Shown here piece after piece: positions 1-64,000 of a stretch of DNA of 64,000 nucleotides. Each line of letters begins with the position of its first letter. Position 1 is the stretch's first letter. Origin of the DNA: Oscillospiraceae bacterium (lineage in GTDB: Bacteria > Bacillota > Clostridia > Oscillospirales > Oscillospiraceae); NCBI GenBank assembly GCA_017479425.1, contig JAFVCD010000028.1, positions 41,048 through 105,047 of the forward strand, in the 5' to 3' direction. Made by a program: the position numbers and the translations under genes. The notes below the pieces were generated by a model. That model saw only the letters and a program-made list of their open reading frames with translations. It was not told where the DNA came from and did no database searches.

Positions 1-1
1 C

Positions 2-118
2 GGCCTTGACGGCGTTCTGTGGTCGATGCCGGTATCGGACGCTCTGACTGCCGTCATCAGTGCGGTTATAATCGCAAGGACTTATACTAATCTCAATAAA
101 AAAGTCTTGACTTTTTAA
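2..118 (+). CDS. MATE family efflux transporter, C-terminal end (partial)
   Basis: The window opens inside a gene whose last 38 codons are visible, ending in TAA. They read as a hydrophobic helix followed by a short basic tail. The stretch W-S-M-P-V-S-D-A-L-T (residues 7-16 of the visible part) is the pattern found in the final transmembrane helix of MATE drug/cation antiporters of clostridia. MATE proteins export cationic compounds through the cytoplasmic membrane using a sodium or proton gradient. The rest of the gene lies outside the window, so this call rests on one short motif. Confidence 0.6.
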   Translation, partial: GLDGVLWSMPVSDALTAVISAVIIARTYTNLNKKVLTF

Positions 119-392
119 CAAAAGGTAGCTATCCTTAACTGAGTTAGAGAAATCTAATTCAGAGATGGTGCAGAGCATGAAATACGGAATTATCGGCGCG
201 TTTAAAAACGGCGTTTGATTATATCGGGAAAGAGATACCGGAGCTCGAAAGGAGTACCCGATGAACCGGTACTATTACTTCAAGAACGAGCGAGAGCGCA
301 TCAAAACAACTCCGGAAGCGGAGTTTTTTGACGGGGATAGATTAGATACTTCTAACTCAAAGAACGACAAGTGTACGAAAGGGGCAACAACA
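119..392 (+). other. Leader region of the ABC exporter with small open frames
   Basis: Between the MATE gene and the ABC ATPase core there is no obvious strong promoter. Two short frames overlap: one from ATG 165 to TGA 218 (17 codons, beginning M-V-Q-S-M-K-Y-G), and another frame reading D-Y-I-G-K-E-I-P-E-L-E and stopping at TGA 262-264. The second stop overlaps an ATG at 261 in the ATGA arrangement typical of translational coupling. The two parts could be one small gene broken by a single-base shift. Nothing else is recognised here. Confidence 0.3.
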
Positions 393-1106
393 GTGTCAGC
401 AGAGGATAAGTTTTTGGAGATCGTAGACCTGAGAAAAAGCTTTGGCGAAGGCGAGGCACGCCAGGAGGTTCTGAGGGGCGTTGATTTTTCGGTAAAGAGG
501 GGAGAATTCTGCGTGCTGCTCGGGCCGTCAGGCTCGGGTAAATCCACGCTTCTGAATATTATCGGCGGAATAGACAAGCAGGATTCCGGCTACGTCGCAA
601 TCAGCGGCGATAAGCTCGAGGATATGGACGAAAAGCAGCTCACGCGATACCGCAGGCTTCATCTCGGGTATGTGTTCCAGATGTATAACCTTATTCCGAA
701 CCTCAACGTAAAGGAGAATATCGAGGTCGGGGCGTATCTCTCATCAAAGCCGCTCGACGTGGAGGAGGTGCTGACAACGCTCGGTCTGCAGGAGCACAAG
801 TATAAGTACCCGAATCAGCTCTCCGGCGGTCAGCAGCAGAGAGTTTCAATAGGCAGAGCGGTTGTGAAGAATCCCGATATACTGATGTGCGACGAGCCGA
901 CGGGCGCGCTCGATTATAAGACGAGCAAGGAGATACTTGCGCTCATCGAGGACTGCAACCGGAAATACGGCACAACGGTCATAATGGTCACGCACAACGA
1001 GGCAATCAGCAAAATGGCAGATCACGTTATCCGCCTGCGCGACGGCGTCGTGCGCCATAATATCACGAACGAGGCGAAGGTACCGGCCTCCGAGCTTGAT
1101 TGGTGA
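393..1106 (+). CDS. ABC transporter ATP-binding protein (MacB/LolD-like)
   Basis: This is the nucleotide-binding subunit of an exporter-type ABC system; it hydrolyses ATP at the inner face of the membrane to drive the FtsX-type permease encoded next. Visible motifs are the Walker A G-P-S-G-S-G-K-S-T, a Q-loop in F-Q-M-Y-N-L-I-P, the signature L-S-G-G-Q-Q-Q-R, Walker B L-M-C-D-E-P-T-G-A-L-D and the switch histidine in M-V-T-H-N. Length from the GTG at 393 is 237 residues, normal for the family, and GAAAGGGG precedes it at good spacing. An in-frame ATG at 261, also with AAAGGAG upstream, would add 44 residues that do not look like family sequence, so I prefer 393. The permease starts 12 bases downstream. 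Confidence 0.93.
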   Translation: MSAEDKFLEIVDLRKSFGEGEARQEVLRGVDFSVKRGEFCVLLGPSGSGKSTLLNIIGGIDKQDSGYVAISGDKLEDMDEKQLTRYRRLHLGYVFQMYNLIPNLNVKENIEVGAYLSSKPLDVEEVLTTLGLQEHKYKYPNQLSGGQQQRVSIGRAVVKNPDILMCDEPTGALDYKTSKEILALIEDCNRKYGTTVIMVTHNEAISKMADHVIRLRDGVVRHNITNEAKVPASELDW

Positions 1107-1118
1107 GGAGGAAAAGAC

Positions 1119-3812
1119 GTGAAGAACCCTCTTATAAAGCGCATCCCGAAGGAGCTTAGGACGGAATGGCACAAGTATCTTGTGATAATCGTCTTTATGG
1201 TCGTAATGATCGGGGTTATCTCGGGTATGTACGTCGGGCATGACAGTATGCTCGAGGCAGTTGCGGAAGGCAGGGAGGAGCTGAATATCGAGGACGGCTC
1301 CTTTGAGCTTAAAAAGAAAGCCTCGCCGGAGCTTATTCGGGCGATCGAGAGCGGCGAGAGAGCGGACGTAAGGCAGTATTTTATCGACGAGGGCATTCGT
1401 GAGGCGGACAAAGAGGTCGCAGAGGCAATCGAAGATGAGCTTCGGGAAACCGTCCGAGGCGAAATCGAGCGCGCAGTCAGAGAACAGTGCGCCGCCTACG
1501 GAATAACCGACGAGGACGTAATAAAGAGTCAGATCGACGCCGCTATCGAGGCAAATTATGATGACACAATCGCTAAAGCCCGCGAGTCTGAAGATTTTCA
1601 GAATGCGGAGGCAGAGGCTTTTGAGAAGGCGCACGAGGCGGTTGTTGAGAAGGTCGATGAAAAATGGAACGAAATAAGCGAGGAATATGAGCTTGACAGC
1701 GCATTCAATGCCGTGCCGGTCACTGTTTTTGAAAACTTCTACCGCAACGAGCCGGAGGACGATGAGGGTGACGGCGCGGAGGACGCGACGATCAGAGTGT
1801 TCAGCAGCGATTCCGAGGTAAACAAGGCTTCATTCCTCGAGGGACGCGCGCCGGAGAAGCGGAACGAAATCGCAATCGACCGTATGCACGCGGATAACGT
1901 CGGCGTAGCAGTCGGAGATACGATTACCGTCGGAGGGCGGCGGTTTGAGGTCGTGGGACTACTCTCCTACGTCAACTATCTCACCCTGCACGAGTCGAAC
2001 ACTGATTTGATGTTTGACGCCTTTGGCTTCGACGTCGGCATGGTGACGCCGGAGGCATTTGACGATCTTCCGTCGAGAATGCACTATAACTATGCGTATT
2101 TCTATTCAGAAGAGCCCGCGGACAAGATCGCGCTTGCGGACGATGCAGATAATTTCCTCAAAATGCTCATCACGCAGACACTTGTGAACGATAACGAGAT
2201 CGAGGACTTTATACCCGAATACCTGCGGCAGGCGAGCAATTTCGCGCCGTCTGATATCGACAGCGATACGGCGGGCACGGCGCTTATGTGCTATATTCTC
2301 ATCGCGGTCATCGCCTTTGTGTTTGCAATTACGATAACGAACACGATCGAGAAGGAGGCGACGGTCATCGGAACGCTTCGCGCCTCGGGCTATACAAAGC
2401 GCGAGCTTGTCGTTCACTATATGACGATGCCGGTGATCGTTACGCTCATCGGCGCCGCAGTCGGAAATCTACTCGGCTATACGGCGTTTCGCACGGTGGC
2501 TCTGAAGCTCTATTACAACAGCTACAGTCTGCCCGCCTGCGAGCCGATCTTCAGCCGCGAGGGATTTGTTAAGACAACGGTCATTCCGCTTGCGCTGATG
2601 TTTTTTGTAAATCTGTTTGTAATTCTGAGGCAGCTGAGGCTATCGCCGCTGCAGTTTCTGAGGAGAGATCTGCGCAGAACGCGGAGGAGCAAGGCGCGCA
2701 GACTTCCGGCGTGGTCGTTCCTGCGGCGGTTCAGACTGCGGGTCATGCTGCAAAATATAAGCAATTACGCGGTTCTGATTTTCGGAGTTATCTTCATCGA
2801 GCTGATGCTCTGCTTTGCTTTCGGCCTGCCCGACTCGCTGGAGTATTACAGTGAAAAGGCGCCGGAGATGATGTTTGCGGACTACCAGTATATGCTGATG
2901 GGCAATAAGGACGAGGACGGCGAGTTAATTACAACGGGCGAGCCCTCAGCCGAGCGCTTCTCGAGCACAACTCTGAAATACGCGAAGAGCAGAAACGCGC
3001 TGTTTGAGGGCTTGGGCTCAGGAGGCGACGAGTCTGTCACGGTCTACGGCATCGAGGACGGAAGCGCCTATATTTCGCTTCCGGACGAGCTCAGAGAAGG
3101 CGAAGCGTACATCTCGTCGGCATTTCGTGATAAGTTTGGCCTGCGCGCGGGCGATAAAATCACGCTCAGCGAGGAGTACGCAAACAAGTCTTATACGTTC
3201 ACAGTAAAGGGCGTTGCGGATTATGACGGCGGGATTGCCGTGTTTATGAAAAACGCCGCCTTTAACGCAGCGTTCGATAAGAGCGAGGACAGCTTCAACG
3301 GCTTTTTGTCCCGGGAGGAGATAACCGACCTTGATGAGAAGAACATTGCCGTTGTAGTTACCGAGAAGGACATCACAAAGGTCACAAATCAGCTTATGCA
3401 CTCCATGGGGCAGTTCTTCTGGGTGTTCAAAATTGCGATGGTGGTGCTCTCCGCTGCGCTTATCTATCTTCTTGCGAAAATCATCATCGAGCGGAACGAG
3501 CAGCCGATCTCCATGGCGAAAATATTGGGCTTTGAGAACAGAGAAATCGCCTCCGTTTATATTCTTCCGACCGCGATCGTGGTGACTGCTTCTGCTCTTT
3601 TCAGCTTCGCAGTCGGTTATTTACTGATGATTCAGCTTTTCAAGCTGTTTATGCTGCAGATGGACGGGTACTTTGCCTTTTATATGAAGCCGGAGTCAAT
3701 GGCTCTGAGCGTTGTGTATCTTCTTGTCGGATATGCGCTCGTCTCGCTCGTCGATTTTGCAAGGATAAAGCAAATTCCGACGGACAAAGCGCTGAAAAAT
3801 ATGGATGTATAA
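1119..3812 (+). CDS. ABC transporter permease, FtsX/MacB type
   Basis: This 897-residue membrane protein pairs with the preceding ATPase and probably exports, or gives resistance to, a peptide or lipid-like substrate; the substrate is unknown. A transmembrane helix lies near residues 16-38. A long acidic alpha-helical segment rich in Glu and Ala (about 50-190) follows and may be an extracytoplasmic coiled coil. The first FtsX domain has helices around 389-410 and the typical following pattern I-G-T-L-R-A-S-G-Y. Further helices occur near 430-455, 485-505 and 550-570, and a second FtsX domain lies near the C-terminus. The start is GTG at 1119 behind GAGGAGGAAA. The two-domain layout matches full-length permeases that act with a single ATPase. 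Confidence 0.88.
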   Translation: MKNPLIKRIPKELRTEWHKYLVIIVFMVVMIGVISGMYVGHDSMLEAVAEGREELNIEDGSFELKKKASPELIRAIESGERADVRQYFIDEGIREADKEVAEAIEDELRETVRGEIERAVREQCAAYGITDEDVIKSQIDAAIEANYDDTIAKARESEDFQNAEAEAFEKAHEAVVEKVDEKWNEISEEYELDSAFNAVPVTVFENFYRNEPEDDEGDGAEDATIRVFSSDSEVNKASFLEGRAPEKRNEIAIDRMHADNVGVAVGDTITVGGRRFEVVGLLSYVNYLTLHESNTDLMFDAFGFDVGMVTPEAFDDLPSRMHYNYAYFYSEEPADKIALADDADNFLKMLITQTLVNDNEIEDFIPEYLRQASNFAPSDIDSDTAGTALMCYILIAVIAFVFAITITNTIEKEATVIGTLRASGYTKRELVVHYMTMPVIVTLIGAAVGNLLGYTAFRTVALKLYYNSYSLPACEPIFSREGFVKTTVIPLALMFFVNLFVILRQLRLSPLQFLRRDLRRTRRSKARRLPAWSFLRRFRLRVMLQNISNYAVLIFGVIFIELMLCFAFGLPDSLEYYSEKAPEMMFADYQYMLMGNKDEDGELITTGEPSAERFSSTTLKYAKSRNALFEGLGSGGDESVTVYGIEDGSAYISLPDELREGEAYISSAFRDKFGLRAGDKITLSEEYANKSYTFTVKGVADYDGGIAVFMKNAAFNAAFDKSEDSFNGFLSREEITDLDEKNIAVVVTEKDITKVTNQLMHSMGQFFWVFKIAMVVLSAALIYLLAKIIIERNEQPISMAKILGFENREIASVYILPTAIVVTASALFSFAVGYLLMIQLFKLFMLQMDGYFAFYMKPESMALSVVYLLVGYALVSLVDFARIKQIPTDKALKNMDV

Positions 3813-3813
3813 C

Positions 3814-3845
3814 AAAAACCCGCCGCGTTTCAGCGGCGGGTTTTA
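3814..3845 (+). terminator. Rho-independent terminator after the ABC exporter
   Basis: CCCGCCGC (3819-3826) pairs with GCGGCGGG (3833-3840) across a 6-base loop, followed by TTTT. It sits just after the permease stop codon. Confidence 0.88.
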
Positions 3846-3883
3846 AATTGCTGCAAAAATGGAACGAATAGGCGAAATTTTTA

Positions 3884-4711
3884 TCAAAAGGCGATCCTGA
3901 CGATCTTCATTCTTACAAGGCTGTCGCAGAAGCGGATCATAAGCTTATGGAACGCACCGACCTTATCGTAAATATCCCGGTATCCGCGCATATAGCTCTT
4001 CGCCGTGACGGAGGAGAAGCGCTCGCTCCATCCCGCGAGGGAAGCTTCATTCTCGAGCGAGAAGAATGCGCCGACGTCGGTGATACCCGCCTCGCGGAGC
4101 CATGTGCTTCGCATGAGCTTCGCGCCGCGCTCATTGCAGGAGTCAAAGGCAAGCACACCGCCCGGGAAGCGCTCCGCCATCGCGCAGAAGAGCCTTTTCA
4201 CGTCCTCGGTTCTGAAATAGTAGAATACGCCGGCGGCGAAAAACACCGCGCCGTCGGCGGCGATGATTCTATCCATCCACGAGTAATCATTAAGATCGCA
4301 GGATATGTTTTCCTCGCGCTCTCCGGCGGGCAGAAGCTCGTTTCGCACACTTATAACGTCCGGCAGGTCGATGTTATAGCCCCGGCACTCGCCGTTATCG
4401 ACCTTTGAAAAGGTGTCGTCCAGCCCGCAGCCGAGGTTTATGACTGCCGCCCTCGGATGTGCCTTCAAATACCCCTCAACCTCACAGCGCAGGTCATACT
4501 GGCGCTGCGCCACCTCGAGCGCACCGAAAAGCCCCGCGGCGGATTCCATCTTCTTCCGCTTTTCTTCAAAGTCATAGTCGAGGCTGTCGCAGATGCGTTT
4601 TGCCTCCGGGTCAGAAAAAAGCTCCGGAAAGCGCTCGGAGCATACAAGCCGCCCGAAAAGCGGAATGACAAGCGTCTCCTGAACGGTATTTTTCTCAATA
4701 TGGTATTTCAT
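3884..4711 (-). CDS. Class I SAM-dependent methyltransferase, leucine carboxyl methyltransferase (LCM/PPM1) type
   Basis: This 275-residue enzyme has the family pattern of LCM-type O-methyltransferases: an N-terminal segment describing a compact alpha-helical lid, then the SAM-binding motif I V-I-N-L-G-C-G-L-D-D near residue 90 and an acidic residue in N-I-D-L-P-D. Such proteins transfer a methyl group from S-adenosylmethionine to a carboxyl or other oxygen; the bacterial acceptors are mostly unknown. Its ATG overlaps the stop of the upstream ATC-hydrolase gene as ATGA, so the three genes at 6287-3884 form one operon. Codon use is like its neighbours. The general fold is well supported; the substrate is not. 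Confidence 0.85.
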   Translation of the reverse strand: MKYHIEKNTVQETLVIPLFGRLVCSERFPELFSDPEAKRICDSLDYDFEEKRKKMESAAGLFGALEVAQRQYDLRCEVEGYLKAHPRAAVINLGCGLDDTFSKVDNGECRGYNIDLPDVISVRNELLPAGEREENISCDLNDYSWMDRIIAADGAVFFAAGVFYYFRTEDVKRLFCAMAERFPGGVLAFDSCNERGAKLMRSTWLREAGITDVGAFFSLENEASLAGWSERFSSVTAKSYMRGYRDIYDKVGAFHKLMIRFCDSLVRMKIVRIAF

Positions 4712-5349
4712 CGTAAGGTTCCTTTCTTTTTGTATCCGCAGTCGCAGTATGGGCCTCCGGAGGCTATAGTGTACTCACGCCGAAACTCCGACGCGCCGCC
4801 CGCCTCGCTCATCGTATAGTCAAGGCGGCACATGGCGGGAACAAACTCAGAAATCCCCAGTTCACCCATAAGCGCGCAGATTCCGCACCTTGTAAACCTC
4901 GCCTCATAGCCGCTGCCGTCGGGGTATGGCAGATACTCCATATTCCATGAATACGGGTTGCGGTTGGCGGCGCGCAGAGCGGCGGTCTCTCTCATGCCTC
5001 TGATATCTGCTTCGGTAAACTTTCTCCTGCCGCTCAAACGGCAAAAAAGCTTCATGGGCGCGGTCATCATGGCTTTACGGTAATAATCCGTCACCGTTTC
5101 GACCGCAGGTCTTTCCGGCAGGCTGAGAAGAAAGGATGAGAGCATCGCGCAGCTTACGATGTTCATTCTGAAGCGATCCGCGCGCTCAAACTCCGGAAGA
5201 CTCTGAATTATCTCCTTGTATTTACGCTTTGCCCCTGAGGTGACGGACTTTGCCGCTTTATCGTCATATCCGAGCGTATCCGTCAGCTGCCTGCGGAACG
5301 ATCCGGCAAAGAGAAGCCACATACCCGCAGGCATTCCCGCGTATTTCAT
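4708..5349 (-). CDS. L-2-amino-thiazoline-4-carboxylic acid hydrolase (ATC hydrolase) family protein
   Basis: The 213-residue product resembles the ATC hydrolase family, whose founding pseudomonad member opens the thiazoline ring of ATC during conversion to L-cysteine; most clostridial members are uncharacterised. Features seen are a helical N-terminal half and a C-terminal half with conserved-looking cysteines and acidic residues in F-T-R-C-G-I-C-A-L and a final G-G-P-Y-C-D-C motif. The start is placed at the ATG ending at 5349 because AAGGAGG lies 6 bases upstream; an upstream in-frame ATG would overlap the previous gene's end and has no better site. It lies between a BAAT-like hydrolase and a methyltransferase in one operon, which suggests joint action on a small thio- or carboxyl-containing compound. 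Confidence 0.72.
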   Translation of the reverse strand: MKYAGMPAGMWLLFAGSFRRQLTDTLGYDDKAAKSVTSGAKRKYKEIIQSLPEFERADRFRMNIVSCAMLSSFLLSLPERPAVETVTDYYRKAMMTAPMKLFCRLSGRRKFTEADIRGMRETAALRAANRNPYSWNMEYLPYPDGSGYEARFTRCGICALMGELGISEFVPAMCRLDYTMSEAGGASEFRREYTIASGGPYCDCGYKKKGTLR

Positions 5350-5360
5350 CGCGCTCCTCC

Positions 5361-6287
5361 TTACCATTCAGCGAGGGCTTTTCTCAGCCTTCTGTCAATG
5401 TCGAGCCGCGTTTCGCGGCACTGCCTCTTATGCTCTTTTCCGGCTTTGAACATAAAGGAAACGAGAAGTCCCGAGCCAACCGGAAGCATCATTCTGAGCA
5501 TGGAATCCGGAAAGACAAAGTGTGTTCCGTGCTCATAGAGCCAGCTCTCGCAGGTGCAATCGTGAGGCATTTCGGCAAGGCGGGCTTCCATTCTGCGTAT
5601 GTATCTGCAGGTGTCCCACAGAACGTCGTCCTCCGCGCCGATGAATATGAGCTTCCCGCGGATTCTCTCGACCTTGATGCGCTCGGACTCCTCGATGGGG
5701 TGACGCTTTTCGGACTCGTCAAACATTCTGCGCGAGGCGACCTTGTCGCCGCCGGACCTTGCCTCCTCCCTGAGCTTCTGCCAATATTCGGGGTGCCGGT
5801 AGGCGTATGGAAGGAACGGGAGCGGCTTACCCTGCCACGTTACCGAGGATTCGTGATCGCCGGGCCGCTCTGTCGCGCCGTCCTTTCCGTCGCGGTAGAA
5901 GCCCTCCATCACGAAGTCGGGAGGGGAGATGGCAATCGTCAGCGACAGCTCGGGGTAATAGCTTGCCGCCAGAAGCGCCATCATACCGGTGGTGGAGGCG
6001 CCGACAACGCCGAGCTTTCTGCACCCCTGCGCCCGCATAAACGCAATCGCTTTCCCGAACCGCTCCAGCGGATAGCTGTGATGCCCGTAATCCTTCTTGT
6101 CCGGGCTCATCGCCATAACGCTTATGTTCTGCCCGTTCAGCCACTTCGCGCCGGACTCTGCCATTCTGTCCTCAGCGCTGTCACCGAGCATGAGGATAAC
6201 AGCCCGGTCAGAGATAGTAGAACAAGGGTACCACGCTCCGTTAAACCCGTCTGAGCCGATCCTGAATACCTGCTTTTTTCCCAACAT
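5361..6287 (-). CDS. Acyl-CoA thioester hydrolase / BAAT C-terminal-like alpha/beta hydrolase
   Basis: This 308-residue soluble alpha/beta hydrolase resembles the C-terminal domain of bile acid-CoA:amino acid N-acyltransferases and acyl-CoA thioesterases. The nucleophile elbow is G-A-S-T-T-G with Ser98 (in the animal enzymes this residue is Cys or Ser), the acidic residue is probably Asp221 in G-A-E-D-D-V-L-W-D, and the histidine is His256 in H-G-T-H-F-V-F. No signal peptide is present. GGAGG precedes the ATG. It is the first gene of the minus-strand operon and its promoter carries a perfect inverted repeat. It could be an esterase, thioesterase or acyltransferase; a bile-acid role is possible in a gut organism but is not shown by the sequence. 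Confidence 0.8.
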   Translation of the reverse strand: MLGKKQVFRIGSDGFNGAWYPCSTISDRAVILMLGDSAEDRMAESGAKWLNGQNISVMAMSPDKKDYGHHSYPLERFGKAIAFMRAQGCRKLGVVGASTTGMMALLAASYYPELSLTIAISPPDFVMEGFYRDGKDGATERPGDHESSVTWQGKPLPFLPYAYRHPEYWQKLREEARSGGDKVASRRMFDESEKRHPIEESERIKVERIRGKLIFIGAEDDVLWDTCRYIRRMEARLAEMPHDCTCESWLYEHGTHFVFPDSMLRMMLPVGSGLLVSFMFKAGKEHKRQCRETRLDIDRRLRKALAEW

Positions 6288-6316
6288 CAGCTTATCCTCC
6301 GATCCGCAAATACTCT

Positions 6317-6332
6317 GTTAGTTACAACTAAC
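6317..6332 (-). promoter_or_regulatory. Palindromic operator at the BAAT-like operon promoter
   Basis: GTTAGTT (6317-6323) and AACTAAC (6326-6332) form a perfect 7-bp inverted repeat with a 2-bp spacer. It abuts and slightly overlaps the predicted -10 box, where a MarR- or TetR-type repressor would block initiation. No such regulator gene lies beside it in this window. Confidence 0.6.
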
Positions 6333-6359
6333 TATATCACGCCGCCGCGGTCAATTCAA
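6331..6359 (-). promoter_or_regulatory. Promoter of the BAAT-like / ATC hydrolase / methyltransferase operon
   Basis: On the minus strand, -35 TTGAAT (6354-6359) and -10 TATAGT (6331-6336) are separated by 17 bp, upstream of the start codon at 6287. Confidence 0.6.
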
Positions 6360-6377
6360 GACTTTTTTGCGGATAAG

Positions 6378-6410
6378 CAAAAAAGCCTGATCGGCTTGCG
6401 ACCAGGCTTT
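6378..6410 (-). terminator. Rho-independent terminator (minus strand)
   Basis: Reading minus, AGCCTG (6403-6408) pairs with CAGGCT (6384-6389) with an inner TCG/CGA pairing, and six T follow. It ends whatever transcript enters from the LytTR genes or from the element at 6351-6600. Confidence 0.75.
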
Positions 6411-6547
6411 CGATGAGTAGACTTTGTCTTTTGGCACGCTTGATGCGAATTTTCGTACGACCGCAAAAGTCGGAGTTTTCACTTGCTTTGGAAAAACGCT
6501 TATTCTGCGCCGTTTTCCGGCGTTTTCAGGCAGTATCCAAAAATAAC

Positions 6548-6590
6548 TAAAATCGCCGCGAAGCCTTGTGAACACTGGCTCCGCGGCGAG
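6548..6590 (-). terminator. Hairpin terminator after the LytTR response regulator
   Basis: A stem of CGCCGCG and GAGCC pairs with GGCTT and CGCGGCG, and ATTTTAGTTATTT follows on the minus strand, 40 bases after the regulator's stop codon. Confidence 0.6.
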
Positions 6591-6629
6591 TTTGCCTTTT
6601 AGCGGTTAAATCAAACGCTGCTGCGCTGA

Positions 6630-7340
6630 TTATTTGAGCTTCTGATAGGACTCAACGGCGTTCATAAGCGAGCGCTTTCTCGGCTGACTTATGCGCAGCT
6701 CGGTGCCGTCCTGCATATAGAGCGTGTAGCCCTTAATGCCCTGAACGTATCTGAGGTTTACGAGGCAGGAGTTGGAGCAGCGGGCAAAGCCCTTGCCGGA
6801 GAGCAGCTTTTCAAGGCTTGAGATAGTCTGAAACTCGGAATAAGTGCCGTCAAAGGTGTGGTAGGTGAGGAGATGGTCCTGCACATCGATATATGTCACA
6901 TCGCGCAGGCTTATCCGCGCCGTCCCGTAGCCGGTCGGCACCATAAGTCCGTCGTTTTCATCGGAGTTCAGGTGGCGTATCGCCTTTGTCATTTTCAGAG
7001 CGAAGTTGTAGTACTGCACGGGCTTCAGAATATAGTCGAGCGCTTCGACCTCGTAGCCCTGGATTGCATACTGCGCGAGGCTCGTTACAAAAATCAGGCC
7101 AACGCTTGCGTCCAGCGCACGGATACGCTTTGCAGCGTCCATTCCGTTTATGTCGGGCATCTGAATATCCATGAAGATGATATCGTACTCAGCCTTGTAC
7201 TTTTCAAGCAGCATGAGGGGAGAAACGAAGGTGTCGACAAGAAAAGCGATATCGTTCTCATCTCCGAAGCGCCTGATATAATCCTTAAGAGTTTCGCGCG
7301 CTTTTTCTTCGTCCTCTACTATTGCAATCCGGACTGTCAT
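6630..7340 (-). CDS. LytTR family response regulator
   Basis: This 236-residue protein has a receiver domain (about 1-120) with the acidic pocket near residue 10 and the phosphoacceptor Asp58 in I-I-F-M-D-I-Q-M-P, then a LytTR DNA-binding domain (about 130-232) with the typical T-Y-I-D-V-Q-D-H-L and S-C-L-V-N-L-R-Y-V segments. LytTR regulators bind paired direct repeats spaced about two helical turns apart, usually just upstream of -35 boxes. It is encoded 67 bases after the histidine kinase and has its own strong AAGGAGG site. Exactly such repeats lie at 8834-8867, 16878-16911 and 33871-33904, so its likely targets are the glycosidase operons here. This assignment is inference. Confidence 0.95.
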   Translation of the reverse strand: MTVRIAIVEDEEKARETLKDYIRRFGDENDIAFLVDTFVSPLMLLEKYKAEYDIIFMDIQMPDINGMDAAKRIRALDASVGLIFVTSLAQYAIQGYEVEALDYILKPVQYYNFALKMTKAIRHLNSDENDGLMVPTGYGTARISLRDVTYIDVQDHLLTYHTFDGTYSEFQTISSLEKLLSGKGFARCSNSCLVNLRYVQGIKGYTLYMQDGTELRISQPRKRSLMNAVESYQKLK

Positions 7341-7407
7341 AACGCACCTCCTTCGTTTCCTCTATTTTAGCAAAGACCTTTAGCTGTTTCGAGCCGTATT
7401 TCTTGAA

Positions 7408-8766
7408 TTAAAGATTTTTTTCGTGAGCTAAAGGCAGGGGAATGGAGATGAACACAGTGTAAATATCCTTCTGAGTCTGAACGTTCAGAGTTCCTCCGTA
7501 CTCGGCTACGATATAGCGCATAGACATAGTTCCGAAGCCGTGATGGTGGGAGTCGGACTTCGTGGTTTCGCCGGGAGATACTAATGCGCCGTCAAAGAAG
7601 TTTGTAATTTCAATATGTATTGCGCCGTTTTTCTTACCGATGGTCATACTGATAACGCGCTTATCTTCATCATCGAGCTTTTTTACCGCCTCGATAGCGT
7701 TTGAGAGAGCGTTATTGAAAAGGGAATAGATGTGCCTTGTGCGCATAAAGCTGAGAGCCGCGCCATCTGCTATGCAGCTGAGCTGGATATGCTCCTTTTC
7801 ACACGAGAGCTGGGCGATGCGCAGCACCACGTCCAAAACCTCATTGCCGGTCTTGATGTTGGAATCGTAAAAATCCATGGCGCCCCGCAGCTCGTCAAGC
7901 TCACGGTCTGTGAGCCTGCCGGAGAAGTCGTCAAGCTGGTGCTTGAGGTCGTGACAGCGGGTATTGATGACGTCGATGTTCTCCTTTAGCTGCAGATACT
8001 GCTTGCGCTCCTCACGAAGTACCTGATCCATAATTTCCTTTTCGGTTCGGTATTGGCTGCGGAAGGCGATCTCGTTGGAGTAGAGGAGAATAAAAATCGA
8101 AATCGAAACGAGATAGAGGCGATAGAGCAAAAACGAGGCGAGGCTGTCCGCCGGAAACTCTGTCCTGAGGCAGTCCGGAACGATCAGAATAAAGAGACAG
8201 AATGTGGTCAGCAGCACCGTGGAGGTGCTGCTTTTTTTGTCAAGCTCCTCATATTTTTCGTAACGGAAGAGCTTAAAAAGAGCGAAGTAGGCTATGGTGT
8301 TGATTACGAAGAACAACAGCCAGTCCCATACAGTGGTGTTGAACTCTCCGCCTATTCTGAAAAGGGAAATAGTTTCGCGCTCATCGCCGCCGGAAAGAGT
8401 GAGGATGAGGGAAAAGAAGGCAAGTCCGATTTCCGTTGCACCGATAGAGGCGCACAGCACCTTGAGCCGGGACACAATGCTGCCCTCGCAGCAGAGCATA
8501 ATAATAAGCAGCGGCATACAAAACTGGGTAAAGCGCATGAATGCGCGGGTGTAGATATTGTCAAAGCTGTATCTGAGGTAAACCGTGCAGATAAGCGCAA
8601 GAGCACAGATAAAGAGCGAGAATACAAGGCGCAGAGCATATGTCGGCTTTCTGCGAAGGGGATACATGAAAATAAGCACGCTGATTATAAGCCGGACGCT
8701 GGAGCTTAATTGTATGAATAGCTGCTGGACAAGATCTTGAGGAAAAATTTTGAGAATTTCCGACAT
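7408..8766 (-). CDS. GHKL sensor histidine kinase (AgrC/LytS-like)
   Basis: This is a 452-residue membrane kinase, partner of the LytTR regulator. It has about six transmembrane helices in the first 235 residues and no recognisable extracellular domain. A dimerisation/phosphoacceptor region follows with C-H-D-L-K-H-Q-L (His272, possibly His276), and a GHKL ATPase domain with the N-box F-N-N-A-L-S-N-A-I-E-A. The start is the ATG ending at 8766, six bases after AAAGGAGG; an in-frame ATG six bases upstream abuts that site and is too close to it. No autoinducer-peptide precursor or processing protease is encoded nearby, so the signal is probably not an Agr peptide. A breakdown product of plant cell wall is plausible from the neighbours. 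Confidence 0.92.
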   Translation of the reverse strand: MSEILKIFPQDLVQQLFIQLSSSVRLIISVLIFMYPLRRKPTYALRLVFSLFICALALICTVYLRYSFDNIYTRAFMRFTQFCMPLLIIMLCCEGSIVSRLKVLCASIGATEIGLAFFSLILTLSGGDERETISLFRIGGEFNTTVWDWLLFFVINTIAYFALFKLFRYEKYEELDKKSSTSTVLLTTFCLFILIVPDCLRTEFPADSLASFLLYRLYLVSISIFILLYSNEIAFRSQYRTEKEIMDQVLREERKQYLQLKENIDVINTRCHDLKHQLDDFSGRLTDRELDELRGAMDFYDSNIKTGNEVLDVVLRIAQLSCEKEHIQLSCIADGAALSFMRTRHIYSLFNNALSNAIEAVKKLDDEDKRVISMTIGKKNGAIHIEITNFFDGALVSPGETTKSDSHHHGFGTMSMRYIVAEYGGTLNVQTQKDIYTVFISIPLPLAHEKNL

Positions 8767-8794
8767 TTTCATCCTCCTTTCGCGGTACTTATAT

Positions 8795-8823
8795 AAAATA
8801 TCACCTTTTTTTAGCGCGGTCAA
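8795..8823 (-). promoter_or_regulatory. Promoter of the histidine kinase / response regulator genes
   Basis: On the minus strand, -35 TTGACC (8818-8823) and -10 TATTTT (8795-8800) are 17 bp apart. The LytTR-type repeats begin 10 bp upstream, so autoregulation is possible. Confidence 0.6.
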
Positions 8824-8833
8824 TAAACGACCC

Positions 8834-8867
8834 TTTAGTTCACGAAATAATTGCTTACTGTACGAAA
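8834..8867 (+). promoter_or_regulatory. LytTR-type paired direct repeat, site A
   Basis: Two 14-mers, TTTAGTTCACGAAA (8834-8847) and CTTACTGTACGAAA (8854-8867), lie with an exact 20-bp period. They end 6 bp before the -35 box of the lipoprotein/xylanase operon and lie between that operon and the divergent kinase gene. Sites B and C share the same layout. Confidence 0.7.
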
Positions 8868-8873
8868 AACCGG

Positions 8874-8903
8874 TTGTTTTGCAAGGGTGTTTCTGGCTAA
8901 AAT
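8874..8903 (+). promoter_or_regulatory. Promoter of the lipoprotein / GH10 / GH67-like / GH3 operon
   Basis: -35 TTGTTT (8874-8879), an 18-bp spacer and -10 TAAAAT (8898-8903). The poor -35 box fits a promoter that needs an activator. TATAAC at 8909-8914 is an alternative -10. Confidence 0.5.
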
Positions 8904-8950
8904 GCACTTATAACCAATCCGCGAAAGCGGAAATTTAGGAGGATATTACA

Positions 8951-10120
8951 ATGAAAAGAATCGCAGCACTTGTTCTCGCGCTTGTGATGATCTTCGCCCT
9001 CGCAGCCTGCGGCGGAGAGAACACATCGAATACCCCGGCAAATAATACCCCGGCAAACACCGCACCCGCAGACAATACCCCTGCTCCGGCAGACAATACT
9101 CCCGCTCCTGCCGCAACTGAGAATTATCAGCTCGTCGGCAAGTACGAGGAGGAGGGCGAGGGCGCAGACCGCGTTTCCGCCGCCTTCAAGGTTGACCTCA
9201 ACAAGGACGGCACCGTTGTCGTTGACCGCTATCGCTATATGAGCGATACATATGAGGATACCTTTATGACCGGCACCTGGGCTGCCGCTCAGAAGGACGG
9301 CATCGACTGCCTCAAGATCGACCTTGCCTGCGATAACAACGGCGAGAAGGCAAACGAGCAGACAGTATATGCCTACGATATGGCCGGTACCTACTCTGTT
9401 GAAATAAGCTTCCCCATCATTATCGGAATGGACTATAAGCGCAGCCTCACCGTTGAGGGCACAAACGAGATGAAGTACGACGATGAGTCCTTCAAGGCAG
9501 CCTACGCATGGACCGCTCCCGCCGAGGAGCAGCCGGCCGAGGAGCAGCCCGCTGAGGAGCAGCCTGCTGAGACCGCCGCTAACGAGTACCATATGCCCCT
9601 CACTCTCGGCGAAAACGAGTTTGACGCAGTTCTCACCCTCGTTGATGATACTAATGCAACCCTCGTCGCAGCTATGACCTTCGAGTGCACCTACACCAAG
9701 GACGGCAGCGTCGTAACCCTGACTCCCGTTGAGGAGCCTGCCGATATGAAGGCGACAGTATGGAGCGTTGTTCCTCACCAGCTCAAGCTCAAGGACGACG
9801 GCACCATGGAAGCCTACGTCCCCTTTGAGGGCGAGGCAAGCCCCTATGCCGGCGAGTATGACGTTAAGAACGTCAACGGCGACGGCGAGGAGAGCTACTT
9901 TGAGGAGTTCATCATCGACGAGGACGGCACCGTTCACGGCGCAGTCGATGCCTCCGGACTTACCGGCTTTGAGGGCACCGTTGACGCAGAGGGCAACATC
10001 ACCGCAGAGTACGGCCGTCTCGGCGGCACCATGACCGGCACCGTTGACGCTGAGGGCAACATTTCGCTTCACAGCGAGGTCCGCGGCAGAACCTCAGAGG
10101 CCACCGGTGTAAAATTCTGA
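8951..10120 (+). CDS. Lipoprotein of unknown function with Pro/Ala/Glu-rich linkers
   Basis: This 389-residue protein starts with a lipoprotein signal peptide whose lipobox is L-A-A-C (Cys20), so it is anchored to the outer face of the membrane. Low-complexity linkers follow: N-T-P-A repeats near residues 25-55, and three copies of E-E-Q-P-A near 195-210. Between and after the linkers are beta-rich segments with D-G-T turns, and the C-terminus repeats G-T-V-D-A-E-G-N-I twice. No catalytic motif is recognised. It is the first gene behind LytTR site A and precedes a xylanase, so a carbohydrate-binding or cell-surface scaffold role is likely but unproven. It shares its signal-peptide style with the lipoproteins at 16979 and 56608. 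Confidence 0.8.
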   Translation: MKRIAALVLALVMIFALAACGGENTSNTPANNTPANTAPADNTPAPADNTPAPAATENYQLVGKYEEEGEGADRVSAAFKVDLNKDGTVVVDRYRYMSDTYEDTFMTGTWAAAQKDGIDCLKIDLACDNNGEKANEQTVYAYDMAGTYSVEISFPIIIGMDYKRSLTVEGTNEMKYDDESFKAAYAWTAPAEEQPAEEQPAEEQPAETAANEYHMPLTLGENEFDAVLTLVDDTNATLVAAMTFECTYTKDGSVVTLTPVEEPADMKATVWSVVPHQLKLKDDGTMEAYVPFEGEASPYAGEYDVKNVNGDGEESYFEEFIIDEDGTVHGAVDASGLTGFEGTVDAEGNITAEYGRLGGTMTGTVDAEGNISLHSEVRGRTSEATGVKF

Positions 10121-10147
10121 GATACCATAATTTCCCCCTCCCTTTTT

Positions 10148-10180
10148 GTCGCCGGGATCGGTATATCCGGTTCCGGCGAC
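10148..10180 (+). other. Intercistronic hairpin without a T tract
   Basis: GTCGCCGG (10148-10155) pairs with CCGGCGAC (10173-10180) between the lipoprotein and the GH10 gene. No T run follows, so it looks like an mRNA-stabilising or processing hairpin rather than a terminator. Confidence 0.5.
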
Positions 10181-10201
10181 GCTTGTCTGAAAGGATCGAA
10201 A

Positions 10202-11560
10202 ATGAACAAAAAAATAATAGCTTTTTCGCTTGCTGGCATTCTGTTTATCAGCCTGCTGTCCGGCTGTCAGACAGCCCCTCAGAACAAGCCGGATGATATT
10301 GTGGAACCACAGCCTGTCGCGGAACCGGAATCCCGGAGTGAGCCTTCAGCTGTTGAACCTGTTGAGCAGCCTGAAAAAACTGAACAGACTCCCGTGGAAG
10401 CAGAAGCCGAGCCTGAGGTAAAGCCTGAACATCCGATTATGAAGGAGTTCTCTGAAAAAGAGAAGGCGAAGCTCATGTATATGCAGGAGCCGATCGTCGA
10501 GGATACTGCCGGATTGTCGCTAAAGGATTATTACGCCGAGCGAGGCATTCTTCTCGGCACTTTCGTAACACCGGATGACTATAACGACCCATGGTGTATG
10601 ATGAAGCTTGAGGAGCAGTTTGCCTGTGTTATCCCTATGTATGAGTTCAAGGCAGGCGCGCTCCTTGATCAAGCAAGCTGCCGGAAATCAGGAAAGCTTG
10701 AAGTAACCTTCAGCGAGATGGCACAGAACTGGATGAATTGGGCAAAGGAAAAGGGAATAAAGCTCCATGGTCATACCCTTTTCTGGCACAAGGAAACTCC
10801 TGACTGGATATTCCGCGAGGGCTTTACCGATGACGGCGAATATGTCTCACGCGAAATAATGCTTGAGAGAATGGAGAACTATATAGCTTCTCTTTTCGAG
10901 TCCCTTGACAAGGGCGGCTGGCTTGAATGCTTTGACAGCTATGATGTCATAAACGAGTATCTCTCACTGGACGGAACGGCACCGAACGAAAGCCCGTGGG
11001 TTGACAGAGTGGGCGAGGATTATATCTATTACGCCTTTCTCTACGCTGACCGCTATGCGCCTGAGTATGTAAAACTCGTTTATAACGAGAACTATGCCGA
11101 GGTAGATACTAATAAGCGTGACGCCGTTATAGAAATGGCGAAGACGCTTACGGACGAAAACGGACGCAGTCTTGCGGATTGTATCGGACTGCAGTGCCAT
11201 GTTTACAGCAATATGAAAGTGGAAGATATATGCGATAACATACGCTATATCGCAGAAAACAGCGGTCTTGAGCTTCAGGTCACGGAGCTTGACTTTACTA
11301 TAATGAGTTCCCGAGACGGAATCGCGATGCTGAAGAAGGAAGGCACGGCGTTCTACAAGGTCTGCAAAACGCTCCTTGACCTCAAGGAAGAGGGGTACCC
11401 GATATACGCCTTTTCGACCTGCGGATTCTGCGATATGACAAGCTGGATGGGAGCACGCACGGCACCGCACCTTTACGATATTTACGGAAACGAGAAATAC
11501 TCTTATTTTGCAATGCTGCAAATGAAGGAACTCTCTGGATTTGAAGAGAACGCAGAGTAA
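10202..11560 (+). CDS. GH10 endo-beta-1,4-xylanase lipoprotein
   Basis: The 452-residue product carries a lipoprotein signal (lipobox L-S-G-C, Cys22), a Pro/Glu-rich linker to about residue 78 and a family 10 catalytic domain (about 105-445). Family hallmarks are H-G-H-T-L-F-W-H (189-196), the acid/base Glu252 in D-V-I-N-E-Y and the nucleophile Glu362 in V-T-E-L-D. GH10 enzymes cut the xylan backbone. The catalytic domain is complete and displayed on the outer cell surface, where it would release oligosaccharides for the GH3 enzymes of the same operon. Domain boundaries are estimated by eye. Confidence 0.93.
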   Translation: MNKKIIAFSLAGILFISLLSGCQTAPQNKPDDIVEPQPVAEPESRSEPSAVEPVEQPEKTEQTPVEAEAEPEVKPEHPIMKEFSEKEKAKLMYMQEPIVEDTAGLSLKDYYAERGILLGTFVTPDDYNDPWCMMKLEEQFACVIPMYEFKAGALLDQASCRKSGKLEVTFSEMAQNWMNWAKEKGIKLHGHTLFWHKETPDWIFREGFTDDGEYVSREIMLERMENYIASLFESLDKGGWLECFDSYDVINEYLSLDGTAPNESPWVDRVGEDYIYYAFLYADRYAPEYVKLVYNENYAEVDTNKRDAVIEMAKTLTDENGRSLADCIGLQCHVYSNMKVEDICDNIRYIAENSGLELQVTELDFTIMSSRDGIAMLKKEGTAFYKVCKTLLDLKEEGYPIYAFSTCGFCDMTSWMGARTAPHLYDIYGNEKYSYFAMLQMKELSGFEENAE

Positions 11561-11572
11561 TGGAGAATAAAA

Positions 11573-13846
11573 ATGAAAAAATCATTATCCATTTTACTTG
11601 CTGTCTGCTTTGTTATGACAGCACTGGCTTCCTGCGGCGGAAATAACACGCCGACAACGGCACCGGCGGATACAACTCCGGCGCCGGCGGTTCAGAACGA
11701 AGAGCCGGCACCTGCAGCACAGAACCCCGAGCCGACGCCCGAGGCGCCTGCCTTTGCGGTAACTGTAAGCTCCGCAGCTCTTCCGCAGGCGGAGTTTGCC
11801 GGGAGCGAAATCGAAAAGGCGGCGTCAAACACTTCGCTTAACGCTGACTGGAGCGTTTTTGTTGAGAACATCGACGAAAGCCTCGGCGCAGAAAGCTATA
11901 AGATCGAGGTCGGCGAAAACTCCGTCACGGTCACGGGCGGCGACGCGACGGGACTTATGTACGGCGGACTTCAGGTTGCCGACGAGATAAGCTTCGGCGG
12001 CATTGAGAGCGTTAAAAGCTCCTCCGCCTCGCCGACGGTTCTTAATCGCGGCATAAAGTTCAATATTCCGCTGGATATGCGCACTCCGAGCTATACCGAC
12101 GCCGGTGACGCCGCTCAGCTCAATATTGAAAATATGTGGGATATGGACTTCTGGAAGGCGGAGCTTGATGAGCTTGCACGCAACCGCTTCAATGCGCTCT
12201 CAATCTGGAACCTCAACCCGTTCCCATCTATGGTGAAGCTTGCAGATTACCCGGACATTGCCCTTGACGACGTCTGGAAAACTACGATCCCCTTTGACGG
12301 AAGCTATAACGGCACCGCGACTAATATGGTGCGCGAGGAGCACTGGTCGAATTACGAGGTCGTAAAGACCATGACGATCGATGAAAAGATCGACTTCTGG
12401 CGCTCCGTAATGGCTTACGCCCATGACCGCGGCATCAAGTTCTATGTATTCACCTGGAACATCTACCTTTACGGCGAGCAGGGCAAGTACGGGCTTACGA
12501 CCGACATTGACAACGAGGCTACGAGAGCCTACTACCGCGCCTGCGCCAAGGCAATGGTGGAGACCTATCCCGATCTTGACGGCATCGGAATCACCGCCGG
12601 AGAGAATATGAAGTGGGAGGCGGGCGACGAGGAGAAGAACGAAAGCTGGCTCTGGGAGACCTACGGCATGGGCGTGAACGATGCGCTTGAAGCCGAGCCT
12701 GAGCGTGATTTCACCCTCATCCACCGTATGCACCTCACGGATTTCGCTCTTTCCGACTCTGTTTGGGCGGATTTCAAGGGCACTCTCGATTACTCCGATA
12801 AGTACTCCTTCGCGCATATGCACTCCACCTCGACCCCGCACTTTGCCGACGAAACGCTCTCGCTTCTTCCGGAAAACCGCAGAATGTGGCTTGAGGTGCG
12901 CTGGGACGATATGTACTACGCCCGCTGGGGCGACTATGAGTTCATCCGCGACTACGTTTCCGGCATGCCGGATGAGAGTAAGCTCCGCGGCTTCCTCTTC
13001 GGGCCGGACGGCTATATCTTCGGCAGAGATTACACAAGCCTCGACTCAGAGGAGCGCGGCAGACTGCACATCGAAAAATGCTGGTATGAGTACGCTCTTC
13101 TCGGCAGGCTCGGCTACGATCCGACGCTCTCCGAGGACTATTTCACAAGCCTTATCGCCGCACACTACGGCGTAGAGAGGGATAAGGCGGCGCTTCTCTT
13201 CGGCGCTATGAACGACGCCGGAAAGATCGTTCCGCTCACAACCCGCTTCTTCTGGATCAATACCGACGCATATTACCCCGAAATGTGCCTCACTAACAAG
13301 ACCGCCTTCGGTTTCCTCACCGTCAAGCTCTGGGCAAACGCGGAAAACGCCCTCGAGGGCGGCGGAATGATGAGCATGCCGGCTTACGTGGACGCCGTAA
13401 TGGCGGGCACAGAGACCTTTGAGCTGATTACTCCGCCGGAGCTGATCGAGCTTCTGAGAGGCTATTCTGATTCCGCCATGGAGAAGGTGAACGCGCTTCT
13501 CACAGATGAGCCGAGCTCTTACGCTTCAATAGGCGAGCGCGAGTTCTGGTCGACTGTCAAGGATCAGCGCCTTCAGGCGGAGATGGGCTACTATTACGCC
13601 CAAAAGACCGCAGCGGCGCTCGACCTCAGAATGTATAACGCCACCTCAGACACGAAGTATCAGGACGCAGCAATCGAAAAGCTCACGAATGCAGTGGAGC
13701 TATGGAAGACCTACGCCGCAGATTTCAGCGAGCGCTATACTCCGCTTCTTATGGGCAGACTTCAGCTCGCACCGGATCCGACGGCGCTTATCCCCGACGT
13801 CGAAGCCGATATAAAGCTTGCCCAGCGTTACAGACCTGGAAGATAA
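11573..13846 (+). CDS. Surface lipoprotein related to GH67/GH20-type glycosidases (alpha-glucuronidase-like), paralog 1
   Basis: This 757-residue lipoprotein (lipobox L-A-S-C, Cys20) has a Pro-rich linker to about residue 60. A small alpha/beta domain (about 60-150) resembles the N-terminal domains that precede GH20 and GH67 barrels, including the turn T-G-G-D-A-T-G-L-M-Y-G-G. A TIM-barrel-like region starts with N-R-G-I-K-F-N, contains S-I-W-N-L-N-P-F-P-S-M-V, and is followed by a helical C-terminus. Similar long proteins occur in Bacteroidetes and clostridia, usually without a tested activity. Since it lies between a xylanase and a GH3, removal of uronic acid or another side chain from xylan is a reasonable guess. 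It is clearly paralogous to the gene at 28492. The family is recognised by pattern only. Confidence 0.68.
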   Translation: MKKSLSILLAVCFVMTALASCGGNNTPTTAPADTTPAPAVQNEEPAPAAQNPEPTPEAPAFAVTVSSAALPQAEFAGSEIEKAASNTSLNADWSVFVENIDESLGAESYKIEVGENSVTVTGGDATGLMYGGLQVADEISFGGIESVKSSSASPTVLNRGIKFNIPLDMRTPSYTDAGDAAQLNIENMWDMDFWKAELDELARNRFNALSIWNLNPFPSMVKLADYPDIALDDVWKTTIPFDGSYNGTATNMVREEHWSNYEVVKTMTIDEKIDFWRSVMAYAHDRGIKFYVFTWNIYLYGEQGKYGLTTDIDNEATRAYYRACAKAMVETYPDLDGIGITAGENMKWEAGDEEKNESWLWETYGMGVNDALEAEPERDFTLIHRMHLTDFALSDSVWADFKGTLDYSDKYSFAHMHSTSTPHFADETLSLLPENRRMWLEVRWDDMYYARWGDYEFIRDYVSGMPDESKLRGFLFGPDGYIFGRDYTSLDSEERGRLHIEKCWYEYALLGRLGYDPTLSEDYFTSLIAAHYGVERDKAALLFGAMNDAGKIVPLTTRFFWINTDAYYPEMCLTNKTAFGFLTVKLWANAENALEGGGMMSMPAYVDAVMAGTETFELITPPELIELLRGYSDSAMEKVNALLTDEPSSYASIGEREFWSTVKDQRLQAEMGYYYAQKTAAALDLRMYNATSDTKYQDAAIEKLTNAVELWKTYAADFSERYTPLLMGRLQLAPDPTALIPDVEADIKLAQRYRPGR

Positions 13847-13867
13847 AAATTTGAAAGGAGACTATAA

Positions 13868-16810
13868 ATGAAAAAAGGACGCATTTGGAAAATTCTTACC
13901 CCGATCTTTGCCGTACTGCTTGTAATTTGTATTGTGGCGATACCGGTGTCCGCACAGTTTGCGAGCGTTATCAACGTAGCGCTCAAGGCACAGACTCAGA
14001 AGATCGTGGCGGAGGACGGCGCAACCATCTACTTTGCCAGCGCATGGGACTCTGAGGAAGAACTTGTAGCCCACGAGGCCGAGCTCTGCCGTCAGATTGA
14101 GGGCGAGGGCGCGGCGCTTCTCGTGAACCGCAACAACGCTCTTCCGCTTGCAAAGGGCACAAAGTTCACGACCTTCTCACAATCGAGCTACAACCTGCTC
14201 TACGGCGGCACCGGCTCCGGCTCTATGGCTGCCGACGATGCGGTTACCCTCAAGACCGCCCTTGAGACCGTTTTCGGCGAGGGCACCGTCAACACCGACC
14301 AGTGGAAATTCTACGTCACCAGCGGCTATAAGCGCGTAAACGCGGCGACCACCGGCGGCAATCAGGCGCAGTACCGCATCAACGAAGTGCCCTGGGAGAA
14401 ATATCCCGACGCGCTCAAGGGCACCTGGGCAAACTACGGCGACGTTGCTCTCGTAGTTCTCGCGCGCTCCGGCGGCGAGGGCGCCGACCTTCCCAGCGGA
14501 CTTCCCGAGCTTGAGGAGTACATGACCGGCGGCGACTATCTCCGCCTCTGCAAGGAGGAGATCGAGATGCTTGAAAACCTTGAAAAGCTCAAGGCTGACG
14601 GCACCTTCAAGAAGATCGTCGTTCTTCTTAACTCCTCCAACGCACTTCAGCTCGACTTCGTCGACAAGTACGGCATCGACGCCGTTCTGTGGATCGGCGA
14701 CGTCGGCATGACCGGCTCTCTCGGCGTTGCGGATATCCTCGCGGGCGACGTGAACCCATCCGGCAGAATCGTCGATACCTTCATGAAGGATAATCACTCC
14801 GCTCCCGCAATGCAGAACTTCGGCGCCTACAAGTACACTAACGGCGCAGAGTACGAGACCGAGACCGCGCAGAACAACACCGACCCCGGCATCGGCAAGG
14901 CAAACTCCGACTACGTTGTCTATCAGGAGGGCATTTATGTCGGTTATCGCTATTTCGAGACCCGTTATGAGGACTCCGTTCTCGGTCAGGGCAACTCCGG
15001 CGACTGGAACTATGACGACTGCGTAGCCTTCCCCTTCGGCTATGGCCTTTCCTACACTGATTTTGAGTATAGTAACTTCAAGCTTGACGAGAACCACAAC
15101 GGCACCTTTACAGTCGAGGTCGACGTAAAGAACGTCGGCTCTGTCGACGGCAAGCACACCGTTCAGATCTACTTCCAGAGCCCCTACACAGAGTATGACA
15201 AGCAGAACGGAGTAGAGAAGGCTGCTGTTGAGATCTGCGGCTTCGACAAGAAGATGATCGCCGCCGGCGCGACCGAACACTTCAAAATCGAGATCGACAA
15301 GGAGGATCTGACTTCCTACGACGCTCACCTTGCAAAGACCTATATCCTTGAGGACGGCGACTATTACTTCACCGTAGGTAAGAATGCCCATGACGCAATA
15401 AATAACATCCTCGCCGCAAAGGGCGCGAACGTCCCCGGCAATGCCGAGCTTACCGGGAAGTGGACAAACGACAAGTTTGACAAGGAGACCTACTCCGTAT
15501 CCTCCAAGACCGGCAAGCCCATAACTAACCTCTTTGACAATGCCGACCTCAATAAGTACTCAGGCGCCGGCAATCAGACTGTTACATATCTCTCCCGCTC
15601 CGACTGGCAGGGAACCTATCCCACCACTCAGTCTCTCTACATCACCCCCGATATGTGGGCTGACGGACTTACCCACGACGAAAGCGGGCACGCAGCCATC
15701 GTTGAAAAGATGAAGGCTGCATACTATCCCGGCGCGACGATGCCGACCGTGGGCGTCGCCGGAACGCTCAAGGCGGGCGATATGGCCGAGGCTGACTATG
15801 ACGATCCAAAGTGGGCGGAGCTCATAAGCCAGATGCCCTATGACGAGATGACGACCCTCATCTACAACGGTTTCCACTTCACCGAGGCGGCTCCCTCCAT
15901 AAGTCTTCCCGGCACTCTCGATGAAAACGGTCCGCAGGGCTTCACCGCGTCTCTTATGGGCGGCGCTTCCGCTATGGCATATACCTCCGAGGACGTTATG
16001 GCTGCGACCTACAACCGTTCTCTTATAGAGGATATGGGCTCCTGCATCGGCGAGGACTTCCTCCACGCTACCCCGGCAGGCGCAGACAAGGTCTACGCCG
16101 GTCTCTACGGCCCCGGCGCAAACATCCACAGAACGCCTTATTCCGGCCGCTGCTTCGAGTATTACGGCGAGGACGGCTGGGTCTCCGGCGAGGTTGCGGC
16201 TGTTGAGGTTGCGGCAATAAGAGCCAAGGGCGTCTACGTATTCACGAAGCACTTTGCCCTTAACGATCAGGAGGAGGGACGCTACGGCATTTCCACCTGG
16301 TCAAATGAGCAGGCTATACGCGAGCTGTATCTCGAGGGCTTCGAGGGCGCGGTCAAGGAGGCGGGCGGCAACGTAATGAGCTCCTTCAACCGCCTCGGCG
16401 TTATCTGGAGCGGCGCACATCACGGCCTTATGACCGGCATTCTCCGCGATGAGTGGGGAATGGAGGGCGCTGCGATCACCGACTGCTCCGTCTACGCGAA
16501 GTACATGGATTACCGCTACGGCGTTCTCGCGGGTCAGGATCTCTGGGATGGCTACTCCATGGGTATGGCGACCCTCGACGGACTGAACAATGACGCAGCC
16601 ATGGTAACCGCTATTCAGGAGAGAGCGAAGAACATTGCCTACAACGTAACGCACTCCCACGCTATGAACGTCGGCAACGCGACCATCGTTCAGATAATCC
16701 CGTGGTGGCAGATGACCCTTTACTGCGCTACCGGATTCTTCGGAGTCCTCACAGTCCTCGGCGTCGTTATGTGGGTGCTCTCCGCAAAGAAAAACAAGGC
16801 CGCGAAATAA
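13868..16810 (+). CDS. Membrane-anchored, domain-permuted GH3 beta-glycosidase
   Basis: This is a 980-residue family 3 enzyme with reversed domain order: an N-terminal membrane helix (about 10-30), the (alpha/beta)6 sandwich domain that is normally C-terminal (about 70-320), a fibronectin-III-like domain after F-P-F-G-Y-G-L-S-Y-T, and then the TIM barrel that is normally N-terminal. The barrel has the substrate motif K-H-F-A-L-N-D-Q-E and the nucleophile Asp872 in A-I-T-D-C-S. A second membrane helix ends the protein (about 950-972). Permuted GH3 beta-glucosidases are known from ruminococci and Butyrivibrio. Helices at both ends would hold the active site near the membrane surface. It is the last gene of the site-A operon and likely hydrolyses xylo- or gluco-oligosaccharides. 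Confidence 0.9.
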   Translation: MKKGRIWKILTPIFAVLLVICIVAIPVSAQFASVINVALKAQTQKIVAEDGATIYFASAWDSEEELVAHEAELCRQIEGEGAALLVNRNNALPLAKGTKFTTFSQSSYNLLYGGTGSGSMAADDAVTLKTALETVFGEGTVNTDQWKFYVTSGYKRVNAATTGGNQAQYRINEVPWEKYPDALKGTWANYGDVALVVLARSGGEGADLPSGLPELEEYMTGGDYLRLCKEEIEMLENLEKLKADGTFKKIVVLLNSSNALQLDFVDKYGIDAVLWIGDVGMTGSLGVADILAGDVNPSGRIVDTFMKDNHSAPAMQNFGAYKYTNGAEYETETAQNNTDPGIGKANSDYVVYQEGIYVGYRYFETRYEDSVLGQGNSGDWNYDDCVAFPFGYGLSYTDFEYSNFKLDENHNGTFTVEVDVKNVGSVDGKHTVQIYFQSPYTEYDKQNGVEKAAVEICGFDKKMIAAGATEHFKIEIDKEDLTSYDAHLAKTYILEDGDYYFTVGKNAHDAINNILAAKGANVPGNAELTGKWTNDKFDKETYSVSSKTGKPITNLFDNADLNKYSGAGNQTVTYLSRSDWQGTYPTTQSLYITPDMWADGLTHDESGHAAIVEKMKAAYYPGATMPTVGVAGTLKAGDMAEADYDDPKWAELISQMPYDEMTTLIYNGFHFTEAAPSISLPGTLDENGPQGFTASLMGGASAMAYTSEDVMAATYNRSLIEDMGSCIGEDFLHATPAGADKVYAGLYGPGANIHRTPYSGRCFEYYGEDGWVSGEVAAVEVAAIRAKGVYVFTKHFALNDQEEGRYGISTWSNEQAIRELYLEGFEGAVKEAGGNVMSSFNRLGVIWSGAHHGLMTGILRDEWGMEGAAITDCSVYAKYMDYRYGVLAGQDLWDGYSMGMATLDGLNNDAAMVTAIQERAKNIAYNVTHSHAMNVGNATIVQIIPWWQMTLYCATGFFGVLTVLGVVMWVLSAKKNKAAK

Positions 16811-16836
16811 GTTTTCTTCATTTCTTCCTATACAAT

Positions 16837-16880
16837 GGGCGCCGCCTGTATCCTTTTGGGTACGGGCGGCGCTCGCTTTT
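16837..16880 (+). terminator. Terminator between the two LytTR-linked glycosidase operons
   Basis: GCGCCGCC (16839-16846) pairs with GGCGGCGC (16865-16872), extended by TGTA/TAC, and TCGCTTTT follows. The tail overlaps the first LytTR-type repeat of site B. Confidence 0.6.
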
Positions 16881-16911
16881 AGCTTGCGAAATACTTATTT
16901 AGCTCACGAAA
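16878..16911 (+). promoter_or_regulatory. LytTR-type paired direct repeat, site B
   Basis: TTTAGCTTGCGAAA (16878-16891) and TTTAGCTCACGAAA (16898-16911) repeat with a 20-bp period and end 6 bp before the -35 box. The two copies match at 12 of 14 positions. Confidence 0.72.
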
Positions 16912-16917
16912 AAGCGG

Positions 16918-16945
16918 TTGTTATGCTGCTTTTAGCAGTTAAAAT
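16918..16945 (+). promoter_or_regulatory. Promoter of the second lipoprotein / GH3 operon
   Basis: -35 TTGTTA (16918-16923), a 16-bp spacer and -10 TAAAAT (16940-16945). A perfect TATAAT at 16951-16956 is the alternative -10 box, without a -35 box at standard spacing. Confidence 0.5.
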
Positions 16946-16978
16946 GGATTTATAATCCAAAATTAAGGAGGATAAACA

Positions 16979-18406
16979 ATGAAAAGAATAGCAGCACTTA
17001 TTCTCGCACTCATTATGGTATTCGCTCTTGCCGCCTGCGGAAACGGCAATACTGCGAAGCCCTCGGGCGGCACAGATGACAGCGCCCAGACGCCTGCACC
17101 GTCAAACGATGCGCCCGCCGCCACCGGCGCCGACGTCGCAGGTACCTACACCGTCACATACGGTACGCAGGAGATCTCAGGCAATATCCGCCACACCGGC
17201 TACATAACAAGCCAGGGCGGTCAGGAGAAGAACACCCTTGTTCTCAATGCCGACGGCACCTATGAGTACACAAAGCTCGTCTCCACCGACGAGACGATCA
17301 TAGCCTCCGGCGTAGCCTCGACCGAGAACACCGGTTCTTTTGTCCTCCTCACCTCAAACACCACAGCTCCGCAGGTCGTGCTTCTTGCCTCCACCTCCGC
17401 TCCGCTTCTTTTCAGCTGGGAGCCGAACAACGAAGGCGACAGCAAGGGCAGCTGCACCATGGATTTCTACGCTGACGGCACCTATGAGTTCCAGTTCCCG
17501 TCCTACTCCATCTCCGAGGAAGGCACCTGGAAGTGGGAGAGCTGGAACATGACCCTCACGAAGCCCGACGGCGCTGAGGTAGCGGTCGAGATGGATGAGG
17601 AGCACTCCCTCAAGATGTACTATGAGGCTGCTATCAACTCCATGCTCAATCAGAACTTCATCGTAAAGAGCGACGTCTGGGGCAACGCCCTCGGACAGAC
17701 CGGCAACTATGAGCCTGCCGCCGCTTCCGACGCTCCGGCTGAGGCTCTTGATGTAAGGGCTGCCTTTACCGGCACAGCCACACGCAAGACCTCCGACGGC
17801 AACGATTACGAGGTCGCCATAACCATGATCATGCTCACCGACGGCACTGTTTACCTCGCTGAGGACAATGCCGGCACCGTTAACGTATCGCTCGGCACCT
17901 ATGAGGGCAACACCATCACCATCGGCGACAAGAGCGCACAGACCGAGGGCGCTAAGCTTGTCTGGGACGGCGCTGAGCTGAGCTATGCCGCCAGTGTTCC
18001 CGAGGCATACGCAAACGCCGACTGGGCAAAGCTTATCGAGGAGGCTCAGGCTCCCGCAGCCACCGGCCCCGTAGTTCTGAAATACGTCTTCACCGGCACC
18101 TACACTGCCGACGGCACCACAGTGACGCTCAACCCGCCCACCGCCTGCCAGTGGAGCGAGGACTGGGGCGTTTTCCAGAACCACGGCTTCAAGAACGGCA
18201 GCGGCAACGAGAACGACAAGGTCTGGCCGAAGGGTGAGAGCGATAAATACTTCTGGGCAATCGAGCACTTCGTCGGCCCCTACGTCATCGCAAACTCCCA
18301 CCCCGCCGAAGAGGAAGTTCCCGCCTCCAACACCACCTCTCAGGCTGTTGAGGTCAACCCGGCTAACGGCACCTTTGAATATATCATTGTAAGCGCATTC
18401 GATTAA
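16979..18406 (+). CDS. Lipoprotein of unknown function with lipocalin-like beta modules
   Basis: This is a 475-residue lipoprotein (lipobox L-A-A-C, Cys20) with a short Ser/Pro linker and several beta-rich modules marked by D-G-T-Y-E-(Y/F) and G-T-W-K turns, near residues 55-130, 145-200 and 250-330. The module at about 143-195 is clearly related to the C-terminal part of the lipoprotein at 41847: both have L-F-S-W, then M-D-F, then G-T-Y-E, then G-T-W-K. No catalytic residues are evident. It leads the second LytTR-linked operon, as the 8951 lipoprotein leads the first, which suggests a shared carbohydrate-binding or surface-assembly role. That role is inference. Confidence 0.8.
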   Translation: MKRIAALILALIMVFALAACGNGNTAKPSGGTDDSAQTPAPSNDAPAATGADVAGTYTVTYGTQEISGNIRHTGYITSQGGQEKNTLVLNADGTYEYTKLVSTDETIIASGVASTENTGSFVLLTSNTTAPQVVLLASTSAPLLFSWEPNNEGDSKGSCTMDFYADGTYEFQFPSYSISEEGTWKWESWNMTLTKPDGAEVAVEMDEEHSLKMYYEAAINSMLNQNFIVKSDVWGNALGQTGNYEPAAASDAPAEALDVRAAFTGTATRKTSDGNDYEVAITMIMLTDGTVYLAEDNAGTVNVSLGTYEGNTITIGDKSAQTEGAKLVWDGAELSYAASVPEAYANADWAKLIEEAQAPAATGPVVLKYVFTGTYTADGTTVTLNPPTACQWSEDWGVFQNHGFKNGSGNENDKVWPKGESDKYFWAIEHFVGPYVIANSHPAEEEVPASNTTSQAVEVNPANGTFEYIIVSAFD

Positions 18407-18420
18407 TATCCGCTTAATAC

Positions 18421-18446
18421 TGCGGGCGGAGTACTCTCCGCCCGCA
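18421..18446 (+). other. Intercistronic hairpin without a T tract
   Basis: TGCGGGCGGAG (18421-18431) and CTCCGCCCGCA (18436-18446) form a perfect 11-bp stem with a 4-base loop. No T run follows. It probably stabilises the upstream lipoprotein message or slows read-through into the GH3 gene. Confidence 0.6.
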
Positions 18447-18468
18447 AGCATTATACAGGAGGCAGATT

Positions 18469-21400
18469 ATGGAAAAGAAAGGCATGAAAAAATCTACGTT
18501 CCTCGGCGTGTGGTCGGGCGTGTTTGCGCTGATTCTCGCATTTATGCTCGTTCTCACAATCGTTCTCAATTCCTATGATTCCATCGTTACTCAGTTTTTA
18601 GGCTCGGTCGGCGGCGGCATCACCGCCTCTGACGGAACCGGCGACACAGAGTATTTTAAGCTTGACGCTGACTACACCGCCGATAAGCAGGCGGCGCTGA
18701 ATAAGCAGATGGCGGACGAGGCGGTCGTGCTTCTCCGCAACGAGGGAGGAAAGCTCCCCATCACAAAGTCTGGCGCCGCCGTTACGCTCTTCGGCATGGC
18801 GGCAACTGCAGGATCATCCACCGGTACAGGCTCGGGTGAGGTAAGCATTGCCGGACAGAGTATTGTAAAGAGCCTTCAGGACGCCGGCTTTAAGATAAAT
18901 GAAGAGGTCATCTCGCATTACGCTAAGAACAGCACCGCCCACGGCACCGGAACGGCTGCAGGCGGCGGCGGAGACAAGGGCGAGTGGTCGCTCGGCAAGG
19001 AAGCCGACTTCCCGACCGGCGCACTTGCCGATACCTTCAAGAGCTACTCTGACGCGGCGATTTTCGTAATCAACCGCGGCTGCGGCGAGGGCGGCGACCT
19101 TCCCCGCACAATGGATAACCACGGCGGCGCTTACGAGGATAATTACCTCACTCTCTCACCCTCCGAAAAGGCGACCCTTGAGGGCATACGCGACAGCAAG
19201 GCCTTTGACACAGTTATAATGCTCGTAAATTGCCCGAACCCCATGGAGCTGGGAGAGCTCGATAAGTACGGCGTCGACGCCGCGCTCTGGTACGCGGGTC
19301 TCGGCACCGTCGGTCTTGAATCCGTCGGCGAAATTCTTGCGGGCAAGGTAAACCCCTCTGCAAGACTTGTCGATACCTACGTTTTTGACAACCTCTCAAA
19401 TCCCGCAGCTCAGAACCACGGCGATTTCCGATTCCTCATAAACGGCGAGCCGACTCAGGCATATACGAACTACGCCGAGAGTATCTACGTAGGCTATCGC
19501 TACTATGAAACACGCTATGAAGACGCAGTTATGGGCGTAAATAACGCCGGCAGCTACGACTATGCAAAGACTGTCGTCTATCCCTTCGGCTATGGCCTCA
19601 GCTACACCGAATTTGAGTGGTCGAATTATTCAGCTTCCGTAAACGGCGACACCGTCACCGTTAAGGTCGACGTTAAGAACACCGGCTCTATGGCGGGCAA
19701 GGACGTAGTCGAAATCTACTTCCAGTCGCCCTACACCGATTATGACAGACAGAACGGCGTTGAAAAGAGCGCCGTGAGCCTCGTAGAGTTCGGCAAAACG
19801 AAGCTTCTTGCACCCGGAGAGAGCGAAACTATTGAAATAAGCTTCCCCGTCTCCGATATGAAGAGCTACGATGCTTACGGACAGTATAAGACTTATATTC
19901 TCGAGGCAGGCGACTATTACATCACCGCCGCGAGAGATTCTCACGAGGCTGTAAACAACATTCTTCTCAAGAAGGGCTACTCCAACATTGTCGGCACAGG
20001 CGACGCAAATAGAGCGGAGAAGTACGCCGTCAGCGAGACAAAGGCGCTTGACACCGCTCCAACCGGAGAAAAGATCGGAAACCTCTTTGACGATGTCGCC
20101 CTTGACAGAGATACCTATCTCAGCCGCGCGGACTGGTCGAAGATGGACGGGGCCGCTCCTGCGGGAGTTGAGGGCGTTCTCGGCGCAGGCTCTCTCACCA
20201 CCGCAACAGGCTCCGGCGCAGGCTCCAACACCATGGGCGCCTCCGGACTTTTCGGCACTATGACGCCTTCCGACGCTTTCCTGACTGAGCTTAATAAATC
20301 CGGTTACGAAGCGTCCGGCAACCCCAAGAGCATCGACAGCTATGAAGCAAACCGCACCTATTCCGAGGACAGCGGCATTGAGCTTGTAGACCTTCAGGGA
20401 CTTGAGTACGATAACCCGATGTGGGATACTCTTCTCAACGAGATGAAGTTCTCAGAAATCTATGAGCTTTACGGCCACGCGGGCTACGGCACCATCGAGA
20501 TTAAGAGCATCAATAAGCCGAAGACTCTCGAGTACGACGGCCCCACCGGAATAAACAGCTTCGTAAACGACACCGCAGGCTATTCCTATCCCAACGAGAT
20601 CGCCATGGCGGCGACCTGGAATCCCGAGCTTCTCTATGAAGAGGGACGCTTAATCGGAAACGATATGATCAAGATGAGCGAGGGCATCTACAAGGTCTCC
20701 GGCTGGTATGCTCCTGCAGTCAACATTCACAGAACTCCCTTCTCCGGCAGAAACTATGAGTATTATTCCGAGGATCCCGTCCTCACCGGAAAGATGGTGA
20801 CCCAGGTTCTGAAGGGCGTTCAGTCCAAGGGTGCTTACGTCTACATGAAGCACTACGCCTTGAACGATCAGGAGTCCAACCGCTCCGCAAACGGCAGAGT
20901 AGCAACCTTCTCGACAGAGCAGGCAATGCGCGAGATATACCTCAAGGCGTTCGAGTACGGCGTTGTTGACGGCGGCGCGACGGGCATTATGAGCTCCAAT
21001 AACCGCATCGGCGCAAGGATCGCCTTCGGAAGCTGGCCTCTTATGACCGGCATTCTCCGCAATGAGTGGGGCTTCCACGGCGCTATCATTACCGACTACA
21101 CCTCCGGCGTGACCCCTGCGTTTGCAGATCAGATACTTGCAGCCGGCGGCGATCTCATTATGACGAGCGCTTGGAACGCACAGACCGGCGTTGTATCCGA
21201 TTTTAACGCAGAATGGACGAGAGCCGAGCTTCGCAGAGCCGCCCACGACGCACTCTATATTCAGGCAAACTCCCTCGCTATGAACGGACTGAGTCACGGC
21301 GCAGTCTACAACCCCGGCTTCCCGATCTATAAGATAATTCTTATCGCTCTCTGGGTGATCGCAGTCGCCGGTATTGCATTCGGCGCATTCCGCGTATACC

Positions 21401-21561
21401 GCACTATCCCATGGACAGAGGAGCAGTGGTACTCAAGAAAGAGAATGGATAAGAAGGCTAAGATTATTATGTGGTCTGTGATCGGCGCCGTCGCCGTAGT
21501 CCTCATTATTCTCTTCTGTATATTCCTCCTGCCCGAAATTATAAAGGCATTTGTAATGTAA
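18469..21561 (+). CDS. Membrane-anchored, domain-permuted GH3 beta-glycosidase
   Basis: This is a 1030-residue paralog of the 13868 enzyme with the same reversed layout: an N-terminal helix (about 12-35), the sandwich domain (about 70-320), a fibronectin-III-like domain after F-P-F-G-Y-G-L-S-Y-T, and the TIM barrel with K-H-Y-A-L-N-D-Q-E and nucleophile Asp876 in I-I-T-D-Y. It differs by having two C-terminal membrane helices (about 953-977 and 1000-1022) joined by a basic loop. AGGAGG precedes the ATG. It probably removes terminal sugars from beta-linked oligosaccharides at the cell surface. The exact specificity cannot be read from the sequence. Confidence 0.9.
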   Translation: MEKKGMKKSTFLGVWSGVFALILAFMLVLTIVLNSYDSIVTQFLGSVGGGITASDGTGDTEYFKLDADYTADKQAALNKQMADEAVVLLRNEGGKLPITKSGAAVTLFGMAATAGSSTGTGSGEVSIAGQSIVKSLQDAGFKINEEVISHYAKNSTAHGTGTAAGGGGDKGEWSLGKEADFPTGALADTFKSYSDAAIFVINRGCGEGGDLPRTMDNHGGAYEDNYLTLSPSEKATLEGIRDSKAFDTVIMLVNCPNPMELGELDKYGVDAALWYAGLGTVGLESVGEILAGKVNPSARLVDTYVFDNLSNPAAQNHGDFRFLINGEPTQAYTNYAESIYVGYRYYETRYEDAVMGVNNAGSYDYAKTVVYPFGYGLSYTEFEWSNYSASVNGDTVTVKVDVKNTGSMAGKDVVEIYFQSPYTDYDRQNGVEKSAVSLVEFGKTKLLAPGESETIEISFPVSDMKSYDAYGQYKTYILEAGDYYITAARDSHEAVNNILLKKGYSNIVGTGDANRAEKYAVSETKALDTAPTGEKIGNLFDDVALDRDTYLSRADWSKMDGAAPAGVEGVLGAGSLTTATGSGAGSNTMGASGLFGTMTPSDAFLTELNKSGYEASGNPKSIDSYEANRTYSEDSGIELVDLQGLEYDNPMWDTLLNEMKFSEIYELYGHAGYGTIEIKSINKPKTLEYDGPTGINSFVNDTAGYSYPNEIAMAATWNPELLYEEGRLIGNDMIKMSEGIYKVSGWYAPAVNIHRTPFSGRNYEYYSEDPVLTGKMVTQVLKGVQSKGAYVYMKHYALNDQESNRSANGRVATFSTEQAMREIYLKAFEYGVVDGGATGIMSSNNRIGARIAFGSWPLMTGILRNEWGFHGAIITDYTSGVTPAFADQILAAGGDLIMTSAWNAQTGVVSDFNAEWTRAELRRAAHDALYIQANSLAMNGLSHGAVYNPGFPIYKIILIALWVIAVAGIAFGAFRVYRTIPWTEEQWYSRKRMDKKAKIIMWSVIGAVAVVLIILFCIFLLPEIIKAFVM

Positions 21562-21569
21562 GAAAATAA

Positions 21570-21606
21570 TTATCGCCCTTCCCATTTTGGGAAGGGCGAT
21601 CATATT
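21570..21606. terminator. Bidirectional terminator between convergent genes
   Basis: A 12-bp perfect stem, ATCGCCCTTCCC (21572-21583) with GGGAAGGGCGAT (21589-21600), lies between the GH3 stop codon and the convergent DUF1593 gene. A/T-rich flanks occur on both sides. Confidence 0.75.
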
Positions 21607-22938
21607 TTAAAGAGTGATGATAAATCGCTTATAGCTTGTCAGAAATGGAGCTGATTTTGTTCTCGCCTCTGCGATGATGTGAAGAGTCTCGCCGGATCGA
21701 CCGCCGGATATAATTATTTTTTTATCGTGGGATATTTGACATTTCCCGGTGAATGAGCCGGCCTCCGGGTAAGGGTAGAAGAGAAGCTCACAGCCGTCAG
21801 CGCTGACGTTCAGCCGCCGGTCCCTGATCTCGCCCTTTATTTCAGGACGGCACGAAGCAATAGCCGGGTCCGGAGAGAACGTCCAGAGCATCCTCGCGGC
21901 AAAATCATTCTGAAAAGCCTCTCGCCAGCGCCATATCGTCGCCTGAGGACTTGTGTGCATTCTGCCGTCCGAGCCTAAAACCGTATCGGATGCGTTTGTC
22001 CAGATGCTGTGCCGCTCTGTGACGCCGAACTGAGCCTTTTCCGGCCTGTAATACTCATATCTGCCGCCCCAGCCGCCGTAATCCGGGCGCTCCGGCACGT
22101 TCAGCCCGTTTGGAATGATCCATAAAAATGACGGCGTATCGCCCTCGACTATATATTTCGGATGAGGATAGAGCGCGCCGAGTGCGCCTTTTGAGCGGAT
22201 ATTCGTATCGATCCAATCATTTGAAACGAGGTCGCGTCTTCCGCCGGAGAAGCCGAGAGTTTTATGCACACCATCCTCACTTCCATGCTTAACAAGGTCG
22301 GAGCTGATGCCCGGCCAAGCGGCCTTCCAGTAGGTGTAGTTTCCGAACCATGAGCCGCGAGAGGGCGAGACTATCCAAAACAGTCTGTCGCCGTATTTCT
22401 TCCGAAGCCATCGTGATGCATGATCCTGATCGGATATTCCGTAAATACGAAGCTTACCGAGCGCTGTGCTGAGCTTGTCCGGCATCAGCTTCTCAATCTG
22501 CCAGACAGCCTGCGCGAGGGTGTTTGCTCCGCCCCAAAGACCGACATACAGAGGACGTGAATCTTCCCGGAGAATGCACTCGATAAGAGCCTTGACTCCG
22601 GTGTTTTCCTTGTATTTCATCGAGGCAAAGCCGAAGCCGGGCATAAGACCGTATTCGTCGATCCCGGCATAGGTTATGGAGTGATAATAATCGGCGCTCC
22701 GCCATCCGGAGGCGTGCGCGCGAAGATTCGGCAGCGCCTCGCCGTATGCGTCGATAATGCGGTGAATCAGCCCGACGCGACCGCTGACGTTACCCTTTAC
22801 AAAGCAGGAGGTACAGCAGATAAGAGCCTCGATATCTATTTCATTAGAGTAAAGCATGAGCCTTATCATTGACTGGATGTCGTCAACCTCAAAACCGTCC
22901 AGAATATCAGTCAGAACTACGTACCGGGGTTTTTCCAT
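21607..22938 (-). CDS. DUF1593 protein: nucleoside-hydrolase-like domain with Sde182-type C-terminal domain
   Basis: The 443-residue product matches the family named after the cellulose-binding protein Sde182. A nucleoside-hydrolase-like domain occupies about 1-300, with an N-terminal acidic pair in L-T-D-I and E-V-D-D like the metal-binding aspartates of nucleoside hydrolases. A small beta-domain follows. No signal peptide is visible, so it is probably cytoplasmic, unlike many relatives. The start is set at the ATG ending at 22938, where the family's P-R-Y-V-V-L-T-D begins; an alternative ATG ending at 22950 lies almost on the Shine-Dalgarno sequence. Its leader can fold so that the Shine-Dalgarno is paired. 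Substrate unknown, possibly an N- or O-glycoside. Confidence 0.82.
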   Translation of the reverse strand: MEKPRYVVLTDILDGFEVDDIQSMIRLMLYSNEIDIEALICCTSCFVKGNVSGRVGLIHRIIDAYGEALPNLRAHASGWRSADYYHSITYAGIDEYGLMPGFGFASMKYKENTGVKALIECILREDSRPLYVGLWGGANTLAQAVWQIEKLMPDKLSTALGKLRIYGISDQDHASRWLRKKYGDRLFWIVSPSRGSWFGNYTYWKAAWPGISSDLVKHGSEDGVHKTLGFSGGRRDLVSNDWIDTNIRSKGALGALYPHPKYIVEGDTPSFLWIIPNGLNVPERPDYGGWGGRYEYYRPEKAQFGVTERHSIWTNASDTVLGSDGRMHTSPQATIWRWREAFQNDFAARMLWTFSPDPAIASCRPEIKGEIRDRRLNVSADGCELLFYPYPEAGSFTGKCQISHDKKIIISGGRSGETLHIIAEARTKSAPFLTSYKRFIITL

Positions 22939-22940
22939 AT

Positions 22941-23001
22941 TTATGACCATTCCTTTCGCAAATGCCAAAGGCACAAAATGACCAAAAAGGAATGGTCATA
23001 A
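22941..23001 (-). promoter_or_regulatory. Ribosome-binding-site-sequestering hairpin in the DUF1593 leader
   Basis: A perfect 16-bp inverted repeat (22941-22956 and 22986-23001) flanks the start region. In the minus-strand RNA its downstream arm contains AAAGGA, the likely Shine-Dalgarno. A competing pairing of CCTTT with AAAGG inside the loop involves the same site. Confidence 0.5.
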
Positions 23002-23004
23002 AAT

Positions 23005-23045
23005 GCCATGTTTTTCGATTGCCGCTATGCGGCGAGAAAAACGGC
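23005..23045. repeat. 41-bp structured repeat, copy 1
   Basis: Three nested stems (GCC/GGC, TTTTTC/GAAAAA, GCCGC/GCGGC) are shared with a second copy at 53753-53793. The copies match at 35 of 41 positions and one changed base pair (T-A to A-T) is compensated on both sides. It lies in the DUF1593 leader. Confidence 0.6.
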
Positions 23046-23058
23046 TTTGATTCCAATG

Positions 23059-23082
23059 AAGGTTGAAACTTGCTTCAACCTT
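23059..23082 (-). other. Hairpin in the DUF1593 leader
   Basis: AAGGTTGAA (23059-23067) and TTCAACCTT (23074-23082) form a perfect 9-bp stem. On the minus strand, AAGGAG followed 8 bases later by TTG could also begin a 17-codon leader peptide that runs through this hairpin; that is weak. Confidence 0.4.
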
Positions 23083-23135
23083 ACCACTCCTTTTTCTCAG
23101 TATAACACTTTTGCCTGCATAATAGTAGTATAAAG

Positions 23136-23164
23136 TTGACTGATTGCTTATTTTGTGCTATTAT
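23136..23164 (+). promoter_or_regulatory. Promoter of the zinc uptake operon
   Basis: Near-consensus -35 TTGACT (23136-23141), a 17-bp spacer and -10 TATTAT (23159-23164), 33 bp before the first start codon. No clear Zur box was seen. Confidence 0.75.
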
Positions 23165-23196
23165 TTAATCTGATCGTAAACAAGGAGGGGAGAATA

Positions 23197-23487
23197 ATGG
23201 CAAAAAGAAGAATTGCTGCGCTCGCGCTTGCCGTCATAGTTCTCCTTTTCTGCGCTCTTACGGCTGTACTCGGCGTTTCACACGCTCATCATGGCTGCGA
23301 CCATGAGGACTGCGAGGTTTGCGCGTTTATAGCGATTTGCACAAGGCTTCTTCGCGAGGCTGCCGCTGCCGCGTGTATTATCGCTCTATTTGGGGCGGTT
23401 ATTGCAGAGGCGCGCGATTATATATGCGGCGATTGGCATTTTTTTGCCATGACGCCCGTAAAGCTTAATATAAAGCTCTCCATCTGA
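23197..23487 (+). CDS. Small His/Cys-rich membrane protein of the zinc operon
   Basis: This 96-residue protein has two hydrophobic segments (about 7-28 and 55-73). Between them is a compact metal-ligand cluster, H-A-H-H-G-C-D-H-E-D-C (about 30-40), followed by E-V-C. Four His and three Cys in 15 residues next to a zinc transporter argue for zinc binding at the membrane surface. The start is the ATG at 23197 behind AAGGAGGGG; a longer frame from 23155 would begin inside the promoter's -10 box. It could hand zinc to ZnuA or act as a sensor. I do not recognise a named family. Confidence 0.75.
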   Translation: MAKRRIAALALAVIVLLFCALTAVLGVSHAHHGCDHEDCEVCAFIAICTRLLREAAAAACIIALFGAVIAEARDYICGDWHFFAMTPVKLNIKLSI

Positions 23488-23508
23488 GAATGGAACAGAT
23501 CGGGGTCG

Positions 23509-23530
23509 AGGTCTGCTTATAAGCAGGCCT
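23509..23530. promoter_or_regulatory. 22-bp near-perfect palindrome before znuA
   Basis: The core CTGCTTATAAGCAG is a perfect 14-bp palindrome, extended by AGG/CCT with one mismatch. It lies in the 90-bp gap before znuA and could be an operator or an intercistronic hairpin. Confidence 0.4.
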
Positions 23531-23577
23531 TGGCTTCGTGTATTTATACCCATTTTCAGCTTAGGAGGGCTATTTTT

Positions 23578-24573
23578 ATGAAAAAATATCTTGTATTTAT
23601 ACTAATTCTCGCTATTGTTCTCTCGCTTTCCGCTTGCAGTACGAAGGTGGAAAAGGGTGAGAAGCCGAGCGTCGTCGTTACGATTTTCCCGATTTATGAC
23701 TGGGTAAAAAATATCGCCGGAGATTCAGTAGAAATTACGCCGCTGCTCGACAACGGAGTTGACCTTCACAGCTATCAGCCGACTGCGGACGATATGGTAA
23801 AAATCGCGGCCTGCGATATGTTTATCTACGTCGGCGGAGAATCCGACGAGTGGGTCGAGGACGCGCTCAGCGAAAAGGTCAACGATGATATGGTAGTTAT
23901 TAACCTTCTTGAGGCGCTTGGAGACGGCGCCAAGGAGGAAGAGACGGTGGAGGGAATGCAGGAGAAAGACCACGACCACGACCACGGAGAAGACGACCAC
24001 GGGGAAGAAGACCACGGGGAAGAACACGACCACGATGAAGAACACGAGCTCGACGAGCATATCTGGCTCTCGCTCAGAAATTCTGCGGCGCTGTCGGGCG
24101 AGATAGCCTCAGGGCTTGAAGCGCTCACCGGAGAGAGCTATTCAGAGGAGCTTGAGGCATACACGTCGGCGCTGAGAGAGCTTGACGATAAATACACCGC
24201 GGCCGTTAATGGCGGAAAGGTAAAAACTGTCCTCTTCGGCGACAGGTTTCCGTTCCGGTATCTTACCGACGACTATGGACTAAGCTACTATGCCGCGTTT
24301 GCCGGCTGCTCTGCTGAGACGGAGGCAAGCTTTGAAACCGTTATTTTCCTCGCTGACAAGGTGGATGAGCTGGGGATTCGCGCCGTTCTGACCATAGAAT
24401 CCTCCGATGGGCGCATTGCAGAGACGATAATTGAGAACACGGCTTCTAAAAATGCGAAGGTGCTGAGGCTTGACTCCATGCAGTCAACGACCTCGAAGGA
24501 CATCGAAGCGGGCGCAAGCTACGTCGGAATAATGGAGAAGAATCTTGAAGTGTTAAAGGAGGCGCTTGGCTGA
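23578..24573 (+). CDS. znuA: Zinc ABC transporter substrate-binding lipoprotein (ZnuA/AdcA family)
   Basis: This 331-residue lipoprotein (lipobox L-S-A-C) of the cluster A-I family binds zinc outside the membrane and delivers it to ZnuB. It has the family start V-V-T-I-F-P-I-Y-D and the first ligand histidine in V-D-L-H-S-Y. A long His/Asp/Glu-rich loop (about 135-165, with repeats of D-H-G-E) is typical of zinc rather than manganese binders, and the following D-E-H-I-W-L-S carries the second ligand. The start at 23578 follows AGGAGG; the upstream in-frame extension is not plausible as a signal peptide. The znuC gene overlaps its stop codon by one base. Confidence 0.94.
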   Translation: MKKYLVFILILAIVLSLSACSTKVEKGEKPSVVVTIFPIYDWVKNIAGDSVEITPLLDNGVDLHSYQPTADDMVKIAACDMFIYVGGESDEWVEDALSEKVNDDMVVINLLEALGDGAKEEETVEGMQEKDHDHDHGEDDHGEEDHGEEHDHDEEHELDEHIWLSLRNSAALSGEIASGLEALTGESYSEELEAYTSALRELDDKYTAAVNGGKVKTVLFGDRFPFRYLTDDYGLSYYAAFAGCSAETEASFETVIFLADKVDELGIRAVLTIESSDGRIAETIIENTASKNAKVLRLDSMQSTTSKDIEAGASYVGIMEKNLEVLKEALG

Positions 24574-25253
24574 TGCTCATAGCGTGTCAGAATCTGTCGC
24601 TGGGGTATGACGGCAGAGCTATCGTAGATAATCTGAGCTTTACCGTAAACGAGGGTGACTATCTTTGCATAGTCGGAGAGAACGGAGCCGGAAAGAGCAC
24701 TCTGATGCGTACCCTTCTTGGCTTGCAGCCTCCTCTCGGCGGCAGCATAATGACAGACGATGGGCTTACACTGCGCAAGATTGGTTATCTTCCTCAGCAG
24801 ACTGAGGCTCAGAGCGATTTTCCGGCGACTGTACGGGAAATCGTACTCTCCGGTTTTGTGGGAAGAATGGGACTCAGACCCTTTTTCACAAAAGAGGAAA
24901 AGCTGCGCGCTGAGGAAAACATAGCGCGTATGGGCATTTCTGAGCTGCATGACCGGCCGTTTAACTCTCTTTCCGGAGGTCAGCGGCAGAGAGTTCTGCT
25001 AGCCCGCGCTCTTTGCGCGGCGGAAAAGATACTTCTTCTTGACGAGCCTGTTGCGGGCCTTGACCCGAAGGTGACGAGGGAGCTGTATGAGCTTATAGAG
25101 AGCCTTAACCGCGAGGGCGTTACAATAATAATGATAAGCCACGACCTTGCCTCCGCGGTGAGATACGCAAGCCATATACTTCATATCGGCAGCGAAAGCT
25201 TTTTCGGCACAAGGGAGGAGTATATAGAGAGAGGGGGCGCGGAGAATGGCTGA
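24573..25253 (+). CDS. znuC: Zinc ABC transporter ATP-binding protein
   Basis: This 226-residue ATPase energises zinc import. Walker A is G-E-N-G-A-G-K-S-T, the signature is L-S-G-G-Q-R-Q-R, Walker B is K-I-L-L-L-D-E-P-V-A-G-L-D, and the switch histidine lies in M-I-S-H-D. Its ATG shares a base with the znuA stop (TGATG), and its end overlaps znuB by 8 bases, so the three subunits are translationally coupled. The length is normal for ZnuC/AdcC proteins. Confidence 0.94.
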   Translation: MLIACQNLSLGYDGRAIVDNLSFTVNEGDYLCIVGENGAGKSTLMRTLLGLQPPLGGSIMTDDGLTLRKIGYLPQQTEAQSDFPATVREIVLSGFVGRMGLRPFFTKEEKLRAEENIARMGISELHDRPFNSLSGGQRQRVLLARALCAAEKILLLDEPVAGLDPKVTRELYELIESLNREGVTIIMISHDLASAVRYASHILHIGSESFFGTREEYIERGGAENG

Positions 25254-26097
25254 AACGCTTGGAAAGCTTGTGAATTATCTATCTTTCCCGTTTGTCCGTT
25301 ATGCGCTTATAGTGGGCGTTCTTATTGCGCTGTCGGCTTCGCTTTTAGGCGTGACGCTTGTATTAAAGCGATTTTCCTTCATAGGCGACGGACTGAGTCA
25401 CGTAGCCTTCGGCGCGATGGCGATTGCCGCTGTATTTGACCTCAGCGACGATATGCCGCTTGTACTTGCCGTTACGGTCGCCGCCGCGATACTGCTCCTC
25501 AGAACGGGGCAGAGAGCGAAAATAAAGGGCGACGCGGCGGTGGCGATGATTTCCGTCGGATCGCTTGCGATAGGGTATCTTCTTATGAATATCTTTTCAA
25601 AGTCCTCAAATCTCTCCGGCGACGTCTGCTCCACGCTTTTCGGCTCGACCTCGATCCTGACGCTTCGCAAAAGCGAGGTGTGGCTCTGCGCCGCACTCTC
25701 GGTTGCGGTCTGCGCGATTTTCGTTATTTTTTATAACAAGATTTTCGCAGTCACCTTTGACGAAAGCTTTGCGAAGGCAACGGGAGTGAAGGCGGATACG
25801 TACAACCTCGCGCTTGCAGTCATAATCGCGGTCATAATCGTGCTTGCTATGAATCTTGTGGGCTCGCTGCTGATTAGCGCGCTTGTCATATTTCCAGCGA
25901 TCTCGGCTATGCGGGTGTACAGAAGCTTCAAGGCGGTCACTGTAGCATCGGCGATTATCGGCGTTGTGTGCGCGCTCCTCGGAATACTCGTTTCCATCGT
26001 TATGGGTACTCCTGTCGGCTCGACGATCGTGGCAGTCAACATTTCAGCGTTCGTTATCTTCTCCCTTGCCGGGAGATTTTCGGGAGGCAGAGTATGA
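25246..26097 (+). CDS. znuB: Zinc ABC transporter permease (ZnuB/AdcB family, ABC-3)
   Basis: This 283-residue integral membrane protein of the ABC-3 family has about eight or nine transmembrane helices. The family motif G-D-G-L-S-H-V-A-F-G-A lies near residues 46-56. It forms the channel through which ZnuA-bound zinc enters. Its stop codon overlaps the next ATG as ATGA, which places the following lipoprotein in the same operon. Confidence 0.93.
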   Translation: MAETLGKLVNYLSFPFVRYALIVGVLIALSASLLGVTLVLKRFSFIGDGLSHVAFGAMAIAAVFDLSDDMPLVLAVTVAAAILLLRTGQRAKIKGDAAVAMISVGSLAIGYLLMNIFSKSSNLSGDVCSTLFGSTSILTLRKSEVWLCAALSVAVCAIFVIFYNKIFAVTFDESFAKATGVKADTYNLALAVIIAVIIVLAMNLVGSLLISALVIFPAISAMRVYRSFKAVTVASAIIGVVCALLGILVSIVMGTPVGSTIVAVNISAFVIFSLAGRFSGGRV

Positions 26098-26633
26098 AAA
26101 GGTTACTTCCGCTCGTTTTAATAATTCTTACACTTACGGCTTGCTCAAATACTGAGAGTACCCCAGTACGTGAAAATACCGGCACAATTTCAACCTCGCC
26201 GACGGTCGGCGATATACTCGAAGGAGCTGCTGAGGCTGAGTCTGCACCTGAAAAAGAGCCGGAGCCGGAAATATCCGAGCCGGTTGAGAACGAGCCGCAC
26301 CCCGGAGTAGACATTGATCTGACGGCGATGAATTCGGTCATGGTTTATTCCGAAGTATCGCGCATGATGTATGAGCCGGATGAGTTTTTCGGCAAAACAG
26401 TGTGCATGGCAGGGCAGGCGGCGTCAGACTATTCAGCAGATACGGGACTGACCTATCACGCCGTTATTATCGCCGACGCAACGGCCTGCTGCGCGCAGGG
26501 CATTGAGTATAAGCTTGATGAAGGCGCAGAATACCCGTCTGACGGCGATGAGGTGACCGTTATCGGCGTGTTCTCTGAATATGAGGAGAACGGATTTATG
26601 TATCTTAGGCTTGACGGAGCGAAGCTCATATAA
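26094..26633 (+). CDS. Small lipoprotein co-transcribed with the zinc transporter
   Basis: This 179-residue lipoprotein has the lipobox L-T-A-C and a Pro/Glu linker to about residue 70. A compact beta-rich C-terminal domain follows (about 80-179) with Y-E-P-D-E-F-F-G-K-T-V, A-T-A-C-C-A-Q-G-I-E-Y and D-E-V-T-V-I-G-V-F. The pattern looks like an OB-fold domain, with a Cys pair that might hold zinc. It is coupled to znuB by ATGA. A role in zinc capture or storage outside the cell is likely from context only. Confidence 0.8.
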   Translation: MKRLLPLVLIILTLTACSNTESTPVRENTGTISTSPTVGDILEGAAEAESAPEKEPEPEISEPVENEPHPGVDIDLTAMNSVMVYSEVSRMMYEPDEFFGKTVCMAGQAASDYSADTGLTYHAVIIADATACCAQGIEYKLDEGAEYPSDGDEVTVIGVFSEYEENGFMYLRLDGAKLI

Positions 26634-26643
26634 GCAAAAATTT

Positions 26644-26688
26644 CACCGCGATGCCGCTCGTTTGAACAGCACCGCGGTGTTTTTTATT
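26644..26688 (+). terminator. Terminator after the zinc operon
   Basis: CACCGCG (26644-26650) pairs with CGCGGTG (26673-26679), followed by a run of six T. The same hairpin may stop the convergent gene, though its stop codon lies inside the T-rich side. Confidence 0.75.
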
Positions 26689-28372
26689 TTACAAGATGCG
26701 AAAAATCTCTTGTTTTGCCGAGATATTCAGCTCTCGCGTAGCTGCCGGACTTCAGCTCCGAGGCGTTAGCGCCGAAGAGACGGGCGATGGAGTACGCCGC
26801 CGTGAAGTGAACGTCAGCTTCAAGTCTGCCTTTCTGCGATCCGTCTGCGCCGGTGACGGTTATGTCCGCCTTATAGTCAGCGTCTGTCATAATCGCGCCG
26901 GAGGATTCCTCTGTGCCGTTATAGAAGCTTATTCCGTCGTCGCTGTAATCGTGATATACTATCCTGATTGAAATATTGCTGAGAAAGCCTGTCTTGCGCG
27001 TAAGCTCAGCGTAGCCGGAAGCCTTGCCGTAGAGCTTGCCTGCAAAATCCATGTTTTTAGCCGGAGCGGTGGCGTAGTCGCCGACGTCGGGCGTTTGGAC
27101 GGCTTCTGCGATCTTGCCGGGAGTATAGTCAAGAAGCTCGGCAATCCGCACTCTGACACCGCCGCTCTTTTTGCCCTCGATCCACATAAGCTTGGTGCCG
27201 GTGTCGTTCCAGGAGAGGGGAGAGCGGAAGACAAAATCCTCATCGGGGTCGCCGAGATAAACGCCCTTATACTCGGTATCGCTCACCGCACGATCCATTT
27301 CAACGAGAGCGGGGCCAACATTGCCCTCTCTGCCGCTTCTCACCCCGGTAACGCAGTACATATAAACCTGCGCGAGAATGTTGTGAAGCGGCTGACCGAG
27401 CGGCCTTTCGACAAGCCCAAGGGCGCCCATATCGGTCTTATCCGAAAAGCGGCTTGTCATAACTGCGCCGAGGCGCTCGTCAGGCGAGAGAAGGGTTGTT
27501 TCGTCATAGCCCGGGGCGCAGGAGAGAAGCGTGACCTCGCCGGTCGCTATATCCTGCTTTACGGAGTCCGCCATACCGTTAGGCGCAGAACCGACGAGAC
27601 TTATCGCTCTGCCGCCATCAATGAACTGCTTTACCTCTCCGCCGATGACCGGCCTCGCTATAAGCCTTCCGCGAACGTCGGGGTCGAGAATAAAGCCGTC
27701 CATATTGCTGATATACTGCGCATTTTCAATGACGTATTTATCGCCGCTCTTTTTAAGAGAGCCCATGGCGTTAACAGCTCCGCAGTCGCTGCGGCGTATA
27801 GTCCAGGCAAAGTGTTCACAGTCCGGCGCAATAATGACCTCAGTCCATTTCTGAACGACAGCGCTGTCGCTGCTGAACTCGCGCGGAAACTCGATCGGCA
27901 CAAGCTTGCCGCTGTCAGCGGGGCAGTTATCGAGCGTATAACCCTCCGGCGCCTCAAGAATGTTATCGCCCATGAGTACGCGGGTATTGTCCTTGAAGGG
28001 AAGTATGCGCGAGGTACCGGCGCCGGAGCCGCGATAAACCTCAAGGGGGTCGGTGCCGTCGTCGTTCATGGTGGTGATAACGGTGTCCGCACCCTCGCGC
28101 GTAACGACGATTACTCTTCCGGAGAAGGAATAACTGCATCGTGAGAGAGTGGTGTTTTCAGCAAGCGGCAGAGTTGTGATTTTCACTCTTCCGATGCTTC
28201 CGCTTTCGTCAAGAGCTATGCGCTCGTCGGGATCGGCTTCGTAGCCGCCGGTTCTTCGCGCACGGGAAGCGCTGTAGCCGATCACACCGGCAACAACGCA
28301 GAACAGGATAATTGAAGCTAAAATGATAAGAAAAATTTTCAGCCCTTTGCGGCTCTTTTTTGCTTTTGTCAT
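26684..28372 (-). CDS. Membrane-anchored protein of unknown function, probable beta-propeller-like ectodomain
   Basis: This 562-residue protein has a basic N-terminus, one transmembrane helix (about 12-33) and a large extracytoplasmic part. The ectodomain is beta-rich, with TolB-like turns such as M-N-D-D-G-T-D-P-L-E and L-L-S-P-D-E-R-L-G-A, which hints at repeated propeller blades, but the repeats are too diverged to call by eye. No catalytic motif was recognised. It stands alone, convergent with the zinc operon, and its upstream site is weak (AGAAGG). It could be a sensor or a surface-binding protein. Confidence 0.75.
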   Translation of the reverse strand: MTKAKKSRKGLKIFLIILASIILFCVVAGVIGYSASRARRTGGYEADPDERIALDESGSIGRVKITTLPLAENTTLSRCSYSFSGRVIVVTREGADTVITTMNDDGTDPLEVYRGSGAGTSRILPFKDNTRVLMGDNILEAPEGYTLDNCPADSGKLVPIEFPREFSSDSAVVQKWTEVIIAPDCEHFAWTIRRSDCGAVNAMGSLKKSGDKYVIENAQYISNMDGFILDPDVRGRLIARPVIGGEVKQFIDGGRAISLVGSAPNGMADSVKQDIATGEVTLLSCAPGYDETTLLSPDERLGAVMTSRFSDKTDMGALGLVERPLGQPLHNILAQVYMYCVTGVRSGREGNVGPALVEMDRAVSDTEYKGVYLGDPDEDFVFRSPLSWNDTGTKLMWIEGKKSGGVRVRIAELLDYTPGKIAEAVQTPDVGDYATAPAKNMDFAGKLYGKASGYAELTRKTGFLSNISIRIVYHDYSDDGISFYNGTEESSGAIMTDADYKADITVTGADGSQKGRLEADVHFTAAYSIARLFGANASELKSGSYARAEYLGKTRDFSHLVK

Positions 28373-28454
28373 TACTGCGCCTTCTTTGCTTTTTTAAGAA
28401 GAATAACATATGCGTATTAGTAAATTGTTTGAGAGATGTTTGAGAAATGTTAAA

Positions 28455-28486
28455 TATGCCGGGACGACATAATAAGTCGCCCCGGA
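28455..28486 (-). terminator. Hairpin after the second glycosidase operon
   Basis: CCGGGACGAC (28459-28468) and GTCGCCCCGG (28476-28485) pair with one G-T position, and CATATTTAACATTT follows on the minus strand. It is a moderate terminator just after the GH67/GH20-like gene. Confidence 0.5.
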
Positions 28487-28491
28487 AATAA

Positions 28492-30759
28492 TTAAATAAC
28501 AGGTCTTGCCCGCCATTTTTTGACTATGTCGCGTTCCTTTTCGACGTCAGGCTTGAGATATTCGGGATAAACAACCCACTGAAGTCTGCCGTAAAGCTGA
28601 GGCTCATAATACTCTGAAAACTCCGCGGCGTATTTATTCCAGCTTTCAATTTCACCTTCGACGTGGCTCATAGCGCTTTCGCGGTATTTTTCGTCGCCGG
28701 TATCGTTGAAATAGCGGATATCTATGGCGGCGCAGGTTTTCTCAGCGTAGTAGAGTCCGAGATTTGCCCACATCCTTTGGTCGTGTACCATCTGCCAGAA
28801 CTCGCGTTCACTGTCGCTTGAGTAGTTTGACGGCTCCTTTTTCAGGAGCTCCTCAGCTATACTGAGAGCCTCCCCGGAGTAAGTCCTGAGACTGTCAGCG
28901 GTCTCGACAGGCGTGCGTCCCTCCGGTATCGCTTCGCCCTTTACGTCGGCGTCAACGAATTCCGGCGTAGAAAGCACTCCTGCTCCGGGCTGGGTGTTGA
29001 CGCTGTTTGCCCAGGTTTTAAGACCGATAAAGCCGAAGCTCGTTATATGTGTAGCTGACGCTTCGGGGTAATAGAGGTCGCTGGAGATCCAGAAATATGT
29101 CGTCACCAGAGGAATAATCTTTCCCGTGTTCTCCATCGCCGCAGCCAGCTTAACGGCGTCGTCGTGGGAAGCGGCGCCTTCAAAGTGCTCAGCCATCAGC
29201 TCGGTAAAATAGGACGTAGGAAGACTGAGATCGTAGCCTAAGCGTCCCCAGAGCATGAACTCATACCAGTGGCGCTTTGCGTAGAGCTGACCCTTAAAAG
29301 CGGCGTCCTTCATTTTGTACTCTCGGGCGAAGATGTATGCGTCCGAGCCCATGAAGAAGCCTCTGAGCTGACTCTCGTCAGGCATACCTCCGAGATAGTC
29401 GCGTATATAATCCGCGTCGCCCCATCGGAGATTGAAAAAATCATCGTTTCTGAGCTCAAGCCAGCTTTTTATGCCGTCCGGCATCTTGGAAAAGTTCTCC
29501 TCGACAAAATTCGGGGTGGTAGATGAGTGGATATGTCCGACGGAGTACTTGTCACTGTAATCAAACTTTCCATTGAAGTCAGCCCAAATCTCAGCTACTG
29601 CGTCAAAATCCGTAAGGTGCAGGCGGTGAAGAATTGTAATGTCGCGGTCCGGATTAGCTTCAAGCGCATCGTTAACACCCAAACCGTAGGTTTCCCAGAG
29701 CCATTTTTCGTTCTCAATCTCCATACCCGGCGCCCAGTCCATAAACTCGCCGGCTGTTATTCCGATGCCGGCAAGGTCCGGATAGGTATCTACAAGCGCC
29801 TTTACGCTCTTGCGATAGTAATCACGAGTCACATCGTTGTCCACGTATGGCGTTATTCCGTACTTGTTGTGCTCTCCGTAGGTATAGACGTTCCATGTAT
29901 AAATATAGAACTTTATACCCCGGCTCTTTGCATAGGACATCACCTCGCGCCAGAAGTCTATCTTCTCGTCGATGGTGATTTTCTTGACCACTTCGTAGTT
30001 TTCCCAGTGCTCCGGACGAACGAGGTTGGAGGCCGTAGTGTTGTAGCTGTCGTCAAAGGGTATCGTCGTGCGCCAAACGTCGTCAAGCGCGACATCCGGG
30101 TATTCAGCTACCTTTACCATGCTTGGAAACGGATTCAGATTCCACAGGGAAAAGGCATTATAGCGGTTAAGGGCGAGAAAGTCGAAATACTCTCGCCAGA
30201 AATCAATATCCCATACATTTTCTATGTTCGCCTGGGCAACGTCGCCGGCATCGGAATAACTGGGAGTGCGCATATCGAGCGGCGCATTGAACTTAATGCC
30301 GCGGTTAGCTATGCTCGGCTTTGCTTCGGATGAGCTGACAAATCCGTACAGCGCAAGCTCTTCCGCAACCTGAAATCCGCCATACATAAGCCCTGTCTCG
30401 TCACCGCCGGTTACAGTGACGGAATTATCGGACACTTCAATTTTGTATGCCTCATATCCGAGGCTCTCATCGATAGTCTCAAGGTTTACAATTAAATCTG
30501 TCGTTATAGCGGCGTTAACACCCTCAATCTGCGATGCGGCAAACTGCGCCTGCGGAAGAGAAGACGCTTTGACTGTGACTGCGTAAGACGGTTCCGGTTC
30601 AGGCTGAGGATCCGGTTCCGGTGCGGTTTCGGTGGGAAGAGCAGGCTGTAAGGATGGCATTTCACCCGTTTCTTGTGCCGGAGATGAAGGTGCAGAGCAG
30701 GATGAGACAGCTCCAATAGTTAGAATAATAGCGAGAATAATTGAGGTATATCGTTTCAC
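28492..30759 (-). CDS. Surface lipoprotein related to GH67/GH20-type glycosidases, paralog 2
   Basis: This 755-residue lipoprotein (lipobox V-S-S-C, Cys21) is colinear with the 11573 protein throughout: a Pro/Glu linker, the N-terminal alpha/beta domain ending T-G-L-M-Y-G-G-F, the barrel start N-R-G-I-K-F-N-A-P-L-D-M-R-T-P-S-Y, the N-L-N-P-F-P-S-M-V-K motif, the acidic G-I-G-I-T-A-G-E and a helical C-terminus. The start is GTG overlapping the stop of the upstream GH3 as GTGA, so the two are coupled. Keeping two paralogs, each beside a GH3, suggests related but distinct substrates. An activity on glucuronic acid or hexosamine side chains is possible but unproven. Confidence 0.7.
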   Translation of the reverse strand: MKRYTSIILAIILTIGAVSSCSAPSSPAQETGEMPSLQPALPTETAPEPDPQPEPEPSYAVTVKASSLPQAQFAASQIEGVNAAITTDLIVNLETIDESLGYEAYKIEVSDNSVTVTGGDETGLMYGGFQVAEELALYGFVSSSEAKPSIANRGIKFNAPLDMRTPSYSDAGDVAQANIENVWDIDFWREYFDFLALNRYNAFSLWNLNPFPSMVKVAEYPDVALDDVWRTTIPFDDSYNTTASNLVRPEHWENYEVVKKITIDEKIDFWREVMSYAKSRGIKFYIYTWNVYTYGEHNKYGITPYVDNDVTRDYYRKSVKALVDTYPDLAGIGITAGEFMDWAPGMEIENEKWLWETYGLGVNDALEANPDRDITILHRLHLTDFDAVAEIWADFNGKFDYSDKYSVGHIHSSTTPNFVEENFSKMPDGIKSWLELRNDDFFNLRWGDADYIRDYLGGMPDESQLRGFFMGSDAYIFAREYKMKDAAFKGQLYAKRHWYEFMLWGRLGYDLSLPTSYFTELMAEHFEGAASHDDAVKLAAAMENTGKIIPLVTTYFWISSDLYYPEASATHITSFGFIGLKTWANSVNTQPGAGVLSTPEFVDADVKGEAIPEGRTPVETADSLRTYSGEALSIAEELLKKEPSNYSSDSEREFWQMVHDQRMWANLGLYYAEKTCAAIDIRYFNDTGDEKYRESAMSHVEGEIESWNKYAAEFSEYYEPQLYGRLQWVVYPEYLKPDVEKERDIVKKWRARPVI

Positions 30760-33700
30760 TGTTTAATGTCTCCTGTTTTCTCTTTCGGCTTTTTCATAAT
30801 AAGAACGATTCCGCCTGCAAGCGCAAGAGCAATCACTACGTCCGCGGCGATAAGCGCTATTTTCCACGGCGACATATCATAGCGTATTGTGGTGCCGGGA
30901 GCGACGCCCTGCATCGCGGCGGAGTTTGCCACCGTGTAGCAAACGTCGTGCAGAGCGCGGCGCATAACGGCGTGAGAGGTGGGACTCTGGGAATCCTCGA
31001 TTCCGCCTATTGTATCAAACGTGAGGAAGGTATCGCAGCCGGAGCGGAAGGCGAGATCGTACATATTCTTGCCCTCCATCCAGATGTACATATCGCTGTG
31101 AACGGTGCCGTTAAAGCCCCATTCATCGCGGAGAACTCCGGTGAGAAGCGAGTAGTTGCCGTGGGCAATTACGGCGCCTATGTCGTTCTGAGAGGCCATA
31201 ACAGCCGTAGCGCCGCGCATAACGCGCTCTGCGGTGTTGCCCTCGCTGTCAGCAACGTATTTTACCGTCATACGGGCTTCCTTGAAGGGGATCTCAAAGG
31301 CTTTGAGATAGATCTCGCGCATTGTCTGCTCTGTTGCCCATGTGTGCAGGAGAAATTCGCGGTTCGTTTCCTGATCGTTGAGGGCAAAGTGCTTGATATA
31401 GCAGTACATTCCGGCGTCACCTGCTCCGCTTACGACAGCGGCGGCGATTTTACCGGTGAGTACGGGATCCTCGGAGTAATACTCGAACACTCTTCCGGAG
31501 AAGGGACTTCTGTGAAGGTTGATAGCGGGTGAATACCAGCCGGAGATGCCGTTTTCCATAGCCTCCTGACCGAACATTTTGCCGACCTCGTACATAAGCT
31601 CCTTGTTCCAGGTGGAGGCCATCAGGGGCGCGTAGCCGTAGGTAGCGGAGAGATTCATGCCCTCGTCGGTCTTTACAGCCTTTATGCCGTTTGCGCCGTC
31701 GGCGTGGAGCACATCGGGAAGCCCGAGAGCGTCAACCTTTGTCGTTGTATAGTTTGCGCCGGCCATAAGGCTAATGATCTGTGCGAGAGTATCCGCATTG
31801 GAGTAGTCGATCTGATCAAGGAAGGAATCCCACTTTTCATCGTAATAGGGAACTGCGCGCATATCCGAGAGAATGAGACCGCTGTCGGATATGGCTCTGT
31901 CCGCCTCAGTGTAAACCGCAGAGCCCGGAACGTTGCCGAGAAGCGGGTCAGACTCAGGGCTGAAGGTCTCTTCGATTCCGAAGAGCGCGACTGTCTCGCT
32001 TGTCGCCTCCTTCACACGGCTTTTTGACTGGGGAAATGTGTTTTTCCAGTCTGCGCGGCTGAGCATCACGGTCTCGCGCTCCATATAGGCGGTAACGTCC
32101 TCAAAGCGGTTGTGAGCCGCGGTATAGGGAGAATCTGTGCCGTCGGCGCGGACGTCGAGAACTGCGCCGTTGTCGTCAAGGGCGGACTGGGCGGTTATCT
32201 CGCTCCTGCGCGGATTGGAGGAATCGTACCAGATGGTTTCGGGAACGGCGACTGTTTTTGCCTCCACGACGTCATGGCTGTTAAGCCTGAGCGAAACGGT
32301 GTATTCTCCGCTCTCAAGAACGTAGGCGCCTCTTGTGCCGTCGCCGTTATCGCGGGTATAGCAGTAGGAAGCCATATCCTCCTTCATAAAGCTCAGAGTG
32401 AGCTCCTGCTTTTCACCGGGAGCGAGGAGCTTCGTCTTTTCAAAGGCAACAAGATTTACCTCGCTCTTTTCAATCTTATTCTGAACGTCAAAATCAGTGT
32501 AGGGCGCGGTGTAATAAATCTCAACTACGTCCTTTCCGACGCTCGAGCCGGTGTTCTCAACGGTGACTGTCAGCTTTATCTCGTCGCCGCTGTCGTCAAA
32601 GGCGGTGACAGACTTATTGAAGCTCGTGTAGCTCAGACCGTAGCCGAAGGGGAAGACTACGGACTTGGCGTAATCAAAGTCGGGGTCGACTGCGTCGGCT
32701 GTTTCGTAATAGCGATAGCCCATATACACGCCCTCTTCGTATTCGATGAAGTAGCGGTAATAGTCGCCGTTGCCGGTGGCGGAGGAGGGGGTGCCGTAGG
32801 GCTTGGATTTAAAGGTTGCGTTTGAGTAGTTGAAAACGCCGAAGTTTGCGTAGGTGGGATCCTTTGTAAAATCAGCGGGCCATATATCCACCGTTCTTCC
32901 GGAGGGGTTGACGCTGCCTGTCAGAAGATCTCCGAGCATCGCAAAGCCGCGCTCGCCGACGTGACCGACATAGAGAATTGCGTCAGCCTCGTATTCACCC
33001 TCCATAAGGCATCCGACCTCCATCGGTGCGGAGGCGGCGAGAATGACTACGACGCTTCCGCAGCTTTCGCGGGCGAATTTGATGGTATCGCGCTCGTTTT
33101 TTGTAAGAGCGAGATAGTGGGGGGTGCCGTCGGAGTAGCCGTCATACTTCTTGTCCGAGCCCTCCTGACCTGCGCGGGAGATAAAGACGAGAGCGGTGGT
33201 GTTCTTGACCTCACCCTCAATTCCGGCGTAAATGTCGGCGCCGAACTCATAGATTTTGCTGTCGCCGCCCATGAGATCGTTGACGGCTCCGGCGCTTGTG
33301 GCGCCCTCCGCCTCAAGGAGAGCCTCCGGCTTCATAATCGCCTTCATTTTGTTGAAGGCAGCCTCGTTTACCGTAAAGGCGTCGTGAACCGCCTTGTAGG
33401 GGCTGACCGGCTCAATAGTCCACTTTGCGCTGCCTGCTGAGGAAACCTGACCGTAGATCGGGCTGAGATAGCGGTATCCGAAGGGCGTGACCGCACTCTC
33501 GGCGGCGAGGGGAAGAACGCCGTTGTTCTTGAGCAGAACGCTTCCCTCAGCCTGAACCTGAAGAGCAAGGGCGTAAGAAGCCTCGCGGGATTCGATGTTA
33601 TCCGCATAGAGATCAGCATAGTATTCCGTAGCGCTGTCGGGGAGAGAAGTGCTCTTTACGATATGGCGCTCGCCCTTGCCGAGATAATCGTCCATAACGG

Positions 33701-33806
33701 ACGCGAAGGCAAGCATTCCCACGTTCGCCGCGACGGCTATGACAAGCACTGCTGCCATTATAGGAATGAGAATTTTGCGGAGTCGATTTGTACCGGTCTT
33801 TTTCAT
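30756..33806 (-). CDS. Membrane-anchored, domain-permuted GH3 beta-glycosidase
   Basis: This is a 1016-residue member of the same permuted GH3 group: an N-terminal helix (about 12-35), the sandwich domain (about 70-300), a fibronectin-III-like domain after F-P-F-G-Y-G-L-S-Y-T-S-F, and the TIM barrel with K-H-F-A-L-N-D-Q-E and the nucleophile Asp905 in T-V-H-S-D-M. A C-terminal helix follows (about 977-1000) with a basic tail. A short insert around residue 848 after A-R-M-T-V-K-Y distinguishes it from the other two. It is the first gene behind LytTR site C and is coupled to the GH67/GH20-like gene. Likely function: surface hydrolysis of beta-linked oligosaccharides. Confidence 0.9.
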   Translation of the reverse strand: MKKTGTNRLRKILIPIMAAVLVIAVAANVGMLAFASVMDDYLGKGERHIVKSTSLPDSATEYYADLYADNIESREASYALALQVQAEGSVLLKNNGVLPLAAESAVTPFGYRYLSPIYGQVSSAGSAKWTIEPVSPYKAVHDAFTVNEAAFNKMKAIMKPEALLEAEGATSAGAVNDLMGGDSKIYEFGADIYAGIEGEVKNTTALVFISRAGQEGSDKKYDGYSDGTPHYLALTKNERDTIKFARESCGSVVVILAASAPMEVGCLMEGEYEADAILYVGHVGERGFAMLGDLLTGSVNPSGRTVDIWPADFTKDPTYANFGVFNYSNATFKSKPYGTPSSATGNGDYYRYFIEYEEGVYMGYRYYETADAVDPDFDYAKSVVFPFGYGLSYTSFNKSVTAFDDSGDEIKLTVTVENTGSSVGKDVVEIYYTAPYTDFDVQNKIEKSEVNLVAFEKTKLLAPGEKQELTLSFMKEDMASYCYTRDNGDGTRGAYVLESGEYTVSLRLNSHDVVEAKTVAVPETIWYDSSNPRRSEITAQSALDDNGAVLDVRADGTDSPYTAAHNRFEDVTAYMERETVMLSRADWKNTFPQSKSRVKEATSETVALFGIEETFSPESDPLLGNVPGSAVYTEADRAISDSGLILSDMRAVPYYDEKWDSFLDQIDYSNADTLAQIISLMAGANYTTTKVDALGLPDVLHADGANGIKAVKTDEGMNLSATYGYAPLMASTWNKELMYEVGKMFGQEAMENGISGWYSPAINLHRSPFSGRVFEYYSEDPVLTGKIAAAVVSGAGDAGMYCYIKHFALNDQETNREFLLHTWATEQTMREIYLKAFEIPFKEARMTVKYVADSEGNTAERVMRGATAVMASQNDIGAVIAHGNYSLLTGVLRDEWGFNGTVHSDMYIWMEGKNMYDLAFRSGCDTFLTFDTIGGIEDSQSPTSHAVMRRALHDVCYTVANSAAMQGVAPGTTIRYDMSPWKIALIAADVVIALALAGGIVLIMKKPKEKTGDIKQ

Positions 33807-33835
33807 GATAAGCCTCCTTTTTTATATGTAAAACC

Positions 33836-33864
33836 ATCGTAAGGCTTGACGCATATAAAAACAA
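33836..33864 (-). promoter_or_regulatory. Promoter of the third LytTR-linked glycosidase operon
   Basis: On the minus strand, -35 TTGTTT (33859-33864), a 17-bp spacer and -10 TACGAT (33836-33841) lie upstream of the GH3 start at 33806. Confidence 0.5.
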
Positions 33865-33870
33865 TTTGTT

Positions 33871-33904
33871 TTTCGCCTTCTAAAGCTTTATTTCGCGGAT
33901 AAAA
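33871..33904 (-). promoter_or_regulatory. LytTR-type paired direct repeat, site C
   Basis: On the minus strand, TTTTATCCGCGAAA (33891-33904) and TTTAGAAGGCGAAA (33871-33884) repeat with a 20-bp period and end 6 bp before the -35 box, the same geometry as sites A and B more than 16 kb away. Confidence 0.65.
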
Positions 33905-33934
33905 AAGACTCCGCAGAAAAAACTGCGAAGTCTT
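33898..33934 (-). terminator. Terminator of the TetR gene
   Basis: On the minus strand, AAGACTTCGCAG pairs with CTGCGGAGTCTT (33905-33934, one mismatch) and a T run follows. The T run overlaps LytTR-type site C. Confidence 0.8.
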
Positions 33935-33947
33935 AAAACTTACTCCA

Positions 33948-34505
33948 TTACATAAAAACATTGCCTCTGATTACGCTTTTAAGTATGCCGACAAGCTCCT
34001 TGGGAGTCATCGAAATATCGGTTGTAAGCCATATCTGGATAAATCCGAAGGCGGCGGAGGCGGAGGTTGCCGCCATAAGCAGATATTCATCGGAGCGGTT
34101 ATCCGTTCCTGCGGCGGAGGCTTTTTCGGCCGTCTTTTCATTGATGATTTCCATCGCTGCGCCGGCGAGATAGTTTTCGGCATTTTCTGAAAACAAAACC
34201 TTTAGCTCCGATTTTTTCTCGGAAACGTAGCTTATGCAAGCTTCAACGGCAGCAGAGTCGTCCTTGTCAGATGCACTGTGATTTGATGAGTATATGGAGG
34301 ACAGCCTGCTTGCGTATTCACGGGCAATTTCCCTTAATATCGATGCGGGAATGTTATAATGATTATAAAAAGTGGCGCGGTTTATTCCAGACTCGCGGCA
34401 TACGTCGCTTACTGTAATTCTTGATAGAGTCTTTGCCTCCAGACAGCGCAGCATTCCCTCGCGCAGCATACGCTCTGTAACCGTAAAACGCATATCTTTT
34501 TTCAA
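33948..34505 (-). CDS. TetR/AcrR family transcriptional regulator
   Basis: This 185-residue regulator has an N-terminal helix-turn-helix (about 10-55) with the family pattern I-T-V-S-D-V-C-R-E-S-G-I-N-R-A-T-F-Y-N-H-Y, and a helical ligand-binding C-terminal domain. The start is TTG, with GAGGTGA upstream at suitable spacing; an ATG four codons later is an alternative. It is divergent from a pair of DUF308 membrane proteins, and a perfect 14-bp palindrome overlaps their -10 box. It therefore probably represses those genes and perhaps itself. Confidence 0.9.
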   Translation of the reverse strand: MKKDMRFTVTERMLREGMLRCLEAKTLSRITVSDVCRESGINRATFYNHYNIPASILREIAREYASRLSSIYSSNHSASDKDDSAAVEACISYVSEKKSELKVLFSENAENYLAGAAMEIINEKTAEKASAAGTDNRSDEYLLMAATSASAAFGFIQIWLTTDISMTPKELVGILKSVIRGNVFM

Positions 34506-34576
34506 ATGCCGTCACCTCAAATCGACAAATTAAGCCATTCCATCAATTATATTCCAAAAAATATGATAATTGCTTA

Positions 34577-34609
34577 TTGATTTATTATACACCTGTTGAT
34601 TATAATCAA
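34577..34609 (+). promoter_or_regulatory. Promoter and TetR-type operator of the DUF308 genes
   Basis: -35 TTGATT (34577-34582), an 18-bp spacer and -10 TATAAT (34601-34606). The perfect palindrome TTGATTATAATCAA (34596-34609) covers the -10 box, as expected for a repressor site. Confidence 0.65.
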
Positions 34610-34650
34610 TTGTGGCTGAAAAGTCAAATATAAACAGGAAGGTGTAAACA

Positions 34651-35193
34651 TTGAAAGAAGCTTTAGTCTCGTTCAAAAATTCAAAATGGTTTCCGCTTGC
34701 TATGAGCGTATTGTCGGTTGTCATCGGCATAATCCTCATACTTAACCCACAGCTCAATATGGAGAGCGTTGCGCTCTATGCCGGCGTTATGTTCCTTATC
34801 TACGGTATTTTTCAGGTGTGCTGCGGTATTCTGATGAAAGGAAGCACAATGTTCCGCGTATGCGCAGTAATTCTCGGGGCGTGCATGATAATTCTTGCAA
34901 TAGTTGTATTTGCAAACCTTGCTCTCATCGGTAAATATCTTCCGACGCTTGCGGGCTTTTTTATGATCATCAGCGCGATCTCTTATCTGCTGCCGTCCTT
35001 CGCACTATTGAAGGACGGGATAAAGACGTGGTGGTTCGGCGCGCTTCCTGCAATAATTCTGCTTGTTTTTGGCCTTGTGTTCCTGCTTCTGCCGGGCTTT
35101 GTCGGTCAGGCATTCGGAATCTTCACCGGTATTGCCATGCTTATAAACGGCGCAAGCGGACTGATCAGCTTTTTCCAGATGAGAAAGGAATAA
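34651..35193 (+). CDS. DUF308 (HdeD-like) membrane protein
   Basis: This 180-residue protein has six transmembrane helices arranged as three hairpins, the pattern of the DUF308/HdeD family, which is linked to acid or envelope stress in enterobacteria. The start is TTG at 34651 with AGGAAGGTG upstream; no ATG gives a complete first helix. It is followed 5 bases later by a second family member, and both lie downstream of a TetR-type operator. The biochemical role is unknown. Confidence 0.82.
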   Translation: MKEALVSFKNSKWFPLAMSVLSVVIGIILILNPQLNMESVALYAGVMFLIYGIFQVCCGILMKGSTMFRVCAVILGACMIILAIVVFANLALIGKYLPTLAGFFMIISAISYLLPSFALLKDGIKTWWFGALPAIILLVFGLVFLLLPGFVGQAFGIFTGIAMLINGASGLISFFQMRKE

Positions 35194-35197
35194 ACGG

Positions 35198-35785
35198 ATG
35201 ACGAACGCTGCAGAAAAGAATCCCGTTATTAAAGGGACCAGATTTGCTTTTAAGCTTATGAAAAATAAGCTTGTTATTTCGCTTTTGATGATAGTTCAGG
35301 GACTTCTGTTCATTTTTTACCCGTCGGGCAACGTCGGCGGTCTTATTCAGACCGCCGCGGTAATAGTTATAGCGGCGACAGTGATCAACGTCCTTCTCCA
35401 TCTCCTGCACAAGGACAGAACGGCCGGGGATTATGTTCTCGCGGTGCTGAATATCGTTTTATGCGTCTTTGCGGTCTTTTGCCTTGTGCTTCCGGGAGCA
35501 ATCGAGCCTTATGTCAGAGCTGCGGTAGGGGTATTTACGATCGGAGCAAACCTTGTGAGCCTCGTTGAGGTGCTGCGCTATGAAAATAAAAAAAGCTGGC
35601 GATTCATCGTCGGAATTATTGCGGCGATAGTTATGATCGTTCTTGGCGCGGCAATGATTATTGCGCCCGAGAACATAATAGCGAACATTCAGATCGGCAT
35701 CGGCTGGATACTGATACTCAATGCCGTTATAAACGTTTGGTACATTGTAAGACTCTACTTCTCATCGAGAAAAAATGTGAAATAG
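35198..35785 (+). CDS. DUF308 (HdeD-like) membrane protein, second copy
   Basis: This 195-residue protein has a basic N-terminus and six predicted transmembrane helices. It is colinear with the preceding DUF308 protein but diverged, so the pair probably arose by an old duplication and may form a hetero-oligomer. It sits in the same operon, closed by a strong terminator. Confidence 0.8.
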   Translation: MTNAAEKNPVIKGTRFAFKLMKNKLVISLLMIVQGLLFIFYPSGNVGGLIQTAAVIVIAATVINVLLHLLHKDRTAGDYVLAVLNIVLCVFAVFCLVLPGAIEPYVRAAVGVFTIGANLVSLVEVLRYENKKSWRFIVGIIAAIVMIVLGAAMIIAPENIIANIQIGIGWILILNAVINVWYIVRLYFSSRKNVK

Positions 35786-35791
35786 GTGAAT

Positions 35792-35841
35792 AAAACCGCC
35801 GCGAAGCCTTGATAAATGAGGCACGCGGCGGTTTTCTTTTT
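35792..35841 (+). terminator. Terminator after the DUF308 pair
   Basis: AACCGCCGCG pairs with CGCGGCGGTT around a 20-base loop containing AGCCTT, and a T-rich run follows. The stem and loop resemble the hairpin at 6548-6590. Confidence 0.8.
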
Positions 35842-35848
35842 TAGTGTA

Positions 35849-37993
35849 TTATTTTTTTATCCTTTGCAGCGATGCGTTCAGTGAACGGATCATCTCGCCC
35901 GGAACGCTGTCGCCCGCTTGCTTTATAAGGCTCTCGAGGCTCAGACCTGCCATCATTCTTTCAAGATTTGCGTTGCCGTGGGCGGCCTTCGCAACGTCGC
36001 CGCGGGAGGCTGTCATGCGCTCCATCAGCCTCTCAAGGATTGCGGCGGTTTGCGGATTTGATTTTAGGGCGCCCATTGTATCCTTGATCGAATAGCACGA
36101 GGGATCATAATCCGCCGCGTCGAACCAGTTGATGACCGCCTGCTTGCGGAATATATAATCCCTGTTCGGCTCGTACACACGTCGGATCACTATCTCATCC
36201 TCACCGGCGCTGATGCGGTGCTCGGCGGAGATGGGCACGTTGAAGGTGAAAACTCTCTCTGCGCGCTTTGTTTCAAACTTCCTGCCATCGACAAAAAGCG
36301 TGATCTCCGAAAGATTTGAGTAAACCTTTATTTCCGTAATATCCTCACAGCGGTCAGCGTAGCGGGAACCGCAGATATGTACGAAAGGCGCCTTTGACCA
36401 TGCCGCCTTATAGAGATAGAAAGCGTCCTTTTTCGTTTTGCGGTCAAACTCCACTAATCCCTTTTGATTTTCGCCCCTTTTGCCGCCCTCGTCGCGCCCG
36501 TCGGCGGCAAAGTCAAAAAGATTCCAGACGTGCGTTGCCCAGAGATACGGCCGCTCGTCGATCAGTTTCAGAATATGCTCGTGATAAAGACACTGATATT
36601 CCTCGGTGTAGTCGCCCTTTTCGGGCGCCGATGAGTGAAAGCGGATGTTGGCGTCGGCGCCGTACTCGGAAAAGCCTATTATCCTGTCGGGATAACGGGA
36701 GTGATACTCGTCAAAGAACTCGTCGTTCTGTTCAAGGTTGCCGAGATACCATCCGAAATAAAGATTATAGCTTGCAATATCAGCAACCGGAATGAGCGGT
36801 GAATCCTTTTCGAGCATAAATGCGTGCGCCATCACAGTCGGGCGGGTCGAATCCATCCTGTGGCACAGCTCGTGCAGAGCCTTGTGGTCTGAAATAAGCT
36901 CATCCGTAACCGTCCCGGAGGCTGTAATCTCGTTTGACAGCCCCCAGCAGACTATTGACGGATGGTTATAGCATTGCGTAATGAGCTCGCGCATCTGGCT
37001 GATTGCGTTTTCTCTTCCGCCGGACATATGTTTTGTTATATACGGAATCTCAGCCCATACGATAAGACCGTTCTCATCGCAAAGATCGTAGAACTCTTCG
37101 GCGTGCTGATAGTGCGCAAGGCGGAGCGTGTTGGCGCCTATTTCGCGGATTATCTCCATATCCTCGCGGTGCTCCTTCATCGTAAGAGCATTTCCGAGAC
37201 CCTTTCTGTCCTGATGGCGGCTAACACCGCGCAGGGGATAGCTTCTTCCGTTGAGGAAAAAACCCTTTTCCGGGTCGATATGGAATTCACGGCAGCCAAA
37301 ACGCGCGCATACCTCGTCGCCGCTTGAGAGCCTCGCGGAAGCGGTATAGAGATACGGATCGTCAAGTCCGTCCCAAAGACGAACGTTTTCAATAGTAAAC
37401 ACTGCAGTGTTTTTAACGCATTGTGTTTCTCCGTTTACGGTTATATATACACATTCCGAATTGTGCCATGTTTCAACGGTAACGGTTGCGCGCTTTGCCG
37501 CAAGGTCGACCGAAGGAGTTATCTTAATGCCGCGCGAGCCGTCGGTTACAAGCTCGAAATGCTCGGCAGGGACAATTATAAGGTTTACATCACGATAAAG
37601 ACCGCCGTAAAAGGTGAAATCGGCCATCTGAGGGTAGACACGCTCGTTTTTCGAGTTGTCAACTTTAATGCGAAGGTGATTGTCTTTTTTCAGATAGTCC
37701 GTGACGTCAGCACGGAAGGTTGAATAACCTCCGTCGTGGCGGACAAGCGCTACTCCGTTAAGCGACAGATCGGCGCTCATTGCCGCGCCGTTCAGCTCGA
37801 TAAAGCAGCGCTCGCCGGAGAGCATATCGGGCATCGGAAAATATTTTTCGTATGTCGCGATCCCGCGCCTGTAATCATTTCCGCCGTCCTGCCCATCCAA
37901 AGCGTTCCAGGTGTGGGGAAGAGTAACGGCTGTCGTCTCCTCGCCGGGAAAGGAAAACAGCCAGTTATCATTGAAGTTTATGACAGTCCTCAT
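35849..37993 (-). CDS. GH2 beta-galactosidase/beta-glucuronidase family protein
   Basis: This 714-residue cytoplasmic enzyme (no signal peptide) has the GH2 layout: a jelly-roll sugar-binding domain (about 1-150), an immunoglobulin-like domain (about 155-240) and a TIM barrel (about 245-540). The acid/base is Glu355 in W-G-L-S-N-E-I and the nucleophile is Glu443 in G-F-S-E-Y-G-A. A further beta-domain and an unusual helical tail (about 630-714) follow. It removes a terminal beta-linked sugar; galactose or glucuronic acid cannot be told apart by eye. It is encoded 18 bases after garR, so the two probably share a transcript, opposite to an AraC regulator and a sugar symporter. Confidence 0.88.
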   Translation of the reverse strand: MRTVINFNDNWLFSFPGEETTAVTLPHTWNALDGQDGGNDYRRGIATYEKYFPMPDMLSGERCFIELNGAAMSADLSLNGVALVRHDGGYSTFRADVTDYLKKDNHLRIKVDNSKNERVYPQMADFTFYGGLYRDVNLIIVPAEHFELVTDGSRGIKITPSVDLAAKRATVTVETWHNSECVYITVNGETQCVKNTAVFTIENVRLWDGLDDPYLYTASARLSSGDEVCARFGCREFHIDPEKGFFLNGRSYPLRGVSRHQDRKGLGNALTMKEHREDMEIIREIGANTLRLAHYQHAEEFYDLCDENGLIVWAEIPYITKHMSGGRENAISQMRELITQCYNHPSIVCWGLSNEITASGTVTDELISDHKALHELCHRMDSTRPTVMAHAFMLEKDSPLIPVADIASYNLYFGWYLGNLEQNDEFFDEYHSRYPDRIIGFSEYGADANIRFHSSAPEKGDYTEEYQCLYHEHILKLIDERPYLWATHVWNLFDFAADGRDEGGKRGENQKGLVEFDRKTKKDAFYLYKAAWSKAPFVHICGSRYADRCEDITEIKVYSNLSEITLFVDGRKFETKRAERVFTFNVPISAEHRISAGEDEIVIRRVYEPNRDYIFRKQAVINWFDAADYDPSCYSIKDTMGALKSNPQTAAILERLMERMTASRGDVAKAAHGNANLERMMAGLSLESLIKQAGDSVPGEMIRSLNASLQRIKK

Positions 37994-38011
37994 AAGCTCC
38001 TCCTCGGTGTG

Positions 38012-38890
38012 TTATTTTCCGAGCTTTATTCCGGTAAGATGCTCGTAATACTGTGCGATTGCGCTGTGATCCTTCTGACCGCCGCCGTTTGCGTGCATCC
38101 ACTGCATGACCTCCATAACTCCGGCTGTAACGGGCGCCGGAGCGCCGACGGAGTGGGCGCAGGATAGGGCGTTGTTCAGATCCTTGATGTGAAGATCGAT
38201 TTTAAAGCCCGGCTTGTCGTTTCCGGAGAGCATCATAGGCGCCTTGGCGTTCATTACGTTAGAGCCCGCAAGACCGCCCTTTATCGCCTCAAAAACGAGC
38301 TCGGGATCGACTCCGGCCTTCTGCGCAAGGGTAAGCGCCTCGCTGAGCGCCTGAATGTTTGCGGCGACGATTATCTGATTTGCGAGCTTTGTGGTGTTTC
38401 CGGCGCCGATCTCGCCGCAGCGCACTACGGACGCGCCCATATGGGAAAGAACGGGCTTCATCTTATCAAAGATTTCCTGCTTGCCGCCCACCATAAAGCT
38501 GAGCTTGCCGCTTATTGCCATAGGCTCGCCGCCGGAAACTGGAGCATCGAGCATTTCTACGCCCTTTTCAGAAAGCTTTGCGGCGATCTCCTTGGAGTCG
38601 ATGGGGTTAATGGAGCTTGTGTCGACGAGAATCTGCCCTGCGTGCAAGGCGTTGTAGAACTCGTCTGCGAGAACGACCTCGCGAACCTGCGGGGAATTTG
38701 AAAGCATCGTGATTATGACATCGCAGCTTTCGGCGATGGAGAGGTAAGTGCCTTTTTTTGCTCCGGCGGCAACGGCTTCGGAGCACTTACTCTCGGTGCG
38801 GTTTGCTACGGTAACGTCAAGTCCGGCCTTTACAAGATTGATTGCCATGGGCTTTCCCATAATACCCATGCCTATAAAGCCTATTTTCAT
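38012..38890 (-). CDS. garR: 2-hydroxy-3-oxopropionate (tartronate semialdehyde) reductase / beta-hydroxyacid dehydrogenase
   Basis: This 292-residue NAD(P)-dependent enzyme of the 3-hydroxyisobutyrate dehydrogenase family has the N-terminal nucleotide motif G-F-I-G-M-G-I-M-G-K-P-M, the substrate motif D-A-P-V-S-G-G and the catalytic lysine region G-A-G-N-T-T-K-L-A-N-Q. It is most like tartronate semialdehyde reductase, which reduces tartronate semialdehyde to glycerate in glyoxylate and aldarate catabolism. A glycerate 2-kinase 4 kb away would phosphorylate the product, which supports the call. AAAAGGAG precedes the ATG. Confidence 0.86.
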   Translation of the reverse strand: MKIGFIGMGIMGKPMAINLVKAGLDVTVANRTESKCSEAVAAGAKKGTYLSIAESCDVIITMLSNSPQVREVVLADEFYNALHAGQILVDTSSINPIDSKEIAAKLSEKGVEMLDAPVSGGEPMAISGKLSFMVGGKQEIFDKMKPVLSHMGASVVRCGEIGAGNTTKLANQIIVAANIQALSEALTLAQKAGVDPELVFEAIKGGLAGSNVMNAKAPMMLSGNDKPGFKIDLHIKDLNNALSCAHSVGAPAPVTAGVMEVMQWMHANGGGQKDHSAIAQYYEHLTGIKLGK

Positions 38891-38999
38891 TTAAAAATCT
38901 CCTTTTATTTTTTGAGTTGAGTATATACAAAAAAAGGGTTCAGGTATATAATTGAATTCGAGATTGTATCTCCAAATTCGTCTTTTTGAGGTGAAAACT

Positions 39000-40217
39000 A
39001 TGTCCGCGTCAAATCTTAGCGTACAGGAGCGAATCGAAAATCTGAGGGAGCTTTTATCCTTCGGCGGAAGGATGTACACATGGGTTTATAATCTCGAGGG
39101 CGAGGTGCAGGAAACGAACTGCCCTGACCTCGTTCTGCACAAGGTATTTAAAAAATCGGGGTACCTCGAACGAATGCTCGAGCATGCGAGAGAGCATTCG
39201 GAGCCGATAGTCTTCAGCGTTCCTATGGGGCTTATGTGGGGCGCGGCGTTTGAGCGCGAGGGAGACGCTATTTCCAATATACACGTATTCGGGCCGGCGT
39301 CGTCTACAGAGCTCAGCATATGGGACGTGGACGATGCGCTGCGAAGAGCTGAGATGAGTCCAGGCCGGCGCAAGAAGCTTGAGCAGATACTGATGAACAT
39401 TCCGACAGTTTCCACAGTGGATTTTTTCAGATACATTCTTATGCTGCACTATTGCGTTACCGGCGAGAAGCTGACTAATTCCGATATCATATTTATGTCT
39501 CAGGGGATTGAAAAGACTGACTCCGGCGAAACGACTAAGCGGGACAGAATGAAAACCTATATGACAGAGCAGGCTCTTATGAGAATGGTCAGCGAGGGCG
39601 ACCTCAACTATAAAAGCATCCTTAATAATGCTGCCAATATAAGCAGGGGAGTAAGGGTTGACGATAACATGTCTTTAAGGCAGGTCAGAGTATCGCAGAT
39701 CGTGTTCATTTCGCTCTGCACCCGCGCGGCAATCGAGGGCGGCATATCTCCTGAGGTAGCCTATTCCCGCGGTGATGCCTATATTCAGGATATTCTCGAT
39801 TGCAAAAGCGTTACTGATGCGGTTCAGATCGGACACACTATGTACGATGATTTTGTCCGCCTCGTTCACAAAAGCCGGTCAAACCCCAAATATTCAAAGC
39901 AGATACAGAGCTGCTGCGAATATATAGAGCTGAATGCCGAAAAAAAGATAACTCTCAAGGCTCTTGCGTGTCATGTAGGCTACGTTGAATATTATCTTTC
40001 GCGCAAATTTAAAGAGGAGACAGGCTTTAGTATAAACGACTACATTAAAATAGTAAAGGTTGAGCACGCAAAAACGCTGCTGATTTCCTCGGATATGGGC
40101 ATTCAGGAGATATGCGATAAGCTCGGCTTCGGCTCGCGGAGCTTTTTTGCAGAGACCTTCAAGGAGATCACGGGTCTTCCTCCGGCGCGGTTCAGGGAGC
40201 AGAACAGAAGAATGTAA
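39000..40217 (+). CDS. AraC family transcriptional regulator
   Basis: This 405-residue regulator has a large N-terminal domain of unknown ligand (about 1-290) and two C-terminal helix-turn-helix motifs (about 300-400), seen in I-T-L-K-A-L-A-C-H-V-G-Y and the closing F-G-S-R-S-F-F-A-E-T-F-K-E-I-T-G-L-P-P. The start at ATG 39000 follows GAGGTGA; a frame extension upstream covers the promoter, where TATAAT lies at 38947-38952. It is divergent from garR and GH2 and precedes a GPH sugar symporter, so it probably activates one or both transcripts in response to a sugar or sugar acid. Confidence 0.9.
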   Translation: MSASNLSVQERIENLRELLSFGGRMYTWVYNLEGEVQETNCPDLVLHKVFKKSGYLERMLEHAREHSEPIVFSVPMGLMWGAAFEREGDAISNIHVFGPASSTELSIWDVDDALRRAEMSPGRRKKLEQILMNIPTVSTVDFFRYILMLHYCVTGEKLTNSDIIFMSQGIEKTDSGETTKRDRMKTYMTEQALMRMVSEGDLNYKSILNNAANISRGVRVDDNMSLRQVRVSQIVFISLCTRAAIEGGISPEVAYSRGDAYIQDILDCKSVTDAVQIGHTMYDDFVRLVHKSRSNPKYSKQIQSCCEYIELNAEKKITLKALACHVGYVEYYLSRKFKEETGFSINDYIKIVKVEHAKTLLISSDMGIQEICDKLGFGSRSFFAETFKEITGLPPARFREQNRRM

Positions 40218-40326
40218 TTTTAGCAAATATGAGGACATGGTAGCTAATTCAAAGATTTTTTTGCCGTAATCCGCAATGTATACTGTTTTCAGGCTCGTTT
40301 AGAAATAGATGAAGGAGAGCGATAGA

Positions 40327-41832
40327 ATGAACCTGAAAAAAATCATTGCTGGAGCAAAGGGCTCAAATAACGGCGTATACCGCACCGCGAGCATGAGATC
40401 AATGATTCTCGCCTGCGCCACCAGCGGCGGCAAGAACATCTTTATGATGCTGATGATGTACTCAAGCTACATAGCCAACGCGGGCTTCGGGGTCCTCGTT
40501 GCGGTAACTGGCATTATCATGACCGTTAAGACCATCTTTGACGGAGTATGTGATCCGTTCGTTGCCGCGATCTTTGACCGTATGCCGGCAGGAAAGCATG
40601 GTAAAATGCGCAAATTCCTCGCAATAGGGTACGGCAGCACGATTATCGCGGCAATTCTGATGTTCAGTATTCTGGTCAATAAGTTTGACGGAGTCATGGG
40701 CATCGTTGTATTTTGCCTCGTCTATGCGTTCTTCGTCGTAGGCTATACCGTTCTCAGTATCGGCGGCACCACGATCCCGACAATTCTCACAAACGACCCG
40801 AAGCAGCGCCCGTTCATGAACTTCACGGCGACGCTCTATCAGTATCTTGCTCCGCTTATTGTCAATAACCTTATGGCGTTCACCATTCTTCCGCGCCACA
40901 ATAACCAGTATGACGCGGCCTGCCTCGGCGAGGCGTGCTATCTCTTCTGCGGAATCGCCCTCGTGTTCATGCTCCTGACCTTCATCGGTATTGCGCCGGT
41001 TGATAATGACAAGGTGCTCGGAGAGCTCATGAGCCTCAGCGGAAAGAAGCAGAAGGTCGGCATCAAGGAAATGTGGAATATGCTCAAGGTCAACAAGCCC
41101 CTTCGCTGCTATATCGTAGCCGGCGCCTCCGATAAGCTTGCCACCAAGATGAGCACCGACTCCGTCGTTACGGTTATGCTCACGGGTATCCTTATTGCAA
41201 ACTATCAGGCAACAACGATGATAAATAACTCCGCTATGATCGTCGGACTGATATTTGCATTCCTCGGCGGCGTATTTATTGCCAAGTACGGCGTGAAGAC
41301 TTCGACGGTAGTCTGGTCGTATATTAATATTGCGGTGTCTCTCGGACTCTTTGCACTCTGTATGGTCATGGGACCGTGGGGCATGAAGCAGATCGGTATA
41401 GGCGGCTGGCCTATGATAATCTACGTCGGACTTATGATGGGCAAGAACGCGGCCCAGATGGTGCTTAACACTGCCGAAGGAATGATGCGCGCGGATATTG
41501 CCGACTATGAGCTTGACCGCAGCGGCAATTTTATGCCCGGTATGGTCGGAGCCTGCTATACCTTTACCGAGAAGCTCATCGCCTCTCTCGGCTCAACCTT
41601 CGTTACCTTTGCGGTCGCCCTTATCGGCTACACAACCGTAATGCCGCAGATGGGCGATAAGCCTTCGATTCCGCTGTTCTTCCTCACTATGGGTATGGTT
41701 TATGGAATGCCCATTCTCGGCTGGATCTGCAACCTTGTTGCGATGAAGTTCTATGAGCTCGATAAGGAGCGCATGGTAGAGATCCAGACGAATATTGCAG
41801 AGAAGAAAAAAGCGCTCAGCGCGAAAAAGTGA
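40327..41832 (+). CDS. GPH family (glycoside-pentoside-hexuronide) cation symporter
   Basis: This 501-residue MFS-type protein has about twelve transmembrane helices and typical GPH features: D-P-F-V-A-A-I-F-D-R near residue 75 after helix 2, the loop G-K-H-G-K-M-R-K-F, and T-I-P-T-I-L-T-N-D-P-K-Q-R in the first half. The family imports glycosides, pentosides or hexuronides with a cation. The start at 40327 follows AAGGAGAG; the earlier ATG at 40309 is part of that site. It lies between an AraC regulator and a lipoprotein and probably supplies the cytoplasmic GH2 enzyme with substrate. Confidence 0.88.
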   Translation: MNLKKIIAGAKGSNNGVYRTASMRSMILACATSGGKNIFMMLMMYSSYIANAGFGVLVAVTGIIMTVKTIFDGVCDPFVAAIFDRMPAGKHGKMRKFLAIGYGSTIIAAILMFSILVNKFDGVMGIVVFCLVYAFFVVGYTVLSIGGTTIPTILTNDPKQRPFMNFTATLYQYLAPLIVNNLMAFTILPRHNNQYDAACLGEACYLFCGIALVFMLLTFIGIAPVDNDKVLGELMSLSGKKQKVGIKEMWNMLKVNKPLRCYIVAGASDKLATKMSTDSVVTVMLTGILIANYQATTMINNSAMIVGLIFAFLGGVFIAKYGVKTSTVVWSYINIAVSLGLFALCMVMGPWGMKQIGIGGWPMIIYVGLMMGKNAAQMVLNTAEGMMRADIADYELDRSGNFMPGMVGACYTFTEKLIASLGSTFVTFAVALIGYTTVMPQMGDKPSIPLFFLTMGMVYGMPILGWICNLVAMKFYELDKERMVEIQTNIAEKKKALSAKK

Positions 41833-41846
41833 AAGGAAGGCAAACG

Positions 41847-42614
41847 ATGAACAGAAAAGCTATTGCACTTATTATGGCACTTATTCTCTGCGTCGGAGCG
41901 CTCTGCGCTTGCGGAGAAGGCTGGGTCGAGCCTGTTGAAGAGGATACCGGAGATATAATTCTATCAGGTTCAAAGTGGGACGGCAAGGTAGCCATCACCA
42001 TAACGCTTCACCCCGACGGAACATTGACCTCTGAAGCTAACGGAACTGTTACCGAGGGCACATGGGAAAAGGGTACGGGAGACGTTGCCATAGTTTTCCA
42101 CGCTTATGTAAAGGAAGACCTTTTGGATTTTGAGGTTTATGACGACGGAAATCAGTATACCTGCGTTTATCACCCTGTTCCTGATTTCAGCATTACCGGA
42201 GCAAAGCCCGGAGCTGAAGCTGTCACCGAAAGTCCTTCAGAAGCGCCTGTAGAAGCTCCCGCAGAACAGCCTGCGGCTCCTGCTGAGGAGGTTAAGCCGG
42301 CGCCGAAGACCGGCGACCTTGTCCTTGAGTTTACCGCTGAAATAAATTCTCAACTCGCAACGACGTTCTGGATCACTCCGGAAACCGTCAGCGAATCGCT
42401 TGAGGGCTATACTCCCGAGGACAGCGAGGACGTTCTGTTTTCGTGGCTGAATGCCGGAAATAAGAATTTTATGGATTTCTTCAAAAACGGCACCTACGAG
42501 TACCGCTTCACTATGATGGAGATCACCGAGCGCGGCACGTGGAAATATGAGGGTGGGGTTATCACCATCACCACCGAGTCCGGACGCGAGATGAGCACAA
42601 CTGTATCTGAGTAA
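41847..42614 (+). CDS. Lipoprotein with a lipocalin-like module shared with the 16979 lipoprotein
   Basis: This 255-residue lipoprotein has the lipobox L-C-A-C, a beta-rich first module (about 40-110) with H-P-D-G-T-L-T and G-T-W-E, a Pro/Ala/Glu linker (about 125-155) and a second module. In the second module V-L-F-S-W, M-D-F-F-K-N-G-T-Y-E and G-T-W-K line up with the 16979 protein. It follows the GPH symporter by 14 bases and is closed by a terminator, so it belongs to that sugar-uptake unit. A role in binding glycans at the surface is possible; no enzyme motif is seen. Confidence 0.8.
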   Translation: MNRKAIALIMALILCVGALCACGEGWVEPVEEDTGDIILSGSKWDGKVAITITLHPDGTLTSEANGTVTEGTWEKGTGDVAIVFHAYVKEDLLDFEVYDDGNQYTCVYHPVPDFSITGAKPGAEAVTESPSEAPVEAPAEQPAAPAEEVKPAPKTGDLVLEFTAEINSQLATTFWITPETVSESLEGYTPEDSEDVLFSWLNAGNKNFMDFFKNGTYEYRFTMMEITERGTWKYEGGVITITTESGREMSTTVSE

Positions 42615-42621
42615 AAAGGAA

Positions 42622-42655
42622 AAGCAGGCTCTTCTGTTTGAAAAGCCTGCTTTTT
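42622..42655 (+). terminator. Terminator after the symporter/lipoprotein unit
   Basis: AGCAGGCT (42623-42630) pairs with AGCCTGCT (42644-42651), followed by T residues. The next gene begins only 18 bases on, so some read-through may feed it. Confidence 0.8.
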
Positions 42656-42672
42656 AGAAAGCCAGCTTGAAT

Positions 42673-43911
42673 ATGAACTATAATAAAATGCGTGATGACG
42701 CTGAGAGAATAGCCTGCAGAGCAATAGGCTCATGCCTGCCGGATGAGGCGGTCAAAAGAGCGCTTTCCGGTAAAAGCTTTTCAGGCAGGGTGATGCTTGT
42801 AGCCGCGGGTAAGGCGGCGTGGCAGATGGCTAAAGCAGCCGCTCAATGCACTAAGATCGACGGAGGCATCGTCATAACGAAATACGGTCACGTTATGGGC
42901 GAAATACCGGGAGTGCGGTGCTTTGAGGCGGCTCATCCCGTTCCCGATGAGGTGGGAGTTTTGGCAACGGAGCGGGCTTTGGAGCTTATTCGCGGCCTTT
43001 CTGCCGATGATACCGTGCTGTTTCTCCTGTCCGGAGGCGGCAGCGCTCTGTTTGAAAAGCCGCTTGTCTCTCTGGATGAGCTGCGGAATATAACCAACGC
43101 GCTTCTTGCCTCCGGCGCGGAAATAACTGAGATAAACTCAATCAGAAAACGACTCTCAGCCGTTAAGGGCGGAAGATTTGCGCTCGCATGCGCTCCGGCG
43201 AAGGTCGAAGCGGTCATACTTTCGGATATTCTCGGCGACCCTGTAGATATGATTGCATCCGGACCTGTCAGTCCCGATTCATCAAGCTGCGCCGATGCGC
43301 TGGAGGTTGTCCGGAAGTACGGGATCAATATGAGCGAAAGCGCGCTTGAGCTCATGAATGTGGAAACGCCGAAGTATCTTGATAACGTTAAGATCAAGGT
43401 CGTCGGCTCGGTACGGGAGCTGTGCAGGGCGGCGGAAAGAGAGGCGGCAAGCCTCGGGTATCAAACATTTTTCCTTACGGATATGCTCTCCTGCGAGGCA
43501 AAGGAAGCGGGCAGAATGCTTGCGTCGATAGCGCAAAGCCATGCAGGGGACGGAAGAAAAGCGGCGTATATTCTCGGCGGCGAGACGGTAGTTCACCTTA
43601 CCGGAGACGGAATGGGCGGAAGAAATCAGGAGCTTGCGCTCGCTGCGGCGGAGGGACTGAGCGGAATTAACGCCTGCGTTATCAGTGTTGGCTCTGACGG
43701 AACTGACGGTCCGACGGACGCGGCCGGGGGTTATGCAGACGGCGAAACTCTTGAAAGACTGAATATTTCCGGCATAAGCTATTATGAAGCGCTCAGAAAC
43801 AACGACGCATACAACGCCTTAAAGGCGGTTGACGGACTTATATTCACTGGTCCGACCGGTACTAACGTCAACGACGTTTCGGTACTCCTTATCGGGGGAG
43901 CGGATAGATGA
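42673..43911 (+). CDS. Glycerate 2-kinase (GK-II / MOFRL family)
   Basis: This 412-residue enzyme phosphorylates D-glycerate to 2-phosphoglycerate. It has the DUF4147 domain with G-K-A-A-W-Q-M, A-A-H-P-V-P-D, the glycine loop L-L-S-G-G-G-S-A-L, the catalytic lysine region I-N-S-I-R-K-R-L-S-A-V-K-G-G and I-L-S-D-I-L-G-D-P. The C-terminal MOFRL domain has G-G-R-N-Q-E-L-A-L and S-D-G-T-D-G-P-T-D-A-A-G. The start at ATG 42673 has no strong Shine-Dalgarno; a TTG two codons upstream is an alternative. Its stop overlaps lrgA as ATGA. With garR nearby it completes a tartronate semialdehyde to 2-phosphoglycerate route. Confidence 0.92.
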   Translation: MNYNKMRDDAERIACRAIGSCLPDEAVKRALSGKSFSGRVMLVAAGKAAWQMAKAAAQCTKIDGGIVITKYGHVMGEIPGVRCFEAAHPVPDEVGVLATERALELIRGLSADDTVLFLLSGGGSALFEKPLVSLDELRNITNALLASGAEITEINSIRKRLSAVKGGRFALACAPAKVEAVILSDILGDPVDMIASGPVSPDSSSCADALEVVRKYGINMSESALELMNVETPKYLDNVKIKVVGSVRELCRAAEREAASLGYQTFFLTDMLSCEAKEAGRMLASIAQSHAGDGRKAAYILGGETVVHLTGDGMGGRNQELALAAAEGLSGINACVISVGSDGTDGPTDAAGGYADGETLERLNISGISYYEALRNNDAYNALKAVDGLIFTGPTGTNVNDVSVLLIGGADR

Positions 43912-44261
43912 AATATCTTCGAGGATTTGGAATAATACTGTGCTTAAGCGCCGCAGGAGAAATACTGCGGCGCTTTATCCCTTTGCCGGTTCCGGGCAGC
44001 ATATATGGGTTGGCGCTTCTGTTTGTTCTTTTGCGTCTGAAGCTCGTTAAGCTTGATGAAGTCAAAGCTCCGTCGGGTTTTCTTATAGAGATTATGCCGG
44101 TAATGTTTATTCCGGCTGCTGTCGGCTTAATGGACAGAGTTGACGAGGTAAGCGGATTTATTGTGCCGATTATGGTGATTGTCGTTGTATCGACTTTCGT
44201 TGTCCTCGTAGTCAGCGGGCTTTCATCGCAGGCTGTAATAAGGAGAAGAAGAGATGAATGA
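43908..44261 (+). CDS. lrgA: LrgA/CidA family membrane protein
   Basis: This 117-residue protein has four transmembrane helices and the family motifs P-L-P-V-P-G-S-I-Y-G-L and F-I-P-A-A-V-G-L-M. LrgA/CidA proteins were first described as holin-like, but LrgAB pairs are now tied to pyruvate transport, and the plant fusion PLGG1 moves glycolate and glycerate. Here lrgA is coupled to a glycerate kinase by ATGA and overlaps lrgB, so a transport role for a small hydroxyacid is more likely than a lysis role. That function is inferred. Confidence 0.9.
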   Translation: MKYLRGFGIILCLSAAGEILRRFIPLPVPGSIYGLALLFVLLRLKLVKLDEVKAPSGFLIEIMPVMFIPAAVGLMDRVDEVSGFIVPIMVIVVVSTFVVLVVSGLSSQAVIRRRRDE

Positions 44262-44946
44262 GATTTTCGCTTCGTCGGCACTTCTCGGAACGGTTCTCAG
44301 CCTTCTTTGCTATTATATCGGCGCAAAAATTAAGACCCGCGCGAAAACGGCGATTGCGAATCCGCTGCTGATTTCCGTTATTCTTGTTATTGTGTTTCTA
44401 TCGCTTTTCAGAATTGACTATGCGAGCTATCAGGCGAGCGCAAAATACATAAGCTGGTTTCTTACCCCCGCTACCGTGGCACTGGCGGTGCCGCTTTATG
44501 AGCAGCTGGAGAGGCTCAGGAGAAATCTTGCGGCTGTTGTAATAGGGGTCGGTATGGGAACTTTTTCCGGTATTCTGACCATATTCCTGCTTTCAAAGCT
44601 GTTCGGTCTGGAGAAAGCCGAATTTGTAACCCTGCTGCCTAAATCCGTCACAACCGCAATCGGAATAGCCGTTTCTGAGGAGCTTGGCGGATATCCGTCG
44701 TTAACTGCGGCGGCAATCGTGATCACGGGAATACTGGGAAACGTCTGCGCCGAGGGTGCTTGCAGAGTATTCAGAATTACCGAGCCGGTTGCAAAGGGAC
44801 TTGCAATCGGAACTGCGTCCCACGCTATCGGCACGTCAAAGGCGATGGAGATCGGCAAAACTGAGGGGGCTATGAGCTCACTTGCCCTTGTGCTTTCGGG
44901 GATCATAACCGTAGCCGGCGCGAGTATCATTACTAACATATATTAA
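44254..44946 (+). CDS. lrgB: LrgB/CidB family membrane protein
   Basis: This 230-residue protein has about seven transmembrane helices and the LrgB hallmarks L-L-P-K-S-V-T-T-A-I-G, the following G-G-Y-P-S-L-T-A, and A-I-G-T-A-S-H-A-I-G-T-S-K-A near the C-terminus. It forms a complex with LrgA. The operon glycerate kinase-lrgA-lrgB suggests uptake or exchange of glycerate or glycolate. A bidirectional terminator follows. Confidence 0.92.
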   Translation: MNEIFASSALLGTVLSLLCYYIGAKIKTRAKTAIANPLLISVILVIVFLSLFRIDYASYQASAKYISWFLTPATVALAVPLYEQLERLRRNLAAVVIGVGMGTFSGILTIFLLSKLFGLEKAEFVTLLPKSVTTAIGIAVSEELGGYPSLTAAAIVITGILGNVCAEGACRVFRITEPVAKGLAIGTASHAIGTSKAMEIGKTEGAMSSLALVLSGIITVAGASIITNIY

Positions 44947-44948
44947 AA

Positions 44949-44981
44949 GACCTGAGCGGAAATTAACCGCTCAGGTCTTTT
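44949..44981. terminator. Bidirectional terminator between lrgB and the dehydrogenase gene
   Basis: GACCTGAGCGG (44949-44959) and CCGCTCAGGTC (44967-44977) form a perfect 11-bp stem with A-rich and T-rich flanks, so it can work for both convergent genes. Confidence 0.88.
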
Positions 44982-44982
44982 C

Positions 44983-46086
44983 TTACATCCATTCACTTGG
45001 ATCCTTCCAGCCTCTTGCACCGAGGAATTTTTCAAGAGGAAGCTTCTCAATCTCCGATTTCGGCAGGTTGGAGTTCATCAGCCTTGCCCAGCCTCCCTCA
45101 GCCTTTCCGCCGGAAACCGCGTCTGACTCACGCATAAGATTCATAAGCGGCTCGTCAGCTTCAAAGCGCCTTGCATTTTCGCGGATTATCTCAATGCTCG
45201 CCGCCTGTCTGTCAGGAACCTGCGGAGTGACGTGCGGCGTTATATAGACATTTGACATTTTCCAGAGCGGGGAATCCGCGCTGAGCGGCTGCTCCTCAAA
45301 TACGTCGAGTCCGGCGCCGGAGAGAGTGCCGTCCGACAGAGCTTCAATAAGAGCATCGGTATCAACAACTCCTCCTCGTGAAATATTCACGAGGAACGCG
45401 CCCTTTTTTATTTTTCCAAAGGCGTCCTTGTTTATGAGATGGAAGGTCGCATCGGTCAGCGCAACGGTGAGAATAACGAAGTCGGAGCCTACAAGAAGCT
45501 CGTCAAGGCTGTCGCCGTTCTGGGCTGTCAGCTTTTTAGCATAGTCAAAGCCCGCGACCTCGGAGCGATTGTAGGTAATTATATCCATACCGAGCGCTCG
45601 AAGCCTTTCGCATAGCATTTTTCCGGTATGTCCCATACCGACGATACCTGCTGTACACCCGTATAGACCGCGCCATTTTTCACTGCCCTCAACGCCCCAG
45701 CGGCACTCATCTTGAGCGCGAAGAAGCTCTCGGGTGTGATAACAGCTCTGAAGCATGAAATAAATGGCGTGTTCTGCGAGCACCGGCGCGCTTCTGCCTG
45801 CTGCGCCGGTTACAGGTATGCCGCGCGCAAAGACCTCGGGTCTTGCGGAACCGTTCAGACCTGCGTGGTCGCAGTGTATCCATTTCAGCGTGTTTTCTCC
45901 GAGAATGCAGTTATCCACGTCGCCGAGAAGTATGCAGACGTCGGCGTCCTTAACCTCTTCGGAAAGCTTCTCTTTGTCATAAAAATCCACATAGACAAAC
46001 TGAGCGTTTGGAAACACGCGGCGGAGAGAGTACATATTCTTTTTGTTGTACCAGACTGTGGTCACTACCTTGTTAATTTTCGGCAT
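44983..46086 (-). CDS. D-isomer-specific 2-hydroxyacid dehydrogenase
   Basis: This 367-residue NAD(P)-dependent dehydrogenase has a catalytic domain around a Rossmann domain with G-I-V-G-M-G-H-T-G-K-M (about 147-157). The catalytic residues are Arg237 in N-I-S-R-G-G, a Glu in D-V-F-E-E-Q-P (264/265) and His285 in T-P-H-V-T-P-Q. Such enzymes interconvert 2-keto and D-2-hydroxy acids, for example glyoxylate and glycolate or hydroxypyruvate and D-glycerate. The start is the ATG ending at 46086 with AAGGAGG upstream. It is divergent from the FdrA operon across a repeat-rich promoter region, which suggests co-regulation. A C-terminal extension of about 60 residues is unusual. Confidence 0.88.
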   Translation of the reverse strand: MPKINKVVTTVWYNKKNMYSLRRVFPNAQFVYVDFYDKEKLSEEVKDADVCILLGDVDNCILGENTLKWIHCDHAGLNGSARPEVFARGIPVTGAAGRSAPVLAEHAIYFMLQSCYHTRELLRAQDECRWGVEGSEKWRGLYGCTAGIVGMGHTGKMLCERLRALGMDIITYNRSEVAGFDYAKKLTAQNGDSLDELLVGSDFVILTVALTDATFHLINKDAFGKIKKGAFLVNISRGGVVDTDALIEALSDGTLSGAGLDVFEEQPLSADSPLWKMSNVYITPHVTPQVPDRQAASIEIIRENARRFEADEPLMNLMRESDAVSGGKAEGGWARLMNSNLPKSEIEKLPLEKFLGARGWKDPSEWM

Positions 46087-46142
46087 ACGCAGCGCCTCCT
46101 TTTTTCTAATTATGCCACAGTATTGAAACAATGACCATACTT

Positions 46143-46208
46143 AAATTCGCTTTTAAATTCGCAAATTCGCTTTTTATAAATAGCGAAAATAGCGACACAA
46201 AAGCGAAT
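46143..46208. promoter_or_regulatory. Repeat array in the divergent promoter region of the dehydrogenase and the FdrA operon
   Basis: Three direct copies of AAATTCGC (46143, 46155, 46163) are followed by inverted copies: TTCGCT (46166-46171) with AGCGAA (46182-46187), and ATTCGCTTTT (46145-46154) with AAAAGCGAAT (46199-46208). This density of half-sites suggests a regulator binding to both transcripts. Confidence 0.55.
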
Positions 46209-46272
46209 ACGAAAATTTACTAAGAAGAGCTTTTGCAATAGAATAAATTCAGAAGAAAAGGGGGCGCAGAGT

Positions 46273-48195
46273 ATGTCAGAATGGTGGATAAACTACCCCT
46301 GGCGGGTAATACAGCCGAATTTCAGAGAAATTGACACCGTTAACTTTGATACCGAAAGATTTATTGCTGAGCTTAAGGAGTTCAAAGCGAACGTCGTTAT
46401 GCTGAATGCGGCAGGACTTATGGCGAGCTATCCGAGCGCTCTTTGCGATGAGCCGCAGAGCGAATATCTTGATGACTTTGACCTCGGAGCCCTTGTGGAA
46501 AGGCTTCACAGGGAAAAGATCAAGGTTATCGCGAGAACGGATTTTTCTAAGATTTCAGAAAGCGTTTTCAAGCGTCATCCGGAATGGGCTTACCGCCATG
46601 CAGACGGTTCTCCGCTTATTTATAACGGCTATGTTCAGACCTGCGTTCTCGGCGGCTATCAGGCGGAGTATATGGACGATATCATTCGGGAAATGCTCTC
46701 GAAAATACCCTTTGACGGGATCTATATCAATATGGGTTCGGCAACGGGATATATCGTTGATTACAGCATGAACCGGCACGGACCCTGCCATTGCGACAGA
46801 TGCAGAGCTGCGTTCAAAGCGGCTGCAGGACTTGAGATACCGGCAGAGCTTCGTCCGGGTGACAGAGCAAGCATGATGTATTTCGGTTTTCAGCAGAATA
46901 TTGCCGCGGCGCAGAAAAAGAGAATAACAGAGCTTGTTCACTCCATAAGTCCGGAAATAGCCTACTGCTCGGTAGATTACTCCAGACAGGAGGCGCAGGC
47001 AAGCTACGGCGCAGAAACGTGGCAGTACGCGGCGTCGTCAAATGCCCGTATGATGCGCGGTATGGACTTGGAGGCAACGGTAGCGAACGTGGATTTTATG
47101 GGTTTTTCTTACCGCCACGTTTCCTGCCCGCCGGCACTTCAGGAACTGAGGGCCTGGCAGACGCTCGCAAATTTCGGCGGCCTTGACTACTACGTTATGG
47201 GCAGGCTCTACGATAAAGCCGACAAGAGCGCCTTTGAGCGAATAAAGCGCGTGTTCGGGTACGCCGCAGAGCACGAGAACATTGTGTACGGAGTAAAGAG
47301 CAAGGCGGACATCCTGCTTGTAAAGGACTCGTATATTATACCGAACGCCGAGGAACGCGGCTGGGTAAGACTGCTCACCGAAAACCACTTTGTTTTTGAT
47401 GAAACTCTGCTGAGCGGGCTTGCTAAGAAAGGACTTTCTGAGTATAAACTTTTGATCCTTCCCGACAAGTCGAGAATCCGAAAGCCTTTGAACGCAATAA
47501 TTGATGAGTATGTAAGAAGAGGCGGCACAGTTATCACAAGCGGCGCCGTACCGGAGCTTGAAGCTGTCGGCGTTACAGGAGTACAGAATACAGATAAAAA
47601 CGAGGGCGCAGTGCTTTTGGACGGCGGCAAACGCCTCATTCCGGGAAAGAAGTATATTAAAAGCACAGTAAAGCCCGGCGCGGAAAAGCTCGGGTCATAT
47701 CTCGCGCCTGAGCGATTCGGTCCACCGGAGCTGTGTTATGCAACAGAGCCGCCGACAGAGTATCCATGCGCTGTTGTGAACACCTTCGGCGGAGGTAAGT
47801 GCATCACACTTCCGTGGTTTATCGGCGAGTGCTACTGCACAGATGGACACACGTCATATCTCGACTATGCGCGGGAGCTTATTGAAGCTAAGTGCAAAAT
47901 AAAGAGCATCGGGAAAAAAATCAGCCCTATGGTCGAGGTTACCCGCGGAGTCAAGGACGGCGCGGAGATCATTCATTTTGTGAACGGAACAGGCCGTTTT
48001 GGCAACAGCTTTTTTGATCCGGCGGAGCTGAGAGACCAGAGTATAACTATACCGTGGGAGCGGAAGACCGCAATTTGCGAAAATATTGACGACCCGGATA
48101 ATGTAGAATATGAGCTTTCCGACGGAGAGCTGACAATTTATTTACCAAGGCTGAACTTTCACGCCTGCATTGCAGTCAAGGAGGAAAATAGATGA
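46273..48195 (+). CDS. Hypothetical glycosyl hydrolase 6 (GHL6)-like protein with beta-galactosidase trimerisation-like domain
   Basis: The 640-residue cytoplasmic protein has a TIM-barrel-like half (about 1-330) with the GHL6-type pattern: I-K-V-I-A-R-T-D-F after strand 3, H-P-E-W-A-Y-R, and D-G-I-Y-I-N-M. An unusual Cys-containing loop H-G-P-C-H-C-D-R-C follows and is common in this family. The second half contains a flavodoxin-like domain like the trimerisation domain of GH42 enzymes (L-L-I-L-P-D, G-G-T-V-I-T-S-G). No activity is established for GHL6. It is the first gene of a six-gene coupled operon; its stop overlaps the next ATG as ATGA. It may release a sugar derivative that is the substrate of the downstream enzymes. 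Confidence 0.78.
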   Translation: MSEWWINYPWRVIQPNFREIDTVNFDTERFIAELKEFKANVVMLNAAGLMASYPSALCDEPQSEYLDDFDLGALVERLHREKIKVIARTDFSKISESVFKRHPEWAYRHADGSPLIYNGYVQTCVLGGYQAEYMDDIIREMLSKIPFDGIYINMGSATGYIVDYSMNRHGPCHCDRCRAAFKAAAGLEIPAELRPGDRASMMYFGFQQNIAAAQKKRITELVHSISPEIAYCSVDYSRQEAQASYGAETWQYAASSNARMMRGMDLEATVANVDFMGFSYRHVSCPPALQELRAWQTLANFGGLDYYVMGRLYDKADKSAFERIKRVFGYAAEHENIVYGVKSKADILLVKDSYIIPNAEERGWVRLLTENHFVFDETLLSGLAKKGLSEYKLLILPDKSRIRKPLNAIIDEYVRRGGTVITSGAVPELEAVGVTGVQNTDKNEGAVLLDGGKRLIPGKKYIKSTVKPGAEKLGSYLAPERFGPPELCYATEPPTEYPCAVVNTFGGGKCITLPWFIGECYCTDGHTSYLDYARELIEAKCKIKSIGKKISPMVEVTRGVKDGAEIIHFVNGTGRFGNSFFDPAELRDQSITIPWERKTAICENIDDPDNVEYELSDGELTIYLPRLNFHACIAVKEENR

Positions 48196-49454
48196 CAGTT
48201 CCGGAAAAGGTAGCAGAAGCCAATGAGAGGGTAATAAATATAATGACGAAGGCGCGCCCAGTCTGGACGGACGTTCGTCCGGCAATAGACGCAGTTCCGG
48301 GTATGGAAAAGAATCTCATACTTATTCCCGGACCGCCGATAGAGGTGAAGGAATTGCCGATACCGCTTAAAACCGCGGTCTGCGGCGCCGCCTGCCATGA
48401 CGGCCTTGCAAAGAACGTGGACGAGGCGTGGGAGATGGTTTTGCGCGGCGAGATCAAGATCGCGCCCAGTCAGGACTATAACTGCGGCAACGCCGCGTCA
48501 AGCGTTATGAGCGCAAGTATGCCGGTGTTCGTAGTGGAGGATAAGACCTCCGGCGGGGCAGGCTACTGCGTGCCGCACCCCGGCTCAAATCCGAGAGTGC
48601 TCCGCTGGGGCATTTACGGCGAAGATGTTGAGGAGAATCTGCGCTTTATTCGAGGCGACTATGCAGAGGTTCTGGGTGAGGCAGTCAGAAAAAGCGGAGG
48701 AATAGACCTCGTAAGAATCCTCTCCAAAACTGCCGGAATGGGCGATGAGAACCATAACCGCCAGCCTGCGGCTTCAATGGCTCTCGCGCTTGAACTCGTT
48801 CCGTTTCTTCTTGATGTTCAGCATCCTGCGAGGGACAGGGTAATAAAGGAGATCTGCGCGAACGACCGCTTCTTCCTGCACGTTATGATGGCGGGAGTAG
48901 AGGCTGTTATGCAGAAGGCGAAGGAGGAGCCGTACTCCACCGTTATGGTGGGCATGGGAGGCAACGGAGTCGAGTTCGGCATACAGGTTGCCGCAACGGG
49001 AAACAGGTGGTACACTACGCCGGCGCCGAAGATTTCCGGAATCTTCCTGAAGCCGACCACCACGGAAGCCGACCTTCTCGGCTACCTCGGCGACAGCTGC
49101 GTTACGGAGGTCTGGGGCCTCGGCGGCATGAGCGCTATTGCTGGCCCGGTCTATCTCAGAATGACCGGCGGCACCTTCCGCGACGCAAAAGAGCGCACGG
49201 AAAAGGCAAGGCAGGTTTCTCTCGGGGAGCATAACTTCGCGCCCGTACCGTGGGACGATTACAGAGGCTTCCCGGTCGGAGTGGATATCCGAAAGGTTGT
49301 AGGTCTTAACATTCTGCCTGTATCCCATGGAGGCAGCGCACTCAAGACCGGAGGTCAGGCTGGCGCAGGAGCAGCCGAGCTTCCTATGGAGGTTTTCAAA
49401 AAAGCCGTTGAGGGTGTAGCGAATGAGGTAAAGAGAATGGAGGGCGAGGAGTAA
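48192..49454 (+). CDS. DUF1116 protein, YlbE/AllG-like subunit of an FdrA-type transferase
   Basis: This 420-residue protein belongs to DUF1116, the family of E. coli YlbE (AllG), which acts with FdrA (AllF) and AllH in oxamate carbamoyltransferase during allantoin use. Glycine-rich segments seen are G-G-A-G-Y-C-V-P-H-P-G-S-N, M-V-G-M-G-G-N-G-V-E-F-G and G-L-G-G-M-S-A-I-A-G-P. The length equals that of the E. coli protein. It is coupled to the GHL6 gene (ATGA) and to fdrA (TAATG). No AllH-like (DUF2877) gene is in the window, so either two subunits suffice or the reaction differs. Confidence 0.85.
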   Translation: MTVPEKVAEANERVINIMTKARPVWTDVRPAIDAVPGMEKNLILIPGPPIEVKELPIPLKTAVCGAACHDGLAKNVDEAWEMVLRGEIKIAPSQDYNCGNAASSVMSASMPVFVVEDKTSGGAGYCVPHPGSNPRVLRWGIYGEDVEENLRFIRGDYAEVLGEAVRKSGGIDLVRILSKTAGMGDENHNRQPAASMALALELVPFLLDVQHPARDRVIKEICANDRFFLHVMMAGVEAVMQKAKEEPYSTVMVGMGGNGVEFGIQVAATGNRWYTTPAPKISGIFLKPTTTEADLLGYLGDSCVTEVWGLGGMSAIAGPVYLRMTGGTFRDAKERTEKARQVSLGEHNFAPVPWDDYRGFPVGVDIRKVVGLNILPVSHGGSALKTGGQAGAGAAELPMEVFKKAVEGVANEVKRMEGEE

Positions 49455-50992
49455 TGAGTGTATTTTTTATTATCCAAAAGGACAGATATATAGATTCCCT
49501 CGAGACCCTCTCGGAAACGGCTATGCTGAACGATCAGCCCGGTATCGGTACGGGATACGTAGGTATGGCGACTGAGGTGTTCAAGGAGGTCACGAAGGAG
49601 ATAGGACTTACAGCACCCGAAATACTTGCCGCAGCCGACTCGGATTATGTGATAGTCGCCGAAGCGGAGAGCGAGGAGGCGTTCAATAAAGCCATAGAGA
49701 AGCTCCGCACAGAGAGCGCGCCGGTGGACGATGAGGAAAAGCCAGTGTCGTTCAGAACGAGCGCTCAGGCAAAGGAACATGAGCCGAGGGCAAACCTCTG
49801 CCAGATAAGCGTGCCGGGCGAATATGCGCTTGAGGAAGCGAAAAAGGCGCTTAACGCGGGAATGCATATCTGCGTATTCTCAAATAACGTTCCGCTTTCG
49901 GACGAACGGGAGATGAAGGAACTAGCACGAGAAAAGGGACTTTTGTGCATGGGACCCGACTGCGGCGTTGCAAATATAAACGGCGCGGCTCTGGTTCTCT
50001 CCAGCATAAACAACCGAGGCCCGTTCGGCATCGTCGGAGCTTCAGGAACGGGCATACAGCACGTCGCCGCGATACTCCACGAGGCGGGCAGCGGCGTAAG
50101 CCAGACCATAGGCACCGGCGGCAACGACCTCAAGGAGCCGGTGGGCGGCATAACAATGCTCATGGGCATCGACGCGCTGGAGGCCGACCCGGAGACAAAG
50201 TATATAATCCTCATTTCGAGAAAGCCCGCCGACAGCGTTCTCAAAAAGCTGCTTGAAAGAATAAGCGGGATGAAGAAGCCGAGAGTCGTATTCTTTATGG
50301 GCTGCGACAGAGAAACCATCGAGGCGACCGGCTCTGTCTGGGCGGAAAATCTCGACGACTGCGCACTGAGAGCGCTGGAGCTTATACATAGCGATTATTC
50401 CCTCGGCAGTATTGACGAGCTTAAGGAGACGGCGAAGGAAGCGGTAAAGGGAATGGCGCCGGAGCAGAAGTATCTGCGCGGAGCATATACAGGCGGCACG
50501 TATCTCGACGAGGCTATGCGCACTATGTGGGATGCCGCGGGCGGGATATGGTCGAACGCGCCTCTCTCGCCGGAGTGGAAGCTCAAGGGCGATAGCCGGG
50601 AGCACACCTGCATCGATTACGGTGAGGAGGAGTACACCCTCGGCAGACCGCACCCTGCGATAGACGCGTCCATAAGAAAGCCGGCAATACTGAAAGAGGC
50701 GTCGGATCCCACTGTTGCGGTCATCGTTCTCGATGTTATTCTTACGCCTCCGGGACATCCAGACCCATGCGGATATATGGTGCCGGATATTATAAAGGCT
50801 CAGAAGATGGCTGCTGAAAGAGGCGGGAAGATAGTGTTTATAGCCTCCGTTCTCGGCACGACCGCAGACTGGCAGGACATAAGAAAGCAGGAGCAGGAGC
50901 TTCGCGACGCCGGCGTCATCGTATGCCGCACAAATTACCGCGCCGCGCTGCTCTGCGCGGAGATAGTAAAACTCAGGAGGGACGCGCAATGA
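49454..50992 (+). CDS. fdrA: FdrA family protein (AllF-like, succinyl-CoA ligase alpha fold)
   Basis: This 512-residue protein is built from CoA-ligase-like domains. The nucleotide/CoA-type segments are M-G-P-D-C-G-V-A-N-I-N-G-A, G-I-V-G-A-S-G-T-G-I-Q-H and I-G-T-G-G-N-D-L-K, followed by D-P-E-T-K-Y-I-I-L-I-S-R-K-P. The histidine that is phosphorylated in succinyl-CoA synthetase is not visible, as is usual for FdrA. In E. coli the homolog is part of the oxamate carbamoyltransferase that makes carbamoyl phosphate. Here it is followed by an acyl-phosphate kinase of a different family. The call to FdrA is firm; the substrate is open. Confidence 0.9.
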   Translation: MSVFFIIQKDRYIDSLETLSETAMLNDQPGIGTGYVGMATEVFKEVTKEIGLTAPEILAAADSDYVIVAEAESEEAFNKAIEKLRTESAPVDDEEKPVSFRTSAQAKEHEPRANLCQISVPGEYALEEAKKALNAGMHICVFSNNVPLSDEREMKELAREKGLLCMGPDCGVANINGAALVLSSINNRGPFGIVGASGTGIQHVAAILHEAGSGVSQTIGTGGNDLKEPVGGITMLMGIDALEADPETKYIILISRKPADSVLKKLLERISGMKKPRVVFFMGCDRETIEATGSVWAENLDDCALRALELIHSDYSLGSIDELKETAKEAVKGMAPEQKYLRGAYTGGTYLDEAMRTMWDAAGGIWSNAPLSPEWKLKGDSREHTCIDYGEEEYTLGRPHPAIDASIRKPAILKEASDPTVAVIVLDVILTPPGHPDPCGYMVPDIIKAQKMAAERGGKIVFIASVLGTTADWQDIRKQEQELRDAGVIVCRTNYRAALLCAEIVKLRRDAQ

Positions 50993-51174
50993 CAGATACA
51001 AGCAAGATACTGAGCCTGTTCCGTTCGGAGCTTGTTGTGGTCAACGTTGGGCCAAAATCTTTTGCCGACGTTCTTGAAAAGCAGGGCTACAAATCGCTCC
51101 AGGTCGATTGGAAACCCGCGGCCGGTGGAGATAAGAGAATGCAGGAGCTCCTCGATTACCTCGGAGGTTATTGA
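50989..51174 (+). CDS. Small FdrA-domain protein (61 residues)
   Basis: This short gene begins with an ATG that overlaps the fdrA stop as ATGA, behind AGGAGG. The product contains V-V-V-N-V-G-P-K-S-F-A-D-V-L, then Q-V-D-W-K-P-A-A-G-G, which matches the small proteins annotated as FdrA-domain proteins next to fdrA in other Firmicutes. It has no signal peptide or membrane helix. Probably it is a small third subunit, and it might take the place of AllH. The acetate-kinase-like gene starts 1 base after its stop codon. Confidence 0.78.
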   Translation: MTDTSKILSLFRSELVVVNVGPKSFADVLEKQGYKSLQVDWKPAAGGDKRMQELLDYLGGY

Positions 51175-51175
51175 A

Positions 51176-52351
51176 ATGAAGGTTTTAGTCTGCAACGTCG
51201 GCTCGACCAGCCTTAAATTCAAGCTCTACGAAATGCCGGAGGCAAGGGTGCTCGCGCAGTGCGGCGTAGAGCGCGTCGGCAGCGATAAGGACGCTGTATT
51301 CAAATACGAAAACTTCCTCACAGAGAAGAAAAACGCCGCTGAAAAGGCGGACATTCCGGATTATGAGAGCGGTATACGCCTTTTTCTTGAATATCTCACC
51401 GATAAAGAATACGGCGTGCTCGGATCGGTTTCCGAGATAGAGCGAGTGGGCTACAAGGCGACGCTCTCCAAAGGCCACCTCGGCGTACACGAGCTTGACG
51501 ATGAGGTTTTACGTGGAATGGAGGACTGGATAAGCCTCGCACCCCTGCACAACAGAGCATACCTTGCGGCAATTAAGGTAATGCGAAGCTTTTTACCTGA
51601 GGCCAGATTCGTAGGCTGCTTTGAAACGGCTTTCCACCGCACGATACCGCTCGAGCGCAAAATCTACGGCGTACCCTACGAATGGTATGAAAAATACGGG
51701 GTTCAGCGCCTGGGATACCACGGCGCAAGTCACGGGTATATCGCGGACGTTCTGAACGCGAGATACGGCGAGTATGCAGCCGTTTCCTGCCACTTGGGCG
51801 GAAGCTGCTCCGTCTGCGCGATTGAGAACGGCAGAAGCGTTGACACAAGCTTCGGCATGAGCCTTGAGAGCGGACTTATCCACGCAAACAGAGTGGGAGA
51901 TATGGACGCAAGCATGCCGTATTTTCTCAGAAGCGAGGGAGCTTCTGACGATGAAATTTTGAAGGGTATGCAGAAAACCGGCGGGCTTTACGGCATTTCC
52001 GGAGTTTCAAACGACCTGCGCTACGTTATTGAGGCTGCGGAGGACGGAAACGAGAGAGCGAAGCTTGCCATAGACGTGTTTGTAACCGGCATAGTCCACT
52101 ATATCGGCGCCTTCACCATGGATCTGGGGCGGCTTGACTGTCTCGTGTTCACAGCCGGAATAGGAGAGCATTCGGCCTATATCCGTCAGAGAGTTTGCGA
52201 AAAGCTGGGGCTCCTCGGCGTTAAGATAGATAAAGAGAAAAACGGCAAAAACGAAGAGGACATTTCTGCGCCGGATTCAAAGGTGCGCGTGCTTGTGATA
52301 CCGACAAACGAGGAGTTGGGCATTGCCCGGAGAACCTATGAATACAGATAA
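51176..52351 (+). CDS. Divergent acetate kinase family (acyl-phosphate kinase) protein
   Basis: This 391-residue ASKHA-fold kinase has the acetate kinase pattern throughout: N-V-G-S-T-S-L-K-F-K at residues 7-16, Arg90 (equivalent to E. coli Arg91), L-A-P-L-H-N, His182 in G-Y-H-G-A-S-H (equivalent to His180), Arg239 in N-R-V-G-D (equivalent to Arg241) and F-T-A-G-I-G-E-H. Pocket residues differ: the usual H-G-G after Arg91 is K-A-T (94-96), and the catalytic Asp148 of F-D-T-A-F-H is Glu150. The start at ATG 51176 follows CGGAGG. In this operon it probably transfers the phosphate of an unusual acyl phosphate to ADP. A plain acetate kinase is less likely. Confidence 0.85.
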   Translation: MKVLVCNVGSTSLKFKLYEMPEARVLAQCGVERVGSDKDAVFKYENFLTEKKNAAEKADIPDYESGIRLFLEYLTDKEYGVLGSVSEIERVGYKATLSKGHLGVHELDDEVLRGMEDWISLAPLHNRAYLAAIKVMRSFLPEARFVGCFETAFHRTIPLERKIYGVPYEWYEKYGVQRLGYHGASHGYIADVLNARYGEYAAVSCHLGGSCSVCAIENGRSVDTSFGMSLESGLIHANRVGDMDASMPYFLRSEGASDDEILKGMQKTGGLYGISGVSNDLRYVIEAAEDGNERAKLAIDVFVTGIVHYIGAFTMDLGRLDCLVFTAGIGEHSAYIRQRVCEKLGLLGVKIDKEKNGKNEEDISAPDSKVRVLVIPTNEELGIARRTYEYR

Positions 52352-53144
52352 GCTGCCTGAAATAGATCCGACAGCGCCGGGAATGAAAAATGCGCTCAGA
52401 ATGCTGCGGCGCACGGTACAGCTTGAGGCGCAGAGAGTAAAGGAGCAGGACTATATTTTCGGAGAGAGCGAAGAGAGGGCGATGCTCTATCTTCACGGCG
52501 GCGGGTTTTACCTGCCTGCACAGGCTTTTTCTTTGAGGCTTGCGGAGAGATACGCAAAGGAGCTTGACTGCGCCGTATTCGTGCCGGAATATCCGCTTGT
52601 CCCAGACGCGGGCGCAGATGAGATCTTCGGCTTCTGCCTTCGGGAATACATAAAGCTGCGGGAAAAATATCCGAAGCTCATAGTATATGGCGAGAGTGCC
52701 GGCGGCGCGCTGGCGCTTGGCATAGCTCTCCGGGCAAGGGATGAGGGTATTTCCGCGCCGGACGGTCTGATGCTCATCTATCCGGCGCTTGATGATAGAA
52801 CTGATAATGAAATGCCGGAGGCTGCGTGGACAGCGAGGGCAAACCGGCTTATGTGGGACTCTTATCTCAGAAACGCGCCGCAGGAGATGGTAAAGTATCT
52901 TGCCCCGATGCGGCACGAGGACTTCTCCGGCTTGCCGGTGACCTATGTCGAGGCGGCCGAGCTTGACATACTCTGCACTGAAGCGTTACAGTGCGCGCAT
53001 AGGCTTGGAACAGAGGCAAATATAATCCGCGGCGCGAAGCATATGTTCGACGCTGAAGCGCCTTTATCCTTTGCACAAGAAACGATAGATAAACGGATAG
53101 CGTTTGAAGAGAATATATATATTTCTGACAAAAAGACACCGTAA
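52338..53144 (+). CDS. Alpha/beta hydrolase, hormone-sensitive lipase (HSL) type esterase
   Basis: This 268-residue cytoplasmic esterase has the oxyanion motif L-H-G-G-G-F (residues 52-57), the nucleophile Ser120 in G-E-S-A-G-G, and probably Asp210 in A-E-L-D-I-L and His235 in K-H-M-F-D to complete the triad. The start overlaps the end of the kinase gene by 14 bases, so it is the last gene of the coupled operon. HSL-type enzymes cut short-chain esters, for example acetyl groups on sugars. Here it may deacylate the operon's substrate. Confidence 0.87.
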   Translation: MNTDKLPEIDPTAPGMKNALRMLRRTVQLEAQRVKEQDYIFGESEERAMLYLHGGGFYLPAQAFSLRLAERYAKELDCAVFVPEYPLVPDAGADEIFGFCLREYIKLREKYPKLIVYGESAGGALALGIALRARDEGISAPDGLMLIYPALDDRTDNEMPEAAWTARANRLMWDSYLRNAPQEMVKYLAPMRHEDFSGLPVTYVEAAELDILCTEALQCAHRLGTEANIIRGAKHMFDAEAPLSFAQETIDKRIAFEENIYISDKKTP

Positions 53145-53213
53145 AAAATAGTCCCAATACAAAGTGAGAAGTCGTGAAAGCGGCTTCTCACTTACTGTTT
53201 GCATCTATGGAGC

Positions 53214-53486
53214 ATGGGAATATAGGCAGGATAAATACAAAAGTTGTGCAAAAACAGACATACGTTTTCATTTACAAAACACCTGCGTAAGATATATGAA
53301 GACCTCGGCTTCCCAAAAGAGTTTCACCTCCACACGCTCCGACACCTGTTCGTCTCAACGCTCCTCCACAACGGCGTGGACAAGCAGACGGTAGCGGAGC
53401 TGGCGGGACATGGCGATACCTCATTTTTGGAGCGCACCTACTGTCACAGACAAATCATCACGAAGCCCAGCGGAGCGGGTTCGTGA
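53214..53486 (+). pseudogene. Tyrosine recombinase remnant, catalytic C-terminal part
   Basis: The frame reading L-H-T-L-R-H-L-F (the H-x-x-R motif), then L-A-G-H-G-D-T-S-F-L-E-R-T-Y-C-H with the catalytic Tyr, is the end of a phage-type integrase. No N-terminal half exists upstream and no clear start codon is present. It lies just after the FdrA operon, so an element once inserted here. Confidence 0.75.
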
Positions 53487-53716
53487 TGACAAAGAAGAAG
53501 AAAGGAGCAGATATGCAGTTTTCGTGCGATGAGCGCGGAAACGCTTACCTCATAGTAGTCTCGATGGGCTATGACTATGAAGGCAAGCGCAGACCGGCGC
53601 AGCAAAAGAAAGTACATCCGCCTAAGGACCTGACGAAGAAGCAGACAGAGAAGTGGCTAAATGGACAGGCAACGCTGTTTGAAGCAGAACATCGACCGCA
53701 TACTCCCTGCGCTTAG
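53483..53716 (+). pseudogene. Integrase N-terminal arm-binding fragment
   Basis: This 77-codon frame carries the N-terminal DNA-binding region typical of clostridial Tn916/phage integrases: G-N-A-Y-L-I-V-V-S-M-G-Y-D, then P-K-D-L-T-K-K-Q-T-E-K-W-L-N. It stops where the core domain should follow. With the fragment at 53814 it forms the two ends of an integrase that has lost its middle. Confidence 0.7.
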
Positions 53717-53752
53717 TAGGTAAAGACTGTAAAACGAGGTGTAGGGCGGCAT

Positions 53753-53793
53753 GCCATGATTTTCGGTTGCCGCACAGCGGCGAGAAAATCGGC
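53753..53793. repeat. 41-bp structured repeat, copy 2
   Basis: This is the same three-stem element as at 23005-23045 (35 of 41 positions identical, with one compensated base-pair change). Here it lies between two integrase fragments, with no gene directly downstream. Confidence 0.6.
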
Positions 53794-53813
53794 ATAAAAT
53801 AATAATAACAGAA

Positions 53814-54090
53814 AGCGGCGCTGAAGGAGGAGAACATCAAGTACGAAACCTACTACAAGCTTCTGCTCAGCACAGGTCTGATACTCAAAAAGCATGGACT
53901 GCCGGAAAACCTTACAGTTCACTCCTTGCGCCACACCGCAGCGAGCCTTATGATAGCAAACGGCACGGATGTGGCGACGGTAGCCGGTATCCTCGGACAC
54001 AACCAGGTCAGCACCACCCACGCCTTCGATAAGAATAAGCGCACCGCCGGCGAGGCGCTTCAAGAGGTGCTGGAAATAAAAATCTCCGAT
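53814..54090 (+). pseudogene. Integrase C-terminal fragment lacking the catalytic tyrosine
   Basis: The frame includes N-L-T-V-H-S-L-R-H-T-A-A-S-L-M and V-A-G-I-L-G-H-N-Q-V-S-T-T, then H-A-F-D-K-N-K-R. In intact relatives a short segment with the catalytic Tyr stands between S-T-T and H-A-F, so about five codons appear deleted. It is a decayed second recombinase, or the end of the fragment at 53483. Confidence 0.7.
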
Positions 54091-54177
54091 TTGACGAGAA
54101 GATTGTTCTCGACTTGTAGGAATCAAAGTGGTATTGTCCGTGTTACGCAATGCTCTGATTACTGCGACGCAAAAGGA

Positions 54178-54206
54178 AACCGTGGAGAAAAGCAAATCTC
54201 CACGGA
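54178..54206 (-). terminator. Terminator of nnrE
   Basis: On the minus strand, CCGTGGAG (54198-54205) pairs with CTCCACGG (54180-54187), extended by one A-T pair, and TTTCCTTTT follows. It starts two bases past the nnrE stop codon. Confidence 0.75.
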
Positions 54207-54207
54207 A

Positions 54208-54936
54208 TCAGTATTTTACACCTCGAACATTTATGGGCCGCATATTCAGGTAAGGCGGGCAGCGGCGGAAAATATCAAGCCTTGCGTAATTCTCGTTCCA
54301 CTCGTCATCGGAGCAAATTTTATATTCCTCGCGGTCAAGGACTATGCCGATATCGGCGCAGACAAGGCGCTTCATATACTCACCGGCACTTGGCGCAAGC
54401 ATACCGATTTTTACAAAGCCGATCGTCACAGTGAGATCGGATAGAACGGCGAGGTCGGCTTCACCGGTATCGCCGTTCATGCCGCTGGGAATGTCTACGC
54501 TGACAACATAGGCGCCGGATGCGTTCATCTCATTGATAGCGGCGGCGTATGGCTCGCGGATACTGCCTGAAAAGCCGGTGCCGAGAAGGCAGTCAACGAT
54601 CACGTCCGCACCCTCAAAACAGCCGGAAGCGAAGGGTCTGATTCTTACCCCGAGCTGTTTTGCCTTTTCTGCGTAAAAAGCGCTGTCGGGGGATAGCTTG
54701 CCGGAGAACGTGACGACCCGGCAATCGAAACCTCGCTCTTTGAGAATGCAGGCAAGCGCGAAGCCGTCGCCGCCGTTATTGCCAGAACCGACCACGATAG
54801 CAATATCGCCGCGCCATTCGGCGGCGAGAAATACACCCATAGCCGCGCGGTACATCAGCGTGAGGCTCGGAGTGAAGCTTTCGATGGTTTTCCGGTCGCT
54901 GAGACGCATATTTTCAACGGAAATACAGTCAAGCAT
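54208..54936 (-). CDS. nnrE: NAD(P)H-hydrate epimerase (YjeF N-terminal domain)
   Basis: This 242-residue enzyme interconverts the R and S forms of damaged NAD(P)HX so that the S form can be repaired by the dehydratase. It shows the YjeF_N pattern: V-V-G-S-G-N-N-G-G-D-G-F-A near residues 48-60, D-C-L-L-G-T-G-F and S-V-D-I-P-S-G-M-N-G-D. It lacks the C-terminal dehydratase domain found in fused homologs, so NnrD must be encoded elsewhere. It is a housekeeping gene between the integrase remnants and the sucrose locus. Confidence 0.92.
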   Translation of the reverse strand: MLDCISVENMRLSDRKTIESFTPSLTLMYRAAMGVFLAAEWRGDIAIVVGSGNNGGDGFALACILKERGFDCRVVTFSGKLSPDSAFYAEKAKQLGVRIRPFASGCFEGADVIVDCLLGTGFSGSIREPYAAAINEMNASGAYVVSVDIPSGMNGDTGEADLAVLSDLTVTIGFVKIGMLAPSAGEYMKRLVCADIGIVLDREEYKICSDDEWNENYARLDIFRRCPPYLNMRPINVRGVKY

Positions 54937-54980
54937 AGTAATGACCTCGCTTTGCTTTTTTTGTCATTAGTTATTATACG

Positions 54981-55018
54981 AAAACAGCCCCGGCTTTTCA
55001 AGGAAAAACCGGGGCTTG
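54981..55018 (-). terminator. Terminator after the GH32 gene
   Basis: AGCCCCGG (54986-54993) pairs with CCGGGGCT (55009-55016). On the minus strand GTTTTCGTAT follows, a modest T tract. Confidence 0.6.
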
Positions 55019-55032
55019 TGGATTTTTCACTT

Positions 55033-56514
55033 TTACGCCCTGACGTCATACTTTTCAACGTCTATCACGGCGTCGCCGTGAGCCTCGAAGCTGATGCCGT
55101 CGGCGCTGAGCGGGGTGTAATATGTCATCGTCAGTGCCTGCTCGCCGTCGTTTACGAAGATTTCGGCGCTGAAACGGTCAAGGATTATGCGCAGCTTTAT
55201 CTCGCCGCCTCGGTCGGCGACGATTATGCGTCTGTCGTGTACAAAGTCGCGGTTAAAGCCGCTCATCTTGCGGCTGAGGTGCAGAAGCTGCTCATTCGGG
55301 CGGTAGGATACCGAGGAGTAGTGCTGACTGCCCCTTGCGAATTTCAGCCGGAAGAGGTCATAGGAGCCCTTTGAGCGCGGGCGAACGGTGACAGTCATAT
55401 CGAGAACTCTGCCGTAAACCCCGCGAAGCGTAGTCTCCGCGCTGACGGGAATGTTCTCGTAGCTGACCCTTCTGCCGCGCATCGCGTCTAATTCTCGGAT
55501 CGGATTCTGACAGAGCCTTCCGCCTCTGATGGTAAGCTCGCGAGGAAGGGTCATCTGACCGAACCACTTGGCGTCGCTGGGGTGGCTTGTGCAGGTGTCC
55601 CAGTTCTGCATCCACGCTATCATTACGCGCCTGCCGTCGGGAGTGAGAAGAGTCTGCGGAGCGTAAAAGTCAATGCCGTAGTCTATCGCCTGCACGCTCT
55701 CGCGCTGAAGCTCGTTTTTCTCGTCCATCGAGCCGATAACGCAGAGCGTTCCGTTTCCGTTGTGAAATTCAAGACCTATCGGGCTCATATCCTGCGGGCT
55801 TGTCAGAAGCACGGCTTTGCCGTCAAGCTCAAAGAGGTCGGGGCATTCCCACATCTTGCCGTACTCATTCCAGCTCCTGTCAACGACCGAGACAAAATTC
55901 CATCTGAAGCCGTCCTCAGAGCGGAAATAGAGTATCGCGCCGCTCTCGTCATCCGTCCGGCAGCCGACGACGCAGCCGAATGAGCCGTCCCTCTCGCGGA
56001 ATATTTTGGGGTCGCGGAAGTCGTTTTCCGAGAACCCTTCCGGCACGTCCCTGCCGCTGAGCACGGGATTGAAAGAATATTTTTCGTAATTTACACCGTC
56101 GCCGACGGCAACGCACTGGGTCTGATACGCTTTTTTTGAGCCGTCCGGCTGCTGCTCCTCGCGCACGCCGGTGTACAGAAGAAGCTGCCTGCCGTCGTCA
56201 AGAGTGACCGCCGAGCCGGAAAAGCAGCCCGCGCCGTCATATTCAGCGTCTGGCGCGAGCGAAACCGGGAGATACTCCCAGTGCAGCATATCGGCTGAAA
56301 CGGCGTGACCCCAATGCATAGGACCCCACTGATTTGAATATGGGTGATACTGGTGGAAGAGATGGTACCTCCCGTTATAGACCGAGAAGCCGTTCGGGTC
56401 GTTCAGCCAGCCGATGCGCGTTGAATAGTGAAATACCGGGCGCTCCGACTCGCCTATAAATGCTCCGAACCTTTCCTCGTAGTCGCGGGCCTTCTGTAAA
56501 ATATCACTCGTCAT
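55033..56514 (-). CDS. GH32 beta-fructofuranosidase / sucrose-6-phosphate hydrolase family
   Basis: This 493-residue cytoplasmic enzyme has the five-bladed propeller of GH32: the nucleophile Asp39 in W-L-N-D-P-N-G, the transition-state stabiliser Asp168 in F-R-D-P-K and the acid/base Glu223 in W-E-C-P-D-L-F. A C-terminal beta-sandwich follows (about 350-493). It splits fructose from sucrose, sucrose-6-phosphate or short fructans. As the importer here is an ABC system rather than a PTS, free sucrose or fructo-oligosaccharides are the likely substrates. It is the last gene of the minus-strand sugar operon. Confidence 0.92.
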   Translation of the reverse strand: MTSDILQKARDYEERFGAFIGESERPVFHYSTRIGWLNDPNGFSVYNGRYHLFHQYHPYSNQWGPMHWGHAVSADMLHWEYLPVSLAPDAEYDGAGCFSGSAVTLDDGRQLLLYTGVREEQQPDGSKKAYQTQCVAVGDGVNYEKYSFNPVLSGRDVPEGFSENDFRDPKIFRERDGSFGCVVGCRTDDESGAILYFRSEDGFRWNFVSVVDRSWNEYGKMWECPDLFELDGKAVLLTSPQDMSPIGLEFHNGNGTLCVIGSMDEKNELQRESVQAIDYGIDFYAPQTLLTPDGRRVMIAWMQNWDTCTSHPSDAKWFGQMTLPRELTIRGGRLCQNPIRELDAMRGRRVSYENIPVSAETTLRGVYGRVLDMTVTVRPRSKGSYDLFRLKFARGSQHYSSVSYRPNEQLLHLSRKMSGFNRDFVHDRRIIVADRGGEIKLRIILDRFSAEIFVNDGEQALTMTYYTPLSADGISFEAHGDAVIDVEKYDVRA

Positions 56515-56558
56515 AAAAATCCTCCATGCACATAAAAAGCTTTTGATCAGGGATTAGT

Positions 56559-56596
56559 ATAAGGCAGCCGGATCCCGCAGAAAACGGCTGCCTTAT
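56559..56596 (-). other. Intercistronic hairpin between the sugar-binding protein and GH32 genes
   Basis: A perfect 12-bp stem (56559-56570 with 56585-56596) has no T run. It follows the binding-protein gene and probably stabilises its message relative to GH32, as is common in ABC importer operons. Confidence 0.55.
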
Positions 56597-56607
56597 CGGG
56601 GAAATAG

Positions 56608-58233
56608 TTACTTATTGCTCATATAGCGCGTATAGGCGCTCTGGTAGACGTCGAGCAGACGGCTCATGCCGCAGTTGTCCTCGAGCATTTTGAGATATGC
56701 GTTCCACTCGTCGTCGGTGGGGCCGCCGTTCTTGAGCCATGTACCCTCGTACTCCGCGACCTGACTTACGAAGTCCGCCTTATAGCGGCTGATGACCTCG
56801 AGCTCGTCGTTAGTGAAGGTGACGTCGTTGGGATAGACGGCGGGGGACTGGACGTAAGGCATCCAATACTCCTCAATTTGGTGCAGACGCTCGGTGGCGC
56901 GATCCTCCATGTAGAAGATCTTGTTGTAGTACTCGGCGAGGATAAGACGGGGGCCGAGAACCTCATACTGACCCTTGAGCTCGCCGGAGGACTTGCCGAA
57001 CTGAGCCTTTGCCGCCTCGTCGGTAATGGACTGCCATACGCCGTTTGCGTCCTTCTCGGTGAAGTAGATGCCGATGGGGCCATATTGGAGCTGCATCGTG
57101 ACCTCGGGATCATACCACTGGTCGAAGTACTTGAGGAGAAGCTCGGGATTGCCGCAGGCGCTCGTTACGTTGAGGTTGCCGCTGGTGACGCCCGGGCCGG
57201 AGCGGATGTTGACGTTGCGGGTAGTGGCGTATTTCGTGCCCTGGGGGCCGTACATCGGGGGAAGGAAAACGAAGTCATCGGTGTGGTCGCCAGCGATCTC
57301 CTTTATCTCCCACCAGGTTGTCACGCCGACTTTGCCGCCAGAGACCTTGGAGATGAGCTGAGAGGTGGACTGAGAAAACATCTCGAGATCCATAAGACCC
57401 TCGGCGTACCAATCATGGAAATAGGTCACGGCGTCGCGGTACTCTTCGGTCGCGGAGACGAACTTGACGGTGCCGTCGGGGTTTGCGATAAGGTCGAAGC
57501 AAATATCAGAGGTGAAGTTTGTGAAGCCGAAGCCGGCGTAGAAGATCTCCTGACCCCAGCACCACTGGTCGTAGCCGGTGGACATCGGGATGGTGCTGCC
57601 GGCGCCGCCCTTCTCAGCGTCGCGGAAGGCGACGAGAACGTCGTGCAGCTCGGTGAGGTTGGTCGGAACGGCAAGTCCGAGCTCGTCGAGCCAGGTCTTG
57701 TTGATCATGGAGAACTCAGGAATGGCATAGATCGAGAGATCGTCGTCAGCGCCGATGGCGGCGGTACCCATAAGCTCGCCGGAGGGCAGACCGTAGATGC
57801 AGCCGTCAGCCTGAGTGATGCCGCTCTTGATCTCGGGGTGCTTCTCGAGAATTGCGGAGAGATTCGGCATGATCTCCGGGGTGATGTACTTCGTGATGTC
57901 AATGAAGGTGCCGTCAGAGCCGTACTCATTGAGATCGTTCTGGTTGAAATTGCAGGCGATGAAGGCGTCGGGCAGCTGGTTGCCGCCGATGAGAACGCCT
58001 ACCTTCTCGCCGAGGGAGTCGGACATAAGATCCCACTCGATCTCAACGCCCGCCTTCTCAGCGAGCTCTACGAGAACGGGATTGGAGTCGTTGCCGCTCG
58101 AAAGAGCGCTCATACCGCCGACGATAAGAAACTCATTCTGATTCTCGTCGCCGCGGGTCTGAGTACCGCTGCCGCAGGAGGCGAGGGCGAATACCATTAC
58201 AAGCGCGAGTACGATTGCTGTAATTCTTTTCAT
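56608..58233 (-). CDS. Sugar ABC transporter substrate-binding lipoprotein (LplA-like, family 1)
   Basis: This 541-residue extracellular solute-binding lipoprotein (lipobox L-A-S-C) has the layout of large LplA/YtcQ-type binding proteins that serve CUT1 oligosaccharide importers. The second of two adjacent ATGs is chosen because it lies 8 bases after AAAAGGAG. It is followed by no permease; the two permeases are encoded just upstream in the same operon. With GH32 downstream it probably binds sucrose or short fructans. No ATPase is present, so a shared MsmK-type ATPase encoded elsewhere is expected. Confidence 0.9.
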   Translation of the reverse strand: MKRITAIVLALVMVFALASCGSGTQTRGDENQNEFLIVGGMSALSSGNDSNPVLVELAEKAGVEIEWDLMSDSLGEKVGVLIGGNQLPDAFIACNFNQNDLNEYGSDGTFIDITKYITPEIMPNLSAILEKHPEIKSGITQADGCIYGLPSGELMGTAAIGADDDLSIYAIPEFSMINKTWLDELGLAVPTNLTELHDVLVAFRDAEKGGAGSTIPMSTGYDQWCWGQEIFYAGFGFTNFTSDICFDLIANPDGTVKFVSATEEYRDAVTYFHDWYAEGLMDLEMFSQSTSQLISKVSGGKVGVTTWWEIKEIAGDHTDDFVFLPPMYGPQGTKYATTRNVNIRSGPGVTSGNLNVTSACGNPELLLKYFDQWYDPEVTMQLQYGPIGIYFTEKDANGVWQSITDEAAKAQFGKSSGELKGQYEVLGPRLILAEYYNKIFYMEDRATERLHQIEEYWMPYVQSPAVYPNDVTFTNDELEVISRYKADFVSQVAEYEGTWLKNGGPTDDEWNAYLKMLEDNCGMSRLLDVYQSAYTRYMSNK

Positions 58234-58249
58234 TTTCATTTCTCCTTTT

Positions 58250-59140
58250 TTATCCTTTTACGGCGCCGCTCATGAAGCCCTGCTCAAAGTATTTCTGAAC
58301 GAAGGGGTAGATTATGAGCATCGGAGCGGCGGCGACGATCATGGAGGCGAACTTGACAAGCTCGGAAATGCGATTGGATTCCGCATAGCTCATTCCTCCG
58401 GTCATGCTGCTCATCGCCTCGGTGGTGATGAGTATGCCGCGGAGCACGAGCGGGAACGGAGCCTGATCCTTCTGGAGGTAGATGAGAGCCGTAAACCAGT
58501 CGTTCCAGAACGCGACCATTGAAAACACGACGATGACCGCCATGATGGAGCGGCTCAGCGGCACGACGACCCTGTAAAAGATAGTCCAGTTGTCGGCGCC
58601 GTCTATCTCTGCCGCCTCGAAGAGATCCTTCGGGATGTTGTTCTCAAAGAAGTTGCGGACGATGATGACGTTGCCCATTCCGACGCCGCCGGGCAGGAAC
58701 AGCGCCCACATATTGTTGAGAAGTCCGGTGTCGCGGACGACGAGGTAGGTGGGGATAAGTCCGCCGCCGAAATACATCGTGATTACAAAGAAGATGCTGA
58801 TCCATTTTCTGCCGGGGAGATTGCGGCGGGAGAGGGGATATGCGGTCAGATACACGGTCACTACGGAGTAAATCGTTCCGATGACGGTGTATTTTACGGA
58901 GTTAATAAAGCCGTTCAGAAGATTTGAGTTTGCGAAAACTGCCGCGTAGCCCTCAAGAGTGAACTGGCTCGGAAGCAGGAAGGTCTTGCCCGCGTAGACG
59001 TCGTAGGGGTCGGACACGGACGCCACTATGACGTAATAGAGCGGGTAGGCGATAAGCACCATTATGACCGCGGTGGCGACCACGAGGATAATATCGCTTG
59101 TCTTGTCGGAGAGTCCGACGCTTTTCTGTTTAGTATTCAT
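58250..59140 (-). CDS. Sugar ABC transporter permease (LplC/YtcP-like)
   Basis: This 296-residue membrane protein has six transmembrane helices and the ABC permease loop E-A-A-E-I-D-G-A-D-N-W-T-I-F, followed by V-V-P-L-S-R. It forms one half of the sugar channel. AAGGAGG precedes the ATG, and it lies 12 bases from the other permease. Confidence 0.93.
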   Translation of the reverse strand: MNTKQKSVGLSDKTSDIILVVATAVIMVLIAYPLYYVIVASVSDPYDVYAGKTFLLPSQFTLEGYAAVFANSNLLNGFINSVKYTVIGTIYSVVTVYLTAYPLSRRNLPGRKWISIFFVITMYFGGGLIPTYLVVRDTGLLNNMWALFLPGGVGMGNVIIVRNFFENNIPKDLFEAAEIDGADNWTIFYRVVVPLSRSIMAVIVVFSMVAFWNDWFTALIYLQKDQAPFPLVLRGILITTEAMSSMTGGMSYAESNRISELVKFASMIVAAAPMLIIYPFVQKYFEQGFMSGAVKG

Positions 59141-59152
59141 ACCGCATCCTCC

Positions 59153-60079
59153 TTATACAAAGCTGACGTCGGCGGCCTTCTTGGCGATCTTGTTGACGAT
59201 AACAAGAAGGATGATGTTGATCACCGTATTGAAAAGGCCGATGGCGGTTGAATAGCTGTAAGCGTGGTCTACGATACCCTGCTCGTAGACGTAAACGGCG
59301 ATAACGTCGCTCGTCGCCTTGTTGAGCTGGGTCTGGAGCAGGAACACCTTCTCGAAGCCGACGCTCATGATGCCGCTCGCCGCCATGATGAGCTGGAGGA
59401 CGATCATCGGTATAAGCTCGGGAATGTCGATTACGAGAATGCGCTGGAACATACTCGCACCGTCAATCTTAGCCGCCTCGTAGAGTCCGGGATCGACGGC
59501 GGAGAGCGTGGCGAGATAGATTATCGTACCCCAGCCGGCGTCCTGCCAGATGCCGGAGGCTATGTAGATCGTGCGGAACGCCTCGGGAACGGTCATAAAG
59601 TCGATCTGCTGACCGGTGATGAGGTTTATAAGACCTCCGTAGGGGCTGAGGAAGATGCGGATCATACCGCATACGACCATGATGGAAATGAAGTGCGGAG
59701 CATAGAGAACGGTCTGGACTACTCTCTTATAGCGCTTGAATCTGAGCTGATTTATAGCAAGAGAGAGTATGATCGGCACCGGGAAGCTCCAAAGGAGATT
59801 GAAAACGCTCAGCTTCACGGTATTTACAATCATTCGCTGGAAGGTAGGTGCGGTAAAGAAGCGCTCAAACCACTTGAGTCCCACAAATTCGCTGCCGAAG
59901 AAGCCGCGAGCGGGCTTGTAGTCTCTGAACGCGATCTGGATTCCGTACATCGGAATGTACTTGTACACGATCGTAATGACCACGGGGATAATAAGCATGA
60001 CATAGAGCTGCCAGTTCTCGATTATGCGGCGCCCCAGAGTCTTTCCCTTTGGCCTTGCGGTCTTTTGCAAAGTGCTCAC
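59153..60079 (-). CDS. Sugar ABC transporter permease (LplB/YteP-like)
   Basis: This 308-residue membrane protein has six transmembrane helices and the loop motif E-A-A-K-I-D-G-A-S-M-F-Q-R-I. It is the partner of the LplC-like permease. The start is GTG with AAGGAGG upstream. It is the first gene of the minus-strand operon, transcribed from the promoter at 60186-60215 and probably controlled by the divergent LacI regulator. Confidence 0.93.
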   Translation of the reverse strand: MSTLQKTARPKGKTLGRRIIENWQLYVMLIIPVVITIVYKYIPMYGIQIAFRDYKPARGFFGSEFVGLKWFERFFTAPTFQRMIVNTVKLSVFNLLWSFPVPIILSLAINQLRFKRYKRVVQTVLYAPHFISIMVVCGMIRIFLSPYGGLINLITGQQIDFMTVPEAFRTIYIASGIWQDAGWGTIIYLATLSAVDPGLYEAAKIDGASMFQRILVIDIPELIPMIVLQLIMAASGIMSVGFEKVFLLQTQLNKATSDVIAVYVYEQGIVDHAYSYSTAIGLFNTVINIILLVIVNKIAKKAADVSFV

Positions 60080-60159
60080 GCAGAGGATCCCTCCTTATTT
60101 AATTTTGACCTGTCCTCTGAACCGGGTCACCAACCTGTGAGCAAAGGGCTGCGGTCTCC

Positions 60160-60175
60160 GTGAAACGATTTTTCG
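60160..60175 (-). promoter_or_regulatory. Probable LacI-family operator near the importer transcription start
   Basis: GTGAAACGAT (60160-60169) followed by TTTTTCG lies just downstream of the importer -10 box. The same 10-mer recurs in opposite orientation at 60316-60325 near the lacI-type promoter. Confidence 0.5.
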
Positions 60176-60185
60176 ATACGCGCCG

Positions 60186-60215
60186 ATTGTAGCACATCAA
60201 ATTGCGATAGGTCAA
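60186..60215 (-). promoter_or_regulatory. Promoter of the sugar importer / GH32 operon
   Basis: On the minus strand, -35 TTGACC (60210-60215), an 18-bp spacer and -10 TACAAT (60186-60191). Confidence 0.7.
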
Positions 60216-60308
60216 TATTTTTTTAACAAAAAACGCACTGCAAAATACACTTTGTCGGATTTAAACAAATCAGAAAAGAGTAATTTAGGCACTATGACAG
60301 ACGGAACT

Positions 60309-60326
60309 TGTAAATATCGTTTCACA
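60309..60326 (+). promoter_or_regulatory. LacI/cre-like operator upstream of the LacI gene
   Basis: TGTAAATATCGTTTCACA is an imperfect palindrome with the central CG typical of LacI/CcpA-family sites. It lies 18 bp before the -35 box of the regulator's promoter. Confidence 0.5.
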
Positions 60327-60344
60327 AAAATTTTGAAATAGCTC

Positions 60345-60373
60345 TTTACAAAAGCGCTGCGCGCTGATATAAT
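60345..60373 (+). promoter_or_regulatory. Promoter of the LacI regulator / fructokinase operon
   Basis: -35 TTTACA (60345-60350), a 17-bp spacer and a perfect -10 TATAAT (60368-60373). A TTCACGTGAA palindrome follows at 60384-60393. Confidence 0.75.
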
Positions 60374-60418
60374 TTCATCATCAGTTCACGTGAATTTCAC
60401 GAAAGAGGAGGCTCGACT

Positions 60419-61408
60419 ATGGCGGAGCGAAAACCCGTACCGACGATGAAGGACGTCGCAAGAGAGGCGGGCGTCGCGCTCGGCACCGTTTCAAAGGTCG
60501 TAAACGGCCTGCCGGTGGGCGAGGAGTACCGCACTCGCGTAAATGAAGCAATAATAAAGCTTGATTATAGAATAAACAGCTACGCAAAGGGGCTGAAGGC
60601 AACGCGCACGAATACGGTGGCGGTGCTGATGCCGAACCTTATAAACCCCTTCTTCACCTCGCTTGTCAGCGCCATCGGGCGCGCGCTTGCGGCAAAAGGC
60701 TGCCGTATGCTCGTCTATGAAACGGACTATGATCCGGGAATGGAGCAGGCAAACGTCATTCTCGCCGAGCAGCAGAAGGTGGACGGTATTATCTGCCTGA
60801 GCTATAATCAGAATCTCAAGGTCTCCGACGGTGTTACCCTCATATCCATCGACCGCTACTTCGGAACGCGCATACCCTGCGTTGCAAGCGATAACTACGG
60901 AGGCGGGCGCCTTGCGGCGGAAAAGCTTATTGAAAACGGCTGCCGCCACCTCGCTTTCCTACGTATCGGCACTAAGCTCACTAACGAGCCGAACAAGCGC
61001 AAGGACGGCTTTGTATCTGCGTGTGAAGCCGCTGAAATTGACTATACGCTGAAAATAGTGGATGATGGCACGCCCTACTCTGCTTTCGCAGATTTTCTGC
61101 GCGAGCATTACAGAGCCGGAAAGCTTGAATTTGACGGTATTTTCTGCGTGACGGACTCTATGGTTTACGTCGTTCGGAAGATGCTGACAGAGATGGGACT
61201 TCGAGTACCGGAGGATGTTCAGCTTATAGGCTACGACGGAGTGCAGATGTTCGGCGATCTCGACTACACCTGTTCCACAATCGTTCAGCCGGTGCAGGCG
61301 ATGGCGGAAACCTGCGTTGATATGGTACTGAATCCCGACGGCGCGAAGAATCCGAGCCTCGTCTGCCTGCCGGTGAGCTATGCCTACGGCGGCACCACGA
61401 AAGCGTAA
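60419..61408 (+). CDS. LacI family transcriptional regulator
   Basis: This 329-residue regulator has an N-terminal helix-turn-helix (T-M-K-D-V-A-R-E-A-G-V-A-L-G-T-V-S-K-V-V) and hinge, then a periplasmic-binding-protein-like sensor domain with P-N-L-I-N-P-F-F-T and I-G-Y-D-G-V-Q-M. It is divergent from the sugar importer/GH32 operon, and operator-like sequences flank both promoters, so it is the likely repressor of sucrose or fructan use. AGAGGAGG precedes the ATG. Confidence 0.93.
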   Translation: MAERKPVPTMKDVAREAGVALGTVSKVVNGLPVGEEYRTRVNEAIIKLDYRINSYAKGLKATRTNTVAVLMPNLINPFFTSLVSAIGRALAAKGCRMLVYETDYDPGMEQANVILAEQQKVDGIICLSYNQNLKVSDGVTLISIDRYFGTRIPCVASDNYGGGRLAAEKLIENGCRHLAFLRIGTKLTNEPNKRKDGFVSACEAAEIDYTLKIVDDGTPYSAFADFLREHYRAGKLEFDGIFCVTDSMVYVVRKMLTEMGLRVPEDVQLIGYDGVQMFGDLDYTCSTIVQPVQAMAETCVDMVLNPDGAKNPSLVCLPVSYAYGGTTKA

Positions 61409-61410
61409 AA

Positions 61411-62043
61411 ATGGCGAGCGAGTACCTGCTGAAAAAAGCGCGGGAACAGCAGAAGCCTGCTCCCGAAGCGCCAATGACGCGAGAGGAAAAAATAAAAAAC
61501 TGGTTCGATTATAATAAATGGTGGCTTGTCGTCTGGGCGGTGCTCGCGGCGATCATCGTCAGCATAGTGCTGAACGCTCTTGGCGTGGGGCAGGTCAAGC
61601 CGGACTATATCTTCGCGCTCGTAACCGACTCTGCCGCGGACGGCGCGCTTGTCGAGAGCCTCAGCGAGCGCTTCAAAGCGCTTGCGGACGACAGAAACGG
61701 CGACGGAAGCGTAAGCGTCGAAATCCGCGCCTATGCGCTGGCTAACGGCGGAGATCTGGAGACAGCCTTGTACTACAATTACGCCGCGAATACTGTGCTG
61801 ATCGCCGACATCACAGCAGGCGAGAGTGCGTTTTTTATTACAGACAAGCCCGAAAAGCTTCAGCGGGAGCTTGAGATCTATGCCGATGAAAACGGCGAAC
61901 CCGCCGAGGGCGGAGATATTTACGTTTTGCCGGTCGGAGATACGGGGCTTTTTGTCGGTCGGAGATGCTACTACGGAGAGATGGCGGAGGGGCGCGAGAG
62001 CGAAATCGCCATGTGGGACAGAATCAAGGAGGCGCTAAGTTGA
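61411..62043 (+). CDS. Single-pass membrane protein of unknown function
   Basis: This 210-residue protein has a charged N-terminus (about 1-35), one transmembrane helix (about 37-58) with a W-W pair at its start and an extracytoplasmic alpha/beta domain. Within the domain are D-D-R-N-G-D-G-S-V-S-V and A-Y-A-L-A-N-G-G-D, hinting at a calcium-binding or binding-protein-like fold. It begins 2 bases after the LacI stop codon and its stop overlaps the next start codon, so it is part of the sugar operon. I do not recognise a named family. Confidence 0.72.
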   Translation: MASEYLLKKAREQQKPAPEAPMTREEKIKNWFDYNKWWLVVWAVLAAIIVSIVLNALGVGQVKPDYIFALVTDSAADGALVESLSERFKALADDRNGDGSVSVEIRAYALANGGDLETALYYNYAANTVLIADITAGESAFFITDKPEKLQRELEIYADENGEPAEGGDIYVLPVGDTGLFVGRRCYYGEMAEGRESEIAMWDRIKEALS

Positions 62044-62597
62044 AAAGGCGGCTGTTTTTACTGATCTTTGCGATTATTATGCTCGCCTCTTCCTGCTCTG
62101 CGCAGATAAAGCACCCCGAATGGCCTGATTCGTGGGTCAGGGTCGGAGATCGCATCGGCGTTGAGGCGCCGGAGGGGTTCGAGCTTGTCGAGGAAAACGA
62201 CGTGCTCAGCATTTCCGGAATCTACTACTACGCCTGGGCAAAGGGCGAGGGCAGAACGGTGACGAACTCCGAGGGCAAGGAGGCTGTCGCTTACCCTGTG
62301 CAGGTACTTCTTCTCTATATGGAGACGGATAAGCCGGAGAGCGCCATAGCCGACTGGCTCGGCATCGAAAAAGAGAACTATGAAGCTGCCGAGGGTCCGC
62401 AGATCGAGGGCTTTGATACGCTCACGATGACGTCAAAGGAGGCTGACGGCGCTTATTCCGGAGGGTCAGCGGCTTTCGGAAGGGCGCCGGGCGGCGCGAT
62501 CAGCGTCGAGGTCATGACGGACGGCGGCGCGGACAGCGACGAAATACTAAAAAAATTCATCTCCGGCATCCACTTTGCGGAGAGTGCGGAGGGTTAA
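62040..62597 (+). CDS. Small lipoprotein of unknown function
   Basis: This 185-residue protein starts with TTG overlapping the previous stop codon as TTGA. It has a signal peptide with lipobox A-S-S-C, then a mixed alpha/beta domain without recognisable motifs. Position between two membrane proteins suggests an envelope complex. The TTG start is chosen because it alone restores a complete signal peptide. Confidence 0.72.
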   Translation: MKRRLFLLIFAIIMLASSCSAQIKHPEWPDSWVRVGDRIGVEAPEGFELVEENDVLSISGIYYYAWAKGEGRTVTNSEGKEAVAYPVQVLLLYMETDKPESAIADWLGIEKENYEAAEGPQIEGFDTLTMTSKEADGAYSGGSAAFGRAPGGAISVEVMTDGGADSDEILKKFISGIHFAESAEG

Positions 62598-62598
62598 T

Positions 62599-63372
62599 AT
62601 GGGCTTATTTTTTCCGGATGAGCGGGAGCAATACACGGGTCTGCGAAAGAGCGGCTTTCCGCGGTACAGAGAGGTGCTCGAGGGCTCGTGGAAGGATTTT
62701 CTGAGGGTCGGATTTATCACGCTTCTCTTCTATATTCCGCTTGCCGCGGGCGTTGCGTATGCGGTGCTGTCTCGCTCGCTTTTAGTTGCGCTTCTCTCCG
62801 GCGTTTTCGGAGGCGCCGTCGCGGGAGTGGGGTATGGCTGCCTTGTTGACCTCATAATGCGCCGACTGCGCGACGATAAAGGCGACTGGTGGACTGTATG
62901 GAAGCGCGCGCTCAGGCAAAACTGGCGCGACTCACTTTTGCCTGGCGCTTTGCAGAATACTTACCTTGCGGTCATAGTTTTCGGCGGCGCGCTCGTTTTG
63001 TGGGGAGCGGCGAAGGTGACGCCGATGACGCTTGTGCTTATTGCGCTCTCTACGCTTATTGTCATCGCTCTTTTTACGGTATGGTGGCCGCAGATCGTCA
63101 TTTTCACGCAGTCTACCGTGATCCGACTCAAAAACAGCCTGCTTTTTATAATCAAATACTTCTGGAAAACGATGCTCTCAGCGCTTTTACAGCTTATTTG
63201 GTGGGCGCTGGCGTTTCTCCTGCTGCCGTGGACTGCTTTTCTTGTGCCGGTGCTCGGGATATGGTACATTCTGTTTCTCTCGCTGCACATCGTATATCCC
63301 GACCTCGACGAGGCGCTGAAAATCGAGGACGAGATAGCGGAAAAGTATCCGGGGAGGGTGAACAATGACTGA
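62599..63372 (+). CDS. Multi-pass membrane protein (YesL/DUF624-like)
   Basis: This 257-residue protein has about six transmembrane helices, clustered at about 33-85, 118-160 and 180-230, and a Trp-rich cytoplasmic loop D-D-K-G-D-W-W-T-V-W-K. The arrangement resembles the DUF624/YesL family often found beside carbohydrate ABC transporters of Firmicutes. The match is by pattern only. It overlaps the next gene by 8 bases. Confidence 0.65.
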   Translation: MGLFFPDEREQYTGLRKSGFPRYREVLEGSWKDFLRVGFITLLFYIPLAAGVAYAVLSRSLLVALLSGVFGGAVAGVGYGCLVDLIMRRLRDDKGDWWTVWKRALRQNWRDSLLPGALQNTYLAVIVFGGALVLWGAAKVTPMTLVLIALSTLIVIALFTVWWPQIVIFTQSTVIRLKNSLLFIIKYFWKTMLSALLQLIWWALAFLLLPWTAFLVPVLGIWYILFLSLHIVYPDLDEALKIEDEIAEKYPGRVNND

Positions 63373-63868
63373 CCCCGTCTGCGTAAACTCCTACACGCTC
63401 ACAAAAAAGCTCTTTTACGAGGCAAACGGTCTTGTGTACCGCGATAAAAACGGAAAGCTGCTTAACCTCCTGTTTGCGGGGCTCGGTGTTCTGTGGGCGG
63501 TTCTGACCGGAATTGCGCTCCGGAACGGAGACGGACTTCCACTTGCGCTTCTGGAGCTTGCGGCGCTCGTGATCGCGTGGCTCTGGGCGAACGTGTTTAT
63601 TCCGAACGGCAAGGCAAAACGCGCGTGGGAGAAGGTTTTTGACCCGGAGCGCACGGTTTCGTTTTATGATGATTGCATTGAGGTCGAAACCGGAGAACGC
63701 TCTCTTACGGTGAAATACGGAGAGATCGTGAGAACGCTTAAGGGCAAAAACGTGCTCATTCTTATTACGGAAACAAATAGCGGAATTATTCTTTCACGAA
63801 GCGGCTTTACAAAGGGCTCTGAAACGAGCGCACTTGAAATCATTAAAGGAGCGGAAAAAGATGACTGA
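63365..63868 (+). CDS. Membrane protein with C-terminal YcxB-like domain
   Basis: This 167-residue protein has two transmembrane helices (about 33-50 and 57-77). A cytoplasmic beta-rich domain follows with F-Y-D-D-C-I-E-V-E-T and L-T-V-K-Y-G-E-I-V, ending with S-R-S-G-F-T-K-G, the pattern of YcxB-like proteins. Function unknown. Its stop codon overlaps the fructokinase start. Confidence 0.7.
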   Translation: MTDPVCVNSYTLTKKLFYEANGLVYRDKNGKLLNLLFAGLGVLWAVLTGIALRNGDGLPLALLELAALVIAWLWANVFIPNGKAKRAWEKVFDPERTVSFYDDCIEVETGERSLTVKYGEIVRTLKGKNVLILITETNSGIILSRSGFTKGSETSALEIIKGAEKDD

Positions 63869-64000
63869 CATAACTGCAATTGGAGAAATTCTCATTGACC
63901 TCACTCAGTCCGGCGTGACGGATGCCGGAATTCCGAAGTTCAACGCAAATCCCGGCGGTGCTCCCGCGAATCTCGCCGTCGCCGCTTCGCGCCTCGGTGC
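63861..64000 (+). CDS. PfkB family carbohydrate kinase, probable fructokinase (partial)
   Basis: The first 46 codons are inside the window. They show the PfkB N-terminal pattern I-G-E-I-L-I-D and N-P-G-G-A-P-A-N-L-A-V-A-A-S-R-L-G, which is especially like bacterial fructokinases. The enzyme would phosphorylate the fructose released by GH32. It overlaps the YcxB-like gene by 8 bases. Confidence 0.88.
   Translation, partial: MTDITAIGEILIDLTQSGVTDAGIPKFNANPGGAPANLAVAASRLG

Follow-up and report, generated by a model that had tools for sequence, protein, structure and literature searches.

A conserved FdrA/AllG gene set with its own acetate-kinase-family kinase points to an undescribed ATP-forming route in some gut bacteria

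Gene content of the locus

The window, a 64,000-nucleotide stretch of an Oscillospiraceae genome, carries six collinear open reading frames on its plus strand, at the positions an earlier note had assigned to them. The first, GHL6 (46273..48195), encodes a 640-aa hypothetical glycosyl hydrolase family 6 protein (PF14871, 81.3 bits; cut-off 35), and its stop codon at 48195 overlaps by 4 bases the ATG at 48192 of a 420-aa AllG (DUF1116) homologue (48192..49454; PF06545, 217.9 bits; cut-off 27). The AllG stop at 49454 shares 1 base with the ATG of a 512-aa FdrA/AllF homologue that lacks the C-terminal domain (49454..50992), whose stop overlaps by 4 bases the ATG of FdrC, a 61-aa free-standing FdrA C-terminal domain (50989..51174). 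A 1-base gap separates the FdrC stop from the ATG of AckL (51176..52351; PF00871, 338.7 bits), a 391-aa acyl kinase that belongs to the acetate kinase family but has an altered acyl site. The AckL stop at 52351 overlaps by 14 bases the ATG at 52338 of Est, an alpha/beta hydrolase (Abhydrolase_3; 52338..53144; PF07859, 109.5 bits) with HGGGF and GESAG motifs in its translation. Coordinates and family matches confirm the coupling by overlaps or a 1-base gap that the earlier note had described, and the set is not a chance arrangement since AllG-FdrA-FdrC-AckL recurs in related loci.

Upstream, the window encodes a D-2-hydroxyacid dehydrogenase (HADH; 44983..46131, minus strand; PF02826, 175.9 bits) that is a candidate hydroxypyruvate reductase, and a MOFRL-type glycerate 2-kinase (42667..43911, plus; PF13660 and PF05161), for which the nearest NCBIfam models are glycerate 2-kinases matched below their cut-offs. 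LrgA-like (43908..44261, plus; PF03788) and LrgB-like (44254..44946, plus; PF04172) membrane proteins lie between them, the latter of which we take to be a candidate carboxylate transporter. Farther out are a GPH/MFS_2 glycoside transporter (40309..41832, plus; PF13347, with TIGR00792 below cut-off), an AraC-type regulator (38952..40217, plus; PF12833), a GarR-type tartronate semialdehyde reductase (38012..38890, minus; NF008592, 413.7 bits, cut-off 397; TIGR01505, 373.6 bits, cut-off 340.75), and a glycoside hydrolase family 2 protein (35849..37993, minus; PF02836, PF02837).

FdrA of the window contains the Pfam Ligase_CoA and CoA_binding domains, is a homologue of structure 3dmy, and aligns with succinyl-CoA synthetase alpha. 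Its body matches positions 3-496 of the 555-position model NF004760 at 368.5 bits, below the curated cut-off of 433; FdrC is likewise below this cut-off, which is set for a whole protein. FdrC has no Pfam match, but it covers NF004760 positions 501-554 and is thus the detached C-terminal domain of FdrA; it also matches residues 510-554 of E. coli AllF and 4-53 of YahG. The earlier note was right to relate this small protein to FdrA, and its description is corrected here to the C-terminal domain encoded as a separate gene. A frameshift product is rejected because FdrC is encoded on its own in 40 of the 50 loci of the AckL clade, the others being mostly truncated. Outside this clade the domain can be free as well, or part of an AllG or FdrA chain. 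In locus L123, FdrA-FdrC-AllG is a single 999-aa chain, which, together with free FdrC behind FdrA, argues for AllG, FdrA, and FdrC acting as one complex.

A separate AllG clade with recurrent partners

Phylogeny of AllG separates 39 AckL-linked from 58 AllH-linked rows by a branch with SH-aLRT support of 100. By this tree, AckL-linked AllG, including that of the window, a homologue of solved structure 3clq, forms a clade of its own, distinct from the AllH-linked clade of oxamate carbamoyltransferase. The AckL clade keeps the motifs M183-G-D-E-x-H188-x-R190 and G300-D-S-x-x-x-E306 (E. coli numbering). A comparison of 47 AckL-clade with 73 AllH-clade rows, at thresholds of 93% and 90%, identified residues fixed in the AllH clade that the AckL clade does not keep: H93 is replaced by Q, N128-E129 by H-P, R258 by G, D298 by Y, and H385 by L.

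The gene set recurs in several bacterial families. AckL is present at 17 of 17 dereplicated full-flank loci and at none of 48 AllH-clade stretches; the 17 leave out L038, and the count becomes 17 of 18 if it is included. In L038, AllG falls in the AckL clade, but the 10 kb downstream contain neither FdrA nor AckL, and every partner tested is missing; this locus weighs against the route proposed below. GHL6 occurs at 14 of the 17 loci (28-96% identity), the GarR-type reductase at 13 (68-73% in 12 and 98% in the other), HADH matches at 13 (10 at 57% identity or more; three at 31-45%, possibly different dehydrogenases), Est at 12 (34-42% outside L005), the MOFRL glycerate kinase at nine, and the LrgB-like protein at three. 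All four GarR copies tested (window, L018, L028, and L047) pass the NF008592 and TIGR01505 equivalog cut-offs. These partners are spread over several Bacillota families and extend in part to Spirochaetota; none occurs in the 48 AllH-clade stretches. Glycosidases and glycoside transporters are also among the neighbors, and an FAD-dependent oxidoreductase recurs in six loci but is not part of the window's cluster. Record titles place the clade in goat, sheep, cattle, and water deer samples, and isolate or species names point to rabbit and chicken as probable further sources.

The reductase, the dehydrogenase, and the MOFRL kinase are recurrent partners that had gone unused in the earlier note. 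They hint at what becomes of a second product.

An acyl kinase in place of carbamate kinase

AckL passes the acetate kinase model TIGR00016 (341 bits; cut-off 293.4). It keeps H123, H180, H208, R241, D283, R285, and E384 (M. thermophila numbering) in 38 of 38 full copies and N7, S10, and S12 in 37, with one gap; we take N7, S10, S12, H180, H208, R241, D283, and E384 to be the ATP and catalytic residues of the family. By contrast, R91K, D148E, F179Y, N211G, P232L, and G239A are switched in all 38 copies, while all four canonical kinases compared have the usual residues. The first five of these positions are presumably acetate-site residues. Besides AckL, the window's genome encodes a canonical acetate kinase (497 bits) with the usual residues at these positions, and the two proteins are 40% identical. 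Its residues set AckL apart from ordinary acetate kinases.

AllH (PF11392) is found neither in the window's genome (84% complete) nor in 23 of the 24 other genomes with AckL (completeness not given). Carbamate kinase has no match over cut-off in the window's genome (best 19.5 bits; cut-off 358) and passes it in seven of the other 24, anywhere in the genome. The AckL loci encode no homologue of AllK, YahI, AllB, AllC, or AllD. Both the proposal that a kinase of another fold fills the carbamate kinase slot and the lack of a YlbF-like (AllH) gene therefore hold. AllH together with carbamate kinase, which would speak against the earlier note's reading, is not found in the window's genome at its 84% completeness, but one related genome, that of L024, encodes both. 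The proposal of a different substrate also gains from these data, as the AckL and AllG switches, the clade split, and the gene context argue for one.

A predicted phosphorolytic route to ATP and glycerate

We propose, with a probability of roughly 55%, that these loci phosphorolyze a non-carbamoyl substrate to a three-carbon acid, which is reduced to glycerate, and an acyl phosphate, which AckL uses to form ATP. We infer that AllG, FdrA, and FdrC assemble into a single enzyme, paralogous to oxamate carbamoyltransferase, that would react its substrate with inorganic phosphate in the direction of acyl phosphate release. AckL would transfer the phosphoryl group to ADP, yielding ATP and the free acid. 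The second product is probably hydroxypyruvate or the tautomeric tartronate semialdehyde; HADH and the GarR-type reductase would reduce it to D-glycerate, which the MOFRL kinase would phosphorylate to 2-phosphoglycerate. GHL6, other glycosidases, and the esterase may cleave an imported glycoside or ester to liberate the substrate.

Among 25 genomes, neither glyoxylate carboligase nor hydroxypyruvate isomerase exceeds its cut-off, so the usual feeders of the reductase are not found at curated strength; weaker relatives occur in 20 (up to 510 bits; cut-off 711) and 16 genomes (up to 138 bits; cut-off 353), respectively. HpcH/HpaI aldolases, over cut-off in 15 of the 25 but not in the window's genome, could instead supply tartronate semialdehyde, which weighs against the proposed route. 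So do the limited spread of the MOFRL kinase and the esterase among the 17 loci, the three weak HADH matches, and the finding of no biochemistry for any AckL-clade member.

A more specific version, possible but tentative, is that AllG-FdrA-FdrC is a 2,4-dioxo-acid phosphorylase acting on a carbon analogue of oxalurate. Oxalurate is HOOC-CO-NH-CO-NH2, and the corresponding carbon compound is HOOC-CO-CH(OH)-CO-R, a 2,4-dioxo acid. Phosphorolysis between C3 and C4 would give the enediolate of hydroxypyruvate or tartronate semialdehyde, taken up by the two candidate reductases and glycerate kinase of the cluster, and R-CO-phosphate, used by AckL for ATP; if R were dihydroxyethyl, both halves would become glycerate. 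The annotated recurrent neighbors include no gene that obviously makes a dicarbonyl acid, a point against the phosphorolytic proposal in general.

The domains and alignment of FdrA would also fit a two-step acyl-CoA ligase or phosphotransacylase, in which acyl-CoA and phosphate yield acyl phosphate and then ATP, as the succinyl-CoA synthetase fold might suggest. We consider this doubtful. GH[AS]G, presumably the phosphohistidine motif of succinyl-CoA synthetase alpha, is missing from all 45 FdrA proteins and from E. coli AllF and YahF, although a phosphotransacylase step is still compatible with its loss, and no acyl-CoA gene is annotated among the recurrent neighbors. The E. coli AllFGH reaction, oxalurate + Pi <-> oxamate + carbamoyl phosphate, is written without CoA in the excerpted text of PMC11326118.

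It is unlikely that the complex is still an oxamate carbamoyltransferase with AckL standing in as an atypical carbamate kinase. In its favor, the loci do encode homologues of AllF and AllG, and E. coli glxR, glxK, hyi, and gcl adjoin allFGH, so the glycerate genes of AckL loci could be the glyoxylate branch of allantoin use; moreover, in E. coli, AllFG lacking AllH brought oxamate back to 7% of the wild-type level (PMC11326118). The near-complete loss of AllH, the missing allantoin genes and curated glyoxylate carboligase, the switched AllG residues, and the glycosidases and glycoside transporters nearby all oppose it. That AckL is a plain acetate kinase fed with acetyl phosphate is quite improbable; its TIGR00016 score would allow it, but the six switched positions and the canonical enzyme of the same genome do not favor it. 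Least probable is that sugar regulation alone links AllG-FdrA-FdrC-AckL to a co-inherited glycerate and glycosidase pathway: the outer genes vary in order and presence between families and GHL6 is less conserved (28-66% identity outside L005 and L006) than AllG (54-91%), FdrA (52-85%), and AckL (57-84%), but many gene gaps are overlaps, GarR keeps 68-98% identity, and the partners recur across families at AckL loci but at none of the 48 AllH-clade stretches.

Significance and comparison with known systems

To our knowledge, few reactions of substrate-level phosphorylation proceed via an acyl phosphate. A second FdrA/AllG clade with a dedicated kinase would lengthen this list and show that a recently assigned enzyme type is not restricted to carbamoyl transfer. 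Its occurrence in animal samples may bear on the use of plant or host glycosides by gut bacteria, and genes called acetate kinase by family models would gain a testable use.

The closest known system, E. coli AllF-AllG-AllH with AllK, likewise combines AllF and AllG homologues with conserved cores and an acyl-phosphate kinase in one operon. The AckL operon differs in lacking AllH, in its acetate-kinase-family rather than carbamate kinase, in a separate FdrC gene, in its switched AllG residues, and in a glycoside context with no allantoin genes nearby. E. coli yahEFG-yahI similarly places FdrA-like and AllG-like genes near a kinase gene, but it has AllH-like and carbamate kinase-like genes, and YahG, with the FdrC domain fused to its start, groups with the AllH-linked proteins in the AllG tree. 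Acetate and propionate kinases (PF00871) share family and catalytic residues with AckL but not its acyl-site residues. Finally, 2,4-diketo-3-deoxy sugar acid hydrolases, of unrelated fold, split 2,4-dioxo acids, the same kind of substrate as that of the putative phosphorylase, by hydrolysis with no ATP gain; if the dioxo-acid proposal is correct, the AckL operon would instead conserve ATP from a retro-Claisen cleavage.

Gene content and conservation of the operon

All six genes at 46273..53144 (+), and the coupling by overlaps or 1-base gaps described in the earlier note, were confirmed. Pfam and NCBIfam assign them to GHL6, AllG (DUF1116), FdrA, the acetate kinase family (here AckL, a putative acyl kinase) and, for the esterase, Abhydrolase_3. 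The small gene is present where the earlier note had placed it and is re-identified here as the detached C-terminal domain of FdrA (FdrC). The genome (1.77 Mb, 84% complete) harbors a single AllG and encodes a second, canonical acetate kinase elsewhere. Downstream of the esterase, short ORFs at 53164-54444 resemble, by eye only, fragments of a tyrosine recombinase/integrase.

Scanning genome contigs for AllG recovered 55 loci. In 49 of them (L005-L053), identity (54-98%) groups AllG with that of the window; for the 46 with rows long enough, the tree agrees. In a six-frame list of these 49, AckL is found in 40 and FdrC likewise in 40. Eight of the nine loci without AckL stop short of its expected place. 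The ninth, L038 from an Anaerolineaceae genome, features an AllG of the AckL clade and neither FdrA nor AckL within 10 kb downstream; there (L038:1005-11233), AllG lies beside two FAD_oxidored-like genes, a GH2 gene and, by eye, a GH3 gene. The order AllG-FdrA-FdrC-AckL is common to Oscillospiraceae, Lachnospiraceae, Erysipelotrichaceae, other Clostridia, and one Sphaerochaeta. Most junctions between the four genes overlap or span a few bases, outliers reaching 298, and two loci (L029 and L037) feature a NUDIX gene between FdrC and AckL. A DUF6282 gene follows AckL in L031 (11126-11983) and several related loci; their isolate names point to rabbit gut.

AckL is rare, as only two of 391 genomes of the class carry it at E 1e-125, the window's own and G723 from the same genus, both with AllG. 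G723 is 100% complete, encodes FdrA and FdrC near AckL and AllG, and lacks AllH, the third subunit of the E. coli oxamate carbamoyltransferase AllFGH. It is probably the same organism as that of L037 and not an independent occurrence.

FdrC as a mobile domain

Of the 555 positions in the FdrA model, the 61-residue product covers 501-554 and the FdrA body 3-496. In E. coli the same domain ends AllF and begins YahG. As a separate gene it occurs in 40 of 50 AckL-clade loci, the remaining 10 being without a call in that count; where at least 400 bases extend beyond FdrA (40 AckL-clade loci), it appears among the gene calls in 39 and, for L047, in the six-frame list. Across 71 other loci, FdrC lies near the AllG start (36), free (22), at the FdrA end (4) or internally (2), and was not found in 7. 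These counts rest on seed-only or clade models, as iterated AllG and FdrC HMMs drifted into fusion proteins. One internal case (L097) is taken to be artefactual, caused by a long ORF start. The other, L123:7394-10393 (-), is a single 999-aa chain of FdrA, FdrC domain and AllG from a genome of the window's taxonomic order, with AllH and carbamate kinase also in its stretch. The free-standing copies, in both the AckL clade and the other loci, together with the fusions elsewhere, rule out a frameshift or assembly error as the origin of the small gene. The mobility of FdrC and the fusion chain argue that FdrA, FdrC and AllG would form one working complex.

Two sides of the AllG family

AllG occurs in 60 of 398 genomes of the phylum, including the window's own. 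The other 59 yielded 65 stretches around matches (among them L155 and L156, with weak or broken AllG matches), of which 52 harbor AllH and 31 carbamate kinase; with AckL as the query (E 1e-20), none contains an acetate-kinase-family gene. In an AllG tree of 120 rows, a branch with SH-aLRT 100 separates 39 AckL-linked and 8 cut-short or lone rows (47) from 58 AllH-linked rows and 15 with no AllH in view. The tree was built by a quick method with SH-aLRT support and no bootstrap; five of 123 rows, shorter than 330 residues, were left out (L025, L051, L052, L154, L155), and L156 yielded no row.

Neither AllH nor a carbamate kinase over cut-off was found in the window's 84% complete genome. Genome-wide searches of 24 other AckL genomes, whose completeness was not given, likewise found no AllH in 23; the exception, the genome of L024, encodes AllH and a carbamate kinase over cut-off somewhere in its sequence. 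Seven of the 24 have a carbamate kinase over cut-off, and an eighth has one that scores 309 bits, below it. The enzyme thus exists in some AckL carriers, though the search of the window's genome did not find it.

No other small conserved gene that might stand in for AllH was found among those recurrent neighbors that carry an annotation (clusters such as c16, c23, c38 and c39 do not). The esterase was rejected as it is not universal (12 of 17 loci). Likewise, the 261-aa gene at 41829-42614, between a transporter and the glycerate kinase, has no Pfam match, reads by eye as a putative lipoprotein, and belongs to a cluster with only three sources, the window included. In the Sphaerochaeta loci, another putative lipoprotein adjoins AllG.

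Both AllG clades share M183-G-D-E-x-H-x-R190, G300-D-S and E306, and FdrA of both shares the GPDCG and G397...H400-P401 motifs. Fixed AllG differences (E. coli/window) include H93/Q94, N128-E129/H129-P130, R258/G257, D298/Y298 and H385/L384. We read this pattern as pointing to one chemistry on different substrates. AckL was compared with four kinases: the genome's own acetate kinase, that of Methanosarcina thermophila, 2iir (Acetate kinase) and 7fj7 (Probable propionate kinase), with position roles taken from work on the M. thermophila enzyme. All 38 full copies carry K91, E148, Y179, G211, L232 and A239, with conserved residues at the ATP and catalytic positions. The acyl site therefore appears different, judging from sequence, and perhaps more polar; these changes alone do not name the acid used.

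Two tandem AllG genes lie behind FdrA and FdrC in L136:4790-7309, L141:6633-9154 and L145:6595-9130; because the copies sit in different tree branches, this suggests a heteromeric AllG. Three Caldiserica loci (L054, L056, L058) encode FdrA and AllG, with AllH in all three (six-frame list) and a free-standing FdrC in L054 and L056. A molybdopterin xanthine-dehydrogenase-like gene is present in L054 (Pfam), with related genes in L056 and L058, and these loci look like a purine route.

Glycerate genes and a proposed reaction

After dereplication at 95% AllG identity, 17 AckL loci have full flanks (at least 6 kb either side of AllG). They contain AckL (17), GHL6 (14), D-2-hydroxyacid dehydrogenase (HADH, 13), tartronate-semialdehyde reductase (GarR, 13), esterase (12), MOFRL glycerate 2-kinase (9) and the membrane protein LrgB (3), versus 0 of 48 AllH-clade stretches (at least 14 kb) for each. 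Without dereplication, 26 AckL and 54 AllH-clade loci were compared; L038, which carries none of the partners, was left out of both comparisons, and L054-L059 fall on neither side. GarR identity is 68-98% across all 13 loci; HADH identity is at least 57% in 10 and 31-45% in three. All four GarR copies tested exceed the equivalog cut-offs for 2-hydroxy-3-oxopropionate reductase. Among 25 genomes, none has glyoxylate carboligase (weaker relatives in 20) or hydroxypyruvate isomerase (weaker relatives in 16) over cut-off, and 15, the window's not among them, encode an HpcH/HpaI aldolase. The usual feeders of a GarR-type reductase are hence missing at curated strength or uneven. This glycerate link is an addition to the earlier note.

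The allantoin pathway is judged unlikely here, since AllB, AllC and AllD are not nearby, AllH was not found, and glyoxylate carboligase is not over cut-off. Among the matches listed, titles and abstract openings from the literature on FdrA, DUF1116, GHL6 and AllH describe no FdrA/AllG set paired with an acetate-kinase-family gene, and those listed for related chemistry are likewise silent.

The main idea of the earlier note, that AllG-FdrA-FdrC would phosphorolyse another substrate with ATP formation, survives its tests for the window's genome and is strengthened. It fits because the core is kept, AllH is lost, the kinase is changed and fixed residues have changed. The glycerate genes suggest hydroxypyruvate or tartronate semialdehyde as the second product. 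Among the annotated genes of the window's cluster, none obviously makes a 2,4-dioxo acid; an FAD-dependent oxidoreductase recurs in six related loci. E. coli AllFGH is reported to interconvert oxalurate plus phosphate and oxamate plus carbamoyl phosphate (PMC11326118). Reasoning from chemistry, we infer that the substrate here could be a 2,4-dioxo acid, the carbon analogue of oxalurate, whose phosphorolysis would yield an acyl phosphate together with a C3 product of this kind.
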